Assembly: GCA_022843945.1 (NCBI GenBank)
Contig: JALHMR010000031.1
Coordinates: 1 to 57,783, forward strand
Origin: Rhodospirillaceae bacterium
Lineage (GTDB): Bacteria; Pseudomonadota; Alphaproteobacteria; CACIAM-22H2
Direction of reading: 5' to 3'
DNA: 57,783 bases
Shown here: positions 1 to 57,783 of the stretch, in pieces
Numbering within the stretch: position 1 is the first letter of the stretch
How the letters are laid out: each line of letters opens with the position of its first letter
Notes under the pieces: generated by a model
What the model was told of the DNA's origin: nothing
The model's input: the letters and a program-made list of their open reading frames with translations, nothing else
The model's database searches: none
Program-made: the position numbers and the translations under genes

Positions 1-2
1 CG

Positions 3-392
3 ACGCCGGCTGCTGCTCCGTCGGCGCCGCCGCGCAGCCTGGCGCCGCCGTCTCCGGGTGTCGTGACGCGCGTCCCGGCGCCGAGCCTCATGGCGCCGTC
101 AGCACCGACGACAAGCGGCTCGAACGGCAACAGTCAGCTCGCCGCCGCCACCGCGCCAGCGGCGCGCGGAGCCAGCGATGTCGGGCGCATCGAGGATGTG
201 AACTGGCGCTGGGGCTATCTCGTGCTGCAGGCCGATCGCACGGGCCTGCAGGTCGGTGACCGCGTCTATGCGCGGGCTGGCGACCAGAAGCTGTGGATGA
301 CGATCCGTCGGGTCAGCGGCTCGCAGGTCTCGGCCGTGCCGGATTCAGACTTGCAGCGCTACCAGGCGAACGGGCGGGTTTACCGGGATTAG
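3..392 (+). CDS. Uncharacterised Pro/Ala-rich protein, C-terminal part
   Basis: The frame is open to the left window edge, so the gene is truncated and its start lies outside; the first GTG in view (position 63) is inside the same open frame and need not be the start. The visible part is about 60 residues of low-complexity Pro/Ala/Ser sequence, then a more ordinary C-terminal segment of about 70 residues (SDVGRIEDVNWRWGYLVLQA through QANGRVYRD). This tail is rich in beta-forming residues and looks like a small folded domain, perhaps an SH3-like or OB-like barrel. I do not recognise the family. Downstream is a 200-base spacer with repeats. Confidence 0.6.
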   Translation, partial: TPAAAPSAPPRSLAPPSPGVVTRVPAPSLMAPSAPTTSGSNGNSQLAAATAPAARGASDVGRIEDVNWRWGYLVLQADRTGLQVGDRVYARAGDQKLWMTIRRVSGSQVSAVPDSDLQRYQANGRVYRD

Positions 393-441
393 CGTGACCG
401 TCTTCGATCACGCGTAAAGCGCAACAGCGTGACCGTCTTCG
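391..441. repeat. 16-bp direct repeat pair just after the first gene
   Basis: The 16-mer agcgtgaccgtcttcg occurs exactly twice, at 391-406 and 426-441, overlapping the stop of the upstream gene. The rest of the spacer up to 510 is GC-rich with short inverted segments and no credible gene. Confidence 0.85.
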
Positions 442-510
442 GCTGCGCGGACAGCGCGGCAGCGCAACGTCTTCGTTGCGCGAGAGCGCCCTCCAAGAGC
501 GAATAGTCGT

Positions 511-577
511 TGTCCTGGCTTAGCCGGGATCCATCTCTCCATCGGCACAATGGACCCCCGCTTTCGCGGGGGTGACA
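511..577. repeat. Dispersed palindromic repeat, copy 1 (short form)
   Basis: Bounded by TGTCC on the left and TGACA on the right. It shares a core with the copy at 2435-2543: about 35 bases differing at two positions, including GGGATCCATCT and CGGCACAATGGACCCC. It carries a perfect CCCCCGC/GCGGGGG hairpin. The other copy has a different, longer stem at the same place. Both copies have the same orientation and lie on either side of the chemotaxis-receptor gene. Confidence 0.8.
554..573. terminator. Hairpin between convergent genes, probable terminator
   Basis: A perfect 8-bp stem (ACCCCCGC with GCGGGGGT) closes a four-base TTTC loop. It sits between the ends of the rightward first gene and the leftward receptor gene. 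The T-tract after it is weak on both strands, so termination activity is inferred from position and stem strength. It is part of the dispersed repeat. Confidence 0.45.
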
Positions 578-594
578 TTGTTCTTTGGTTTCAC

Positions 595-2094
595 TCACAT
601 CGCGCGGACGTTGAGCAGGAACTGATCGACCCGGCCCGAGAGGTCCGTGGCCAGCTTGGATAGCGCCTGCGCGCCCCCGAGAACCGAGGAGGAATTGCGG
701 CCGGTGTCCTCGGCGGCCTGGGTGACGCCGCTGATGTTCTGCGACACTTCGCGCGTCGCCGCCGACTGCTCCTCGATCGCTCCGGAGATCGAGGTGCTGA
801 TCTCGCTCACCTGGCCGATGATGCGGCCGATCTCGCCGATCGATTTCGCCGTGCTCTGGCTGGAGTCCTGGATCCCCTTGATCTGGGCCTCGATCTCCTC
901 GGTCGCCTTGGCGGTCTGGGTGGCCAGCGATTTGACCTCGTTGGCGACGACGGCGAAACCCTTGCCGGCTTCGCCGGCGCGGGCCGCCTCGATCGTGGCA
1001 TTGAGCGCCAGCAGATTCGTCTGGCTGGCGATATCCGTGATCAGCTTGCTGACGTCGCCGATCTTGGCGGCGGCATCGAGCAGGCTGCCCATCATCTGCT
1101 CCGATTTCTGCGCCTCGCTCACCGCGACACTGATGACGCGGCTGGCTTCGCTGACCTGGCGCGAGATCTCGTTGACCGAGGCCGACAGCTCCTCGGCCGC
1201 CGTCGACACGGTCGTTGACTGCTTGTTGGTCTGCTCGGCCGCCGCGGCGAGGGATTGTGCCGTGGTTTCCATCGTGCCGGCCGAGGCCGAGACGGAGCCC
1301 ACCAGCGCCTTCACGCCGTTCTCGAAATCCGTGGCGAGATTGGCGTTCTGCTGCTTGCGTCCGGAGATGTCGGTGGCGAACTTGATGACCTTGTAGAGCC
1401 GGCCGTTGAGGTCCCGCACCGGGTTGTAGGAGGCCTCGATCCAGACTTCCTTGCCGCCCTTGCCGAAGCGCTTGTACTGGCCGGTATCGAACTCGCCGCG
1501 ATTGAGCTTCGCCCAGAACTCCTTGTACTCGGCGCTGGCCTTGTAGGCCGCATCGGCGAACATCGAATGATGGCGGCCCTTAATCTCGTCCAGGGTGTAG
1601 CCGAGCGTCGCGAGGAAGTTCTCATTGGCCGTGATGATCGTGCCGTCGAGGTTGAACTCGACTACGGCCTGGGAGCGGCCGATGGCCTCGACCTTGCCGT
1701 TGAGATCGGCGAACAGCGCCTTGGTCTTGGAGATGTCGGTGGCGAACTTGACCACCTTGTACGGCTTGCCGTTCTTGAAGAGCGGGTTGTAGGAGGCCTC
1801 GATCCAGACTTCCTTGCCGCCTTTGCCGAACCGCTTGTACTGGGCGGACTGGAATTCGCCGCGCGCGAGCCTGGCCCAGAACTCGCGATACGCCGCCGTA
1901 TCCTTCTCGGCCGGATCGACGAACATGGAGTGATGGCGGCCCTTGACCTCGTCGAGCGAGTATCCCATGGCGCCGAGGAAATTCGGGTTGGCGGTGATGA
2001 TCGTCCCGTCCAGCTTGAACTCGATGATGGCTTGTGACTTGTGGAGCGCGGACAGGATGGCGGCTTTGTCGCCGCCAAGGCTGAAGATCGTCAT
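595..2094 (-). CDS. Soluble methyl-accepting chemotaxis protein with two PAS domains
   Basis: 499 residues from the ATG preceded by GGGAG at SD distance; the frame continues upstream to 2190 but that extension is low quality. It has two tandem PAS domains (about 12-122 and 133-243) that are near duplicates offset by 121 residues. Both carry [16 protein letters not shown] and [14 protein letters not shown], the last ending in a typical PAC segment. A coiled-coil MCP signalling domain follows (about 255-495), with the conserved tip [20 protein letters not shown]. There is no transmembrane segment, so it should be a cytoplasmic receptor sensing redox, ligand or gas through PAS. No C-terminal methyltransferase-tethering pentapeptide is seen. 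No che genes are nearby. Confidence 0.93.
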
Positions 2095-2216
2095 GGGTAC
2101 TCCCGAAATCTGGCATGGGACGGGCCGCCTGGTTCTGGGGGCCTCGCCACTCGCAGTGTTCGCGCCCTTGGAAGGAGCGGGGCACCGCAAAGCCGGGGGA
2201 GAATAGGAAAGGCGCC

Positions 2217-2345
2217 TTAAGAAGATATAAAAAATGGACGCAGTTATGCCTAAAGCGCCTTTATCAAAATATTAGATAGAGAATTACTGGTTAAAACGGC
2301 CCCCCTATAAGGAAATACAGGCGCCCATATTATTCTAGTTTGGAT
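2217..2345 (-). promoter_or_regulatory. AT-rich upstream region, likely promoter area of the MCP gene
   Basis: This stretch is far more AT-rich than the rest of the window (for example ATATAAAAAATGG and TATCAAAATATTAGATAG). It lies 120-250 bases upstream of the receptor start, as a promoter would. No unambiguous -35/-10 or sigma-28 pair could be fixed. GGCGCC-containing motifs recur at about 2211 and 2255. The remaining gene-free interval (2095-2600) holds only this area and the second dispersed-repeat copy. Confidence 0.35.
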
Positions 2346-2434
2346 TGACGATCTTCTTGGCGCAGCAACCGTAAGTGTCGCGCGCCGGCGGAAGCGGCAT
2401 GATCCGGGCAAGGGGTTCGGGTATCGGGAGAGAC

Positions 2435-2543
2435 TGTCATCCCGGCCAAGCGGCCTTGGCCGCGCGAGCCGGGATCCATCTATCCACCGGCACAATGGAC
2501 CCCGGATCGCGTCACGCTAACGCGTGACTTGTCCGGGGTGACA
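2435..2543. repeat. Dispersed palindromic repeat, copy 2 (long form)
   Basis: About 109 bases with inverted ends TGTCA...TGACA. Inside are two palindromic modules: ATCCCGGC with GCCGGGAT on the left and CCCCGGA with a TCCGGGG partner on the right. The core is shared with copy 1 at 511-577. Frames through it give a CHP-type pseudo-peptide with no coding character. It looks like a non-coding extragenic palindromic element. Confidence 0.8.
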
Positions 2544-2600
2544 TTGAGAAAAGTAGCAAAGAGCGCGCACTCGCTCGACCGCGCCGGCGGCGGCCTTCGC

Positions 2601-2960
2601 TCAGGCGGCGAGGGCGCCCCTGACTTCAGTGAGCAAGGCCTCGCCGGAGATCGGCTTGCGCAGGATCTTGCCCTCGGCCTCGTGGGTCGGGATGTCGAAG
2701 GCGGTCATGTAGAGGACGTGCAGGTTCATGCGGCGCATCCGGGCCATGCGCGCCAGGGCGAAGCCGTTGACGCGATTCGGCATGACGACGTCGGTGAGCA
2801 GCAGGTCGATGCGCTCGCTGCCGTTGATGGTGTCGAGAGCGCGGCGATAGTCCGCCGCCGAGGTCACCGCGTAGCCGGCATCCCTGAGCATCATCTCGGT
2901 CGCATAGCGGAACGACTCATCGTCATCGACGAGCAGGATATGAGATTGACCGTCTGTCAT
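2601..2960 (-). CDS. Single-domain response regulator (CheY-like receiver)
   Basis: 119 residues, a receiver domain and nothing else. The acidic pocket is D12-D13-D14, the phospho-acceptor D57 (LLTDVVMP), the switch Thr T86 and the conserved Lys K102 before a cis-Pro (RKP). All residues needed for phosphotransfer are present. There is no output domain, so it acts by protein-protein contact or as a phosphate shuttle. It is transcribed divergently from the stressosome operon 195 bases away and could be a partner of the hybrid kinases there; that link is inference. Confidence 0.9.
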   Translation of the reverse strand: MTDGQSHILLVDDDESFRYATEMMLRDAGYAVTSAADYRRALDTINGSERIDLLLTDVVMPNRVNGFALARMARMRRMNLHVLYMTAFDIPTHEAEGKILRKPISGEALLTEVRGALAA

Positions 2961-2980
2961 CTGTCGAACCTACCCCTAAA

Positions 2981-3009
2981 TTGACGTCTTAACTATATGC
3001 GTTAATACT
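2981..3009 (+). promoter_or_regulatory. Candidate sigma-70-type promoter for the rsbR operon
   Basis: TTGACG (5/6 to the -35 consensus) is separated by 17 bases from AATACT (4/6 to the -10), in a locally AT-rich stretch between two divergent genes, about 145 bases before the rsbR start. Found by eye. Confidence 0.35.
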
Positions 3010-3154
3010 CCTTTCCATCAACGCTTTCGCTTATCTTGAGCGGCCCGGTTCTCGGTATTCCGCTCCTCACGCAATCCAGCGGCAACCAGCGTCTTCGGCT
3101 TCCTAAACCGCGGGCGTCTTCAAGTGTTTGCGGCCAAAAACAAGGGTGGAAATC

Positions 3155-4072
3155 ATGGCAGCCCCGACCCCGAGCATGCTCCCGCAACTCCTGGACAAGC
3201 ATCAGGCGCAGTTGATGAAGGACTGGCTGGCCGGCCAGAGGGCGGCCGGTGTCGTTGTGGACGTTGAGTCCGACGAACGCGTCCGGCGCTTCATCGCGGC
3301 CTTGCGGCAAGGCGCTTCCAGCAATGCCGACGACGTCAAGAACGCCGACTGGGCCGCGGCCCGCGACGTGCTGGAGCAGATCTCGCGCGAGCGCGCCCTC
3401 AAGGGCTCGACCCCGGTCGAGACCGTGATGTTCGTCTTCTCGCTCAAGGACCCGCTCTTCGCGCTGCTGCGCAGGGAATGCGGTAGCGACGCCGACCGGC
3501 TGGCCCGGGAGATCGCCAACGCCATGCATCTCCTCGACCAGCTCGGCCTCTACACCGTGGAGGTCTTCCAGAAGAGCCGCGAGGAGGTGATCGGCCGCCA
3601 GCAGGAGGAACTGCTGGAGCTGTCGACGCCGGTGGTCCAGCTCTGGGACGGCGTCATCGCCGTGCCGCTGATCGGCACGCTCGACAGCGCCCGCACCCAG
3701 GTGGTGATGGAGAGCCTGCTGGAGGAAATCGTGCGCACCGGCGCCGAAATAGCCATCATCGACATCACCGGCGTGCCGACCGTCGACACGCTGGTGGCGC
3801 AGCACCTGCTCAAGACCGTCTCGGCGGCCCGCCTGATGGGCGCCGACTGCATCATCAGCGGCATCCGGCCGCAGATCGCCCAGACCATCGTGCATCTCGG
3901 CGTCGAGCTCGACGTGATCTCCAAGGCGACGATGGCCGATGCCTTCGCCGTGGCGCTGCGGCGCACCGGCCGGATGGTCGTCTCGCGCGCCGGCAACGGC
4001 AAGGGCGCATCCAAGGCGGAGAACGGCGACAAGGCTGCCGGCAAGACTGGCGCCGGCCAGTCGGGCGAGTAG
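3155..4072 (+). CDS. rsbR: RsbR-family stressosome scaffold/sensor protein (STAS)
   Basis: 305 residues from the ATG with GGGTGGA upstream; a TTG nine codons earlier is rejected for lack of an SD. The N-terminal alpha-helical region (about 1-150) resembles the RsbRD-type sensory domain. The STAS domain (about 156-270) has the RsbR signature IDITGVPTVDT and SGIRPQIAQTIVHLG. T212 of VDT aligns with the phosphorylated Ser of RsbS. In known systems RsbR and RsbS co-assemble into the stressosome core, which holds the kinase RsbT until stress. The last 35 residues are a Lys/Gly/Ala-rich tail, probably disordered. First gene of a six-gene operon with rsbS 5 bases downstream. Confidence 0.92.
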   Translation: MAAPTPSMLPQLLDKHQAQLMKDWLAGQRAAGVVVDVESDERVRRFIAALRQGASSNADDVKNADWAAARDVLEQISRERALKGSTPVETVMFVFSLKDPLFALLRRECGSDADRLAREIANAMHLLDQLGLYTVEVFQKSREEVIGRQQEELLELSTPVVQLWDGVIAVPLIGTLDSARTQVVMESLLEEIVRTGAEIAIIDITGVPTVDTLVAQHLLKTVSAARLMGADCIISGIRPQIAQTIVHLGVELDVISKATMADAFAVALRRTGRMVVSRAGNGKGASKAENGDKAAGKTGAGQSGE

Positions 4073-4077
4073 CAATC

Positions 4078-4467
4078 ATGGACCAGATCCCGATCCTGAA
4101 GATCGGCGACTGCCTGCTGGTCAGCATCCAGGTCGACATGCACGACCGGCTGGCGCTGCAGCTGCAGGACGATCTGACCAACAAGATCGTCACCAGCCGG
4201 GCGCGCGGCGTGATGATCGACATCTCGGCGCTGGAGATCGTCGATTCCTTCATCGGCCGCATGCTCAACAACATCGCCGCCATGTCCAAGGTGCTCGACG
4301 CGGTCACCGTGGTGGTCGGCATGCGTCCGGCGGTGGCCATCACGCTGGTGGAGCTCGGTCTCGCGCTCACGGGGGTGAGGACGGCGCTCAACGTCGACAA
4401 GGGGCTGGAGCTCATCCGTCACCTCATCGACGATGAACAGGACCCCGATGATCGTCGAGAAGAGTGA
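4078..4467 (+). CDS. rsbS: RsbS-family STAS antagonist of RsbT
   Basis: 129 residues, a bare STAS domain. The motif IDISALEIVDSFIGRML contains S57, equivalent to the Ser of B. subtilis RsbS that RsbT phosphorylates. A second conserved block GMRPAVAITLVELG follows. Known role: with RsbR it builds the stressosome core and sequesters RsbT. The C-terminal dozen residues are acidic and extend past the start of rsbT, so the two genes overlap by 20-35 bases and are probably translationally coupled. Confidence 0.92.
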   Translation: MDQIPILKIGDCLLVSIQVDMHDRLALQLQDDLTNKIVTSRARGVMIDISALEIVDSFIGRMLNNIAAMSKVLDAVTVVVGMRPAVAITLVELGLALTGVRTALNVDKGLELIRHLIDDEQDPDDRREE

Positions 4468-4852
4468 GACGCTGCCCGTCCGCGTCTCCGAGGACGTCGT
4501 GCGGGTGCGCCAGCTCGTCCGGGTCCACGCGGTCAAGGCCGGATTCAGCCTGGTCGACCAGACCAAGATCGTCACCGCGGCGAGCGAGATCGCCCGCAAC
4601 ACGATCGACTACGGCGGCGGCGGAGAGGCCCGCATCGAGAGCGTGACGCTCGGCATCCGCAAGGGCGTGCGCCTGACCTTCAGCGACAAGGGTCCTGGGA
4701 TCGAGGACATCGAGCGGGCCCTGCGCGACGGTTATACGACCGGCGGCGGGCTTGGGCTCGGCCTGAGCGGCGCCAAGCGCCTGTCCAACGAGTTCGATAT
4801 CCAGTCGGCGCCCGGCCAGGGAACGACGGTCTCCCTGGCGCGTTGGAAGTAG
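4448..4852 (+). CDS. rsbT: RsbT-family serine kinase/switch protein
   Basis: 134 residues from the ATG with AGGA in front; an ATG 15 bases earlier (4433) is an alternative. A single GHKL-type ATPase domain has the N box E47/N51 (SEIARNTIDYGGGG), G1 box DKGPGIED (D80) and G2 box GGGLGLGLSGAKRL. Family members phosphorylate RsbS/RsbR and, once released, activate a downstream partner: RsbU in Bacillus. No rsbU or sigB is present here; the operon continues into a phosphatase and hybrid kinases instead. Four bases separate it from the next gene. Confidence 0.92.
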   Translation: MIVEKSETLPVRVSEDVVRVRQLVRVHAVKAGFSLVDQTKIVTAASEIARNTIDYGGGGEARIESVTLGIRKGVRLTFSDKGPGIEDIERALRDGYTTGGGLGLGLSGAKRLSNEFDIQSAPGQGTTVSLARWK

Positions 4853-4856
4853 AACC

Positions 4857-5837
4857 ATGATTGTCGCGGTCGCCGATCAGAGCCAGGTGGCCGCCTCCCG
4901 ACGCGTGGCGAGCGACTTCGCCGCCGAACATGGGGCCGACGAAGCCGCGGTCGGGCGCGTGGCGCTGATCGCCACCGAGATGGCCACCAACCTCCTCAAG
5001 CATGCGACGCGCGGCGAGCTGGTCATCAGCCGCTACGACGACGCCTCGGGCGCCGGTATCGAGCTGCTCGGCCTCGACAAGGCAGACGGCATGGCCAACG
5101 TGCCGCGCTCGATGGAGGACGGCTACTCCACCGCGGGCTCCCCGGGCACCGGCCTGGGCGCCATCCGGCGACAGGCCGACCAGTTCGAGGTCTTCTCGCG
5201 GCCGGGGCTCGGCACGGCGATCCTGGCGCGGATAGCAGCCGGCAAGCCGGGCAAGGCGGCGGCACCTCTGGTCGGCGCCGTCCTGGCGCCCTACCCCGGT
5301 GAAACCGCCTGCGGCGATGCCTGGGCCTTCGGCCTGGCGACCGGCAAGCCCACGCTGATGGCGGTCGACGGGTCCGGCCACGGCGTGCTGGCCGCGGACG
5401 CAGCCGCGATCGCGGTGCGGGTCTTTCACGACCGGCTCGGCGACAACCCGACGCTCCTGGTGGAGGACATCCACCGCGCCCTGGCCCCGACGCGGGGGGC
5501 GGCCGTCGCCGTGGCCCAGGTCGACCGGGCCGGGAAGGTCGTGCGCTATGTCGGCATCGGCAATATCTCCGGCGCCATCCTCACCGGTGGCGAGGTGCGG
5601 CGCATGGTGTCGCATAACGGCACGGCCGGGCACATCGCCCCGCGGATCCGCGAATTCACCTATCCTTATAGTGCCGGCGCCGCGATCCTTTTGCACTCCG
5701 ACGGCTTGAGCAACCGCTGGGATATGGCGCATTATCCGGGCCTGGCCGCCAGCCATCCCAGCCTGGTCGCCGGAGTTCTGTACCGCGATCATCGGCGGGG
5801 GCGCGATGACGCGTCGGTCGTCGTCATGCGGACCTGA
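4857..5837 (+). CDS. RsbX-like SpoIIE/PP2C phosphatase with N-terminal GHKL ATPase domain
   Basis: 326 residues. Residues 1-128 form a kinase-like ATP-binding domain (E41/N45 in TEMATNLLKHA, glycine-rich GSPGTGLGAI). Residues 135-326 form a SpoIIE-type PP2C phosphatase with intact metal ligands D154 (CGDAWAF), D171 (VDGSGHG), D282 (HSDGLSN) and D317/D318 (RRGRDDAS). In Gram-positive stressosomes RsbX dephosphorylates RsbR/RsbS to reset the complex; the position after rsbT fits that job. It is longer than classical RsbX (about 200 residues) because of the extra domain, which may tether it to the STAS proteins. Confidence 0.88.
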   Translation: MIVAVADQSQVAASRRVASDFAAEHGADEAAVGRVALIATEMATNLLKHATRGELVISRYDDASGAGIELLGLDKADGMANVPRSMEDGYSTAGSPGTGLGAIRRQADQFEVFSRPGLGTAILARIAAGKPGKAAAPLVGAVLAPYPGETACGDAWAFGLATGKPTLMAVDGSGHGVLAADAAAIAVRVFHDRLGDNPTLLVEDIHRALAPTRGAAVAVAQVDRAGKVVRYVGIGNISGAILTGGEVRRMVSHNGTAGHIAPRIREFTYPYSAGAAILLHSDGLSNRWDMAHYPGLAASHPSLVAGVLYRDHRRGRDDASVVVMRT

Positions 5838-5840
5838 GCC

Positions 5841-7963
5841 ATGAACGCGCGCCTCCTCGCCATCAGCATCGAGCAGGAAACCGACATCATCCTGGCGCGC
5901 CAGCGCACGCGCAGTATCGCGGCCCTGCTCGGCTTCGACTCCCAGGATCAGACGCGCATCACCACCGCGGTGTCGGAGATCGTGCGCAACGCCCTCGAAT
6001 ACGGCCGCGGCGGGCGCATCGAATACGGCATCGACGGTGTCGAGCCGCTGCAGGCGCTGACCATCTCGGTCGAGGACCAGGGGCCGGGCATCGCCGATCC
6101 GGAGGCGGTCCTCGCCGGCAGGCACCAGTCGACCACCGGCATGGGTGTCGGCATCATCGGCGCGCGCCGGCTGATGGACCGCTTCGAGCTGCACAGCAAG
6201 CGGGGGACGGGGACCAAGGTCACCATGGCCAAGGTCCTGCCCAGGCGCAGCCAGCCGGTCACCCCGGCGGGTCTCAAGCGCCTGGTCGCCGGCATCGACG
6301 TGCAGGAGATGGCCGACCCGGTGGCCGAGGTTCGGCGCCAGAACCGCGAGATGCTCACCCAGCTCGACCAGCTGACCCAGCGCCAGGGCGAGCTCAACGA
6401 GGTCAACCGCGAGCTCCAGGACACCAACCGCGGCGTGGTGGCGCTCTACGCCGAGCTCGAGGAGCGCGCCGACCACCTGCGCCGGGCCGACCAGCTCAAG
6501 TCGCGCTTCCTGTCCAACATGAGCCACGAGTTCCGCACGCCGCTGAACTCGATCCTCTCGCTCTCGCGGCTTCTGCTCTCGCACAGCGACGGCACGCTGC
6601 TGCCCGAGCAGCACAAGCAGGTGCAGTTCATCCGCAAGTCGGCCGAGAACCTGATGGAGCTGGTCAACGACTTGCTCGATCTCGCCAAGGTCGAGGCCGG
6701 CAAGACCGTGGTCAACCCGCGCGACTTCGTCGTCGAGGACCTGTTCAGCGCCCTGCGCGGCATGCTGCGGCCGCTGCTGATCGGCGATTCCGTGCTGCTG
6801 CTCTTCGAGGATGCGACCGACGTGCCGCCGATGAACGGCGACGAAGGCAAGGTCTCGCAGATCCTGCGCAACTTCGTCTCCAACGCGCTCAAGTTCACCG
6901 AGCGCGGCGAGGTCCGCGTCTGGGCGCAGTACGATCGCGACGCCGATACGGTGACCTTCAAGGTCCGCGATACCGGCATCGGCATCGCCGCCGAGGACCA
7001 TGGCCGGATCTGGGAGGAGTTCAGCCAGGTCGAGCACGCCCTGCAGCGCCGGGTGAAGGGAACCGGGCTCGGCCTGCCGCTGTCGCGCCGGCTGGCCGAG
7101 CTGCTGCGCGGCAGCGTGGCGGTCGACAGCGAGCCGGGGCAGGGCTCGGTGTTCTCGCTCACCCTGCCGCGGCGCTTCGATCCGATGGCGGCGGAACGCG
7201 ACACCAGGGAGATCTGGGCGCTCGACGCCGCGCGCCTGCCGGTGCTCATCGTCGAGAACAATCCGGCCGACTCCTTCAGCCTCGAACGGGCCCTTTCCCG
7301 CTCGCGCTATCAGCCCATTGCCGTCCGCTCGATCGCCGAGGCGGAGGCGGCGCTGGAGCAATTGAGCCCGGCGGCCGTGATCCTCGACGTGCTGCTCGAC
7401 GGCGAGGAGTCGTGGCCGCTGCTGCTCAAGCTGCGGCAGAGCGACAAATGGGGCCGCCTGCCGGTTATCGTCGTCTCCACCAGCGAGGAAGAAGGCAAGG
7501 CTTATGGTTTCGGCGCCGACGCCGTCTTCTCCAAGCCGATCGATCCGGCAGTATTGGTGCGCGCCCTCGACGAGCATACCGGCGTCAATTCGGTTACTCG
7601 CGTCCTGGTGATCGACGACGAGGAAATCTCGCGCTACCTGGTGCGCCAGCTGCTGCCGCGCGGCGCCTTCGACATCCGCGAGGCGGCGACCGCCATCGCC
7701 GGGCTGGAGAGCGCGCAGGCGGAGCCGCCCGACGTCATCCTGCTCGACCTCAACATGGCGCCGATGGACGGCTTCGAGCTGCTCGACCGCCTGGCAGCGA
7801 CGCCGGGGCCGCCGGCCATCGTCGTCACCTCGGTGAGCATCGACGACCGCTTGCGCGAGCGACTGTCGCGGGCCTCGAGCGTGGTTTCCAAGTATGACCT
7901 GACCACCGACACCCTGGTCAACGCCATCCGCCAGGCGATGGACGGCGAGGCGACGCGGGTGTC

Positions 7964-7967
<4 letters not shown>
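5841..7967 (+). CDS. RsbT-like domain fused to hybrid histidine kinase with two receivers
   Basis: 708 residues. The order is an RsbT-like GHKL domain (1-135; N box SEIVRNALEYGRGG with E46/N50, D79 in EDQGPGI), a coiled coil (about 160-215), HisKA with phospho-His H229 (NMSHEFRTPLN), HATPase_c (about 325-450), receiver 1 (D516 in ILDVLL, but its acidic pair is ENN) and receiver 2 (D636 in LLDLNM, Lys in VSKYD). No transmembrane segment: a soluble kinase. The N-terminal domain could dock on the RsbR/RsbS core as RsbT does, placing a phosphorelay under stressosome control (inference). It ends with an ATGA overlap into the next gene. Confidence 0.88.
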
Positions 7968-9625
<1,658 letters not shown>

Positions 9626-9705
9626 GGCCCAAACCGGCGCGCCGGCCCGGGTTTCCCCGGGGTGGATTCAGCGATACCGTCTGGGTATAGTCGGGACGAC
9701 GGCAT

Positions 9706-9725
9706 CCCGTGGCAAGAACCACGGG
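9706..9725 (+). promoter_or_regulatory. Leader hairpin upstream of the TAXI binding-protein gene
   Basis: A perfect 7-bp stem CCCGTGG/CCACGGG with loop CAAGAA, 31 bases before the start codon and ahead of a strong GGGAGGAG ribosome site. It may stabilise the mRNA 5' end; no function is shown. Confidence 0.35.
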
Positions 9726-9756
9726 GGCCCAATGTTGAGCATCCGGGAGGAGACCT

Positions 9757-10737
9757 ATGAAGACCTTCGTAAAAACCGCTGCCGTGGCGGCGGGCCTTGT
9801 CGCCGCTGCCGGCCTGTTCGCCGCCGACGCCTCGGCGCAGCAGAACCGCAACCTGTCGATCGTCACCGGCGGTACGGGGGGTGTGTACTACCCGCTCGGC
9901 GGTGGCCTCGCCAACATGCTGACCAAGTACGTGCCCGGCTGGCAGGCGACGGCAGAGGTGACGGCCGGCTCGGTCGCCAACCTGCAGCTCATCGGCTCCA
10001 AGAAGGCGGAGATCGCCTTCACCATGGCCGATGCCGCGCTCGACGCGCAGGATGGCAAGGACAAGTTCGCCGGCAGCAAGGTGCCGCAGCGGCTGCTCGC
10101 GGTCCTCTATCCCAATCTCATGCATGTCGTGACCATCGAGGGGACGGGCATCACCAAGATGTCGGACCTCAAAGGCAAGCGCGTCTCGACCGGTGCGCCG
10201 CTGAGCGCCACCGAGCTCATGGCGTTCCGCGTCATCGAGGCCGCTGGCCTCGACAAGGACAAGGACATGAAGCGCGAGCGCCTGGGCGTCGCTGAGTCGA
10301 CGAACGCGGTCAAGGACAAGAAGATCGACGCCTATTTCTGGGTCGGCGGGCTGCCAACCTCGGCGGTGACCGATCTCGCGGCGACGCCGGGCACCAAGAT
10401 CGCGCTCGTCGACCACGAGCAGACGGTGGCCGGTATGAACCAGAAGTTCGGGCCGCTCTATGCGCCGAGCGTCATTCCCGCGGGCACCTATCCCGGCCAG
10501 ACCAAGGAGAACAAGATCGCGTCGGTATGGAATCTGCTCGTCGTCCATGAATCGACGCCGGACGACGTCGCCTACAACATCGTCAAGACGATCTTCGAGC
10601 ACCGCGACGAATGGGCTCAGGTCCATGCCGAGGCGAGGAACGTCAAGCCGGAGAACCAGAAGCAGGCCAATTCGCCGATCAAGTGGCACCCCGGTGCCGA
10701 GAAGTACTTCAAGGAAAAGAACATCCCCATCATGTAA
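9757..10737 (+). CDS. TAXI-family TRAP transporter solute-binding protein
   Basis: 326 residues with an N-terminal signal peptide ending near ADASAQQ (about 28). The mature start RNLSIVTGGTGGVYYPLGGG is the hallmark of TAXI (TRAP-associated extracytoplasmic immunogenic) binding proteins. The strong [10 protein letters not shown] fixes the start. It captures an unknown small organic acid or amino acid in the periplasm and delivers it to the fused permease encoded downstream. A stable hairpin separates the two genes, fitting higher expression of the binding protein. Confidence 0.93.
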   Translation: MKTFVKTAAVAAGLVAAAGLFAADASAQQNRNLSIVTGGTGGVYYPLGGGLANMLTKYVPGWQATAEVTAGSVANLQLIGSKKAEIAFTMADAALDAQDGKDKFAGSKVPQRLLAVLYPNLMHVVTIEGTGITKMSDLKGKRVSTGAPLSATELMAFRVIEAAGLDKDKDMKRERLGVAESTNAVKDKKIDAYFWVGGLPTSAVTDLAATPGTKIALVDHEQTVAGMNQKFGPLYAPSVIPAGTYPGQTKENKIASVWNLLVVHESTPDDVAYNIVKTIFEHRDEWAQVHAEARNVKPENQKQANSPIKWHPGAEKYFKEKNIPIM

Positions 10738-10773
10738 GGGACTTACGCTCCGCGCTGCCGCGGGGACTGATCG

Positions 10774-10811
10774 AGCCCCGTTCCGGTTCACGCTGGAACG
10801 GGGCTTCTCGT
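10774..10811 (+). terminator. Hairpin between TAXI binding protein and permease genes
   Basis: An 11-bp perfect stem AGCCCCGTTCC/GGAACGGGGCT with a 10-base loop, followed by TTCTCGTTT. It is likely a partial terminator or 3' stabiliser that lets the binding protein be made in excess over the permease. Confidence 0.6.
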
Positions 10812-10897
10812 TTCTGGTAGAGGAAAGCTCAAGCCCGGCGGCCAACGACCGGGCGCGATGACACAGGGTCAGGCTGAGGCGAAGACGGGGGAACACG

Positions 10898-12910
10898 ATG
10901 GCAGAGGACGTACGCGGCGTTGTCGACGGGGGTGCCGTCGATGCTGCCGCCCTGAAAAAAGCCGAAGAGTTCATCGAGCAGGAAGAGGGCGCCGCCAACC
11001 GCTATCGCGGCTGGTTCGCCTACGCGGTCTCGGCGCTCGCTGTGGTGATGACGCTCTATCACCTCTATTCCGCCTACGACATCGTCTCGGCGCAGGTCCT
11101 GCGGCCGGTCCATGTCGGCTTCGTTCTTGTCCTCACCTTTCTGCTGTTTCCGGTCGCCCGCCGGTTCCGCCACCGCTTCATGCCTTGGGATGTCCTGACG
11201 GTCATCGCCTCCGTTGTCACTGTTGGCTACCTGATCGTCGGCGGCGACGACCTGACCGACCGCAACACGGCCCCTAATCAGACCGACATCGTGATGGGCC
11301 TGCTCTTCATGGCCCTGCTGCTCGAGGCGACGCGCCGCACCACCGGCTGGATCATGCCGTTCGTCGCCGTGCTGTTCATCCTCTACGCCCTGTTCGGGCC
11401 TTCGCTGCCGCCGCCCTGGACGCATCGCGGCTACGATTTCGACCGCCTCGTCGGCCAGCTCTACATGACGCTCGAGGGTATCTTCGGCGTCGCCGTCGAC
11501 GTCTCCTCCAGCCTGATCGTGCTGTTCACCATCTTCGGCGCCGTGCTGCAGTTCTCGGGGGCGGGCAAGTTCTTCATCGATTTCTCCTTCTCCGCCATGG
11601 GCGGCAAGCCGACCAGCGCAGGCCGCGCCATTGTCCTGTCCTCGTTCCTGCTCGGCGGCCCCTCGGGCTCCGGTGTCGCCACGACGGTGACCCTCGGCTC
11701 TGTCGCCTATCCGATGCTCGCCAAGGCCGGGTACGGCAAGGCGGAAGCCGGGGGGCTGCTCGCCGCCGGCGGCCTGGGCGCGATCCTCTCGCCACCGGTG
11801 CTCGGGGCGGCGGCGTTCCTGATCGCCGAGTTCCTCAAGATCTCCTATCTCGACGTCATCTGGATGGCGATCATCCCGACCATCCTCTACTACTTCACGC
11901 TCTTCGTGATGGTCGAGCTCGACGCCGGCAAGTTCGGCATCAATGTCGTGACCATCGAGGCGCGGCAGAGCCTGTGGCTGCTGACCCGCACTTACGGTTT
12001 CCACTTCACGTCCCTGATCTCGATCATTGTCTTCATGATGGTGGGCTTCTCGCCCGTGCTGTCGGTGTTTTATGCGACCCTACTCGCAGCGCTCGTCAGC
12101 TTTGTCCGGCGCGACACGGCCCTCTACCCGCGCAAGCTGATCGCCGCGCTGGAGGCGGGCTCGGTCGGCGTGCTCGGCGTGGCGGCGACCTGCGCCACGG
12201 CCGGCATCATCGTCGGCGTGGTCACCCTGACCGGCCTGGGCCTGAAATTCAGCGCCATCGCCATCGCCTATGCCGGCGGCAACCTGCTGCTGACCGCGAT
12301 CTACACCAGCCTGATCGTCTGGGTCGTCGGCCTCGCCGTGCCCGTGACGGCGTCCTACATCATCTGCGCGGTCATCGCCGCGCCGGCGCTGATGCAGCTC
12401 GGCGTGCCGGATTTCGCCGCGCACATGTTCATCTTCTACTACGCCGTGCTGTCGGAGGTCTCGCCGCCGACCGCGCTGTCGCCGTTCGCCGCAGCGGCGA
12501 TCACCGGCGGCGACCCCTACGCCACCACGCTGCAGTCGTGGAAATACACGCTGCCGGCGTTCCTCGTGCCGTTCGTCTTCGTCATGGATCCGCTCGGTGT
12601 CGGGTTGCTGATGAACATTCCCAAGGGCGGCTCGCTCTGGGACATCCTCTACATCAGCACGACCACGGCGATCGGCATCTTCGCGCTCGCCGCCGCGGCG
12701 CAGGGCTGGCTGATCGGCCGCACGGCGCCGATCGAGCGCGGGCTGTTCCTGGTCGGCGGCATGTTCATGGTGTTCTCGACCGCCATGGCGGCGATCTGGA
12801 AGCTGCTGACCTCGCTTCCCCTGGGCCATCCCGACGCCATCGGCATCGTCTTTATCCTGGCGGGCGTTGGCCTGCAGCTGCTGCGCCGACGCAAGATCCA
12901 ACCCGCCTGA
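10898..12910 (+). CDS. TRAP transporter fused permease (DctQ-DctM type, TAXI associated)
   Basis: 670 residues, highly hydrophobic with many membrane helices. An N-terminal soluble stretch of about 45 residues precedes a DctQ-like four-helix part (about 45-160) and a long DctM-like part with the family blocks GGPSGSGVATTVTLGS and SEVSPPTALSPFAAAAITGG. Fusion of small and large subunits is usual for TAXI systems. It performs Na+/H+-driven import of the ligand of the preceding binding protein. Start chosen at the ATG after GGGGGAA. It ends 6 bases before the convergent msrA. Confidence 0.93.
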   Translation: MAEDVRGVVDGGAVDAAALKKAEEFIEQEEGAANRYRGWFAYAVSALAVVMTLYHLYSAYDIVSAQVLRPVHVGFVLVLTFLLFPVARRFRHRFMPWDVLTVIASVVTVGYLIVGGDDLTDRNTAPNQTDIVMGLLFMALLLEATRRTTGWIMPFVAVLFILYALFGPSLPPPWTHRGYDFDRLVGQLYMTLEGIFGVAVDVSSSLIVLFTIFGAVLQFSGAGKFFIDFSFSAMGGKPTSAGRAIVLSSFLLGGPSGSGVATTVTLGSVAYPMLAKAGYGKAEAGGLLAAGGLGAILSPPVLGAAAFLIAEFLKISYLDVIWMAIIPTILYYFTLFVMVELDAGKFGINVVTIEARQSLWLLTRTYGFHFTSLISIIVFMMVGFSPVLSVFYATLLAALVSFVRRDTALYPRKLIAALEAGSVGVLGVAATCATAGIIVGVVTLTGLGLKFSAIAIAYAGGNLLLTAIYTSLIVWVVGLAVPVTASYIICAVIAAPALMQLGVPDFAAHMFIFYYAVLSEVSPPTALSPFAAAAITGGDPYATTLQSWKYTLPAFLVPFVFVMDPLGVGLLMNIPKGGSLWDILYISTTTAIGIFALAAAAQGWLIGRTAPIERGLFLVGGMFMVFSTAMAAIWKLLTSLPLGHPDAIGIVFILAGVGLQLLRRRKIQPA

Positions 12911-12916
12911 GGCTCC

Positions 12917-13528
12917 CTAGCTGCCGGGCCCCCAGAGCTCCTTCAGGCGCTGGGCCCGGCCGCAGGTGAATTTGTAGAAGCGGTACTGCAGCGGATTCTT
13001 GATGTAGTAGTCCTGGTGATAGTCCTCGGCCTTGAAGAAGGGCGAGGCCGCGAGGATCACGGTCTTGATCGGGCCCGCCAGCCGCTTCGAAGCCTCCAGC
13101 GCCGCTTTCGAGGCTTCGGCCTGCCGCTTCTGCTCCTCGTTCAGGGTGAAGATCGCCGAGCGATACTGATCGCCCTCGTCGCAGAACTGGGCGTTCTCGA
13201 CCAGCGGATCGATATTGCGCCAGAAAACCTCGAGCAGACGTTCGTAGCTGACCTGCCGCGGATCGTAGATCACCTCGACCGCTTCCGTATGCCCGCTGCC
13301 GCCATCCGACACTTCCTTGTATGTCGGATTGGGCTTGAGCCCGCCGATGTAGCCGGAGGTTGTCGCCAGCACGCCCGGCACGGTGTCGAAGGCTTCCTCC
13401 ACGCACCAGAAACAGCCTCCGGCGAAGATCGCGGTCGCGCGGTCGAGAGGGCCCGTTCCCTGCGCCTGAACGAGACTGCCTGAAAGCGTGACCGCGAGCC
13501 CGACAAGAAGCTGCGCCATGCGGGTCAT
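12917..13528 (-). CDS. msrA: Peptide methionine sulfoxide reductase MsrA, exported
   Basis: 203 residues. The motif AGGCFWCVEE holds catalytic C39. The rest is typical MsrA (VSDGGSGHTEAVEV, VFWRNIDP, QYRSAIF, DYHQDYYIKNP). A hydrophobic N terminus (about 1-22, ending VQAQ) indicates secretion, so it probably repairs oxidised methionine in periplasmic proteins with a redox partner. The C-terminal FTCGR supplies a possible resolving Cys. Monocistronic by layout, convergent with the TRAP permease and divergent from a sensor kinase. Confidence 0.95.
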   Translation of the reverse strand: MTRMAQLLVGLAVTLSGSLVQAQGTGPLDRATAIFAGGCFWCVEEAFDTVPGVLATTSGYIGGLKPNPTYKEVSDGGSGHTEAVEVIYDPRQVSYERLLEVFWRNIDPLVENAQFCDEGDQYRSAIFTLNEEQKRQAEASKAALEASKRLAGPIKTVILAASPFFKAEDYHQDYYIKNPLQYRFYKFTCGRAQRLKELWGPGS

Positions 13529-13700
13529 GAGAACCTCAAGGTCAGGGAGTGAAAGGGCGCTGGAAAGCGCTGAAAACTGCGGGGGTTAACAGGGCTACAC
13601 CGCAATATCTGGGGGGCCCGCATTGATTGTCCAGGGTCCGTATGGAACACTACCTTGGTGGTGGTGGGGGCCACGAGCGAAACCTAGAACGGCCGCGCGC

Positions 13701-15758
13701 GTGACACTCCGGCGTCCCATCCTCCTATTGGTGCTCGCGGCGCTCCTGCCGCTGGTCATCCTGTCTGCCACCCTGGGGGCGGCTTGGCTGCGCGTTGAGC
13801 AGAAGACGCTTGAAACCGAAGCCTGGAGCCGGGTCAACGAGGTCTCGACCCTGATCGACCGGGAGCTGGCGAGCACCAGCGCCCTGGTTCGCGTCCTGGC
13901 CCAGACCCCTTTCCTCGACAGCCCGATCAACGCCGCCGGCTTCCGCGAGCTGGCGGCACGGTTTCGCCGCGAGCAGCCTCTCTGGCTGGCGATCCGGGTG
14001 GGCGATGCGCAAGGGCGGGTCATGGTCGAGGTCCCCGAGGGGACACCGAACGAGCACACTGTCGATATGGAGAGCCACGCCCGCGCCGTCAACGAACGCC
14101 GCGTGGTCATCGGCCCGGTGATGCGGGGTGCGGGCGGCCGGCTGGCCTTCACGGTGCGGGCACCGGTGATACGCGAGGATGTGGTGCAGAGTGTCGTCAC
14201 GGCGGCGATCGAGCCCACGGCGATCCAGCAGCTTCTTCTGATGCATGAGTTTCCAGCCGGCTGGATCGGCGCCGTGGTCGACGCCGATGGGCGCCTGGTG
14301 GCGCGCAATGCCGGCGCCGAGCGCTTCGTCGGGGAGCCCGCGATGGAGCTGGCTCGAGAAGCGGTTTCACGTGGAGGCTCCGGCACCTATTCAACCGCAA
14401 GTCTCGATGGCCGCGATGTGCTGACCGCCTACCGTGTGCTGCCCTCCGGCTGGTCCGTCCATGTCGCCATCCCCGGGGACGTCTACCGCGCGCCGTTCGT
14501 GCGCTCGGCCTGGCTGGTCGGCAGCGCCGCCGCGCTGTCACTGACCCTGGTCGCGATCTTCCTCTGGCTGCTGCAGCGGGAGCTGCGGCTGCGCCGGCGC
14601 GAGGAGGGCGGCATCGAGGCGGCGCGCCGCATGGAAGCCCTCGGCCGCATGACCGGCGGCATTGCCCACGACTTCAACAACCTGCTGCAGATCCTGCACG
14701 GCGGCGCTGAGCTGTTGAAACGCCGGCGCTTCGATCCGGACAAGGTCAGCGCGCTGTCCGACGGACTGCTCAGTGCCGCGCAGCGCGGCCGGGCGCTGAC
14801 GCGCCAGCTCCTGGCCTTTGCCGGCCGCAGCTCGCATCGGCCGATCGCCTTCGACCTGCGCCACCGGATGCCCGATCTGCTGGCGCTGCTCAAGCGCTCG
14901 ACGCGCGAGGACATCAAAACCACCCTGTCCGCCGCCGATGACACCTGGCCGATCTCTGCCGATCCGGACGCCCTCGAGGTGGCCATGATCAATCTCGCGG
15001 TGAATGCGCGCGATGCCATGCCCGAGGGCGGGCGGCTGACCATCACCGCGACCAATGTCACACTGAAGCCGGGCTCCGACAGCCATTCTCTGGCCGGTGA
15101 CTACGTGGCGCTGGCGGTGAGCGACAGCGGCACCGGTATCCCGGAGGAGCATCTGGGCCACGTGTTCGAGCCGTTCTACACCACCAAGCCGCCGGGCGAG
15201 GGCACCGGGCTGGGGCTCAGCCAGGTCTACGGCTTCGCCCGTCAATCGGGCGGCGCCGTCACCATCGCCACCAAGATGGGGCAGGGGACGACCGTCACGC
15301 TCTATCTGCCGCGCGCCCGCGATCCGGTGGTACCGCTCGTGGTACCGGATGCGCCGCAGGCGGCCGGCGAGGAAGGCCGCGTGCTCCTGGTCGAGGACAA
15401 TGCCGATGTCGGCCAGGTGACCGAGGCGATGCTGAGCTCGGTCGGCTACGTCGTGACGCGGGCCAATAGCGGCCCCGAGGCCCTTCATCTTCTGGATCGA
15501 CCGAGCGCGGAATTCGATGTCGTCCTGACCGACATCGTCATGGATGGCGGCATGTCGGGCCTGGATCTGGCGTCACGCATCCGCGACCGGCGGCCCGAGC
15601 TGCCGATCGTGCTGATGACCGGATACAGCGACGCGCTGCGCAAGAGCACGCAGCTTGGCCTGCCGGTCCTCTCCAAGCCCTTCCGGCTCAACGATGCCGT
15701 AGCGGCGCTGCGCGGGGCGCGGCGCGATTCGGTCGCCGAGAAAGAGCTCAGCGCCTAG
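13701..15758 (+). CDS. Membrane-bound hybrid sensor histidine kinase with periplasmic Cache-like domain
   Basis: 685 residues from the GTG directly before [16 protein letters not shown]. The frame is open back to a TTG at 13623, but the extra 26 residues (with four Trp in a row) look unlike a protein start; no clear SD for either, so the start is uncertain. Transmembrane helix (about 6-25), extracytoplasmic sensor of about 240 residues with dCache-like features ([23 protein letters not shown]), second helix (about 270-292), then H323 in GGIAHDFNN, HATPase and a C-terminal receiver with D611 ([10 protein letters not shown]). The 3' end overlaps tctA by 4 bases. Divergent from msrA. Confidence 0.87.
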
Positions 15759-17236
15759 CGCTTCAGCGCGCGATAGAGGTGGGGACCGGCCAGCGCCGCC
15801 AGGGCGAGCGCCAGAAGCGTCGCCGAGAGCGGCTTCGTCAAGAAGACCGTCGGATCACCCTGGCTGATGGTCATCGCCCGGCGGAACTCCTGCTCGGCCA
15901 GGGGGCCGAGGATCATGCCGATGATCACCGGCGCGGCCGGGAAATCGTAGCGCCGCATCAGGTAGCCGATGGCGCCGATGGCGTAGAGCAGCAGCAGGTC
16001 GATCCAAGACTGGCTGATGCCGTAGGTGCCGATGGTGGCGAAGACCAGGATGCCACCGTAGAGCAGCGGGGCGGGGATCCGCAGGATCTTCACCCAGAGC
16101 CCGACCAGCGGCAGGTTGAGCACGATCAGCATGACGTTGCCGATATAGAGACTGGCGATCAGGCCCCAGACGAGCTGCGGCTGGTTCTGCAGCAGCAGGG
16201 GGCCGGGGTTGATGCCGTAGCTCTGGAAGGCCGAAAGCATGATCGCGGCGGTGGCCGAGGTCGGCAGGCCGAGGGTCAGCATCGGCACCAGCACGCCGGC
16301 CGCCGAGGCGTTGTTGGCGGCCTCGGGGCCGGCCACACCCTCGATGGCGCCGTGGCCGAATTCCTCCGGCTTCTTCGACAGTTTCTTCTCGATGTAATAG
16401 GACAGGAAGGTCGGCACCTCGGCGCCGCCGGCCGGCATCGCGCCGATGGGAAAGCCGATGAACGTGCCGCGCAGCCAGGCCTTCCACGAGCGCGCCCAGT
16501 CCTCGGCCGTCATCCACAGCGAGCCCGTCATCGGGATGACTTCGTCCTTGCCGAAGCGATGGCGGGCCGCGAGGTAGAGCGTTTCACCGACGGCAAAGAG
16601 CCCGACCGCGACGATGATGACGTTGATGCCGTCGAGCAGCTCCACCAGGCCGAAGGTGAAGCGCGGCTGGCCGGTCTGCAGGTCGATGCCGATCAGGCCG
16701 AGCCAGATGCCGAAGAACAGGCAGGTGAGGCCGCGCAGCGCCGAGGAGCCGAGCACCGCCGAGACGGTGACGAAGGCGAGGACCATCAGCGAGAAATATT
16801 CGGCCGGCCCGAATTTGAGCGCGAACTCGACCACCACCGGCGCCAGGAAGGTCAGGCCGATGGTGGCGATGGTGCCGGCGACGAACGAGCCGATGGCCGC
16901 CGTCGAGAGGGCCGCTGCCGCGCGGCCCCTGCGCGCCATCTTGTTGCCTTCGAGCGCGGTGACGATGGTGGCGCTCTCGCCCGGCGTGTTGAGCAGGATC
17001 GAGGTGGTCGAGCCGCCGTACATGGCGCCGTAATAGATGCCGGCGAACAGGATGAAGGCGGCGGTGGCGTCGACCTTGAAGGTGATCGGCAGCAGCAGCG
17101 CGATGGTCAGCGCCGGCCCCAGGCCGGGCAGCACGCCGACCGCGGTGCCCAGCGTGCAGCCGGCCAGCGCCCACAGGATGTTGACCGGCGTCAGCGCGAC
17201 GGCGAAACCCTGGAGCAGGGCGTCGAGGGTTTCCAT
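15755..17236 (-). CDS. tctA: Tripartite tricarboxylate transporter large permease TctA
   Basis: 493 residues, about 11-12 membrane helices. The family blocks [20 protein letters not shown] near the N terminus and [23 protein letters not shown] are present. It forms the channel of a TTT-family secondary transporter with TctB and the periplasmic TctC encoded immediately upstream on the same strand (order tctC-tctB-tctA). The start lies one base after the tctB stop. Substrate unknown; known members take citrate, tartrate or aromatic acids. Confidence 0.95.
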
Positions 17237-17237
17237 A

Positions 17238-17738
17238 TCAGAGAATCCCCTCGAGGATGCCCGCGCCGATCGAGATGCCGAGCAGCTTGGCGAAACCGAG
17301 ATAGGCGAGGAGCGCCAGGGCGAGAGCGATACTCGTATCGCGCAACCACTGCCGGCTGCCGAAGGCCCGTGCCGTGCAGACGAACAGGATCGTCGAGGCG
17401 ATGACGAAGCCGAGGAAATCGATCAGCGCGACGTTGAGCACCAGGCCGAGCGCCAGCCAGCCGAGCGATTGCCCGTCGACGGGTGCGGCATCGCTGTCGG
17501 CATCCGTTTCGCCCCATTGGCCAAGCCAGGCCTGGACGATGAGCGCGATGCCCAGCGCCACCAGCGCCGCCGCCACCATGTAAGGGAAGATGGTCGGGCC
17601 GACCTTGGAATAGAGCGGCGAGACCGGGATCTGCGTCGTCTGCTGGAGGACGACGAGACCGAAGAGAACGATCCCCGCGCCGACGAAGGCGGGGCCCCGA
17701 TTCCTGGAAGGCCCTGGAGCTCGGGCGCGGGGAGTCAT
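17238..17738 (-). CDS. tctB: Tripartite tricarboxylate transporter small permease TctB
   Basis: 166 residues with four predicted membrane helices (for example [20 protein letters not shown] and [20 protein letters not shown]), usual for TctB. Sits between tctC and tctA in the same operon. The N terminus is basic and Pro-rich. No strong SD is visible at the chosen ATG. Confidence 0.9.
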
Positions 17739-17762
17739 GCGACAGCCGGAGCGGCGGCGAGG

Positions 17763-18737
17763 CTAGGCGAGGCCGATGCTCTTGAGGATGCCCTCGATGC
17801 GCGACGTCTCGGTCTTGATGTAGTTCCCGTAATCGTCGCCGGTCATCAGGATGCCGGTCCAGTCGCGCTTCTTCATCTCTTCCTGCCAGGCCGGGCTGTT
17901 GTACATCCGGGTGATGAGGTCGACATGCGCCTTCTTCGTCGCATCGTTGATGCCGGGCGGGGCGAAGACGCCGCGCCAGTTGAACAGCTCGACATTGACG
18001 CCTGTTTCCTTGAGCGTCGGCGCGTCGATGCCGGCAATACGCTTGTCCGAGGACAGCGCCAGGACGCGCATGCGCCCGGCCTTCACCTGCTCGGCGAACT
18101 CGCCCCAGCCGCTGACCCCGGCCGTCACCTGGTTGCCGATGATCGCGGCGTTGGCGGGGCCGCCGCCGGCATAGGCGACGTAGCTGGTCTGCTTGGGGTC
18201 GACGCCGACCGCCTGGGCGATCATGCCGACCAGGATATGGTCGGTGCCACCGGCCGAGCCGCCGGCCCAGGACACGCCGCCCGGGTTGGCCTTCAGCGCC
18301 TTGACCAGGTCCGCCATCGTCTTGTGCGGCGACTGTGCCGGCACGACGATGGCCTCGAACTCGCCGGTCAGGCGCGCGATCGGCGTCACCTGCGTGAGGT
18401 TAACCGGGCTCTTGTTGGCGATGATGGCGCCGACCATCACCATACCCGCCACCATCAGCGTATTCTGCTGGCCGCGCATGCCGATGAAGCGCGGCAGGCC
18501 GACCGTGCCGCCGGCGCCGCCGACGTTCTCGATCTGGATGTTCTTGACCATGTTGGTGGTCTTGAGCACCTGCTCCATGGTGCGGCCGGTCTGGTCCCAG
18601 CCGCCGCCGGGGGCCGCCGGAATGAAGATCTTCATCGAATCGACGGTCTGGGCGGCGGCCTCGCGCAGGAACGCGGGCGCGCCGGCAAGGGCCAGACCGC
18701 TGGCGGCAGTCATCAGGAAATCGCGGCGGGTCGTCAT
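17763..18737 (-). CDS. tctC: Bug/TctC-family periplasmic tricarboxylate-binding protein
   Basis: 324 residues. The start ATG follows a strong GGGAGG. The N terminus TTRRDFLMTAASGLALAGAP is a twin-arginine signal, suggesting folded export. The mature part has Bug-family blocks: IFIPAAPGGGWDQTGRTMEQ at the ligand-binding loop and a central SWAGGSAGGTDH. It captures the substrate for the TctAB permease. First gene of the operon, divergent from the Atm1-type exporter with 159 bases between. Confidence 0.93.
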   Translation of the reverse strand: MTTRRDFLMTAASGLALAGAPAFLREAAAQTVDSMKIFIPAAPGGGWDQTGRTMEQVLKTTNMVKNIQIENVGGAGGTVGLPRFIGMRGQQNTLMVAGMVMVGAIIANKSPVNLTQVTPIARLTGEFEAIVVPAQSPHKTMADLVKALKANPGGVSWAGGSAGGTDHILVGMIAQAVGVDPKQTSYVAYAGGGPANAAIIGNQVTAGVSGWGEFAEQVKAGRMRVLALSSDKRIAGIDAPTLKETGVNVELFNWRGVFAPPGINDATKKAHVDLITRMYNSPAWQEEMKKRDWTGILMTGDDYGNYIKTETSRIEGILKSIGLA

Positions 18738-18896
18738 TGGAAGCCTCCCTCGATGTCAATGGTGGTTGGCGGGAAGGGTAGAGAAGCCTGGCCGGACTGG
18801 CAAGTATCGGACACTCCTCGCAAAAATAGGTCGCAGGTCCCGGTCGGTAGCGCTTTCGACAGGGGCCGCCGAAGGGGCTAGATTGGCCCCTCGTTC

Positions 18897-20762
18897 ATGT
18901 CACCGCGCCATCCTTCCGCCCCGCCGCCTGCCCCGTCCGGCGACAACGCCGACTGGCGGACCATCCGCAGCCTGCTGCCCTATCTCTGGCCGGCCGGCCG
19001 CGTCGATCTCAAGGTGCGGGTGGTGCTGGCCTGCATCTTCGTGCTGGCGGCGAAGGTGACCACGGTCTACGTGCCGCTGTTCTACAAGCAGGCGGTCGAT
19101 GCCCTGACGACGCCGACCGCCGTCATGGTCGTGCCGGTGTTCATGGTCGTCGCCTACGGTGTCGCGCGCATGGTGCAGGCGGCGCTGCAGGAATTGCGCG
19201 AGACCATGTTCACCAAGGTGGCGCAGCACGCCATGCACCAGGTGGGGCTTGAGACTTTCCGCCACCTGCACCGGCTGTCCCTGCGCTTCCATCTCGATCG
19301 CCAGACCGGCGGCCTGTCACGGGCCATCGAGCGCGGCACGCTGGGCATCGAGAACCTGCTGCACTACATGCTGTTCCAGATCGTGCCGACGCTCATCGAG
19401 ATGGGCCTGGTCTGCGCCATCCTGTGGAACCTCTACGACGCCTGGTTCGCGGTGGTCACCTTCGGCACGATCTCGCTCTACGTGGTCTTCACCTTCGCGG
19501 TGACGCAGTGGCGCATCAAGTACCGCCAGCACATGGTCGACGCCGAGACCGAGGCCAATACCAAGGCGGTGGACAGCCTGCTCAACTACGAGACGGTCAA
19601 GTATTTCGGCAACGAGGCGCATGAGGCGCGGCGTTTTGACAAGTCCCTCGAGCGCTACGAGAAGGCCGCGGTGATCAGCGGCAATACGCTGTCCTTCCTC
19701 AACTGGGGGCAGGGCACGCTCATCGCCGCCGGCCTCACCGCGGTGATGCTGATGGCAGCTTACGGTGTGGCCGGCGGGCGCATGACGGTCGGCGATTTCG
19801 TGCTGGTCAACGCCTACCTGATCCAGCTCTACCTGCCGCTCAACTTCCTCGGCATGGTCTATCGCAACCTGCGCCAGTCGCTGATCGACATGCGCGCCAT
19901 GTTCCGCCTGCTGCAGGTCAACGCCGAGATCGAGGACGAGCCCGGCGCTCAACCGCTGGCGGTGAGCGGCGGGCGGCTGGAGTTCGACGCCGTCAGCTTC
20001 GATTACGACCTGCGGCGCACGATCCTGCGCGATGTCACCTTCGACGTGCCGCCGGGCCACACCTTTGCCATCGTCGGCCCGAGCGGGGCGGGCAAGTCGA
20101 CGATCTCGCGCCTGCTGTTCCGTTTCTACGACATCGACAAGGGCGCCATCCGCATCGACGGCCAGGACATCCGCAAGGTGACGCAGGCGAGCTTGCGCGC
20201 CGCCATCGGCATCGTTCCGCAGGACACGGTGCTGTTCAACGACACCATCTACTACAACATCGCCTACGGCCGGCCCGAGGCGCCGCCTTCGGAGGTCGAG
20301 GCGGCGGCCCGCATGGCGCGCATCCACGATTTCATCATGCGTCTGCCGGACGGCTATCAGAGCCAGGTGGGCGAGCGGGGCCTGAAGCTCTCCGGCGGCG
20401 AGCGCCAGCGCGTGGCCATCGCGCGCACCATCCTCAAGCGGCCGCGCCTGCTGTTGTTCGACGAGGCGACCTCGGCCCTCGACACGCAGACCGAGAAGGA
20501 GATCCAGGAATCCCTGCGTACCATCTCGCGCGATGTGACCACGCTGGTCATCGCCCATCGCCTGTCGACGGTGGTCGATGCCGACCAGATCCTGGTGCTC
20601 GACAGGGGCCGGATCGTCGAGCGGGGCAAGCACCGCGAGCTGCTGGCCCAGGGCGGGGTCTATGCCGCCATGTGGATGCGCCAGCTCGAGACGCGCGGCG
20701 AGGCGGAGGAGCCGCGGCCGGCGGAAACCGTGGCCGCGATCAATGCCGGAAACGCAGAATGA
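18897..20762 (+). CDS. Atm1/HMT1-type ABC exporter (fused membrane and ATPase domains)
   Basis: 621 residues. The six-helix exporter domain (about 40-330) includes the Atm1-family stretch LLNYETVKYFGNEAHEARRF. The ATPase domain follows: Walker A GPSGAGKST (about 394-402), ABC signature LSGGERQRVAIART (about 498) and Walker B LLLFDEATSAL (about 519). Bacterial Atm1 homologues export glutathione conjugates or glutathione-coordinated metals; mitochondrial relatives serve Fe-S/sulfur traffic. Its 3' end overlaps the convergent nucleobase permease by 23 bases. Confidence 0.92.
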   Translation: MSPRHPSAPPPAPSGDNADWRTIRSLLPYLWPAGRVDLKVRVVLACIFVLAAKVTTVYVPLFYKQAVDALTTPTAVMVVPVFMVVAYGVARMVQAALQELRETMFTKVAQHAMHQVGLETFRHLHRLSLRFHLDRQTGGLSRAIERGTLGIENLLHYMLFQIVPTLIEMGLVCAILWNLYDAWFAVVTFGTISLYVVFTFAVTQWRIKYRQHMVDAETEANTKAVDSLLNYETVKYFGNEAHEARRFDKSLERYEKAAVISGNTLSFLNWGQGTLIAAGLTAVMLMAAYGVAGGRMTVGDFVLVNAYLIQLYLPLNFLGMVYRNLRQSLIDMRAMFRLLQVNAEIEDEPGAQPLAVSGGRLEFDAVSFDYDLRRTILRDVTFDVPPGHTFAIVGPSGAGKSTISRLLFRFYDIDKGAIRIDGQDIRKVTQASLRAAIGIVPQDTVLFNDTIYYNIAYGRPEAPPSEVEAAARMARIHDFIMRLPDGYQSQVGERGLKLSGGERQRVAIARTILKRPRLLLFDEATSALDTQTEKEIQESLRTISRDVTTLVIAHRLSTVVDADQILVLDRGRIVERGKHRELLAQGGVYAAMWMRQLETRGEAEEPRPAETVAAINAGNAE

Positions 20763-22404
20763 CTTCGCTGAAGGTGGCGCTGGTCCGGTGACGGCAGCGG
20801 TCGCATAGCCCGCCGAGCTCGCTCAGGCCATCCGCGCGCAGGGGCGTGCCGTGGTAGCGCAGCTTCAGCTTCAGGTCGATGTCATCGAAGGTGGCGATCA
20901 GCTGCATCCTGTCGCCGGGCCGCATGTCGCGGGTGACGTGGCGCAGGGCGGCGCTGATGGCCGAGGTGGCGCGGTAGACGACATCGTGCCGCGTGCTCCA
21001 GGACTGGGCGACGGTGCCGAGAAACTGCGTCGCCGCGCGCGTCGCGTCCGGCCCATGCTCGATCGTCGCCACCAGCCGCCGGCTCACGCCGATGCGGAAC
21101 AGCGCCGTCAGGACGAGGGCGCTCAGCACGGCGATGACCAGCGACGACTGGGTGAAAGCTTGAGCGATGGCCGGCGCGTGCAGCCAGATCTCGTCGAAGA
21201 CGTCACGGCTGAGGCCGAGGAACAGGCTGGTGCCGATAACGATGATCTTGCGGTTGTCGAGCGGGCGCTGGGCGATGATCTGCAGGCCGTTGGCGACGAT
21301 AAAGGTCGAGACGAAGAACAACGCGGCGCCGAGGATCGGCTTGGGAATGGCGACGATGACCACCGAAGTATTGGGCAAGAAGGTCAGCACGATCCACAGC
21401 ACGCCTGTAGCGACGCCGACCACACGGGCGGCGACACCGGTCGCATTGGCCAGGCCGACGGAGCCGGAATAGGTGTTGACGCCGAGGGTGCCGACGATGC
21501 CGGCCACCACCGTGCCAATGCCGTCGGCCAGCACGCCGCGATGGATCGAGGTCGGTTCCGGCTGAGTCCAGGCGGGGTCGTTCATCTTCTGGCTGGTGAT
21601 GATGTCGCCGCTGGCACGCAACATCGCGGCGACTGCCCCGACGACGAAGCCGAGCGCGAGGGTCGGCTCGAAGCTCGGCATCGCCAGGGGCCACTCGATC
21701 TGCCAGAAGAACACGCGCTGCGGTACTTGGCCGAGATGGTAGTAAGCCTGCGGTTCCAGCGGGGCCGTCAGCCTGAATACCACGTAGCCTGCGGCCAGCC
21801 CGATCAGGGCGCAGAACATCCGGACGCGGCCTTTGCCCCAGACATTCAGCCCGGCGGTGACCAGCAGCGTGATCAGCGCCCCGGCATGAACCGCCGCATC
21901 GGTGTGGGTTTCGGGGTGCCCGTCGGCAGTGGCGCCGACGGCAAGGCGGAAGCCCAGCAGGCCGAGCACGAGGCCGATGTAAAGGACGACGAAACCCGCG
22001 AGTTCGGGTGGAAAAAATGCCCTGAAGCGGTCGCAGAAGCGCGACAGCACGATCTCCACCAGGCCGGCGAAGATGGTCATGCCGAAAACGGCGCCAAGCC
22101 CGCCCATCTGCGCGGCCGCGAGCGAAGCGGGCAGGTAGGCGGCGGTGAACACGGCCGGAATGAGGAAGCCCGAACCGACCGGACCCAGCCGCAAGCATTG
22201 CAGCAGCGTGGCGATGCCGAGCGTGAAGCAGGACAGCACGACCATGTGCTGGGTCGTCTGTTCCGAGACGCCGGCGGCGTCGGCGACCAGGACCGGGAAG
22301 ACCAGGATGATGCTGCCCAGCCCGATATGCTGGACGGCCGAGCCGAATATCACCAGCCGGGGCGGACGCGAATCAAGGCCATAGGCAAGAGTCGGGGTGG
22401 ACAT
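20740..22404 (-). CDS. NCS2-family nucleobase (xanthine/uracil) permease with C-terminal extension
   Basis: 554 residues. The first ~435 are a multi-helix NCS2 permease (VFTAAYLPASLAAAQMGGLG, the central GVNTYSGSVGLANATGVAAR, helices to the end of that part). About 115 soluble residues follow (from TIEHGPDATRAATQFLG to the C terminus), with alternating charged/hydrophobic segments such as DDIDLKLKLRYHGTPL and a CDRC pair. This tail is not part of the standard NCS2 fold; it loosely recalls a minimal GHKL/anti-sigma domain without clear ATP motifs. Substrate by family: a purine or pyrimidine base with H+ or Na+. Confidence 0.88.
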   Translation of the reverse strand: MSTPTLAYGLDSRPPRLVIFGSAVQHIGLGSIILVFPVLVADAAGVSEQTTQHMVVLSCFTLGIATLLQCLRLGPVGSGFLIPAVFTAAYLPASLAAAQMGGLGAVFGMTIFAGLVEIVLSRFCDRFRAFFPPELAGFVVLYIGLVLGLLGFRLAVGATADGHPETHTDAAVHAGALITLLVTAGLNVWGKGRVRMFCALIGLAAGYVVFRLTAPLEPQAYYHLGQVPQRVFFWQIEWPLAMPSFEPTLALGFVVGAVAAMLRASGDIITSQKMNDPAWTQPEPTSIHRGVLADGIGTVVAGIVGTLGVNTYSGSVGLANATGVAARVVGVATGVLWIVLTFLPNTSVVIVAIPKPILGAALFFVSTFIVANGLQIIAQRPLDNRKIIVIGTSLFLGLSRDVFDEIWLHAPAIAQAFTQSSLVIAVLSALVLTALFRIGVSRRLVATIEHGPDATRAATQFLGTVAQSWSTRHDVVYRATSAISAALRHVTRDMRPGDRMQLIATFDDIDLKLKLRYHGTPLRADGLSELGGLCDRCRHRTSATFSEVILRFRH

Positions 22405-22459
22405 CGCCCCCGACTATAGCCGAGCTTGCGGTATTGTTAACGACGGAAGGTGAGCGGTG

Positions 22460-22828
22460 CTAGCGCATCGCCGTCCACGTCCCGGCGCAGTACAGGCTCG
22501 TCCATGACCCGGAGCCTGCTCCATCCGCGACCTTGCCCGAGAGCGTAACCGGCACGCGGCCCGCCATGACAGCGTTGTTGATCGAGCCGTCGCTGCCGAC
22601 GGGTACATTCAACTCGTACTGCCCAGCAGTCGAATGAACAAGCTTGCCCGTTGCACGATTGCCCGCAATCGTCATCGGCATGGTGCCAAAGTCCTTGCAG
22701 ATCGGGTTGGAACTGGTCGAAACGAACTTCAAGTTCCAGGCGCCATCGAGAGTCTGAGCCGTTGTGACCGTTGCCGAGGCCAATAGCATCATGGCCGCCA
22801 GAGAAATACGCCCCATTTCATCCCCCAT
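22460..22828 (-). CDS. Small exported hypothetical protein
   Basis: 122 residues with a signal peptide (RISLAAMMLLASATVTTAQ) that also allows an internal ATG four codons in as start. The mature part of about 95 residues has two Cys (near 44 and 114) that could form a disulfide, and a beta-rich pattern (LDGAWNLKFVSTSSNPICKD ... GSGSWTSLYCAGTW). I do not recognise the family. Downstream of, and on the same strand as, the thi operon, 77 bases away. Confidence 0.7.
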   Translation of the reverse strand: MGDEMGRISLAAMMLLASATVTTAQTLDGAWNLKFVSTSSNPICKDFGTMPMTIAGNRATGKLVHSTAGQYELNVPVGSDGSINNAVMAGRVPVTLSGKVADGAGSGSWTSLYCAGTWTAMR

Positions 22829-22905
22829 AAATGGCGGGCACTAGCCGCCAGTGGATGCAACTTAAGCGAGCGGCCCCGCGCCCGTAAAGTGTTCTGTGAC
22901 AAGCT

Positions 22906-23850
22906 TTAATGCAGTTCGACGGCGTAGGTTTCGACCGCCGGCGCCTGCTTGATCAGGCCCTGCTTCTGCAGGAACTCGCCGAAGCGGGCGTAGCGCGCGC
23001 GATCGAGCGCCGCGGGGCTGTGGGCGAAGCGCGGCAGCGTCGCCAGCCAGGCCCGGCGGTTGAGCTCGTTGTCGAGATCCCTGCGGCCCTTGATGAACAG
23101 CGCGAAGCCTTCCTGCGGGTGGTTGATCATCCAGGTGGTGCCGCGCTCGACCGCGTCGACGAAGCGGCGGAAGACCGGCTCGCCGGCGCGCGCCTTGTTG
23201 GCCACGACGATCAGCTCGTCGTAGGTGGGCACACCTTCCTCCTCGACATAGAAGGCCCGGCCCGGCTTGCCCTCGATATCGAGCTGGTTGAGCTCGAAGT
23301 TGCGGAAGGCACCAATCACCGCATCGACCCGGCCGGCGAGGAGGGCGGGCGAGAGCGCGAAGTTGATGTTGATCAGGGTCACGTCGCCCAGCTTCAGGCC
23401 GTGCTTCTCCAGCATCGCCTTGAGCAGCGCGTCCTCGAAGCCGCCGACCGAGAAACCGATCTTCTTGCCCTTGAGGTCGGCGATGCTCTTGATCGGGCCG
23501 TCGCGCAGGGTGACCAGCGAGTTGAGCGGTGTGGCCACCAGCGTGGCGATGCGCACCAGCGGCAGGCCTTCGGCCGCCTGGATGGTCAGCTGCGGCTGGT
23601 AGGAGATGGCAAGGTCGGCGCGCCCGGCCGCCACCAGCTTCGGCGGATCGTTGGGGTCGGCGGGGGCGATCATCTCGACGGTGAGCCCGGCCTCGGCGAA
23701 GTAGCCGCGCTCCTGGGCGACGAACAGCGGCCCGTGGTCGGGATTGATGAACCAGTCGAGCAGAAGGGTGAGCTTCTGCTGCTGCGCGCTCGCGGGCGCG
23801 GCAAAAGCCAGGAGGGCGAGGGCGAGGGCGAGGGCAAGACGACGAACCAT
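22906..23850 (-). CDS. thiY: ThiY-type periplasmic HMP/thiamine-precursor binding protein
   Basis: 314 residues with a signal peptide ([17 protein letters not shown]). The mature start KLTLLLDWFINPDHGPLFVA is the NMT1/ThiY hallmark, with the conserved FRNFELNQL segment further in. An ideal SD AAGGAG lies within the end of the preceding permease gene. Last of thiZ-thiX-thiY under a TPP riboswitch, so the ligand is most likely 4-amino-5-hydroxymethyl-2-methylpyrimidine (HMP) or a degradation product such as formylaminopyrimidine. Confidence 0.93.
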   Translation of the reverse strand: MVRRLALALALALLAFAAPASAQQQKLTLLLDWFINPDHGPLFVAQERGYFAEAGLTVEMIAPADPNDPPKLVAAGRADLAISYQPQLTIQAAEGLPLVRIATLVATPLNSLVTLRDGPIKSIADLKGKKIGFSVGGFEDALLKAMLEKHGLKLGDVTLININFALSPALLAGRVDAVIGAFRNFELNQLDIEGKPGRAFYVEEEGVPTYDELIVVANKARAGEPVFRRFVDAVERGTTWMINHPQEGFALFIKGRRDLDNELNRRAWLATLPRFAHSPAALDRARYARFGEFLQKQGLIKQAPAVETYAVELH

Positions 23851-23854
23851 GGGC

Positions 23855-24619
23855 TTACTCCTTGGTGGATGCAGGCAGGCTTTCAGGCAGCCAGGGCATG
23901 AGGTGACGCAAGGCTGCGTCGAGGGCGTAGTAAAGCGTGACCGCCATGATCCCGAGCACTAGCAGTGCTGCGAACATGACGTCGATCTGCATGCGCGCGT
24001 TGGCCTGCAGCATGACGTAGCCGAGGCCGGCGCTGGCGCCGACCCATTCGCCGATCACGGCGCCGATCGGCGCCACGGCGGCGGCAACCCGCAAGCCTGA
24101 AGCGAAGCCGGGTAGGGCGGCGGGAACACGCAGGAGCAACAGCGCGCGTTGCGGTGTCGCACCCATCACCTGCGCGAGGTCGAGCCAGCCGCGTTCGGTG
24201 TGGCGCAGCCCGTCGTAGAAGGCCGAGGTGACGGGGAAGTAGATGATGATCGTTGCGGCCGCGACTTTCGAGGCCATGCCGTAGCCGAGCCACAGCACCA
24301 GCAATGGCGCCAGGGCGAAGACGGGAATCGCCTGGCTGACGAGCAGGACCGGTAGCAGCCAGCGCCGGGCCGTCGCGAAGCTGGCGAGGGTCAGAGCGCT
24401 CAACGAACCCAGCAGCACGCCGAACAACATGCCCAGCAGAATCTCGCTGAGCGTCAGCAGGGCATGCGAGGCCAGGAATCCGGCGCGATCGATCAGCGCG
24501 GCGAAGACGCGGGTCGGCGGCGGCAGGATGTACGCGGGCAATCCGCCGATCGTGACGATGGCCTGCCAGACGAGACAGAGGCCGGCGAAAACCAGCCCGG
24601 CGCGCAGGAGCGCTCTCAT
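23855..24619 (-). CDS. thiX: ThiX-type ABC transporter permease
   Basis: 254 residues, about six helices, with the binding-protein-dependent permease loop (EWVGASAGLGYVMLQANARM). It belongs to the SsuC/TauC-like permease family. The start overlaps the thiZ stop (ATGA), and it ends four bases before thiY. It carries HMP-type precursor across the inner membrane together with ThiZ and ThiY. Confidence 0.92.
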   Translation of the reverse strand: MRALLRAGLVFAGLCLVWQAIVTIGGLPAYILPPPTRVFAALIDRAGFLASHALLTLSEILLGMLFGVLLGSLSALTLASFATARRWLLPVLLVSQAIPVFALAPLLVLWLGYGMASKVAAATIIIYFPVTSAFYDGLRHTERGWLDLAQVMGATPQRALLLLRVPAALPGFASGLRVAAAVAPIGAVIGEWVGASAGLGYVMLQANARMQIDVMFAALLVLGIMAVTLYYALDAALRHLMPWLPESLPASTKE

Positions 24620-25401
24620 GACGGCGCCTCGGCGGCGGAGGCGAGGCGCCGGATCAGCTCGGCTTCGCGGGCGAGGAGCCGCGAATCGTCCAGGGCCCGG
24701 GGTGGTTGGTCGTCAAACGCCAGAGGCTCGCCGAGCCGCGCCGGCCGCCCGGCCATGACGTGGACGAAATGCCCGAGACGCAGCGCCTCGCGCGGATCAT
24801 GGGTGACGAGCAGCACGGTGCGGCCGACCAGCAGGTCGGCGGCGAGCTCCTGCAGCTTCCAGCGCGTGATGCTGTCGAGCGCCGAGAACGGCTCATCCAT
24901 CAGGATGATCGGGCGATCTTCCATCAGCGTGCGGACGAGGGCGACGCGCTGACGCTGCCCGCCGGACAGGCCCGCCGGCCGGGCATCCAGACGATCGCCC
25001 AGACCGACGCGGTAGAGCAGATCGATGGCGCGCCCGCGCCGCGCGCCGCCCCGGTCAGCGTCGCCGCGCAGCTTCGCGCCGAGCAAGGCGTTGTCGAGCG
25101 CCGACAGCCAGGGCAGGAGCAGATCCTGCTGACCCATCCAGGCGATGCGGCCGGTCAACGCCAGACCGTCATTGGCCACGATCCGCGTCTCGCCGGTGGC
25201 GGGTTCCAGGCCGGCGATGAGCCGCAGCAGAGTCGTCTTGCCCACGCCGCTGGGGCCCAGGAGGCAGGTCCAGCGCCCGGCGGCCAGCGTGAAATCCAGA
25301 TCGTCGAAAAGCGGTACGCCGCCGTATTCGAGACGGGCGGCATGCACCGACACGGCGGGCGGCCCGCCAACGCGCGGATCAGCAACAGAAGTTTCGGACA
25401 T
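24616..25401 (-). CDS. thiZ: ThiZ-type ABC transporter ATP-binding protein
   Basis: 261 residues from the ATG placed 9 bases after AGGGA; a GTG two codons earlier is too close to that SD. Walker A GPSGVGKTT, signature LSGGQRQRVALVRT, Walker [12 protein letters not shown] and the H-loop VTHDPREAL are present. First gene of the operon. Its ribosome site falls inside the 3' part of the TPP riboswitch, so translation should fall when TPP is abundant. Confidence 0.93.
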   Translation of the reverse strand: MSETSVADPRVGGPPAVSVHAARLEYGGVPLFDDLDFTLAAGRWTCLLGPSGVGKTTLLRLIAGLEPATGETRIVANDGLALTGRIAWMGQQDLLLPWLSALDNALLGAKLRGDADRGGARRGRAIDLLYRVGLGDRLDARPAGLSGGQRQRVALVRTLMEDRPIILMDEPFSALDSITRWKLQELAADLLVGRTVLLVTHDPREALRLGHFVHVMAGRPARLGEPLAFDDQPPRALDDSRLLAREAELIRRLASAAEAPS

Positions 25402-25408
25402 CGTCACG

Positions 25409-25486
25409 CATCCCTACGCCGGCATTACCCGGATCAGGTTAGCGGGGTATGTTCTCAGCCGCCGGAAACCGGCAGCACCCCCAGGT
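25409..25486 (-). promoter_or_regulatory. TPP (thiamine pyrophosphate) riboswitch
   Basis: Read on the minus strand, the THI-box landmarks occur in order: GGGGGTGC, a short GC-rich P3-like stem (GCCGGTTTCCGGC), GCTGAGA, then ACCTGATCCGGGTAATGCC and GGCGTAGGGA. These are the CUGAGA and ACCUGAUCUGGAUAAUGCCAGCG-type consensus blocks of the TPP aptamer. The closing stem includes AGGGA, the SD of thiZ. That implies translational control with no separate terminator. It also confirms the downstream ABC operon as thiamine-related. Confidence 0.96.
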
Positions 25487-25530
25487 GATTGGTCCGCGCT
25501 ATATGCGCCGTCGCGGCGCGTTTGGCAAGA

Positions 25531-27219
25531 TCAGGTTTCGAGAACCTGGTGCACCCGCACCGGCTGTTTGAAGCCCTTCAGCCACTGCTCGCCGAGATCG
25601 ACGAAGCGCACGCTGACGGCCTGGGCGACGGTGCGCACGCCGTCGCCGGCGATGATCTGCCCGGGTTGGGCGAAGCCACAGGCCCGCGCCGCGAGCTGCA
25701 CGGTCGAGCCGAACAGGTCGCTGCCTTCGCGGATCGGCTCGCCGGCGGCAAGGCCGATGCGCAACATCATGCCGATCTCCGGGTTCACGGCGCCGTGCGC
25801 GGTGATCTCGCGCTGGATCTGCAGGGCGGCGCGGGCGGCAAGATCGGCGTCGTCGAAAGCCGACATGATGCCGTCGCCGGTGTGCTTGATCTCGCGGCCG
25901 GAGAACTCCTCGATCGCGGTGCGCACGATGCGGTTATGCGCCTGGACCATCTCGAACTGCTTCACGTCGCCGTGGGCCTGCGCGAACTCGGTCGAGCCGA
26001 CGATATCGGTGAACATGACGCAGACATGGCCGTCGGTGCGCGCCTCGCTGGCGCGCTGGTTCCAGTCGTCGAGGGCACGGTGCAGCCCATCCCGGGCCTC
26101 GGCCTGGCCGCCGCCGCGCTGGGCGCTGGCTTCGAGGCCGCGATTGAACATGGCGAGCGCCCGCGGCTCGGTGAGGTACTCTTCGTAGCGTGCGGCGAAG
26201 CGCGCCGCCCCCTTGGGGTCACCGAGCACGGCAGCCATGGCGGTAGCGATGATGCGCTGTCGGACCAGCCGGTCCCAGCCGCGCCGCCGGCCTTCTTCTT
26301 CGACCAGGCCGGCGAAGAACAGGTGGCAGCCGAACCAGTTGAAGGCATCGAGGCGCCCGTCCTTCATGCGATCGCGCGGCAGGGCGGTGAGGCAATCGTG
26401 GAAGAACGCCATCAGGCGCAGGGCTTCGCCGTCGAGCTCGGTGGCCTTGGCGGGCTCGGGCGCGTCATCCTCCTCGAGCTCGATGACGGGGAAGAGGCTG
26501 CTCCGCTTGGTTTCGGGCGCCGGCTCGGGAGTCTGCGCGGCGGGTACGTCGACCGGCTTGTCCGTGTAGAGCAGGTTGGGCAGGGCGGCGCGCTGGCTGT
26601 CGAGGCCCATCAGCGCCAGGCCGGAACCGATGAGGCCGAGACCGAACAGCGCCACCGCGAAGGGCACCAGGTAGTTCGCGCCGAAGGCGGTCTTGAGCGC
26701 CAGCAGCAGCGAGGCATCCGAGGGGATCTGCATCATCACCAGGCTGCCGCCGGCGGCGAGAACACTGCCGCCCGCGACCGCGCCGGCGATCTGCGAACCG
26801 CGGAGGCGGTAGCTACGGGGCCGGCTGGCGGCGGCCGCCTGCGCCTTCTGTGCAGCCGCGGCCGCCGCGGCTCTTGCTTCGCGCGTGCCGGGAGCGCCGG
26901 GGATCTGTTTCGAGGCGACGACGGCGGGCTTCGGCGGGGCTTTCGGCGGTGGCGCGGCCTTGACCGGGACCTTCACCTCGGCGTTGAGGTTCTTGGGGAC
27001 TTCGTCGGACTTGGTGCGGGTGAGGAGGGTCTTCTCGGCCGAGCCGCCGCCCTGCGGGTCGTAGCTCTCCTGCACCACGCGCACGCCCTTGATATGCGGC
27101 TGGCCATAGAGGGCTTGCGCGCAGTCGACGGCCTCCTTCTGCTGGCGGGGGCCGAACGTCTGCTGCAAGGACCAACGTGCGCCGTCGAAGGCGTAGACTT
27201 CAAAACTGACCTGGGACAT
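25531..27219 (-). CDS. Membrane-anchored class III adenylate/guanylate cyclase
   Basis: 562 residues from MSQVSFEVYAFDGARW; an in-frame ATG 16 codons upstream (27267) is possible, SD evidence weak for both. A small N-terminal domain (about 1-70) and an Ala/Pro/Lys linker precede two hydrophobic helices (about 135-155 and 175-200). The regulatory middle region is followed by a C-terminal cyclase domain (about 385-560). Metal-binding Asp are in MFTDIVGST and KHTGDGIMSAF; the Lys before TGDG fits the purine-binding site. The transition-state motif reads STVQLAARAC, with Gln where Asn is usual. Likely product cAMP, unproven. Divergent from the deacetylase-like gene. Confidence 0.88.
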   Translation of the reverse strand: MSQVSFEVYAFDGARWSLQQTFGPRQQKEAVDCAQALYGQPHIKGVRVVQESYDPQGGGSAEKTLLTRTKSDEVPKNLNAEVKVPVKAAPPPKAPPKPAVVASKQIPGAPGTREARAAAAAAAQKAQAAAASRPRSYRLRGSQIAGAVAGGSVLAAGGSLVMMQIPSDASLLLALKTAFGANYLVPFAVALFGLGLIGSGLALMGLDSQRAALPNLLYTDKPVDVPAAQTPEPAPETKRSSLFPVIELEEDDAPEPAKATELDGEALRLMAFFHDCLTALPRDRMKDGRLDAFNWFGCHLFFAGLVEEEGRRRGWDRLVRQRIIATAMAAVLGDPKGAARFAARYEEYLTEPRALAMFNRGLEASAQRGGGQAEARDGLHRALDDWNQRASEARTDGHVCVMFTDIVGSTEFAQAHGDVKQFEMVQAHNRIVRTAIEEFSGREIKHTGDGIMSAFDDADLAARAALQIQREITAHGAVNPEIGMMLRIGLAAGEPIREGSDLFGSTVQLAARACGFAQPGQIIAGDGVRTVAQAVSVRFVDLGEQWLKGFKQPVRVHQVLET

Positions 27220-27319
27220 GCCCGACAGCCCCGGTATGGAACGGGGAGAATGCTGCTTAAGGAACATTAATGCCAGACCCTTGCAGGATGGTTACCCGGC
27301 TTACTTACAAATGTAGGCA

Positions 27320-28420
27320 ATGACCCGGCCCCTCTTCATCGGCAGCGAGATCTATCGCCGTTCGCGGTATGGCGGGAAGCATCCCCTGGCCATCCCGCGC
27401 GTCTCCGCCGTCATCGATCTGTGCCGCGCCCTGCAGTGGCTGCCCGACGAGACCTACATCGACAGCCCGACCGCGACCCCCGCACAACTTTCGCGCTTCC
27501 ACGCCGACGATTACATCGCCGCCGTCATGGCCGCCGAGAAGGACCAGTCCATCCCCGACGACCTCGCGCAGAAGTACAACATCGGCAGAAACGGTAATCC
27601 CGTCTTCGGCGAAATTTTCCGTCGACCGGCCACGGCCTGCGGCGCCTCGCTCAGGGCCGCCGAGCTCCTGCGTGACGGCGGCATCGTCTACTCGCCGGCC
27701 GGCGGCACGCATCACGGCCGGCGCGACCGGGCGAGCGGCTTCTGTTACTTCAACGACCCGGCGCTGGGCATCCTTGCCTTTCTCGACCAGGGGCTGAATC
27801 GCGTGCTCTACGTCGATGTCGACGCCCATCACGGCGACGGCGTCGAGGCCGCCTTCGCCGGCGAGCCGCGGGTGCTCACCATCTCCATCCACCAGGAAGA
27901 CATCTGGCCGCGCACCGGCAAGGTCGAGGATCGGGCCGGCGGCTCGGCGCGCAACCTGCCAGTTCCCGCCGGCCTCAACGACAGCGAGCTTGCCTGGCTG
28001 ATCGACGAGGCGGTGCTGCCGCTGGCGCGAGGCTTCTCGCCGCAGGCGCTCGTCCTGCAATGCGGCGCCGATGCGCTGGCCGACGATCCGCTGAGCGGCG
28101 GCGCGTTGTCGAACAACGCGCTGTGGCGCACGGTGCGTGCGCTCAAAGGCATCGCGCCGCGCACGCTGGTGCTGGGCGGCGGCGGCTATAACCCGTGGTC
28201 GGTGGCGCGCGCCTGGTCCGGCGTCTGGGCGACGCTCAACGGCATCGCCATTCCCGAGCGGCTGCCCGAGGCGGCGGAGCGGGTGCTCCGCGACCTGTCG
28301 TGGAACCGCCGCGGCAACGGGCCGCCGCCGGAGCGCTGGTTCACCAGCCTGGCCGACCCGCCGAACGACGGCCCGGTGCGGGATCGTATTAAGGAGGTCG
28401 CCGCGGCCGTCCTTGCCTAA
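27320..28420 (+). CDS. Histone-deacetylase-family (AcuC/HDAC-like) amidohydrolase
   Basis: 366 residues. Deacetylase fold with all zinc-site signatures: GGTHHGRRDRASGFCYFND (tandem catalytic His), YVDVDAHHGDGVE (metal Asp/His), QCGADALADDP (metal Asp) and GGGGYNPWSVAR (catalytic Tyr loop). Bacterial members deacetylate acetyl-lysine proteins, acetylpolyamines or small amides; the substrate cannot be told from sequence. It starts 100 bases from the cyclase start with room for a divergent promoter. Cytoplasmic, no signal. Confidence 0.92.
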   Translation: MTRPLFIGSEIYRRSRYGGKHPLAIPRVSAVIDLCRALQWLPDETYIDSPTATPAQLSRFHADDYIAAVMAAEKDQSIPDDLAQKYNIGRNGNPVFGEIFRRPATACGASLRAAELLRDGGIVYSPAGGTHHGRRDRASGFCYFNDPALGILAFLDQGLNRVLYVDVDAHHGDGVEAAFAGEPRVLTISIHQEDIWPRTGKVEDRAGGSARNLPVPAGLNDSELAWLIDEAVLPLARGFSPQALVLQCGADALADDPLSGGALSNNALWRTVRALKGIAPRTLVLGGGGYNPWSVARAWSGVWATLNGIAIPERLPEAAERVLRDLSWNRRGNGPPPERWFTSLADPPNDGPVRDRIKEVAAAVLA

Positions 28421-28524
28421 ATATTGAGCGGCCCCATCCGCCGCGCACGATTTCAGCCCTGAAATCGCGCCTAAATCGATGGCACGGAACTTGAAGTCTG
28501 TGGCCCGAACCAAAGGGGGGCCCC

Positions 28525-29499
28525 ATGACATCCAGGACAACGCTCGATCGCCGCACGCTGCTCAAAGGACTGACCGCCGGGACCGCGCTCGCCATGGCCG
28601 GAGCGCCGGCGACAGCGCAGGCGCCCAAGACCATCAAGGTCGCGATCCTCAAGGTCGTCGGCAACGCGCATCCGCTGCATTACGAGCGCCTGGCCCCTCC
28701 CGGCTACAAGTTCGAGCTCGTCTGGGTGCCGTCGCCGGCGGCGGCCAAGGACGCGGTGGCCACGGGCTCGGCCGACTTCGCCCTGGGCGGTGTCGTGGCG
28801 GCGATCCTCGGCAACGCCAATGGCGAGCCGGTGATGGTGGTCTCCAACCTGACCGGCGCTTCGATGGCGGTGATCGCCAAGGCCGGCAGCCCGATCAAGA
28901 AATTCGCCGACCTCAAAGGCCGGAAGGTCGGCCTGCAACCCGGCTCGACCCAGGACCTCGTTGTCGCGGAGCGCCTGAAGCAGGAAGGCATGAAGCCGGC
29001 CGATCTGCAGATCGTGCGCCTGGGCCTGGGCGAGATGCATGCGGCGCTGTCGCGCGGCGATCTCGACGCCTATGTCGGCACCGAGCCCGGCTCCAGCATG
29101 AGCCTGATCGAAGGGGCGGGACAGCTGGTCGAGCATCCCTACGGCACCGAGATCGGCGACCTCGTCACGTGCATGATGGCCAATGCCGATGTGGTGAAGA
29201 AGGACCCGAAGATGGTGCGCGATTTCGTGCTCACCCACGCGCGGGCCACCGAGTATCTCAAGGCCAACCTGGATGCCTGGGAGCAGGACGGCTCGAAGAC
29301 CTTCGGCCTCAAGCCCGAGATCTTCAAGGTGGCGATCAAGAACATCACCACCGACTGGAAGATGGACGAGACCTTCATCAAGCGGGTGGGCGCCTTCAGC
29401 CGCCTGATGCTGGAGAACAAGATGATCCGGCGCCTGCCGACCGACGATTTCGTGCAGAAGCAGTTCGTCGAGGATGTGGCCAAGAGCGGATTGAGCTAA
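28525..29499 (+). CDS. ABC transporter substrate-binding protein (NMT1/SsuA/TauA-like), orphan
   Basis: 324 residues. The Tat signal DRRTLLKGLTAGTALAMAG ends near TAQAP (about 32). The mature part is an NMT1-like periplasmic binding fold (ADFALGGVVAAILGNANGEP, KFADLKGRKVGLQPGSTQDL). Relatives bind sulfonates, taurine, nitrate or thiamine precursors. No permease or ATPase gene is adjacent, so it may feed a transporter elsewhere; the thi and cyn transporters in this window have their own binding proteins. SD is GGGG shortly before the ATG. Confidence 0.88.
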   Translation: MTSRTTLDRRTLLKGLTAGTALAMAGAPATAQAPKTIKVAILKVVGNAHPLHYERLAPPGYKFELVWVPSPAAAKDAVATGSADFALGGVVAAILGNANGEPVMVVSNLTGASMAVIAKAGSPIKKFADLKGRKVGLQPGSTQDLVVAERLKQEGMKPADLQIVRLGLGEMHAALSRGDLDAYVGTEPGSSMSLIEGAGQLVEHPYGTEIGDLVTCMMANADVVKKDPKMVRDFVLTHARATEYLKANLDAWEQDGSKTFGLKPEIFKVAIKNITTDWKMDETFIKRVGAFSRLMLENKMIRRLPTDDFVQKQFVEDVAKSGLS

Positions 29500-29509
29500 G
29501 GGTAAAAAC

Positions 29510-29610
29510 CTCACCCTGAGGGGCTCGCCCGGCTTCGGGCGAGCCTCGAAGGGTGGCGCCTCATCCTTCGAGACGCAGCTCGGACAGCTGCTCCTCAAGA
29601 TGAGGCCCGT
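29510..29610. repeat. Extragenic palindromic repeat after the binding-protein gene
   Basis: Two nested palindromes. GGCTCGCCCG/CGGGCGAGCC (29522-29531 and 29536-29545, loop GCTT) is followed by GCCTCATC (29558-29565) paired with GATGAGGC (29599-29606). The text CCTCATCCTTCGAGACGC resembles extragenic palindromes common in alphaproteobacterial genomes. It may act as terminator for the upstream gene. Unlike the repeat family at 0.5 and 2.5 kb. Confidence 0.7.
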
Positions 29611-29653
29611 CATTTCCGGAAGAATCCGCCGAGCCCGCCCGTTGTGATCCCCC

Positions 29654-29675
29654 GGTTGCCTCTATCGAGGCAATC
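29654..29675 (+). promoter_or_regulatory. Leader hairpin before the DUF192 gene
   Basis: TTGCCTC/GAGGCAA stem with a TATC loop, extendable by a G-T and a G-C pair, ending about ten bases before the GGTGAGGG ribosome site. It could influence translation start; role unknown. Confidence 0.3.
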
Positions 29676-29691
29676 GGCTAGGTGAGGGATC

Positions 29692-30180
29692 ATGCTGGAC
29701 CGGAGCCGCCGCTTTTTTCTTTTCGCCGCCTGCCTGGTGCTGGCGCTGGGCGGCGTCGCCGTGGCCCAGCCGCAGCGCAGCGAGCAGCGCATCACCTTTC
29801 CGGTGTCGGAGCTCATCATCGACAGCGGCGGCAAGCGTCATCGCTTCAACGTCGAGCTGGCGGATACGGATGAGCGGCGCACGCTGGGCCTGATGTACCG
29901 CACGACCATGCCGGCCGATGCCGGCATGCTGTTCGATTTCAAGGTCGACCGGCCGGTGACCATGTGGATGCGCAATACGCGCCTGCCGCTCGACATGCTG
30001 TTCATTACGCGCGATGGACGGGTGCTCAACATCGCGCAGCGGACGGTGCCGTTCACCGAGCACAGTATTCCGTCGGATGGTCCGGTGCGCGCCGTGTTGG
30101 AGCTCAACGGCGGCACGACCGAGCGCCTCGGCATCAAGGCGGGCGATCGCGTCATCCACCCCCTATTTCGCGGCGGATAA
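29692..30180 (+). CDS. DUF192-family exported protein
   Basis: 162 residues with a membrane/signal segment (RFFLFAACLVLALGGVAVAQ). The DUF192 core follows: FNVELADTDERRTLGLMYR, MLFDFKVDRPVTMWMRNTRL, PLDMLFI and a C-terminal VLELNGGTTERLGIKAGD. The family is small, periplasmic or membrane-anchored, widespread and without an assigned function. GGTGAGGG serves as SD. It runs into a hairpin shared with the convergent downstream gene. Confidence 0.9.
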   Translation: MLDRSRRFFLFAACLVLALGGVAVAQPQRSEQRITFPVSELIIDSGGKRHRFNVELADTDERRTLGLMYRTTMPADAGMLFDFKVDRPVTMWMRNTRLPLDMLFITRDGRVLNIAQRTVPFTEHSIPSDGPVRAVLELNGGTTERLGIKAGDRVIHPLFRGG

Positions 30181-30201
30181 CGCCGCGATCAGGACTGGGT
30201 T

Positions 30202-30224
30202 CCGCGGCGGCTAAAGCGCCGCGG
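30202..30224. terminator. GC-rich hairpin between convergent genes
   Basis: 8-bp perfect stem CCGCGGCG/CGCCGCGG, loop GCTAAAG, between the 3' ends of the DUF192 gene and the small exported protein. T-tracts are poor, so bidirectional termination is inferred from placement. Confidence 0.45.
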
Positions 30225-30247
30225 CGTTCTGCCTCAAGCCGTCATCC

Positions 30248-30556
30248 TCAAGCGGGAGGGCCGGCCTGCGCCATCAGGGGCACGCTCTGCCAGTCCTGGC
30301 CCGTGGCCATCAGGCATGACATGCCGGTCGGCGTCGAGAACAGCAGGGTCCAGGTCTTGCCGTCGGTGCTGGCGAGGATCTCGAGCAGCGAGCCGTTGTC
30401 GGCAAGGCCGATGGCCACGGGTGTCTCGTGGAACTGACCGGTGAGGTGCTTGACGATATCGACGCGCTTGGCGCACTGGGCGGGCGTCTGCGCGGCGACG
30501 GGGGAGGCGAACAGGATCGCGCCGAGCGCGGCACCGACCCAAGCTATTCTGGACAT
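30248..30556 (-). CDS. Small exported hypothetical protein
   Basis: 102 residues. A clear signal peptide (RIAWVGAALGAILFASPVAA, cleavage near AQT) leaves a mature protein of about 80 residues with two Cys (in AQCAKRVD and MSCLMATG), possibly a disulfide. GFHETP/GSLLEILASTDG-like blocks recur in alphaproteobacterial hypothetical proteins as I remember them, but I cannot assign a family. The ATG follows AAAGGAGT, a strong SD. Confidence 0.75.
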   Translation of the reverse strand: MSRIAWVGAALGAILFASPVAAQTPAQCAKRVDIVKHLTGQFHETPVAIGLADNGSLLEILASTDGKTWTLLFSTPTGMSCLMATGQDWQSVPLMAQAGPPA

Positions 30557-30741
30557 GACGCAACTCCTTTCGTAGCGAGTTACTCGTCCCAGACGCTTTT
30601 CCTGTGGGTCGGTCTGCGGTCCTTATGTCCGCCGAACCGCGTGGCCGGCCCGAATCGCATCGTCGACATCATTGTCGACCCGAGGCGCTTGCGGATCCCT
30701 TAACGAAAGGTTGTCGATCGGTTAACGACGCCGGGCGCCAT

Positions 30742-31410
30742 TCAATGACGCTTGCGCGCCAGGGTCAGCCCGTCGCCGATGGTCAGCAGGGAAATAGTGA
30801 CGCGATTATCGGCGCTTATCTTCTTGTTGAGCGCGCGGATGGCCAGCGTGTTGGGGTCCTTGTCCTTCTCGGGCTTGATCACCGAGCCGCCCCACAGGAC
30901 GTTGTCGATGGCCACGATGCCGCCCGGCCGCAGCAGGGTCAGCGCGCGCTCGTAGTAGGTGTCGTAGTTCGGCTTGTCGGCATCGATGAAGGCGAAATCG
31001 AAGCTGCCCGCCTGGCCGCCCTGCACCAGCCGGTCGAGCGTCTCCACCGCCGGCCCGAGACGCAGATCGATCTTGTGCGCCATGCCGGCCTCCGCCCAAT
31101 AGCGCTTGCCGATCGAGGTCCATTCCTCGCTGACGTCGCAGGCGATCAGCCTTCCGTCCTGGGGCAGGGCCAGGGCCACGGCGAGCGCGCTGTAACCGGT
31201 GAAGGTGCCGACTTCGAGGCAGCGGCGGGCCCCCAGCGTCTCGACCAGCAGGGCCATGAACTGACCCTGCTCGGGCGAGATCTGCATCATGGCGTCTTCC
31301 AGCTTCGCGGTCTCGGCGCGCAGGCGGGCGAGGACGTCCGGCTCACGCAACGACACGTGGCGGATATAGGCCTTGAGCGGGTCGGTCGGGGAAAGCTGCG
31401 TGCTGGACAT
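30742..31410 (-). CDS. Class I SAM-dependent O-methyltransferase (family 3)
   Basis: 222 residues from the ATG after AGGAT; the frame is open further upstream but without an SD. SAM-binding motif LEVGTFTGYSALAVAL, DVSEEW, the metal/substrate block FAFIDADKPNYDTYYERAL and IAIDNVLWGGSV are all typical of catechol/caffeoyl-CoA-type O-methyltransferases that need a divalent metal. Substrate unknown. Divergent from the YciI-like gene 45 bases away. Confidence 0.92.
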   Translation of the reverse strand: MSSTQLSPTDPLKAYIRHVSLREPDVLARLRAETAKLEDAMMQISPEQGQFMALLVETLGARRCLEVGTFTGYSALAVALALPQDGRLIACDVSEEWTSIGKRYWAEAGMAHKIDLRLGPAVETLDRLVQGGQAGSFDFAFIDADKPNYDTYYERALTLLRPGGIVAIDNVLWGGSVIKPEKDKDPNTLAIRALNKKISADNRVTISLLTIGDGLTLARKRH

Positions 31411-31455
31411 GGTGCTATCCTGACCGGAACGCGGCGGAGCGCAAGAGGACAAGGG

Positions 31456-31776
31456 ATGCTCTACATCATCTACCAGCTCGACCGGCCGACCCCCGAAGCG
31501 GCGGAGATCCGCGCCCGGGTCAAGGACACGCATCTCGCCTACCTGGAGCGGCACAAGAACATCCTGGTCCTGGGCGGGGCCCTGCTGGCCGATGACGGCG
31601 TGGGCCGGCTGGGCAGCACCCTGATCATCAATGTGCCCTCGCGCCAGGCGGCCGAGGCCTTTTCGGCCGACGAGCCCTTCCGCAAGGCCGGGCTATTCCG
31701 CGAGGTGCGCATCACCCGCATGCGCCGGGGCCAGTGGAACCCGGCCGCCGCCCCGGCCACGGCGGAAGGAAATTAG
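31456..31776 (+). CDS. YciI-family protein
   Basis: 106 residues starting MLYIIYQLDRP after GAGGACAAGGG; the upstream part of the open frame is antisense to the methyltransferase. A ferredoxin-like YciI domain: HLAYLERHKNILVLGGALLA with the conserved His, and ADEPFRKAGLFREVRI with the catalytic-type Asp. YciI proteins are small dimeric enzymes or ligand binders, mostly uncharacterised. The C-terminal dozen residues are Ala/Pro-rich. Confidence 0.88.
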   Translation: MLYIIYQLDRPTPEAAEIRARVKDTHLAYLERHKNILVLGGALLADDGVGRLGSTLIINVPSRQAAEAFSADEPFRKAGLFREVRITRMRRGQWNPAAAPATAEGN

Positions 31777-31873
31777 GCGTGGAATCAGCGGTTTGCCGGG
31801 CGGCCTGGACTACGCGTCGCTTGGCGAATCAGCGTCTTTCGTGTATGAGAGGCGCCAATTGCGGCTGCGGTTT

Positions 31874-31950
31874 CGGAGCGTAGCTCAGCCTGGTAGAGCG
31901 CCAGCTTTGGGAGCTGGATGTCGCGAGTTCGAATCCCGCCGCTCCGACCA
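31874..31950 (+). tRNA. tRNA-Pro (anticodon TGG)
   Basis: Acceptor CGGAGCG pairs with CGCTCCG. D-arm TAGCTCAGCCTGGTAGAGC. Anticodon stem CCAGC/GCTGG encloses TTTGGGA, anticodon TGG. T-arm GCGAGTTCGAATCCCGC. The 3' CCA is encoded. All canonical. Confidence 0.97.
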
Positions 31951-31987
31951 TCCGCGTGATGGCCACCGCCTAGAAGGACCACCGTCG

Positions 31988-32281
31988 ATGCCCGCCCGCG
32001 TCTACAAGCCGACCAAGACCGCCATGCAGTCCGGCCGCGCCAAGACCCATGAATGGGTGGTGGAATTCGAGGGCACCGAGCGCAAGACGCAGGACCCGCT
32101 GATGGGCTGGGCCGGCTCGCGCGACACCCAGACGCAGGTCTTTCTCAACTTCCCGACGCAGGACGCGGCCATCGCCTACTGCAAGACCAACGGCATCGAC
32201 TACGCCATCGTTCCGCCGCAGGAAACGACGCTGAAACTCAAAGCCTACGCCGACAATTTCCGCTACGACCGGGCGAGATGA
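31988..32281 (+). CDS. NDUFS4-like accessory subunit of respiratory complex I
   Basis: 97 residues starting MPARVYKPTKTAMQSGRA after AGAAGGA. It matches the ETC complex I subunit (NDUFS4/AQDQ, 18 kDa) family: KTHEWVVEFEG, DPLMGWAGSRDTQTQVFLNF, AIAYCKTNGIDYAI and a C-terminal KAYADNFRYDR. Alphaproteobacteria carry this nuo-independent gene, commonly beside a tRNA as here. It supports an alphaproteobacterial origin. Confidence 0.93.
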   Translation: MPARVYKPTKTAMQSGRAKTHEWVVEFEGTERKTQDPLMGWAGSRDTQTQVFLNFPTQDAAIAYCKTNGIDYAIVPPQETTLKLKAYADNFRYDRAR

Positions 32282-32300
32282 AGGTCTCGCTATTGCTTGC

Positions 32301-32377
32301 GAGCCCTTAGCTCAGTTGGATAGAGCAACAGCCTTCTAAGCTGTAGGTCGCTGGTTCGAATCCAGCAGGGCTCGCCA
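32301..32377 (+). tRNA. tRNA-Arg (anticodon TCT)
   Basis: Acceptor GAGCCCT pairs with AGGGCTC. Anticodon stem ACAGC/GCTGT encloses CTTCTAA, anticodon TCT. T-arm CGCTGGTTCGAATCCAGC. 3' CCA encoded. Its 3' end (32357-32378) is repeated with two mismatches at 33550-33571. Confidence 0.97.
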
Positions 32378-32378
32378 C
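32357..32378 (+). repeat. attL-like copy: 3' end of tRNA-Arg
   Basis: These 22 bases (from the T-loop CGAATCC through CTCGCCAC) match 33550-33571 at 20 of 22 positions, both differences A/G transitions. Tyrosine-recombinase integration into tRNA 3' ends creates exactly this kind of direct repeat. Confidence 0.6.
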
Positions 32379-32457
32379 GTTTCAACAGCGGCGCCTGCTC
32401 AACCTGTTCGTCGTCAGCTTCTGCACGAATGCCTCGATCGAGAAAGGAAGGGATAAA

Positions 32458-33471
32458 ATGTCGAATCATTTTACCGGACTTAGCCTCGGTCCGCCGCTCG
32501 GCGAGCAAAGACTCGACCTGTGTGATCTCTACGCGTTCCAGTCGCCCAGCGACCCGTCGAGAACCGTGATCATCCTCAACGCAAATCCAAACGCCGACGC
32601 GCTCCATCCCGACGCCATTTACCGGATCAACATCGACAGCGACGGTGATTTGCTGACGGACCTCGCGCTGAGCTTCGTGTTTTCGAAGCCGCAAAACGGC
32701 AAGCAGACTTTCAGCGTGTTCCTGGCCAAGGGCGAGGCGTCGCGCTCGGCCGAAGCTGTCGGGACCAAGATAGTCGCCGATGCGGAAGTCTCATTCGGCC
32801 GCGAGCCCAACCGGGTCAAGGCGGGCGACTTCATATTCTTCGCCGGCAGTCGCAGCGACGCTTTTTTCTTCGATTTCGACGGCATCAAGAATCTGTTCGA
32901 CATCAGGGGCAAGCGGAATTTCACCGAACCGCACCTGAGCGGCAAGTCACCGTGGACGGGCGTGGATTCGAATACCGAAGCCAATGTCTTCTCGCTGGCG
33001 GTCGAATTGCCGACGAGCGAACTGGCCCCGAAGCCCGAAATACACATCTGGGGACGATGCAGCGTGCGGGAGAATGGCAAGCTGGTCCACGCCGATCGCG
33101 CGGGCCATCCGAGTGTCAGCAGCTTTTTCAACACCGACGACACGAAGCTGGAATACAACGCCAGCGAGCCGGTGAACGATCGCCAGCGCTGGCTCGAGCA
33201 GTTCGTGCATCTGATGGGCCATACGGGCAATTACTCGCGCGAAGAAGCGATTGCCGAGATCGACAGGGAACGAACCCTGCCCGACGTGCTGAGTTTCGAC
33301 CCCTCGAAGCCGGCGAAGTACCCCAACGGCCGCGTCTTCACCGACGATGTGATCGATTATCGCCTCGCCTTCCTGACCAAGGGCGAATGCCCGCCCACCG
33401 GCTTGAAACCGCACACCGATACTCTCAGGGAGTTTCCATATCTCGGCCACCCCCATCAGCAGAAGAAATAG
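32458..33471 (+). CDS. DUF4331-family protein
   Basis: 337 residues. N-terminal LGPPLGEQRLDLCDLYAFQS and a RTVIILNANPNAD block are typical of DUF4331; later SFVFSKPQ and DVLSFDPSKPAKYPNGR fit. Function unknown; no signal peptide is seen. The base composition looks less GC-rich than its neighbours by eye. It is the only gene between tRNA-Arg and a diverged duplicate of its 3' end, so it may be cargo left from an integrated element. SD AGAAAGGA precedes the ATG. Confidence 0.85.
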   Translation: MSNHFTGLSLGPPLGEQRLDLCDLYAFQSPSDPSRTVIILNANPNADALHPDAIYRINIDSDGDLLTDLALSFVFSKPQNGKQTFSVFLAKGEASRSAEAVGTKIVADAEVSFGREPNRVKAGDFIFFAGSRSDAFFFDFDGIKNLFDIRGKRNFTEPHLSGKSPWTGVDSNTEANVFSLAVELPTSELAPKPEIHIWGRCSVRENGKLVHADRAGHPSVSSFFNTDDTKLEYNASEPVNDRQRWLEQFVHLMGHTGNYSREEAIAEIDRERTLPDVLSFDPSKPAKYPNGRVFTDDVIDYRLAFLTKGECPPTGLKPHTDTLREFPYLGHPHQQKK

Positions 33472-33549
33472 CAGCGGGAAGTGCTGAGCGCGATTCGATC
33501 GCCGATCTTGTGAAGGCCGATTCTTCCGGCTCTGGAAAATCGCCGTTGG

Positions 33550-33571
33550 CGAATCCGGCGGGGCTCGCCAC
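33550..33571 (+). repeat. attR-like diverged copy of the tRNA-Arg 3' end
   Basis: CGAATCCGGCGGGGCTCGCC plus AC repeats the tRNA-Arg 3' end with 20/22 identity, 1.2 kb downstream and in the same orientation. No other part of a tRNA is present, so this is a fragment. No integrase gene lies in between. Confidence 0.6.
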
Positions 33572-33592
33572 TATCGGTCCCTGGGCCTTTTC

Positions 33593-34207
33593 ATGAACCG
33601 CGATCTCAAGCGCCTGACCCTCTTCTGGCTGGTTGGTCTGGTCCTGTCCGGCTATGCGCCGTACGACCGGCCGACCTGGTTCCTGGAAGTGCTGCCGGCG
33701 CTGATCGCGCTGCCGATCCTCTGGTACACGCGCGAGCGCTTCACCTTCTCTTCGCTCGCCTACGGTCTGATCCTCATCCACGGCCTGATCCTGATGCTCG
33801 GCTCCGCGTACACCTATTCGCGCGTGCCGATGGGCAACTGGGTCAAGGACTGGTTCGAGCTCAGCCGCAACCCTTACGACAAGCTCGGTCACTTCGCGCA
33901 GGGCTTCGTGCCGGCCATCGTGGCGCGCGAGCTCCTGATCCGTTTCTTCAACCAGCGGCGCGACTGGCTGCTCGATTTCCTGGTGGTTTGCATCTGCCTG
34001 GCGATCAGCGCGGTCTACGAGCTGCTGGAATGGGCGACGGCGCTGGCGCTGGGGCAGGGGGCGGACGACTTCATGGGCACCCAGGGCGACCCCTTCGATA
34101 CCCAATCGGACATGTTCCTGGCGCTGATCGGGGCGCTGCTGGCGATCTGGTGCCTGAGGGGCTGGCATGAGCGCTCGATGCGCCGCCTGGAGCTGCGCGG
34201 CCGCTGA
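33593..34207 (+). CDS. DUF2238 (YjdF-like) inner-membrane protein
   Basis: 204 residues, about six membrane helices. The family blocks YDKLGHFAQGFVPAIVAREL and DDFMGTQGDPFDTQSDMFLA are present. This is the conserved YjdF/DUF2238 family of unknown function. The acidic/His residues of the conserved blocks face a membrane boundary, as in metal-dependent or phosphatase-like families, but that is speculation. Confidence 0.9.
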   Translation: MNRDLKRLTLFWLVGLVLSGYAPYDRPTWFLEVLPALIALPILWYTRERFTFSSLAYGLILIHGLILMLGSAYTYSRVPMGNWVKDWFELSRNPYDKLGHFAQGFVPAIVARELLIRFFNQRRDWLLDFLVVCICLAISAVYELLEWATALALGQGADDFMGTQGDPFDTQSDMFLALIGALLAIWCLRGWHERSMRRLELRGR

Positions 34208-34246
34208 CGGCGGGAACTTCGCGGGTCTGGTGCCGTTAAGCTTGGC

Positions 34247-34942
34247 ATGACCCCCCATGCTATGACTTGGCGTTCGCGGATTCTCGCCCTGTCGCTTGGC
34301 GCTCTTTTGAGCGCCTGCGCGTTCGAACAGGCCGGCGGTGCCGACAAGGCGCCCCAGCCTCAGGCCCAGGCTGAAGAGCCCAAGACCGTCAAGATCGAAC
34401 CGGCCCAGGCCGAGCGCCTGCAGCGCATCATGGCGCCGCTCATCCAGAAGATGGACAAGCCGATCCCCAGCAAAGAGGTGAAGATCACGGTCCTGGCCGA
34501 CCCGCAAATCAACGCCGCCAATGGCGGGGGCGGGGACTTCTACGTGACCACCGGGCTGCTGCAGAAGGCCGACGATACGCGCCTGCGCGGCGTGCTGGCG
34601 CACGAGATCGCCCACGCCGATCTCGGCCACGTGGCCAACACCCAGAAACTGGCGACCGGTGTCGAGCTGGGCATCATCCTGCTCGACCAGCTCTATCCTG
34701 GTTCGCGGGCGCTCTCGCCCATCGCCGGCCAGCTCATCGTCAACGCCTATACGCGCAAGGAGGAGCACGAGGCCGACGCGCACGGCGTCGAGTTGCTCAA
34801 CCGCGCGGGCCAGAACGGCCGCAGCATCATGGCCGGTACGCTGCGCTGGCTGACCCAGGTCGCAGGCGACGGCGGTGGCGGCTTTTTCGCCTCCCATCCG
34901 GCCACCGGCGACCGCATCAAGGCGGTCGAGAATCTCCAATAG
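34247..34942 (+). CDS. M48-family zinc metalloprotease lipoprotein
   Basis: 231 residues; a second ATG five codons in (34262) is also plausible. The N terminus ends in a lipobox LLSACAF (lipidated C24), so it is anchored in the envelope. The protease domain has HEIAHADLGH (HExxH zinc motif) and a downstream KEEHEADAHGVELL third-ligand Glu, then SHPATGDRIK. Related to LoiP/BepA-type periplasmic proteases that act on outer-membrane proteins. A strong terminator follows. Confidence 0.92.
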   Translation: MTPHAMTWRSRILALSLGALLSACAFEQAGGADKAPQPQAQAEEPKTVKIEPAQAERLQRIMAPLIQKMDKPIPSKEVKITVLADPQINAANGGGGDFYVTTGLLQKADDTRLRGVLAHEIAHADLGHVANTQKLATGVELGIILLDQLYPGSRALSPIAGQLIVNAYTRKEEHEADAHGVELLNRAGQNGRSIMAGTLRWLTQVAGDGGGGFFASHPATGDRIKAVENLQ

Positions 34943-35072
34943 CGCGTCGGTATCAGGGTCCTTTCGGCCCGCTTAGGGGGTAGGCCGGAACGCCCGTTAA
35001 CGCGTGGCGTTGCCCCTACATCCCGCGTCCTCTATCCCGCCGGATCGCCCCCGGCCTGACGCGGCCTCCTCA

Positions 35073-35113
35073 ACGGTCGGCACGAAGCCATCTCAGTGCC
35101 GGCCGTCTTTTTT
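35073..35113 (+). terminator. Rho-independent terminator after the M48 protease gene
   Basis: 11-bp stem ACGGTCGGCAC/GTGCCGGCCGT (one G-T pair), 12-base loop, then CTTTTTT. It reaches the last bases of the convergent gene. Confidence 0.75.
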
Positions 35114-35423
35114 ATGTCGAGCGCTTTTTGCGGCGGTGCGCGTCCCACTTGTCGTGGGCCCAGCGCAGGGCCTTGGCCATGGGCGGGCGCAGGAAGGGCA
35201 CGTCCTGGGCGATCAGCACCAGGCCCAGCGGCACCATCCAGAAACCCAGGATCGGCAGGAAGCCGACGAAGCCGGCGCCAATCAGCAGCAGGGCGGCGGG
35301 CAGGCGCACCCAGCGCGAGCCGGGCTGCCGGATCCAGTGCACAAACCTCCCCGCCCAGCCGGGCAGCAGCGGTTCGAAGCGACGGAATTCCTCGTCGAGA
35401 TCGGGTTGGGAGCGGGCGGCCAC
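35112..35423 (-). CDS. Small membrane protein of unknown function
   Basis: 103 residues. The amphipathic N terminus (DLDEEFRRFEPLLPGWAGRF) is followed by two close membrane helices (LPAALLLIGAGFVGFLP and GFWMVPLGLVLIAQDVP) and a basic C-terminal tail with KALRWAHDKWDAHRRKKR. Such proteins are conserved in alphaproteobacteria and sometimes mis-named after tryptophan synthase. Function unknown. Confidence 0.8.
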   Translation of the reverse strand: MAARSQPDLDEEFRRFEPLLPGWAGRFVHWIRQPGSRWVRLPAALLLIGAGFVGFLPILGFWMVPLGLVLIAQDVPFLRPPMAKALRWAHDKWDAHRRKKRST

Positions 35424-35472
35424 GATGGACTTGTTCTACTGCCTCTTGCCGCAAAGCGCAGCCAGACTCATG

Positions 35473-35721
35473 TCAGGCGAAGCGGATGCCGGCCCTTCGC
35501 ATATGAGCGATCGTGCCGTCGATACGTTCCATCGCGCGGATCAGGGTCGCCCATACCTCGTCGGTGATATCGATGCCGTGCCGGTCGAGGAAGGCGCCGA
35601 TGTCGCCGCGCAGGCCGACCAGGTCGGCGGCCACTTCGCCGGGATTCTCGGTGGCGCACAGGCTGGCGCCGACGCTCCATACCCGGGTCTCGAGCGCGGC
35701 AAGGGTGATGGGAAGAGACAT
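35473..35721 (-). CDS. Small hypothetical protein
   Basis: 82 residues from the ATG that follows CGGAGC; the frame stays open to 35805 but that extension runs through a double hairpin. The visible part is helical (LPITLAALETRVWSVGASLC, DLVGLRGDIGAFLDRHGIDI, WATLIRAMERIDGTIAHMRR). No family recognised. The same-strand membrane-protein gene is 49 bases downstream. Confidence 0.65.
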   Translation of the reverse strand: MSLPITLAALETRVWSVGASLCATENPGEVAADLVGLRGDIGAFLDRHGIDITDEVWATLIRAMERIDGTIAHMRRAGIRFA

Positions 35722-35766
35722 GACAGCAGCTCCGTGACAGCAAGCCTTGGGTTTCTGCCCAGGACC

Positions 35767-35798
35767 CCGACGAAAGTCGGCGTGGCGGTATTCCGCCA
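35767..35798 (-). promoter_or_regulatory. Two adjacent tetraloop hairpins in a leader
   Basis: CCGAC-GAAA-GTCGG (35767-35780) and TGGCGG-TATT-CCGCCA (35783-35798), two bases apart and 46 bases upstream of the small hypothetical gene on the minus strand. Transcribed, they would form a compact structured leader. The rest of 35722-35936 shows no gene. Confidence 0.4.
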
Positions 35799-35936
35799 GA
35801 AGCACGGCTGTTTGTAAGGCAGCATCTTTGCGGTGATGGCGCCCCTGGCGTTGCCACGGCGGTTTACACCGAAGGGCGCTTGCTTATCCGAACGAGCGCG
35901 CGCGCCAGGGGACGCGGGACCGAACGCGAAAGTGCC

Positions 35937-36413
35937 CTAAGGCGCGCGGGTGCGCCGCCACTCCCAGGGGGGCACGAACCGGCCGGCCCACAGCCCGACC
36001 CGCGCCGCCCGGGCGGCGGCCTCATCGGCGGCGAAGTCCTGGCCGGTCTCGGGATCGGCCAGCGCCCAGCCGCGGCGGACCATGTGCCGGTTGACGTTGA
36101 TGCCGTGCTCGCCGCCGAGATGGCAGATCACGGTCGGCAGGTCGCCGTTGAGCCCGGTCATCCGGCAGCTGGCCCAATGATGCTCGAAACGTTCGGCCAG
36201 CGCCCAGCCGGCCTCCTGCACACAGTCGTAGGGGACGCCGGCGCGCTCGCAGGTCTGTCCGCTGTCCGGCGCGTCGATGCCGTGCAGCCGCAAGACCCTG
36301 GCGCCGATCTCGATCGTGTCGCCGTCGACGATGCGGGCCGGGCCGGTGAAATCGGTGGCGGCCGCAGGAAGGCTCAGGGCGACACCGACGAGGACGAGGA
36401 TCAGCCGTCTCAT
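35937..36413 (-). CDS. Exported thermonuclease (SNase)-fold protein
   Basis: 158 residues with a signal peptide (RRLILVLVGVALSLPAAA). SNase-like fold: RIVDGDTIEIGARVLRLHGI with the metal Asp pair and Arg, then IDAPDSGQ (Asp in place of the usual Glu), NVNRHMVRRGWALADP and ARAARVGLWAGRF. The YGR block that supplies the second catalytic Arg is replaced by GDLPTVICH, so full nuclease activity is doubtful. Four Cys near the middle suggest disulfides. It starts 7 bases after the sensor kinase ends. Confidence 0.87.
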   Translation of the reverse strand: MRRLILVLVGVALSLPAAATDFTGPARIVDGDTIEIGARVLRLHGIDAPDSGQTCERAGVPYDCVQEAGWALAERFEHHWASCRMTGLNGDLPTVICHLGGEHGINVNRHMVRRGWALADPETGQDFAADEAAARAARVGLWAGRFVPPWEWRRTRAP

Positions 36414-36420
36414 GGCCTGG

Positions 36421-38307
<1,887 letters not shown>

Positions 38308-38399
38308 CTCTGCAAGTCAACCGCTTCCGTGCTTCGCACGGCGCGGGCGACCCCCGTTTCGCCGCTATCACTGTAGCAATACCCGGGCGCGCGCCCAAG

Positions 38400-40430
38400 C
38401 TATCTGCGCGTGACGGCGTCCAGGGCAGCGCAGAAATGTTCCTGCAAAGCTTCGACCGGCGCGCTATCGCCATAGAGCGATACCGCGCTGGCGGTGACCC
38501 GTGCCGCCTGCTCGCTTCGCCAGGCGGCATCGAGCCCCAGGCGCACCGCGTGGCTCACGTAGTCCGCCGTGCTGTGCGCGACCGTATCGGTCAGCCCCAT
38601 GCGCCGCATGATGCCGTGACTGACCCGCCCGCGCAGGAAGCGACCCGGCATTGTGACGATGGGCAGGCCGGCGGCGACCGCCTCCAGGGTCGTGTTGCCG
38701 CCTGACCAGTCGAGGCTGTCGAGGTAGATATCGGCGGCGGCATTGAGCCCTGCGTAGTGCGCGGTACTCATCGGCGGCAGGAACACCACATGCCGATCGG
38801 CATCAAGCCCGGCGGCGCGGAACGCCGCGGTCAGACGCTGGCGGGTGAGGGCGGTGAATTCCGGCGACAGGCTGTGCGCGATGAACAGGAACTGGGCGTT
38901 GGGGACGGACTGCGCGATGCGCGGGAGCAGATCGTCATGCGCCGGCCGGTATTTGTAGAGCGACTGGCAGCAGAGATACGTGACCGCATCCGGGCGTACG
39001 CCGGCGGCCCGCAGGTCCGGCGCGACGGGCGTCAGCTCGAGCGGCTGGTAGTCGAAGGACAGGTTGGGCAGCCGCACCAGCCGTTCGCTATAGAACGCCT
39101 CCGAGCCGGGCGCCTCCATCAGCTCGCCGGACAGGAAGTAATCCAGGGTCGGCAGCCCGGTGGTGTCCGGATGACCCATCGCCAGGTACTGCACGGGCGC
39201 GAGGCGCAGCGCCGCCAGGCGGGCGGTCGTCGGATCCATGCCGACCTCCGGATAGACGATAATGTGCGGCGCCGCGGCGCGGATGCCCGCCGCCATCGCC
39301 TCGAAGCTCGGTGCGCTCTCGACGAAGCTGTCGAAGAGCCGGCGCGCGCGCAGCGTCTCTTCGTCGTGCCGCCGCGCGGTGGAAAAGCCGAGAACCCGGA
39401 AGCGCCGGCGATCGAGACGGCTGACCCAGCCGCGGTAGAGTTTCCACACCGAATGGTCGCGGAAAAACCCGGAGACGAAGGCGACGCGCAGCCTTCCGTC
39501 CGCCTCGCGTGGCGGCACGGGCAGGGGCTCGACCCATTGCGGATAGCGGGCGGCATGCAGCCTGTGGAGCAACCCGCCGAACAGCGACTGCAGCTCGCGG
39601 TCATCCTGTCCCTGATAGGCGAGATAGAAGGGCAGGATCTGCGCCGCGACGGGGGCGGCGTCGGCGCATTCGCGCGGGCTCGCGGCGGCGTAGTGGTCGC
39701 AGATCTCCCGGAGGGCGGCGCCGTAGCGGCTGCGGCTCTCGGCGATCTGCGTCTCGCTGGCGTAGCAGACCCGCAATTCGGCCAGGCAGGTGCCGAAGCG
39801 CGCCGCCGGCGATCCGGGATCGAGCGCCCGGGCGCGGCCGAAAGCCTCGCGTGCGCCCTCTGAATCGCCATGATCCATCAGGCCGCGCCCGAGATTGATC
39901 CAGCTCAGCGTGTCGCCGGGGCGGGCGGCGACGATGCGGCGGAACTCGCCGATCGCCTCGAGGATGCGGCCACGATCCTTGGTGGCGGCGGCGAGGTCGG
40001 CGGCGGCCTCGTGATTCTCCGGCTCCAGCGACAGGACGCGGCGCAGGACCGTGATGGCGCCGTCGAGATCGCCCTTCTCGCGCAGCACCATGGCCAGGTG
40101 ATAATGGGCGGCGGCCATGCCGGGCTGCAGCATCGTGGTCTCGCGGAAGCAGACGAGCGCCTCGTCGAGCCGGCCGAGCTCGAAGAGGACGACGCCGAGA
40201 TTCTTGCGGGCTTCGGCGTGCCGGGGTGCCAGCGCCACCGCGCGCTCGATCAGCGGCGCCGCTTCCGCCGCCCGGCCGCTGCGCCAGGCGGCCACGCCCG
40301 CGAGATGCAGGGCGTCGGCATTGTCGGGCTGGATTGCCAGGGCGGCGCGCGCGCGGGCCTCCGCCTCGGCCACCTGGCCGGCGGCGAGGGACGCCACACC
40401 TTGCGCGACCAGGATGGCGACGTCGCTCAT
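38400..40430 (-). CDS. SPINDLY/OGT-type protein O-GlcNAc transferase with TPR repeats
   Basis: 676 residues. The ATG overlaps the upstream gene's stop (ATGA). The N-terminal ~230 residues are TPR repeats (ALAIQPDNADALHLAGVAAW, HAEARKNLGVVLFELGRLDE, and others). The C-terminal ~400 are a GT41 glycosyltransferase: VAFVSGFFRDHSVWKLYRGW, APVQYLAMGHPDTTGL, YLCCQSLYKYRPAHDDLLPR, DIYLDSLDWSGGNTTLEAVA and the UDP-binding VTMPGRFLRGRVSHGIMRRM. Family role: transfer of a sugar to Ser/Thr of proteins. In bacteria targets include flagellin and surface proteins; the target here is unknown. Confidence 0.92.
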   Translation of the reverse strand: MSDVAILVAQGVASLAAGQVAEAEARARAALAIQPDNADALHLAGVAAWRSGRAAEAAPLIERAVALAPRHAEARKNLGVVLFELGRLDEALVCFRETTMLQPGMAAAHYHLAMVLREKGDLDGAITVLRRVLSLEPENHEAAADLAAATKDRGRILEAIGEFRRIVAARPGDTLSWINLGRGLMDHGDSEGAREAFGRARALDPGSPAARFGTCLAELRVCYASETQIAESRSRYGAALREICDHYAAASPRECADAAPVAAQILPFYLAYQGQDDRELQSLFGGLLHRLHAARYPQWVEPLPVPPREADGRLRVAFVSGFFRDHSVWKLYRGWVSRLDRRRFRVLGFSTARRHDEETLRARRLFDSFVESAPSFEAMAAGIRAAAPHIIVYPEVGMDPTTARLAALRLAPVQYLAMGHPDTTGLPTLDYFLSGELMEAPGSEAFYSERLVRLPNLSFDYQPLELTPVAPDLRAAGVRPDAVTYLCCQSLYKYRPAHDDLLPRIAQSVPNAQFLFIAHSLSPEFTALTRQRLTAAFRAAGLDADRHVVFLPPMSTAHYAGLNAAADIYLDSLDWSGGNTTLEAVAAGLPIVTMPGRFLRGRVSHGIMRRMGLTDTVAHSTADYVSHAVRLGLDAAWRSEQAARVTASAVSLYGDSAPVEALQEHFCAALDAVTRR

Positions 40431-41179
40431 GCGAATGCCTTGACCAGGAAGCTGCCGCCGATCGCCAGGTACATGACGAACAGCCAGAGGGCGAAGCGGC
40501 GCTCGTCCAGACGCACACGCACGAGCTGGCCGAGCTTGATGCCGAGCAGGGCGGGGATGCAGGCGAGCAGCGACTGGAGGAGCGTCGTGCCGTCGGCGAT
40601 GCCGAAGCCGGCAAGGCCCGCGCCCAGGCCGAGGCCCCCGACGAAATACATGAGCGAGATGACGCCGACGAACTCGTCCTTGGAGAGGCGCAAGCCCGCG
40701 AGATAGACCAGCAGCGGCGGGCCGTAGAAAGTCGTCGTGCCGCCGAGGAAGCCGCCGATCACGCCGCACAGCGGTCCCAGCCAGCGTTCGTGCGCCGGCG
40801 CCACGCGGAGCTTGGGTTGGAAGCGGGCGAGGAGGGCGATGCCGATGATCGCCACGCCGATCAGGGCGTAGATCGTACGCTCCGGGATGAGGACCAGCGC
40901 CTTGACGCTGATCCCGATGCAGATGACCAGGGCGAGGAGCGTCGGCCCGAAGCGCCGGAGCCGGGCCATGACCGCCGGCCAGCCGCCGATGAACCCCTGG
41001 GCGAGGTTGGTGGCCAGGATCGGCACGACCACCAGCGCCGCCGCATTGGCCACGCTCATGAACAGCGTCAGGAACGGCATGGCGACCAGCGGCAGGCCGA
41101 GGCCGAACGTGCCCTTGACCAGGCCGCCCGCCATGATGGAGAGCGCGATCCACAGGAGATACGTGGCGGTGTCCATCAC
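40427..41179 (-). CDS. TauE/SafE-family membrane transporter
   Basis: 250 residues with about eight membrane helices in two halves. Family features are GLVKGTFGLGLPLVAMPFLT in the first half and GGFLGGTTTFYGPPLLVYLA in the second. Members export sulfite, sulfoacetate or other organic anions. Its stop overlaps the glycosyltransferase start, so the two are translationally coupled. hisI ends 22 bases upstream. Confidence 0.9.
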   Translation of the reverse strand: MMDTATYLLWIALSIMAGGLVKGTFGLGLPLVAMPFLTLFMSVANAAALVVVPILATNLAQGFIGGWPAVMARLRRFGPTLLALVICIGISVKALVLIPERTIYALIGVAIIGIALLARFQPKLRVAPAHERWLGPLCGVIGGFLGGTTTFYGPPLLVYLAGLRLSKDEFVGVISLMYFVGGLGLGAGLAGFGIADGTTLLQSLLACIPALLGIKLGQLVRVRLDERRFALWLFVMYLAIGGSFLVKAFA

Positions 41180-41201
41180 GGCCGCCGGCGTGCGGGCGCG
41201 C

Positions 41202-41612
41202 TCACGCCTTGTAGAGCGTGCCGGGATCGACGGTCACGTCGGCGATGGTCTCCAGCCGGCCGTTGCGCACGGCGCGGAAGAAGCAGTTGCGCCGGCCGGT
41301 GTGGCAGGCCACGCCCTTCTGGTCGACGAGCAGCAGCAGCGTGTCGCCATCGCAATCGAGGCGCAGCTCCACCAGGCGCTGGCTCTGCCCGGAGGTCTCG
41401 CCCTTGCGCCACAGCTTCATGCGCGAGCGCGACCAGTAGTGGACTTCGCCGGTTTCGAGCGTGCGCTCCACCGCCAGGCGATTCATCCAGGCGAGCATCA
41501 GCACCTCGCCGCTGTCGTGCTGCTGGGCAATGGCAGCGATCAGCCCGTCGCGGTCGAAGGCGATCTCGGCCAGCAGGTCGGCGCCCTGCGTATGCGAGGA
41601 GGGGGCACTCAT
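41202..41612 (-). CDS. hisI: Phosphoribosyl-AMP cyclohydrolase HisI
   Basis: 136 residues from the ATG overlapping the metC stop (ATGA). Catalyses ring opening of phosphoribosyl-AMP in histidine biosynthesis. Signatures: MLAWMNRLAVERTLETGEVH, WSRSRMKLWRKGETSGQ, the metal cluster RLDCDGDTLLLLVDQ and the zinc-ligand CHTGRRNCFF. Only the cyclohydrolase is encoded, not the fused HisE pyrophosphatase. Separated from other his genes. Confidence 0.96.
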   Translation of the reverse strand: MSAPSSHTQGADLLAEIAFDRDGLIAAIAQQHDSGEVLMLAWMNRLAVERTLETGEVHYWSRSRMKLWRKGETSGQSQRLVELRLDCDGDTLLLLVDQKGVACHTGRRNCFFRAVRNGRLETIADVTVDPGTLYKA

Positions 41613-42790
41613 GACGAGTTCTTGCGCAGCCGCGCGAAGCCTTTCTCGAGATCGGCGATCAGGTCGGCGGGGTCCTCGAGCCCGGCATGGATGCGGATCA
41701 GCGGCCCGCGGTCCTTCCACGCGGTCGCGGTGCGGATCGCGCTGGGATCCGAGGGCAGGGCCAGGCTTTCGAAGCCGCCCCAGCTGTACCCCATGCCATA
41801 GAACTCCAGTCCGTCGAGCATCGCCGCCACCGAAGCCTCGCCGACCGGCTTGAGCTCGATCGCGAACAGGCCCGAGGCGCCGGTATAGTCGCGCTTCCAG
41901 ATCGGGTAGCCGGGATCATCGGGCAAAGCAGGGTGCAGCACGCGCGCCACTTCCGGCCGCTGCTTCAGCCAGCGGGCGAGGGTGAGGCCGGTCTCCTGGT
42001 GACGCTGCAGGCGCACCGAGAGCGTGCGCAATCCGCGCAGCGCCATGTAGCAGTCGTCTGGGCCCGAGGCGGCGCCGAAATCGTCGGCCGCACGGCGCAG
42101 CGCAGGGTAGGCTGCTTCGTTCGCGGTCAGGATGCCCATCATCAAGTCGGAGTGACCCGAGATGTACTTCGTGGCCGAAAGCAGCGAGACGTCGACGCCG
42201 AGCGACAGCGGCCTGAAGAACAGCGGCGTTGCCCAGGTGTTGTCGAGCACGGTGGTGATCTTGCGTGCCTTGGCCACGGCGACGATCGCCGGCACGTCCT
42301 GCATCTCGAAGGTCAGCGAGCCGGGGGATTCGAGAAAGATCACCTTCGTGTTGTCGCGGATCAGCGTGGCGATGCCGCCGCCGATCCCGGGATCGTAATA
42401 GGTCGTGCTCACGCCAAAGCGCGCCAAGACCGTGTCGCAGAGGCGCCGCGACGGTCCGTAGACGGTATCGACCATCAGCACATGGTCACCGCTTTTCACA
42501 TAGGCCATCAGCGCGACGACGATAGCTGCCACGCCGGAACCGACGACGATCGAGTGATGCCCGCCCTCGAGCGCGCAGACTGCCTCTTCCAGGGCAAAGG
42601 TCGTCGGCGTGCCGTAGCGGCCGTAGCGGCTCTTTGTCGGATTGCGCTGCTTCTGCGCCGCGTGCAGGGCCTCGACGGTGGGAAAGAGGATCGTCGAGGC
42701 GTGGTAGACGGGTGGGTTGACCACACCATGGTTGGCGGCCGGATCGCGGCCGGCATTGACGACGATGGTATCGGGCTTCGGCTTGTCCAT
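41609..42790 (-). CDS. metC: Cystathionine beta-lyase (PLP, trans-sulfuration family)
   Basis: 393 residues, full length. PLP fold with SRYGRYGTPTTFALEEAV, VLDNTWATPLFFRPL and the PLP lysine K208 in LSATKYISGHSD. The IVVNAGRDPAANHGVVNPPV start and SWGGFESLALP near the end fit cystathionine beta-lyase (homocysteine from cystathionine) rather than the gamma enzymes. Translationally coupled to hisI downstream. Confidence 0.92.
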   Translation of the reverse strand: MDKPKPDTIVVNAGRDPAANHGVVNPPVYHASTILFPTVEALHAAQKQRNPTKSRYGRYGTPTTFALEEAVCALEGGHHSIVVGSGVAAIVVALMAYVKSGDHVLMVDTVYGPSRRLCDTVLARFGVSTTYYDPGIGGGIATLIRDNTKVIFLESPGSLTFEMQDVPAIVAVAKARKITTVLDNTWATPLFFRPLSLGVDVSLLSATKYISGHSDLMMGILTANEAAYPALRRAADDFGAASGPDDCYMALRGLRTLSVRLQRHQETGLTLARWLKQRPEVARVLHPALPDDPGYPIWKRDYTGASGLFAIELKPVGEASVAAMLDGLEFYGMGYSWGGFESLALPSDPSAIRTATAWKDRGPLIRIHAGLEDPADLIADLEKGFARLRKNSS

Positions 42791-42870
42791 GAGGGCGCCT
42801 AACGTCTTGCGTGCCTTGAGATTCCGGGCTACCGTTCGGCCAAGACGTACACGTTTGGCCTCGAAATTGC

Positions 42871-42917
42871 GAGAGTGTCTCTTCTAAAGGGCGTCTCTTC
42901 TAGAGAGTGTCTCTTCT
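42871..42917. repeat. Three tandem 16-bp-period repeats upstream of aapJ
   Basis: G(T/C)GTCTCTTCT begins at 42875, 42891 and 42907, an exact 16-base period. In addition the small palindrome GAGA-GTG-TCTC occurs at 42871-42881 and 42903-42913, 32 bases apart. It lies between divergent metC and aapJ, 75 bases before the aapJ start, and may be an operator array for the amino-acid transporter. Confidence 0.85.
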
Positions 42918-42991
42918 CAAGAGCACTGGTAATGGCGGGGCCGGGCCATGGCGACGTCTAGAAATCAAATCTCACCAACGGGGATATCGTT

Positions 42992-44011
42992 ATGAAACAT
43001 CTGGGAAGGATCGCGGCCACCGCCGCCATCGCACTGGGCGCGCTTGCCGGCACCGCTCAGGCGCAGCAATCGACCGTAGACGCGGTCAAGGCCAAGGGCT
43101 TCGTGCAGTGCGGCGTCAACACCGGTCTCGCTGGTTTCAGCGCCCCTGACAGCCAGGGCGTGTGGAAGGGCCTCGATGTCGACATGTGCCGCGGCGTGGC
43201 CGCCGCCGTGTTCGGCGACGCCAGCAAGGTCCGCTATACCGGCCTGACGGCGCAGCAGCGTTTCACCGCCCTGCAGTCCGGCGAGGTCGACATCCTCGCC
43301 CGTAACACGACCTGGACGCTGCAGCGCGACACTTCGCTCGGCCTCGACTTCGTGGCGGTTAACTTCTACGACGGCCAGGGCTTCATGGTGAAGAACTCGC
43401 TGAACGTGAAGAGTGCCAAGGAGCTGAACGGCGCCACCGTCTGCGTGCAGCCCGGCACCACGACCGAGCTGAACCTCGCCGACTATTTCCGGGCCAACCG
43501 GATGCAGTTCAAGCCGGTGGTCATCGAGAAGATGGAAGAAGTGGTCGCCGCCTACCTGGCCGGCCGCTGCGACGCCTACACCACCGACATGTCGGGCCTC
43601 GCCTCGACCCGTTCGGCCCAGGGCGCCAATGCAAGCCAGCACCTGATTCTGCCGGACGTCATCTCGAAGGAGCCTCTCGGGCCGGCCGTGCGTCACGGCG
43701 ACAACAAGTGGGCCGACATCGTCCGCTGGACCTTCAACGTGATGGTCGAGGCGGAGGAGATGGGCCTGACCTCGGCCAATATCGACAGCAAGATGAATGA
43801 CCCGAACCCGGGCATCCAGCGCCTGGTCGGCAAGACCGGCGACATGGGCAAGCAGCTCGGTCTCGAGAACAACTGGTCGTACAACATCATCAAGCAGGTC
43901 GGAAACTACGGCGAGAGCTACGAGCGCAACATCAAGCCGATCGGGCTTGAGCGCGGCGTGAACGAGCTGTGGTCTAAGGGGGGCATCATGTACGCCCCGC
44001 CGGTCCGCTGA
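42992..44011 (+). CDS. aapJ: General L-amino-acid ABC transporter, binding protein AapJ
   Basis: 339 residues with a signal peptide (HLGRIAATAAIALGALAGTA, cleavage near QAQQ). AapJ hallmarks: VKAKGFVQCGVNTGLAGFS, DSQGVWKGLDVDMCRGVAAA, EVDILARNTTWTLQRDTSLG and a C-terminal NIKPIGLERGVNELWSKGG. It binds a broad range of L-amino acids in the periplasm. First gene of aapJQMP. A strong hairpin separates it from aapQ. Confidence 0.96.
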   Translation: MKHLGRIAATAAIALGALAGTAQAQQSTVDAVKAKGFVQCGVNTGLAGFSAPDSQGVWKGLDVDMCRGVAAAVFGDASKVRYTGLTAQQRFTALQSGEVDILARNTTWTLQRDTSLGLDFVAVNFYDGQGFMVKNSLNVKSAKELNGATVCVQPGTTTELNLADYFRANRMQFKPVVIEKMEEVVAAYLAGRCDAYTTDMSGLASTRSAQGANASQHLILPDVISKEPLGPAVRHGDNKWADIVRWTFNVMVEAEEMGLTSANIDSKMNDPNPGIQRLVGKTGDMGKQLGLENNWSYNIIKQVGNYGESYERNIKPIGLERGVNELWSKGGIMYAPPVR

Positions 44012-44019
44012 CAGACAAG

Positions 44020-44054
44020 ACGGCCGCCACTCACACCAGAGTGGCGGCCGTTTC
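44020..44054 (+). terminator. Hairpin between aapJ and aapQ
   Basis: A 12-bp perfect stem CGGCCGCCACTC/GAGTGGCGGCCG closes a six-base loop, is flanked by an A/T pair, then TTTCTC. Placement suggests partial termination or 3' protection giving excess binding protein over permease. Confidence 0.75.
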
Positions 44055-44095
44055 TCTGATGACTGAGCTCTAGTCGAGAGACGGGGAAGGGCGCC

Positions 44096-45292
44096 ATGGC
44101 GTCGATCCCGCGCAGTTCCCGCCGCCCGGCGCCGCCGGCCGTCCGGCTGTCCCTCAGCGATCCCTTCGTCCGCTCGATCGTCTACCAGATCCTGGTCGTC
44201 GGCGGCGTGGCGCTGATCATCTGGTACCTGGTCAGCAACACCATGACAAACATGGAGGCGCGCAAGATCGCCTCCGGCTTCGACTTCCTCAACCGCGAGG
44301 CTGGCTTCGCCATCAGCGAGCACAGCATCGATTACTCGCCCGCGGACACCTATTTCCGCGCGCTCGTCGTGGGCGTTCTCAATACGCTCCTCATCGCCGT
44401 ACTCGGCATCGTTTTAGCGACGATCCTCGGCACGGTGATCGGCATCGGACGCCTGGCGAAGAACTGGCTGATCGCCAAGGTCTGCTCGGTCTATGTCGAG
44501 GTCATGCGCAACCTGCCGCTCGCGGTGCAGCTGTTCTTCTGGTACGCGATGATCATCGAGAACCTGCCCGGGCCGCGACAGGCGATAAGCCCGCTACCCG
44601 GCGTGTTCCTGTCCAGCCGCGGCATCATGGTTCCCGTACCGGGCGACGATCCGGCCTATGGCTGGATGCTGATCGCCTGCCTGATCGGCGTCGTCGCCAC
44701 CCTCCTGATCTCGCGCTGGGCGAGGGCGCGGCAGGCCGCGACGGGCCAGCAATTCCCGATGATGCGCGCCGCGGCTGGCCTGATCCTCGGCTTGCCGCTC
44801 CTGGCCTGGCTGGCCGGCGGCGCTCCCACGACGCTCGACTGGCCGGAACTGCGCGGCTTCAACTTCCAGGGCGGCGGCAGTATGTCGCCGGAGTTCGCGG
44901 CGCTGCTGCTGGGCCTCGTCACCTACACCGCCGCCTTCATCGCCGAGATCGTGCGTAGCGGCATCCTCGCCGTGAGCCACGGCCAGACCGAGGCCGCCTC
45001 GGCGCTCGGCCTGCGGCGCAGCCTCAACCTGCGCCTCGTCGTTCTGCCGCAGGCGCTGCGGGTCATCATCCCGCCGATGATCAGCCAGTACCTGAACATC
45101 ACCAAGAACAGCTCGCTGGCCGTCCTGATTGGCTATCCGGATATCGTCTCGATCGCCAACACGGCGCTCAACCAGACGGGCCAGGCGATCGAAGGCATCG
45201 CCATCATCATGCTGGTCTACCTGACCGTCAGCCTGTCGATCGCGGTCTTCGGCAACTGGTACAACAAACGCCTCGCGCTGGTGGAGCGCTAG
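44096..45292 (+). CDS. aapQ: General L-amino-acid ABC transporter permease AapQ
   Basis: 398 residues; longer than ordinary His/Glu-type permeases because of the extended loops typical of AapQ. Eight or so helices; the permease motif is EIVRSGILAVSHGQTEAASA followed by LGLRRSLNLRLVVLPQALR. Forms the membrane channel with AapM. One base separates it from aapM. Confidence 0.95.
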   Translation: MASIPRSSRRPAPPAVRLSLSDPFVRSIVYQILVVGGVALIIWYLVSNTMTNMEARKIASGFDFLNREAGFAISEHSIDYSPADTYFRALVVGVLNTLLIAVLGIVLATILGTVIGIGRLAKNWLIAKVCSVYVEVMRNLPLAVQLFFWYAMIIENLPGPRQAISPLPGVFLSSRGIMVPVPGDDPAYGWMLIACLIGVVATLLISRWARARQAATGQQFPMMRAAAGLILGLPLLAWLAGGAPTTLDWPELRGFNFQGGGSMSPEFAALLLGLVTYTAAFIAEIVRSGILAVSHGQTEAASALGLRRSLNLRLVVLPQALRVIIPPMISQYLNITKNSSLAVLIGYPDIVSIANTALNQTGQAIEGIAIIMLVYLTVSLSIAVFGNWYNKRLALVER

Positions 45293-45293
45293 G

Positions 45294-46409
45294 ATGTCCG
45301 ACGCGGCCGCCACCCTGAAGTCCCTGCCGCCTTCCGGCGGCTTCAGCGGCTCGCCCTTCGCCCTGTGGGCGAAGGCCAACCTGTTTCCGAACTGGTGGAG
45401 CACCGTCGTCACGCTGGTGCTCGCCTACCTGATCCTCAAGTTCGGCTTCGGCGTGTTGTCCTGGGCGTTTTTCAATGCCGTGTGGACCGTCGAAAACCAG
45501 GACACCGAGGTCTGCCGTCAGCTCAAGGGGGTCGGCGCCTGCTGGGCGCTGATCACGGAAAAGTACCGGTTCATCCTGTTCGGGACCTATCCGTTCCAGC
45601 AGCACTGGCGGCCGACGCTGGTCATCGGGATCTTCCTGGCGCTCTACGGCGTCAGCACCGTCCGCAGCCTGTGGAACTACCGCCTGGGCGTCATCTGGGT
45701 CGCCGGCCTGCTGAGCATTGGCGTCCTGATGTGGGGCGGCGTCTTCGGCCTGTCCTATGTCGAGCAGGAGCGCTGGGGCGGCCTGCCCATCACCCTGATG
45801 CTGGCGACCTTCGGCATCGCGCTCGCCTTCCCGCTGGGCATCCTGCTGGCGCTCGGCCGGCGCTCCGACATGCCGGCCATCAAGGCGATCTGCGTCGCCT
45901 ATATCGAGTTGATCCGCGGCGTGCCGCTGATCAGCCTGCTGTTCATGGCCTCGGTGATGCTGCCGCTGTTCCTGCCCGAAGGCCTGACCATTGATAAGCT
46001 GCTGCGCGCCCAGGTGGCGATCATCCTGTTCGCCGGCGCCTATCTCGCCGAGGTCATCCGCGGCGGCCTGCAGGCGATCCCGAAGGGCCAGTACGAGGCG
46101 GCCGACGCGCTGGGCCTCAGCTACTGGAAGAAGACCGGCTTCATCATCCTGCCGCAGGCGCTCAAGATCGTCATTCCGCCGCTGGTCAACACCTTCATCG
46201 GCATGTTCAAGGATACCTCGCTGGTCGTGATCATCGGCATTTACGACCTGCTGGGTGCCGCGAAGATCTCCACCATCGAGCCGGCCTGGCGCGGCTTCAG
46301 CGTCGAGGCCTATGTCTTCGTGTCGATCATCTACTTCGTCTTCTGCTTCGCCATGTCGAAGTACAGCCAGAAGGTCGAAGTGGAACTCTCACGCTCCCAT
46401 AAACGCTGA
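45294..46409 (+). CDS. aapM: General L-amino-acid ABC transporter permease AapM
   Basis: 371 residues, multi-helix, with [20 protein letters not shown] and [19 protein letters not shown] as the ATPase-contact loop. The N terminus is Pro/Gly-rich and cytoplasmic. Pairs with AapQ; adjacent gene order matches the known aapJQMP operon. Confidence 0.95.
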
Positions 46410-46423
46410 GCCGGGGAAATCCG

Positions 46424-47188
<765 letters not shown>

Positions 47189-47191
47189 GCC

Positions 47192-47764
47192 TTACAAATT
47201 GAGCGGCAGGGGGCGCGGATCGCGGATCCGGCGCACGACCTCTTTGTAGGGCACGAAGCCGGCGCGCACGTAGCAGGGCAGCGCCTTGGGGTGATCCAGC
47301 GAGCAGGTATGGACCCAGAAGCGGCTGGCATGGGCCTGCCAGGCCATGTCGACGGCGGCGCGCAGCAGCGTCGGTCCCAGGCGGTGGCCGATGAACTTCG
47401 GCACGATGCCGAAATAGGCGAGCTCGATCTCCGGTTGCTTGCGGGCATCGAGCTCGGCGTAGCCGGCGGGCTCGCCCTCGGCATAGATCACGTAAAGCCA
47501 GAGATTGGGGTCGGCCAGGACCTCGCCCAGCTCGCCGTCGCCCATGCGACGGCGCTCGTGCCACAGCCAGGGCGCGCCGACCGTGTTGTAGAGGTAGCGA
47601 TAGAACGGCACCGAGGGATGCTCGACGCGGTCGATGCGATAGGCGACGGCCGGCGCCGGCGGCCGGGGCAGGTCCGGGCGGGCGATCATCTCCAGATAGG
47701 TGACCGTCACCTCGAGGGTGCCGGGGGCCGCGAATTTCAGGTGCGGAGTGGGCAGGGCGGTCAT
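47192..47764 (-). CDS. GNAT-family N-acetyltransferase
   Basis: 190 residues from the ATG overlapping the sseA stop (ATGA). The acetyl-CoA loop is YFGIVPKFIGHRLGPTLLRA; the C-terminal FWVHTCSLDHPKALPCYVRA completes a GNAT fold. Substrate unknown. Third gene of a coupled cysK-sseA-GNAT unit, so it may acetylate a thiol or amino-acid metabolite; inference only. Confidence 0.88.
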   Translation of the reverse strand: MTALPTPHLKFAAPGTLEVTVTYLEMIARPDLPRPPAPAVAYRIDRVEHPSVPFYRYLYNTVGAPWLWHERRRMGDGELGEVLADPNLWLYVIYAEGEPAGYAELDARKQPEIELAYFGIVPKFIGHRLGPTLLRAAVDMAWQAHASRFWVHTCSLDHPKALPCYVRAGFVPYKEVVRRIRDPRPLPLNL

Positions 47765-48627
47765 GCGCTGGCGACCGGCGTGTCCCCCGGCAGGCCCCAT
47801 TCAGACCACGAGCCATCGTAGACCGCGACCTTGTCGGCGCCGATCAGGTGCAGGCCGAGCGCCAGCACGCAGGCGGTGACGCCGGAGCCGCAGCTGGTGA
47901 TCACCGGCCGGGCCGGATCGATGCCGGCCTCTGCGAATTTGGCCTTGAGCCCGGCGGCCGGCAGCACCGCCTTGGTGTCAGGATCGACCAGCAGGTTGTA
48001 GGGCAGGTTGCAGCTTCCCGGGATGTGACCACCGCGCAAGCCCGCGCGCGGCTCGGGATCGGCGCCCTTGAATCGCCCGGCGGAGCGCGCATCGAGCACC
48101 TGGGCGGCCCTGCTTGCCAGGTTGTCCTTCACGTCCTCTTTCTTACGCACGAGTTCCGGACGGAAGCGGGCGGTGAAGGTCTTCTTCGGCGCAATCACGG
48201 GCTTGCCATCGACCGGCCGGCCTTCGCGCTTCCATTTTGGCAGGCCGCCATCGAGCACGGACACCTTGTCATGGCCGAACAGCCGGAACATCCACCAAGC
48301 CCGCGCGGCGCTCATCAGCCCGTAAGAGTCGTAGCAGACCACGTGATCGTCGTTGCCGATGCCCAGGGCAGAGACCGCAGCCGAGAAATCGGCGGGCTTG
48401 GGGATCATGTGCGGCAGGTCGTTCGTCGGATCGGAGATACCGTCGACATCGAAGAACGACGCGCCGGCGATATGCTCGGCTGTGTACTCGGCGCGCGGAT
48501 CGCGCTTGGCGGTCGGCAGGTGGTAAGTCGCGTCGACCACCCGAACCTTCGGATCGTTCAGATGCGCCGCCAGCCACTCGGTCGAGACGAGGGCTTCCGG
48601 ATGAACGTAGGCAGGATCGTTAGCCAT
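47761..48627 (-). CDS. sseA: 3-mercaptopyruvate/thiosulfate sulfurtransferase
   Basis: 288 residues with two rhodanese domains. The active-site loop is C246-GSGVT in ITSCGSGVTACV; the CGSG[VT] form indicates mercaptopyruvate preference. N-terminal VRVVDATYHLPTAKRDPRAE and HIPGSCNLPY are typical SseA. It moves sulfane sulfur from mercaptopyruvate to acceptors, linking cysteine breakdown to the cysK gene it overlaps by one base. Confidence 0.94.
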   Translation of the reverse strand: MANDPAYVHPEALVSTEWLAAHLNDPKVRVVDATYHLPTAKRDPRAEYTAEHIAGASFFDVDGISDPTNDLPHMIPKPADFSAAVSALGIGNDDHVVCYDSYGLMSAARAWWMFRLFGHDKVSVLDGGLPKWKREGRPVDGKPVIAPKKTFTARFRPELVRKKEDVKDNLASRAAQVLDARSAGRFKGADPEPRAGLRGGHIPGSCNLPYNLLVDPDTKAVLPAAGLKAKFAEAGIDPARPVITSCGSGVTACVLALGLHLIGADKVAVYDGSWSEWGLPGDTPVASA

Positions 48628-49670
48628 CAGACGGGAACGAGCGGTGTAGCGACGGGAATGGCTCCTTTGCCTTCGAGCCAGTCGGGCACCGGTAGGTTCT
48701 TGGAGCGCAGGAATTCTGGGTTGAACAGCTTGCTGGCGTAGCGCTGGCCGCCGTCGCAGAGCAGGGTGACGATGGTATGGCCGGGCCCGAGCTGCCGGGC
48801 CAGGCGGATGGCGCCGGCCACGTTAATGCCCGTCGAGCCGCCGAGGAACAGGCCTTCGTTCTTCAGCAGGTCGAAGATGATCGGCACGGCCTCGCTGTCG
48901 GGAATCTGGAAGGCGTCGTCGACCACGATGCCTTCGAGATTCTTGGTGATGCGGCCCTGGCCGATGCCCTCGGTGATCGAGCTGCCCTCGGACTTGAGCT
49001 GCCCGGTCTTGTAGTAGCTGTAGAGGGCGGCCCCCATCGGGTCGGCCAGCGCGATCCGTACTCTCGGGTTCTTGTTTTTGAGATAAAGCGACATGCCGGC
49101 CAGCGTGCCGCCGGTGCCGACCGCCGAGACGAAACCGTCGATCTTGCCGTCGGTCTGCTCCCAGATCTCGGGCCCCGTGGTCTCGAGATGCGCCCGGCGG
49201 TTGGCGACGTTGTCGAACTGGTTGGCCCAGATGGCGCCGGCCGGCTCCTTCTTGCCGATCTCCTCGGCGAGCCGTCCGGAGACCTTCACGTAGTTGTTGG
49301 GGTTGGCGTAGGGCACCGCCGGAACCTCGCGCAGGTCGGCGCCGCAGAGCCGCAGCATTTCCTTCTTTTCCTGGCTCTGCGTATTGGGAATCACGATTAC
49401 CGAGCGGTAACCACGGGCATTGGCGACCAGGGCGATGCCGATGCCGGTATTGCCGGCCGTGCCCTCGACGATGACCCCGCCAGGCTTCAGCAGGCCGCGT
49501 TCCTCGGCATCCTTGATGATGAATAGCGCCGCCCGGTCCTTGACCGAGCCGCCGGGGTTGAGGAACTCCGCCTTGCCCAGGATGGTGCAGCCGGTGAGCT
49601 CCGAAGCGGCCTTCAGCCGGATCAGGGGCGTGCGGCCGATGGCGTCGATTGAGTCGGTTCGGATATCCAT
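48627..49670 (-). CDS. cysK: Cysteine synthase A (O-acetylserine sulfhydrylase)
   Basis: 347 residues from MDIRTDSIDAIGRTPLIRLK; a TTG 12 codons earlier is less likely. The PLP lysine is K44 in NPGGSVKDRAALF. EGTAGNTGIGIALVANARGY, AVGTGGTLAGM and GGSTGINVAGAIRLA are conserved. It condenses O-acetylserine with sulfide. The C terminus is about 30 residues longer than short CysK forms. First gene of the sulfur cluster with TGATG coupling to sseA. Confidence 0.93.
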   Translation of the reverse strand: MDIRTDSIDAIGRTPLIRLKAASELTGCTILGKAEFLNPGGSVKDRAALFIIKDAEERGLLKPGGVIVEGTAGNTGIGIALVANARGYRSVIVIPNTQSQEKKEMLRLCGADLREVPAVPYANPNNYVKVSGRLAEEIGKKEPAGAIWANQFDNVANRRAHLETTGPEIWEQTDGKIDGFVSAVGTGGTLAGMSLYLKNKNPRVRIALADPMGAALYSYYKTGQLKSEGSSITEGIGQGRITKNLEGIVVDDAFQIPDSEAVPIIFDLLKNEGLFLGGSTGINVAGAIRLARQLGPGHTIVTLLCDGGQRYASKLFNPEFLRSKNLPVPDWLEGKGAIPVATPLVPV

Positions 49671-49739
49671 GGCGGGGAGCTTAGGAGGGATGGCAGAGGC
49701 GATCAACCGGCGGGGACTAGGGTCTTTGGAGGGAGCCGT

Positions 49740-50342
49740 TCAGGCCCAGCGCCGGCGCAGCGCCTCGCGGTTGACCTTGAGCCACAGCATGCCGATCACG
49801 GCGATCGAGGTGTCGAGACCGCCGGCATGAAGCTCGGTCCAGGCCTCGTCGAAGGTCTTCACCACCACCCGGATGTCCTCGCCCTCATGGGCAAGACCAT
49901 GGTTCCCGCCGGCCTTGCTCGAATCGACCCGTCCGCAGAACATCGTCACCGTTTCGTCGATGCAGCCGGGCGAGACGATGTAGTCGTAGAGCGGCACGAG
50001 ATCGAGAATCTCGCAGCCGGCTTCCTCAAGGGTCTCGCGCCGGGCGACGGCGGCGGGGTCTTCACCCTTTTCGACGAGCCCGGCAACGATCTCCGTCATC
50101 CAAGGCGACGAGCGCTTGGCGAGGTAGGCGCCGATGCGGAACTGCTGGATCAGCACCACCGAATCACGCTGCGGGTCGTAGAGCATGACGGCCACGGCGG
50201 GCCCGCGCCGGACGATCTCCCGGCGGATCTCGCCCATCCACGTGCCGTCGAAGCGGCGATGCTCGAGGCGGTAGGCATCGACCTTGAGATAGCCGTCATA
50301 CGTCCGCTCGTGGCGGATATTGCGGATGTCCTGCTCGTTCAT
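49740..50342 (-). CDS. Nudix hydrolase, ADP-ribose pyrophosphatase-like
   Basis: 200 residues. A complete Nudix box GLVEKGEDPAAVARRETLEE-AG fits GX5EX7REUXEEXGU. The N-terminal strand exchange region and VMLYDPQRDSVVLIQQFRIG, then PGCIDETVTMFCGRVDSS, match the ADP-ribose/GDP-mannose pyrophosphatase group (NudF/NudK). It hydrolyses a nucleotide diphosphate-X substrate. Stands alone 69 bases after cysK begins. Confidence 0.9.
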   Translation of the reverse strand: MNEQDIRNIRHERTYDGYLKVDAYRLEHRRFDGTWMGEIRREIVRRGPAVAVMLYDPQRDSVVLIQQFRIGAYLAKRSSPWMTEIVAGLVEKGEDPAAVARRETLEEAGCEILDLVPLYDYIVSPGCIDETVTMFCGRVDSSKAGGNHGLAHEGEDIRVVVKTFDEAWTELHAGGLDTSIAVIGMLWLKVNREALRRRWA

Positions 50343-50444
50343 CAGGGGACCGTGGGCTTGAGACTCGGGGAAGTGCGTCGACCCTAATAGAGACCGCCGG
50401 GCGGCGCTACCGGAGCGATGTGAAATCCGCTAGGCTTGGGCACC

Positions 50445-51554
50445 ATGAAATACACGGTCGTCATCCTGCTTGCGGCGCTGGCTGCGGGGCCGGCCCTGGC
50501 GCAGTCCCGGATCAAGGATATCGCCTCGGTCGAGGGCGTGCGCGAGAACGCGCTGGTCGGCAACGGCGTGGTCCTGGGTCTGCAGGGAACCGGCGACAGT
50601 GCCGCGTTCCCGCTGACCGGGCAGGTCCTGCGCGATACGCTCAACGCCCAGGGGGTGGGCGGTCCGGACGTGGTCATCCGCAGCCGGGGTGCGGCGATGG
50701 TTTCGGTCAGCGCGGCGCTGCCGCCTTTCGCGCGGCCGGGCACCAAGATCGATGTTTCCGTCGCGGTCATGGGCGATGCCGGCTCGCTGCGCGGCGGCAT
50801 CCTGCAGCCGACGGCGCTGATCGGGCCGGACGGTCAGGTCTATGCCGTGGCCTCCGGGCCGGTCTCGCTGGGCGGCGGCTTCAGCGCCGGCGGCGCGGCA
50901 CAGTCGGTGCAGCGCGGGGTGGTCAGCACGGCGCGCATTCCCGGCGGGGCCACGGTCGAGCGCGTGCCGCAATTCGATCTCGGCAAGCAAGCCAATATCA
51001 CCGTCTCGCTGCGCAATCCGGATTTCTCGATGGCCCGCCAGGTGGCGCGGGCGATCAACGCCGGCATCGGCAGCGATATTGCCCGCATGCTGGACAACAC
51101 CAACATCGAGGTCACCGTGCCGGCCGCCTATGCTGGACGTGCGGCGGAGCTGGTGGCCGATATCGAGAACTTCCCGGTCAACCCGGGTGCCTCGCCGCCG
51201 CCGGCGCGTATCGTGCTCGACGAGCGCTCCGGCACCATCGTCATGGGCGAGAGCGTACGCATCTCCACCGTTGCGGTCAGCCACGGCAATCTTCAGGTGC
51301 GAGTCACCGAGACGCCGCAGGTCTCGCAACCGGCGCCGTTCTCGCAAGGTGGGGCGACCGTCGTGGTGCCGCGCACCCAGGTCGAGGTGACGCAGGGCGG
51401 CGGCCGCATGATCGTCCTGCCGAGCGGCAGCACGATCCGGGAGCTGGTGAACTCCCTCAACAGCCTCAACGTCCCGGTGCAGGAGCAGATGGCGATCCTG
51501 CAGGCCATCAAGCAGGCCGGCGCCATCCAGGCCGAGATCCTCGGCGCGCGCTGA
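50445..51554 (+). CDS. flgI: Flagellar P-ring protein FlgI
   Basis: 369 residues, normal for FlgI, with a signal peptide (KYTVVILLAALAAGPALAQ). Signatures: RIKDIASVEGVRENALVGNG, GLQGTGDS, RSRGAAMVSVSAALPPFA, GVVSTARIPGGATVERVPQF and VVPRTQVEVTQGGGRMIVLP. It forms the periplasmic P ring around the flagellar rod. No other flagellar gene is in the window, and the next gene overlaps by one base and is not flagellar. The ATG at 50445 is chosen over a TTG three codons upstream. Confidence 0.95.
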   Translation: MKYTVVILLAALAAGPALAQSRIKDIASVEGVRENALVGNGVVLGLQGTGDSAAFPLTGQVLRDTLNAQGVGGPDVVIRSRGAAMVSVSAALPPFARPGTKIDVSVAVMGDAGSLRGGILQPTALIGPDGQVYAVASGPVSLGGGFSAGGAAQSVQRGVVSTARIPGGATVERVPQFDLGKQANITVSLRNPDFSMARQVARAINAGIGSDIARMLDNTNIEVTVPAAYAGRAAELVADIENFPVNPGASPPPARIVLDERSGTIVMGESVRISTVAVSHGNLQVRVTETPQVSQPAPFSQGGATVVVPRTQVEVTQGGGRMIVLPSGSTIRELVNSLNSLNVPVQEQMAILQAIKQAGAIQAEILGAR

Positions 51555-51976
51555 TGGCCACTCCCTTTCGCATCGGGGGCCTCGATCATATCGTCATCCG
51601 GGTGCGCGACATGCAGCGCATGGTGGCGTTTTATCGCGACGTGCTGGATTGCCCGGTCGAGAAGGTGCAGGACGAGCTCGGCCTATGGCAATTGCGGGCC
51701 GGGCGTACGCTGATCGACTTCGTCGACGTCGCGGGCAAACTGGGGCGGGAAGGTGGTGCGGCGCCGGGCCGCGAGGCGCGGAACATGGATCACTTCTGCC
51801 TGGCCGTGGAGCCTTTCGACGGCGCGGCCATCGCCAGTTATCTCAAGCGGCACGGCGTCGAGCCCGGCGAGGTCAAAAGCCGCTACGGCGCCGAGGGCGA
51901 GGGCCCCTCGATCTATCTCCAGGACCCCGAGGGCAACACGGTGGAGCTGAAGGGGCCGGCGCCCGTTCGTCGCTAG
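51554..51976 (+). CDS. VOC-family (glyoxalase/dioxygenase-like) protein
   Basis: 140 residues starting in a TGATG overlap with flgI. Two beta-alpha-beta-beta-beta modules: IGGLDHIVIRVRDMQRMVAF with the first metal His, ARNMDHFCLAVEPFDG with the second, and IYLQDPEGNTVELKG with the metal Glu. It belongs to the lactoylglutathione lyase/fosfomycin-resistance superfamily; substrate cannot be told. Convergent with the LEA-like gene. Confidence 0.9.
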   Translation: MATPFRIGGLDHIVIRVRDMQRMVAFYRDVLDCPVEKVQDELGLWQLRAGRTLIDFVDVAGKLGREGGAAPGREARNMDHFCLAVEPFDGAAIASYLKRHGVEPGEVKSRYGAEGEGPSIYLQDPEGNTVELKGPAPVRR

Positions 51977-51991
51977 CGCCGGCGCCGGCGG

Positions 51992-52339
51992 CTATTTCTG
52001 GCCGTCCTTCCAGCCTTCCTTGACGTCGCGAGTGACCTCGCCGGTCTTTTCCTTGGTGGCGCCCCAGGCATCCTTGGCAGTCTCCTTGCCGGCGGCGACG
52101 CCTTCCTTGGCGGTTTCCTTGCCCGCGCCCCAGACCTCGCGGGCGGTCTCCTTGGTGGATTGCCAGGCCTTGCGGACGGTTTCCTTGCCGGTCTCCCAGG
52201 CGCTACGGGCGGTCTCGCCGGCCTGGTGGGCGGGGGTCGGCTCGGCCTTGTCAGCGGCCGGTGCGTCGATGGCGGTCAGGACGCCGGCCACGAGAAGAAT
52301 GGCGGCGGCAACGGGGGCGCGCTGCAGGAGGATACGCAT
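51992..52339 (-). CDS. Exported LEA-like 11-residue-repeat protein
   Basis: 115 residues. ATG after GGGAG. Signal or membrane segment at about 9-29 (PVAAAILLVAGVLTAIDAPA). From residue 48 to the end it is a regular 11-mer repeat: units begin at W48, W59, W70, V81, W92 and T103 with the form W-x-x-[GT]-K-E-T-[AV]-x-x-x. Group 3 LEA proteins use such 11-residue Lys/Glu/Thr/Ala repeats to form helices on drying; a Trp in the repeat is unusual. A role in desiccation or envelope stress is inference. Confidence 0.82.
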   Translation of the reverse strand: MRILLQRAPVAAAILLVAGVLTAIDAPAADKAEPTPAHQAGETARSAWETGKETVRKAWQSTKETAREVWGAGKETAKEGVAAGKETAKDAWGATKEKTGEVTRDVKEGWKDGQK

Positions 52340-52418
52340 GGCTTGATCTCCCAGAACGGTTCTCCGGTATGTGGTACTGGGCGGCGGATAAATCAACCGC
52401 CGATCGGGACAAGCCGCC

Positions 52419-52937
52419 CTACGATAGCTCCTTGTAGAAGAACGTCGCGTCGTCGAGCGTTCCCGAGGAGTTGCGCGAATAGCGCGGGATGACGCCGATC
52501 TCGATATAGCCCAGCGAGCGATAAAGCGGTTCGGCCGCGTCATCCTTGCGGGTGTCGAGCGTGAGCAGGGTGCGCCTCTCGACGGCGGCCTCGCGGTGGA
52601 CGGCTTCCATCAGCGCTCGCGCGATGCCGCGCCGGCGCGCGCTGCGCAGCACCACCAGCTTGTTGATATCGGCGCGGTGCCGCTGGTTGGGCGGGGTATC
52701 GAGCGTGATCTGAACCGAGCCGACAAGCTTGCCGCCATCGAACGCCGCCAGCAGGACGCAGGTCCCGGCGGCGATCGCCTCGATGCGGCCGCGCCAGAAC
52801 GCGGCCGCCTGATGGCGTGGGATGGGCGCCAGGAAGGTGACTGCCGCGCCATCCTCGACCGCGTCCGTGAGGAGTTCGCGGAGGTCGTCGAGGTGCCGCT
52901 CGGCCAGTTTTTCATCGAGACGGACGATTTCAGCCAA
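52419..52937 (-). CDS. GNAT-family N-acetyltransferase
   Basis: 172 residues. The acetyl-CoA motif NKLVVLRSARRRGIARALME and YRSLGYIEIGVIPRYSRN define the fold. It is 6 bases after cynS on the same strand, so probably part of the cyn operon. Substrate unknown; N-acetylation of an amine or antibiotic-like compound are usual family roles. Confidence 0.88.
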   Translation of the reverse strand: MAEIVRLDEKLAERHLDDLRELLTDAVEDGAAVTFLAPIPRHQAAAFWRGRIEAIAAGTCVLLAAFDGGKLVGSVQITLDTPPNQRHRADINKLVVLRSARRRGIARALMEAVHREAAVERRTLLTLDTRKDDAAEPLYRSLGYIEIGVIPRYSRNSSGTLDDATFFYKELS

Positions 52938-52943
52938 GGGGCC

Positions 52944-53393
52944 TCAGTACCTCCGGTACGGCAGGAACTTACCGTGCATGACGATCTTTACACGATCGCC
53001 CTTGGGGTCGGGAAGCCGCTCCATCGTCATCTCGTAGTCGATGGCGCTCATGATGCCGTCGCCGAACTCCTCCTGGATGAGCTCCTTCCAGGTCGTGCCG
53101 TAGACGCTGACCAGCTCGTAGAAGCGGTAGACCAGCGGATCGGTGGGCACGGCGGTGGGCAGCGAGCCGCGATAGGGGATGTCCATCAGGGTCTGTGTCT
53201 CGTCGGCCGTGAGCCCGAAGATCTTCGCGGCCTTCTTGGCCTGCGGCTCGAGCATCGACATCTGGCCGAGCAGGGCGGCGGTGGTCCAGATCGGCGACAT
53301 GCCGACCTTCTTGCCGATCTGCTGCCAGGTCAGCTTCTTCTTCCTTTTGATGGCAATGATTTTTTCGGCGAGTTTGTTCTTCGCGTCGTTCAT
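52944..53393 (-). CDS. cynS: Cyanate hydratase (cyanase) CynS
   Basis: 149 residues, close to the usual 156. The ATG follows GGGGAGA. N-terminal helical domain KLTWQQIGKKVGMSPIWTTA and catalytic domain PLVYRFYELVSVYGTTWKEL with R90 and E93, plus S116 in GIMSAIDYEM: the same trio as E. coli R96/E99/S122, shifted by six. It converts cyanate plus bicarbonate to ammonia and CO2. Encoded after an NrtABD-type transporter, implying uptake and use of cyanate as nitrogen source. Confidence 0.97.
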   Translation of the reverse strand: MNDAKNKLAEKIIAIKRKKKLTWQQIGKKVGMSPIWTTAALLGQMSMLEPQAKKAAKIFGLTADETQTLMDIPYRGSLPTAVPTDPLVYRFYELVSVYGTTWKELIQEEFGDGIMSAIDYEMTMERLPDPKGDRVKIVMHGKFLPYRRY

Positions 53394-53425
53394 GGACGGA
53401 TCTCCCCTGTCGGTTGTCCTTGAGG

Positions 53426-54301
53426 TCAGGTGACGGCGCGCAGGGGCGCCGGCGGTGGCGGCTCGCCCAGGCCCGGCCGGACTTCCGGCGGGTGCATCGG
53501 GTCGTAGTCGCGCGGGCGGTCCTCGTCGAAGCGCCGCGAGCGCTCGACCAGGAAATCGACGATATGGTTGCGGATGCGGTAGTAGTGCGGATGCTTGTGG
53601 ACGTCGTGGCGCGAGCGCTCGCGCGGCAGGGTGTTGACCACGATCTCCGCCACCTTGGCGTAGGGGCCGTTGGTCATCAGCACGATGCGGTCGGCGAGCA
53701 GGATGGCTTCGTCGACATCGTGGGTGATCATGAACACGGTCTGATGCGTGGCGGCGCAGAGACGCAAGACCTCGTCCTGCAGCACACCGCGGGTGAGCGC
53801 GTCGAGCGCCGAGAAGGGCTCGTCCATCAGCAGCATCTTCGGGTGAATAGCCAGCGCCCGGGCGATGCCGACGCGCTGCTTCATGCCTCCGGAGAGCTGG
53901 GCGGGCCGCTTGGTCTCGGCCCCGGTGAGGCCGACGAGGTCGATATAGCGCTGGCAGTGCGAGCGCACCGCCTCGCCGTCCCATTTCGGCCAGCGCGAGC
54001 GCACGGCGAAGCTGATATTGCCGATGGCCGAGAGCCAGGGCAGCAGGGCGTGACTCTGGAAGATCACGGCGCGGTCGAGCGACGGGCCGGAGATCGCGTC
54101 GTTGCCGACGAGCACGGCGCCTGAGTCCGGCTGGTCGAGGCCGGCGAGGACGTTGAGGATGGTGGTCTTGCCGCAGCCGGAATGGCCGATGAGGGCGACG
54201 AACTCACCCTGGCGCACGCCGAAATGCACGTCCTCGAACACCACCTGCGCGCCGAAACGCTTGGCGATGCCTTCGATGCTGATGAAGGGCTTCTCGCTCA
54301 C
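53426..54301 (-). CDS. cynD: Nitrate/cyanate-type ABC transporter ATPase
   Basis: 291 residues. Walker [10 protein letters not shown], signature [14 protein letters not shown], Walker [14 protein letters not shown]-loop ITHDVDEAI. The C-terminal tail of ~50 residues ([20 protein letters not shown] and after) is the standard NrtD/CynD extension. Four bases after the permease gene and 32 bases before cynS, hence the cyanate assignment. Confidence 0.9.
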
Positions 54302-54305
54302 GGGG

Positions 54306-55148
54306 CTATTCCTGGTAGGTGACGAGGCGCGTCAGTCGCGCCAGGCCCTGGTCTAAAGCCATGCCGACCAGGCCGATGCTCAGGATGGCGACCAGGATCG
54401 AGCTCAGCGACAGGTTGTTCCACTCGTTCCAGACGAAGTAGCCGATGCCCGTGCCGCCGACGAGCATCTCGGCGGCGACGATCACCAGCCAGGCGATGCC
54501 GATGGAGATGCGCATGCCGGTCATGATCGTGGGGGCCGCCGCCGGCAGGATGACGCGGAAGGCGGTGCGCAAGGGTCCGACCTCGAGCGTGCGCGCCACG
54601 TTCGTCCATTCGCGGCGCACCGAGGCGACCCCGAAGGCCGTGTTGATCAGCATCGGCCAGACGGAGCAGATGAAGATCACGAAGATCGAGGAGATCGAGC
54701 TGTCCTTGATGGTGTAGAGGGCCAGCGGCATCCAGGCGAGTGGCGAGATCGGCCGCAGGATCTGGATGTAGGGGTTAAGCGCGCCGTAGAGCAGCGGCGA
54801 CATGCCGATGAGGAAGCCCACCGGTATGGCGAAAGCCGCCGCCAGCAGATAGCCGCCCGCCACGCGCGCGATGGAGTAGGCGAGCTGGATGCCGATCCCC
54901 ATGTCGTTGGTGCCGCGCACGTAGAAGGGGTCTGAGAGGTGCTGCCAGAGCTTGGCGCCGACCTCGGATGGCGAGGGGAAGGGCGTCTTCTGGCCCGTCG
55001 CGGCCGCGGCGCCCACCAGCCTGGCGTACTCGTCGTCGACCACTTGGCTCCCGCCGCCTCCCGACATCGAGCTGACCTGCCAGATGCCGATGAACAGCAG
55101 GAAGATGGCGGCGGAGAGCAGCGCCGAGCGGAGGGCGAGCGAGCGCAT
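54306..55148 (-). CDS. cynB: Nitrate/cyanate-type ABC transporter permease
   Basis: 280 residues. Helix 1 at about 10-28, a periplasmic stretch with the LWQHLSDPFYVRGTNDMGIG block common to NrtB/CmpB/CynB, then five more helices and the permease loop LEVGPLRTAFRVILPAAAPT. Works with the adjacent binding protein and ATPase. Confidence 0.9.
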   Translation of the reverse strand: MRSLALRSALLSAAIFLLFIGIWQVSSMSGGGGSQVVDDEYARLVGAAAATGQKTPFPSPSEVGAKLWQHLSDPFYVRGTNDMGIGIQLAYSIARVAGGYLLAAAFAIPVGFLIGMSPLLYGALNPYIQILRPISPLAWMPLALYTIKDSSISSIFVIFICSVWPMLINTAFGVASVRREWTNVARTLEVGPLRTAFRVILPAAAPTIMTGMRISIGIAWLVIVAAEMLVGGTGIGYFVWNEWNNLSLSSILVAILSIGLVGMALDQGLARLTRLVTYQE

Positions 55149-55155
55149 CGGGCGA

Positions 55156-56523
55156 TCAGCTGCGCTTGATGCGGAAGCTGGCGATGTATTCGTCGGGCTT
55201 GGCCGGGTCGAACTCCTTGCCCATGATCACGTGTTTCTTGGAACTCATGGCCGGCGGCGTGAGGCCGGCTTCGCGCATCAGCTTGGTCGCGTCGGTGGCC
55301 AGGAAGACCTGCTCGGCGACCTGCTTGTAGTTGACGTCGCCCTTGATCTGGCCCCAGCGCTTCATCTGGGTGAGGATCCAGATCGCCATCGACTGGTAGG
55401 GGAACGGATCGAAGTCGATCCGGTTGGCATCACGCTTCACGTTGCCCAGGCCGTCGGCATAGGTGCCGGTGAGCACCTGCTCGACCACGGTGACCGGCTG
55501 GTTGAGGTAGTTCTGCCCGGCGATCACCTCGGCGATCTGCTTGCGGTTCTCGGCCTTGGTGGCGAAGGCCGTCGCCTCGATGATCGACTTGAGCAGCGCC
55601 TGGTAGGTGTTCGGCATGGTGGTGACGAATTCGCGGCTGGCCGCGAAGGCACAGCACGGATGGCCGTCCCAGATCGCCTTGGACAGAATGTGGATGAAGC
55701 CGACACCGTCGTAGACGGCGCGCTGGTTCACCGGATCGGGCGCCAGGAAGCCGTCGATGTTGTCGGCGCGCAGATTGGCGACCATTTCCGGCGGCGGCAC
55801 GGCGCGGATCTGGACGTCGGTATCCGGATCGAGCCCGGCCTCGGCGAGGTAATAGCGCAGCAGGTAGTTGTGCATCGAGTAGTCGAAGGGCACGGCGAAC
55901 TTGAAGCCCTTCCACTGCTTCGGGTCGTTCTTGTCCTTGTGCTTGACCGCGAGCGTGATGGCCTGGCCGTTGATGTTCTCGACCGCCGGCATGGTGTAGG
56001 GGATCGGGTTCGACCCGGCGCCCATGGTGATGGCCAGCGGCATCGGCGAGAGCATGTGCGCCGCGTCGTATTCCTTGTTCAGCGTCTTGTCGCGGATCAC
56101 TGCCCAGCCGGCGGTGCGCACGACCTCGGCGTTGAGGCCGTTCTTCGAGTAGAAGCCCATCGGGTGCGCCATGATGATCGGCGTGGCGCAGGTGATGGGG
56201 ATGAAGCCGATCTTGAGATCCTTCTTCTCGAGCGGGCCGGGGGCCTGGGCCATCGCCTCGCGGGCCGCGGCGAGCGGGAAGAACTGCGACAGGGCGGCCA
56301 GCGCCGTGCTGGTGCCGACGGTGCGCAGGAAGGCGCGGCGCGCGGGATCGGCGCCGAACACCGCCTTGACGATGGCCGTCTCGGCCAGACGGGCGGCGAG
56401 ATCGTCCGTGCCGCCCAGGGCTGCCGCCTGGTCGTGGTCGGCCTGGCTGGCGTGCTCGCCGCAGGAACAGCCGCTGCTCAGCCGATGATCCGGGTTGAAC
56501 GGATCGCGAAATGCCGACGCCAT
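55156..56523 (-). CDS. cynA: Nitrate/cyanate-type ABC transporter substrate-binding protein
   Basis: 455 residues. A long N-terminal leader holds a Cys-rich block (SGCSCGEHASQADHD) ahead of a twin-arginine signal (DPARRAFLRTVGTSTALAAL, cleavage near AQAPG), so the signal is internal rather than N-terminal. The mature domain is CmpA/NrtA-like (LKIGFIPITCATPIIMAHPM, FDYSMHNYLLRYYLAEAGLD, PPPEMVANLRADNIDGFLAP). Ligand inferred as cyanate from the linked cyanase; nitrate, bicarbonate or another small anion is possible. First gene of the operon. Confidence 0.88.
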   Translation of the reverse strand: MASAFRDPFNPDHRLSSGCSCGEHASQADHDQAAALGGTDDLAARLAETAIVKAVFGADPARRAFLRTVGTSTALAALSQFFPLAAAREAMAQAPGPLEKKDLKIGFIPITCATPIIMAHPMGFYSKNGLNAEVVRTAGWAVIRDKTLNKEYDAAHMLSPMPLAITMGAGSNPIPYTMPAVENINGQAITLAVKHKDKNDPKQWKGFKFAVPFDYSMHNYLLRYYLAEAGLDPDTDVQIRAVPPPEMVANLRADNIDGFLAPDPVNQRAVYDGVGFIHILSKAIWDGHPCCAFAASREFVTTMPNTYQALLKSIIEATAFATKAENRKQIAEVIAGQNYLNQPVTVVEQVLTGTYADGLGNVKRDANRIDFDPFPYQSMAIWILTQMKRWGQIKGDVNYKQVAEQVFLATDATKLMREAGLTPPAMSSKKHVIMGKEFDPAKPDEYIASFRIKRS

Positions 56524-56684
56524 GTGGGGCCTCCCTGGCCGGTTACCGGTTTGGAGGCCTGTTCAGCAAGGCCTATGCCACGGGTCGCGCGCCTGCGAGT
56601 TGCTGCGAACACCGCATACCGGACCACCCCGAGCCCGCCGCGGGTTGCTCAATTTCTACGCCGCGCTCCGAAAGCCGCTGAAAT

Positions 56685-56706
56685 ATTGGGCGAAAACTTG
56701 CCCAAT
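56685..56706. promoter_or_regulatory. Inverted repeat upstream of the cyn operon
   Basis: ATTGGGC/GCCCAAT, 7-bp arms 8 bases apart, lies 160 bases before the binding-protein gene and 66 bases before the divergent hypothetical gene. It could be an operator for a dimeric regulator. The 56524-56771 spacer is otherwise free of genes and locally richer in A/T around this repeat. Confidence 0.35.
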
Positions 56707-56771
56707 TGCGGCAGAATCCTGTCGAAAGGCCCCGGGGAATACGCTTAAATGCGGCCTGAGACGTGAGTGGT

Positions 56772-57293
56772 ATGGGGGGATTCGTGAAACGACGGATTCT
56801 GTGGTCCGCAGCGGCCATCGCGGCGGTGGTCCTTCCCGCGGCCGGTGCCGTGGCGGCCTGCTACACGCCGGCCGAGGCGACGGCGGTCCATGTCCGCATG
56901 CTGCAATCGGAGCTCATGGTGGCCGCGCTGGCCTGCCGGGACAGCAATCCCGAGCTCGGTATGATCGACAAGTACAACGGCTTTGTACGCCGGAACAGCA
57001 CCGGCCTCGTGAACCAGAACCGCGTGCTTGAGCGGCATTTCGACAAGCACTACGGCGGGGGCACGCCAGCGAAGCGCCGCATGGATACACTCTTTACCGC
57101 AATCGCAAACGATGCGTCCAAGCGCAGCATGACCTCGAATTTCTGCCACGGCGCCGCGTCGCTCTTCAGCGAGATTGCGACGCTCGAATGGTCGCAGGTC
57201 GTGACGCTCTCGGCGGATCGCGCCAATGGTAACGGTACGCCGGTCGCGACTTGTACGAGCGACGGCGCCCTGAGGCGCACCGCCGGTCAGTAG
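56772..57293 (+). CDS. Exported hypothetical protein with four cysteines
   Basis: 173 residues from the ATG; a GTG nine bases earlier or a GTG four codons later (just after GGGGGGA, giving VKRRILWSA) is equally possible. Signal peptide RRILWSAAAIAAVVLPAAGA, cleavage near AVAAC. The mature part has four Cys (ACYTP, LACRDS, NFCHGA, TCTSDG), consistent with two disulfides in the periplasm, and a helical pattern with VLERHFDKHYGGG. No family recognised. A strong terminator follows. Confidence 0.75.
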   Translation: MGGFVKRRILWSAAAIAAVVLPAAGAVAACYTPAEATAVHVRMLQSELMVAALACRDSNPELGMIDKYNGFVRRNSTGLVNQNRVLERHFDKHYGGGTPAKRRMDTLFTAIANDASKRSMTSNFCHGAASLFSEIATLEWSQVVTLSADRANGNGTPVATCTSDGALRRTAGQ

Positions 57294-57315
57294 CCGTCCG
57301 GAACTTCACAAATAG

Positions 57316-57347
57316 AAAGGGCGCTTCCTTGCGGAAGCGCCCTTTTT
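57316..57347. terminator. Strong Rho-independent terminator (bidirectional)
   Basis: 13-bp perfect stem AAAGGGCGCTTCC/GGAAGCGCCCTTT with a TTGC loop. T43-T47 continues as a U-tract on the + strand and the A-run serves the minus strand. It lies between the convergent hypothetical and OmpA-family genes. Confidence 0.92.
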
Positions 57348-57368
57348 GCTGGTCGGCGGTTGCCGCGA

Positions 57369-57783
57369 TTACTGGAGGATGATCTCCACGCGCCGGTTCT
57401 GCGGCTCGCGCACACCATCCGCCGTGGGCACCAGCGGCTCGGCCTCGCCCTTGCCGAGGACGGCGATCTGGTTCTCCGGGATACCGGCGCGGACCAGGGC
57501 AGCCTTCACGGCGTTGGCGCGGCGGATCGACAGCGCCATGTTGTAACGGTCGGGACCCGAGCGGTCGGCATGGCCGGTTGCCGAGATACGGCTGACGTTG
57601 CCGCGCTTGGCGTTGTCGGACGCCTGCTGGATCACGCGGCCGGCTTCGGCCGTGATATCCGAGCTATTGAAGTCGAAGAAGACAAGGTAGGAGCGCTGGA
57701 TCGCCGCGGGGGCGGGAGCGGGGGCCGGGGCCGGCGCGGCCATGGGTGCCGGAGCCGGAGCAGGGGCGGGCGCCGGCGCTGCG
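57369..57783 (-). CDS. OmpA-family peptidoglycan-binding protein, C-terminal part
   Basis: The frame runs off the right window edge, so the N terminus is missing. The visible part is an Ala/Pro-repeat linker (AAPAPAPAPAPAP and similar) then a complete OmpA C-terminal domain: YLVFFDFNSSDITAEAGRVI, ISATGHADRSGPDRYNMALS with the Asp and Arg that bind diaminopimelate, and a final EPQNRRVEIILQ. It anchors an outer-membrane or periplasmic protein to peptidoglycan. The Met at 57743 lies inside the linker and is not a convincing start. Confidence 0.9.
   Translation of the reverse strand, partial: AAPAPAPAPAPAPMAAPAPAPAPAPAAIQRSYLVFFDFNSSDITAEAGRVIQQASDNAKRGNVSRISATGHADRSGPDRYNMALSIRRANAVKAALVRAGIPENQIAVLGKGEAEPLVPTADGVREPQNRRVEIILQ

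Follow-up and report, generated by a model that had tools for sequence, protein, structure and literature searches.

When mobile DNA integrates at a tRNA gene, the 3′ end is the usual target. Tyrosine recombinases work between direct repeats, generally of 8-60 bp, within att sites (PMC5704250, in extract), and an element integrated at a tRNA gene has part of that tRNA copied at its far end (PMC9897764, in extract). Cis-mobilizable elements (CIMEs) have att-like direct repeats at both ends and no integration or transfer genes (PMC5704250, in extract). In Candidatus Methylopumilus, additive flexible genomic islands of 330 bp to 42 kb, with 1-63 CDS, follow repeats of the final 20 nt of a tRNA-Lys, which occur in varying frequencies (PMC10872708, in extract); since these islands go down to one gene, there is precedent for a unit of a single gene at a tRNA. 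The extract also describes tycheposons, with a border tRNA, a tyrosine recombinase, and sizes of 4-200 kb.

The locus compared with these here lies in a window of 57,783 nt (the whole stretch of DNA analysed) from a Rhodospirillaceae genome of 5,383,319 bases. Its features, with their bases, are:

31988-32281, + strand: NDUS4-like gene (PF04800), the conserved left flank; present in 17 of the 23 family genomes, counting the own one
32301-32377, + strand: tRNA-Arg(TCT) gene (ARAGORN), intact, the presumed target; in 15 of the 16 loci examined from relatives it adjoins NDUS4
32357-32378, + strand: repeat copy 1, attL-like, the last 21 tRNA bases and the next base (C); sequence comparison
32458-33471, + strand: DUF4331 gene (PF14224, E 1.5e-30), 337 aa, the sole gene of the interval, probably horizontally acquired
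33550-33571, + strand: repeat copy 2, attR-like, a 3′ tRNA fragment (20/22); sequence comparison, genome pattern search, and shuffles
33572-38400, no strand: from copy 2 to the right-hand conserved block; shown by comparison with relatives to be either variable or unsampled there
33593-34207, + strand: DUF2238 gene (PF09997), the right neighbour; patchily distributed, in 5 of the 23 family genomes with the own one counted
38508-49709, no strand: conserved right block, beginning with a TPR/Glyco_transf_41 gene; 80-83% DNA identity with contig C77 of genome G001

With att-like direct repeats at both ends and no integration or transfer genes, the unit between the two copies resembles a CIME; it differs in having just one gene left. 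The marks of CIMEs and tRNA islands found here are a bounding tRNA 3′-end repeat, content that appears acquired, and the lack of a tyrosine integrase (PF00589) of its own. Since the ends are kept and the contig has no tyrosine-integrase match, the unit can be called CIME-like. It differs from the additive islands in its tRNA, a tRNA-Arg(TCT) rather than a tRNA-Lys, and in having two copies of the repeat rather than a varying number. The partial tRNA copy at its far end is like those left by other integrated elements, although the examples in the extract of PMC9897764 span about 9-23 kb, against 1.2 kb here. It is not a tycheposon, at 1.2 kb and with no recombinase match on the contig.

Our preferred reading, with moderate confidence, is a scar: an element would have inserted site-specifically at the 3′ end of tRNA-Arg(TCT), and a decayed, CIME-like att-DUF4331-att remnant would be what is left. 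The element's attachment core would have resembled a tRNA and recombined with the tRNA-Arg(TCT) gene, so that an intact tRNA stayed on the left and a 22-bp copy came to lie on the right. Its cargo would have been the DUF4331 gene, taken from another alphaproteobacterium. Later the integrase and the rest of the element's genes would have been lost and the two copies would have diverged by two A-to-G changes, so that the remnant, 1193 bp from repeat to repeat, would now look like a cis-mobilizable element. Three steps here are inferred: the making of the repeat by an integrase, the arrival of the gene with the element, and the loss of other genes.

The original observation, that the 22 bases at the tRNA 3′ end recur downstream in direct orientation with 20/22 identity, is confirmed, and at a level beyond chance. 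Copy 1 is CGAATCCAGCAGGGCTCGCCAC (32357-32378) and copy 2 is CGAATCCGGCGGGGCTCGCCAC (33550-33571), in the same direction and 1193 bp apart, start to start; both of the mismatches are A to G. When the two differing positions are left free, the pattern has exact matches in the whole genome only at these two copies; the repeat is thus not one found at unrelated chance positions, as had been considered. Up to three mismatches in the same 22-base pattern admit four further places (one with two, three with three), while a control with the pattern read backwards has no match in the genome. In the window, 0.01 matches with up to three mismatches are expected by chance, against two observed, which are copies 1 and 2. 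When the 2 kb that follow the tRNA are shuffled 300 times with dinucleotides preserved, the best match is 16/22, reached in 9 of the shuffles. A chance repeat is rejected on these three grounds: rarity in the genome, the window expectation, and the shuffles.

Detectable similarity between the tRNA and copy 2 is confined to the 22 bases; upstream of them an equal extension is found in 305 of 1000 shuffles. A decayed second tRNA gene is rejected on this anchored extension, and because its 5′ part has left no trace (the local score, 10, lies below the mean of 11.79 in shuffles). The idea of compensating changes in the T-stem of copy 2 was likewise dropped, because the likeness upstream of the 22 bases is no better than in shuffles.

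The DUF4331 gene (32458-33471) lies 79 bp from the first copy and 78 bp from the second, and its protein scores 107.3 bits against the PF14224 profile (curated cut-off 27). The 1.2 kb was noted as containing just this gene, with an apparently lower GC content; this is the case (0.596, against 0.642-0.730 in 14 hand-picked other ORFs of the window, which form the composition baseline). Its GC3 is 0.780, with a range of 0.773-0.933 in the other 14. Codon use, proposed as a further check, is also odd, with a codon fit of 0.215 against 0.397-0.614 in 13 of the 14; the ORF at 35476-35805 falls outside that range (codon fit 0.191, GC3 0.773) and lacks a Pfam match.

Nor is the gene common to all relatives, which would have spoken against an insertion: the 22 other family genomes, some of them incomplete, have no match, and of 61 genomes searched only three do, the other two being distant members of the class at 30% identity. 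Its closest three homologues, in alphaproteobacterial loci, are 89-91% identical at the protein level, while the neighbouring NDUS4 is just 50-61% identical within the family. At fourfold sites, identity to these nearest three is 116/147, 122/149, and 121/144 (79-84%), and from 33/127 to 86/129 (26-67%) for 23 other loci, the comparison covering the gapless ones listed before L120. In a tree of 81 proteins the window protein groups with the same three (L090, L091, and L092), with supports of 100/83 for the group with L090 and L092, 99/87 when L091 is added, and 99/41 for the fork with L090 alone. The Pseudomonadota require seven changes on this tree, a count that, as the tool itself warns, does not prove transfer. 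DNA similarity to the nearest three extends over 32427-33476 at most, taking in the gene with a few flanking bases but neither repeat. Because it has no match in the 22 other family genomes, is low in GC and odd in codon use, and is 89-91% identical to proteins of other alphaproteobacteria, the gene reads as foreign and was probably acquired horizontally.

To the left of the unit, the one relative in 16 where the tRNA could not be seen whole beside the NDUS4 gene is G013, whose contig stops 24 matched bases into the tRNA. In the other 15, a second direct copy of the last 22 tRNA bases was sought in stretches of about 1 to 15 kb downstream; the best score is 15/22, against 19/22 in the window, and the inverted control reaches 16/22. 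What follows the tRNA varies: a small ORF ending DDLFPK comes directly after it in all five of the genomes tested from genus g5 (G016, G022, G009, G005, and G020), another g5 genome (G014) differs from its fellows and has other ORFs there, and in the g7 and g4 genomes the ORFs are, by eye, different again. No empty site was found in the relatives examined. Specifically, the predicted arrangement in genomes lacking DUF4331, with the tRNA followed directly by the DUF2238 gene, occurs in none of them; in the four other carriers of DUF2238, no tRNA lies near it within flanks of up to 1.5 kb.

On the right, the TPR/Glyco_transf_41 gene of the conserved block is presumably followed by a MetC-like gene and by transporter genes; the gene at 41609-42790 is the one we take to be MetC-like. 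In the sole other genome of the genus, G001, the NDUS4 gene is unmatched and the tRNA match is 77% at best; its contig C77 matches the window from 38508 to 49709, then ends before the tRNA junction. When eight relatives were searched at the DNA level with 28400-38600 of the window, the matches listed included none to G001 within 32.0-36.4 kb, so that the roughly 6 kb from the tRNA to the block is either specific to the own genome or unsampled in G001. In eight g5 relatives (G022, G009, G005, G020, G017, G012, G018, and G016, the last with the gene cut by the contig end), the distance from the tRNA to the start of the MetC-like gene is 1.8-3.6 kb, against 9.2 kb in the window. Across the relatives examined, the stretch corresponding to 32378-41000, from the tRNA to the MetC-like gene, varies in length and content. 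As other DNA follows the tRNA in relatives, the change may reach beyond 33571; the repeat-bounded 1.2 kb may belong to a larger change or be just one among several here.

The unit was noted from the start to have no integrase, and the 12 matches to Phage_integrase (PF00589) that the genome contains all lie on other contigs; the 79 and 78 bp beside the DUF4331 gene leave no room for an integrase remnant, which counts against the preferred reading. A g7 relative, G015, has an intact tRNA-Arg at C59:360452-360526, 1.9 kb before the end of contig C59, and a 50-nt, 96% identical copy of the tRNA-Arg(TCT) 3′ part at C58:2102-2151 (loci L068 and L069). This copy is preceded by a gene on the opposite strand with Arm-DNA-bind_3 and Phage_integrase domains. 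The two contigs are unjoined in the assembly; we infer that they hold one island. The footprint of integration at a tRNA that was proposed for the window thus gains from the non-chance repeat, the foreign gene, the lack of a tyrosine-integrase match on the contig, and the G015 copy beside an integrase gene, and falls short in the predicted empty site, which was not seen.

As a second possibility, the 1193 bp could have moved unchanged as a tiny non-autonomous cassette: a circle carrying a single gene and a single 22-bp core, inserted by an integrase acting in trans. The DUF4331 gene is alone in its interval, there are 12 Phage_integrase matches elsewhere in the genome, and the additive islands with 20-nt tRNA-Lys repeats begin at 330 bp and one CDS (PMC10872708, in extract). 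We nonetheless consider this unlikely, since there is no second example: among 76 DUF4331 loci with sufficient flank, one (L106, from Nostoc) scores as high as the window in a repeat-flank test, and the direct repeat around its gene is AT-rich and does not look to us like the end of a tRNA. Scores in the inverted control, up to 27, exceed those of the direct test, and DUF4331 as a regularly repeat-flanked cassette is therefore unsupported. None of the other DUF4331 loci examined has its gene bracketed by repeats of a tRNA end, and the loci of the three nearest homologues contain no tRNA. It is very improbable that a one-gene, 1.2-kb, tRNA-inserting cassette with a borrowed integrase was one of the ways in which the solitary, highly conserved DUF4331 gene spread among phyla.

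As a third, a donor fragment consisting of a tRNA end and DUF4331 could have entered by homologous recombination with the resident tRNA gene, with no integrase involved. The T-stem of the intact tRNA is shared by the tRNAs of 7 of the 15 relatives and that of copy 2 by none, so copy 2 is either decayed or of other origin; its unlikeness to all 15 tRNA-Arg(TCT) ends would suit a foreign donor. A fitting tRNA-like end with at most one mismatch, however, is found in none of 385 genomes of the class, using a pattern that includes the usual TT of the T-loop and so also fails to match the window's own copy 2. Viral contigs have no exact match to the donor end either. The proposed check for other DUF4331 genes beside tRNA-Arg was also negative, tRNA-Arg(TCT) being present in none of 80 homologue loci reaching up to 6 kb on each side, and recombination of this kind seems rather doubtful. 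Quite improbable, finally, are two separate events, in which copy 2 is an older element's scar and DUF4331 came later by another route: four near DUF4331 loci, read by eye, have unlike neighbourhoods with no shared neighbours, and the interval to about 38.4 kb is likewise variable or unsampled, but two insertions would be needed within 1.2 kb, in an interval that the gene fills to within 79 and 78 bp.

A scan of species genomes for DUF4331 itself gave 166 relatives, and the mean column identity in an alignment of 23 sequences is 84%. The gene occurs in 22 plasmid records and in no phage record; 20 stretches of viral contigs fit a DUF4331 pattern, with none confirmed. DUF4331 is named in no paper of the literature searched. 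An AlphaFold2 model has middling confidence (mean pLDDT 67.0). Foldseek gave no clear structural match to it (best E 1.5e-3, TM-scores near 0.1), and the best VIA-align hits (Z 7.0) are antibody rows with an immunoglobulin-like arrangement, inside the background described for that tool; no function was drawn from either. A sequence search of solved structures gave one match, at E 0.2. Across the 80 loci, four tRNAs lie within 500 bp of DUF4331 and seven farther off (binomial p 0.015); this proximity is kept out of the argument because it is post hoc and thin. In Streptomyces, a tRNA-Ser(GGA) lies about 200 bp from DUF4331 in one locus (L155:7201-7290), and in another (L153:7180-11143) a 28/30 copy of the 3′ end of this tRNA is found at that place, with the intact tRNA 3.87 kb onward. 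The DUF4331 genes of four Nostoc loci (L100, L102, L103, and L106) have a GC content of 0.55-0.56, against 0.40-0.44 in their flanks, as if they came from a GC-richer source.

DUF4331 proteins are 72-91% identical in several phyla (the best 80 of the 166). On the preferred reading, a decayed insertion, the window is a clean small example of a single foreign gene left beside a tRNA gene. With the G015 copy added, tRNA-Arg(TCT) becomes a probable site of integration within the family.
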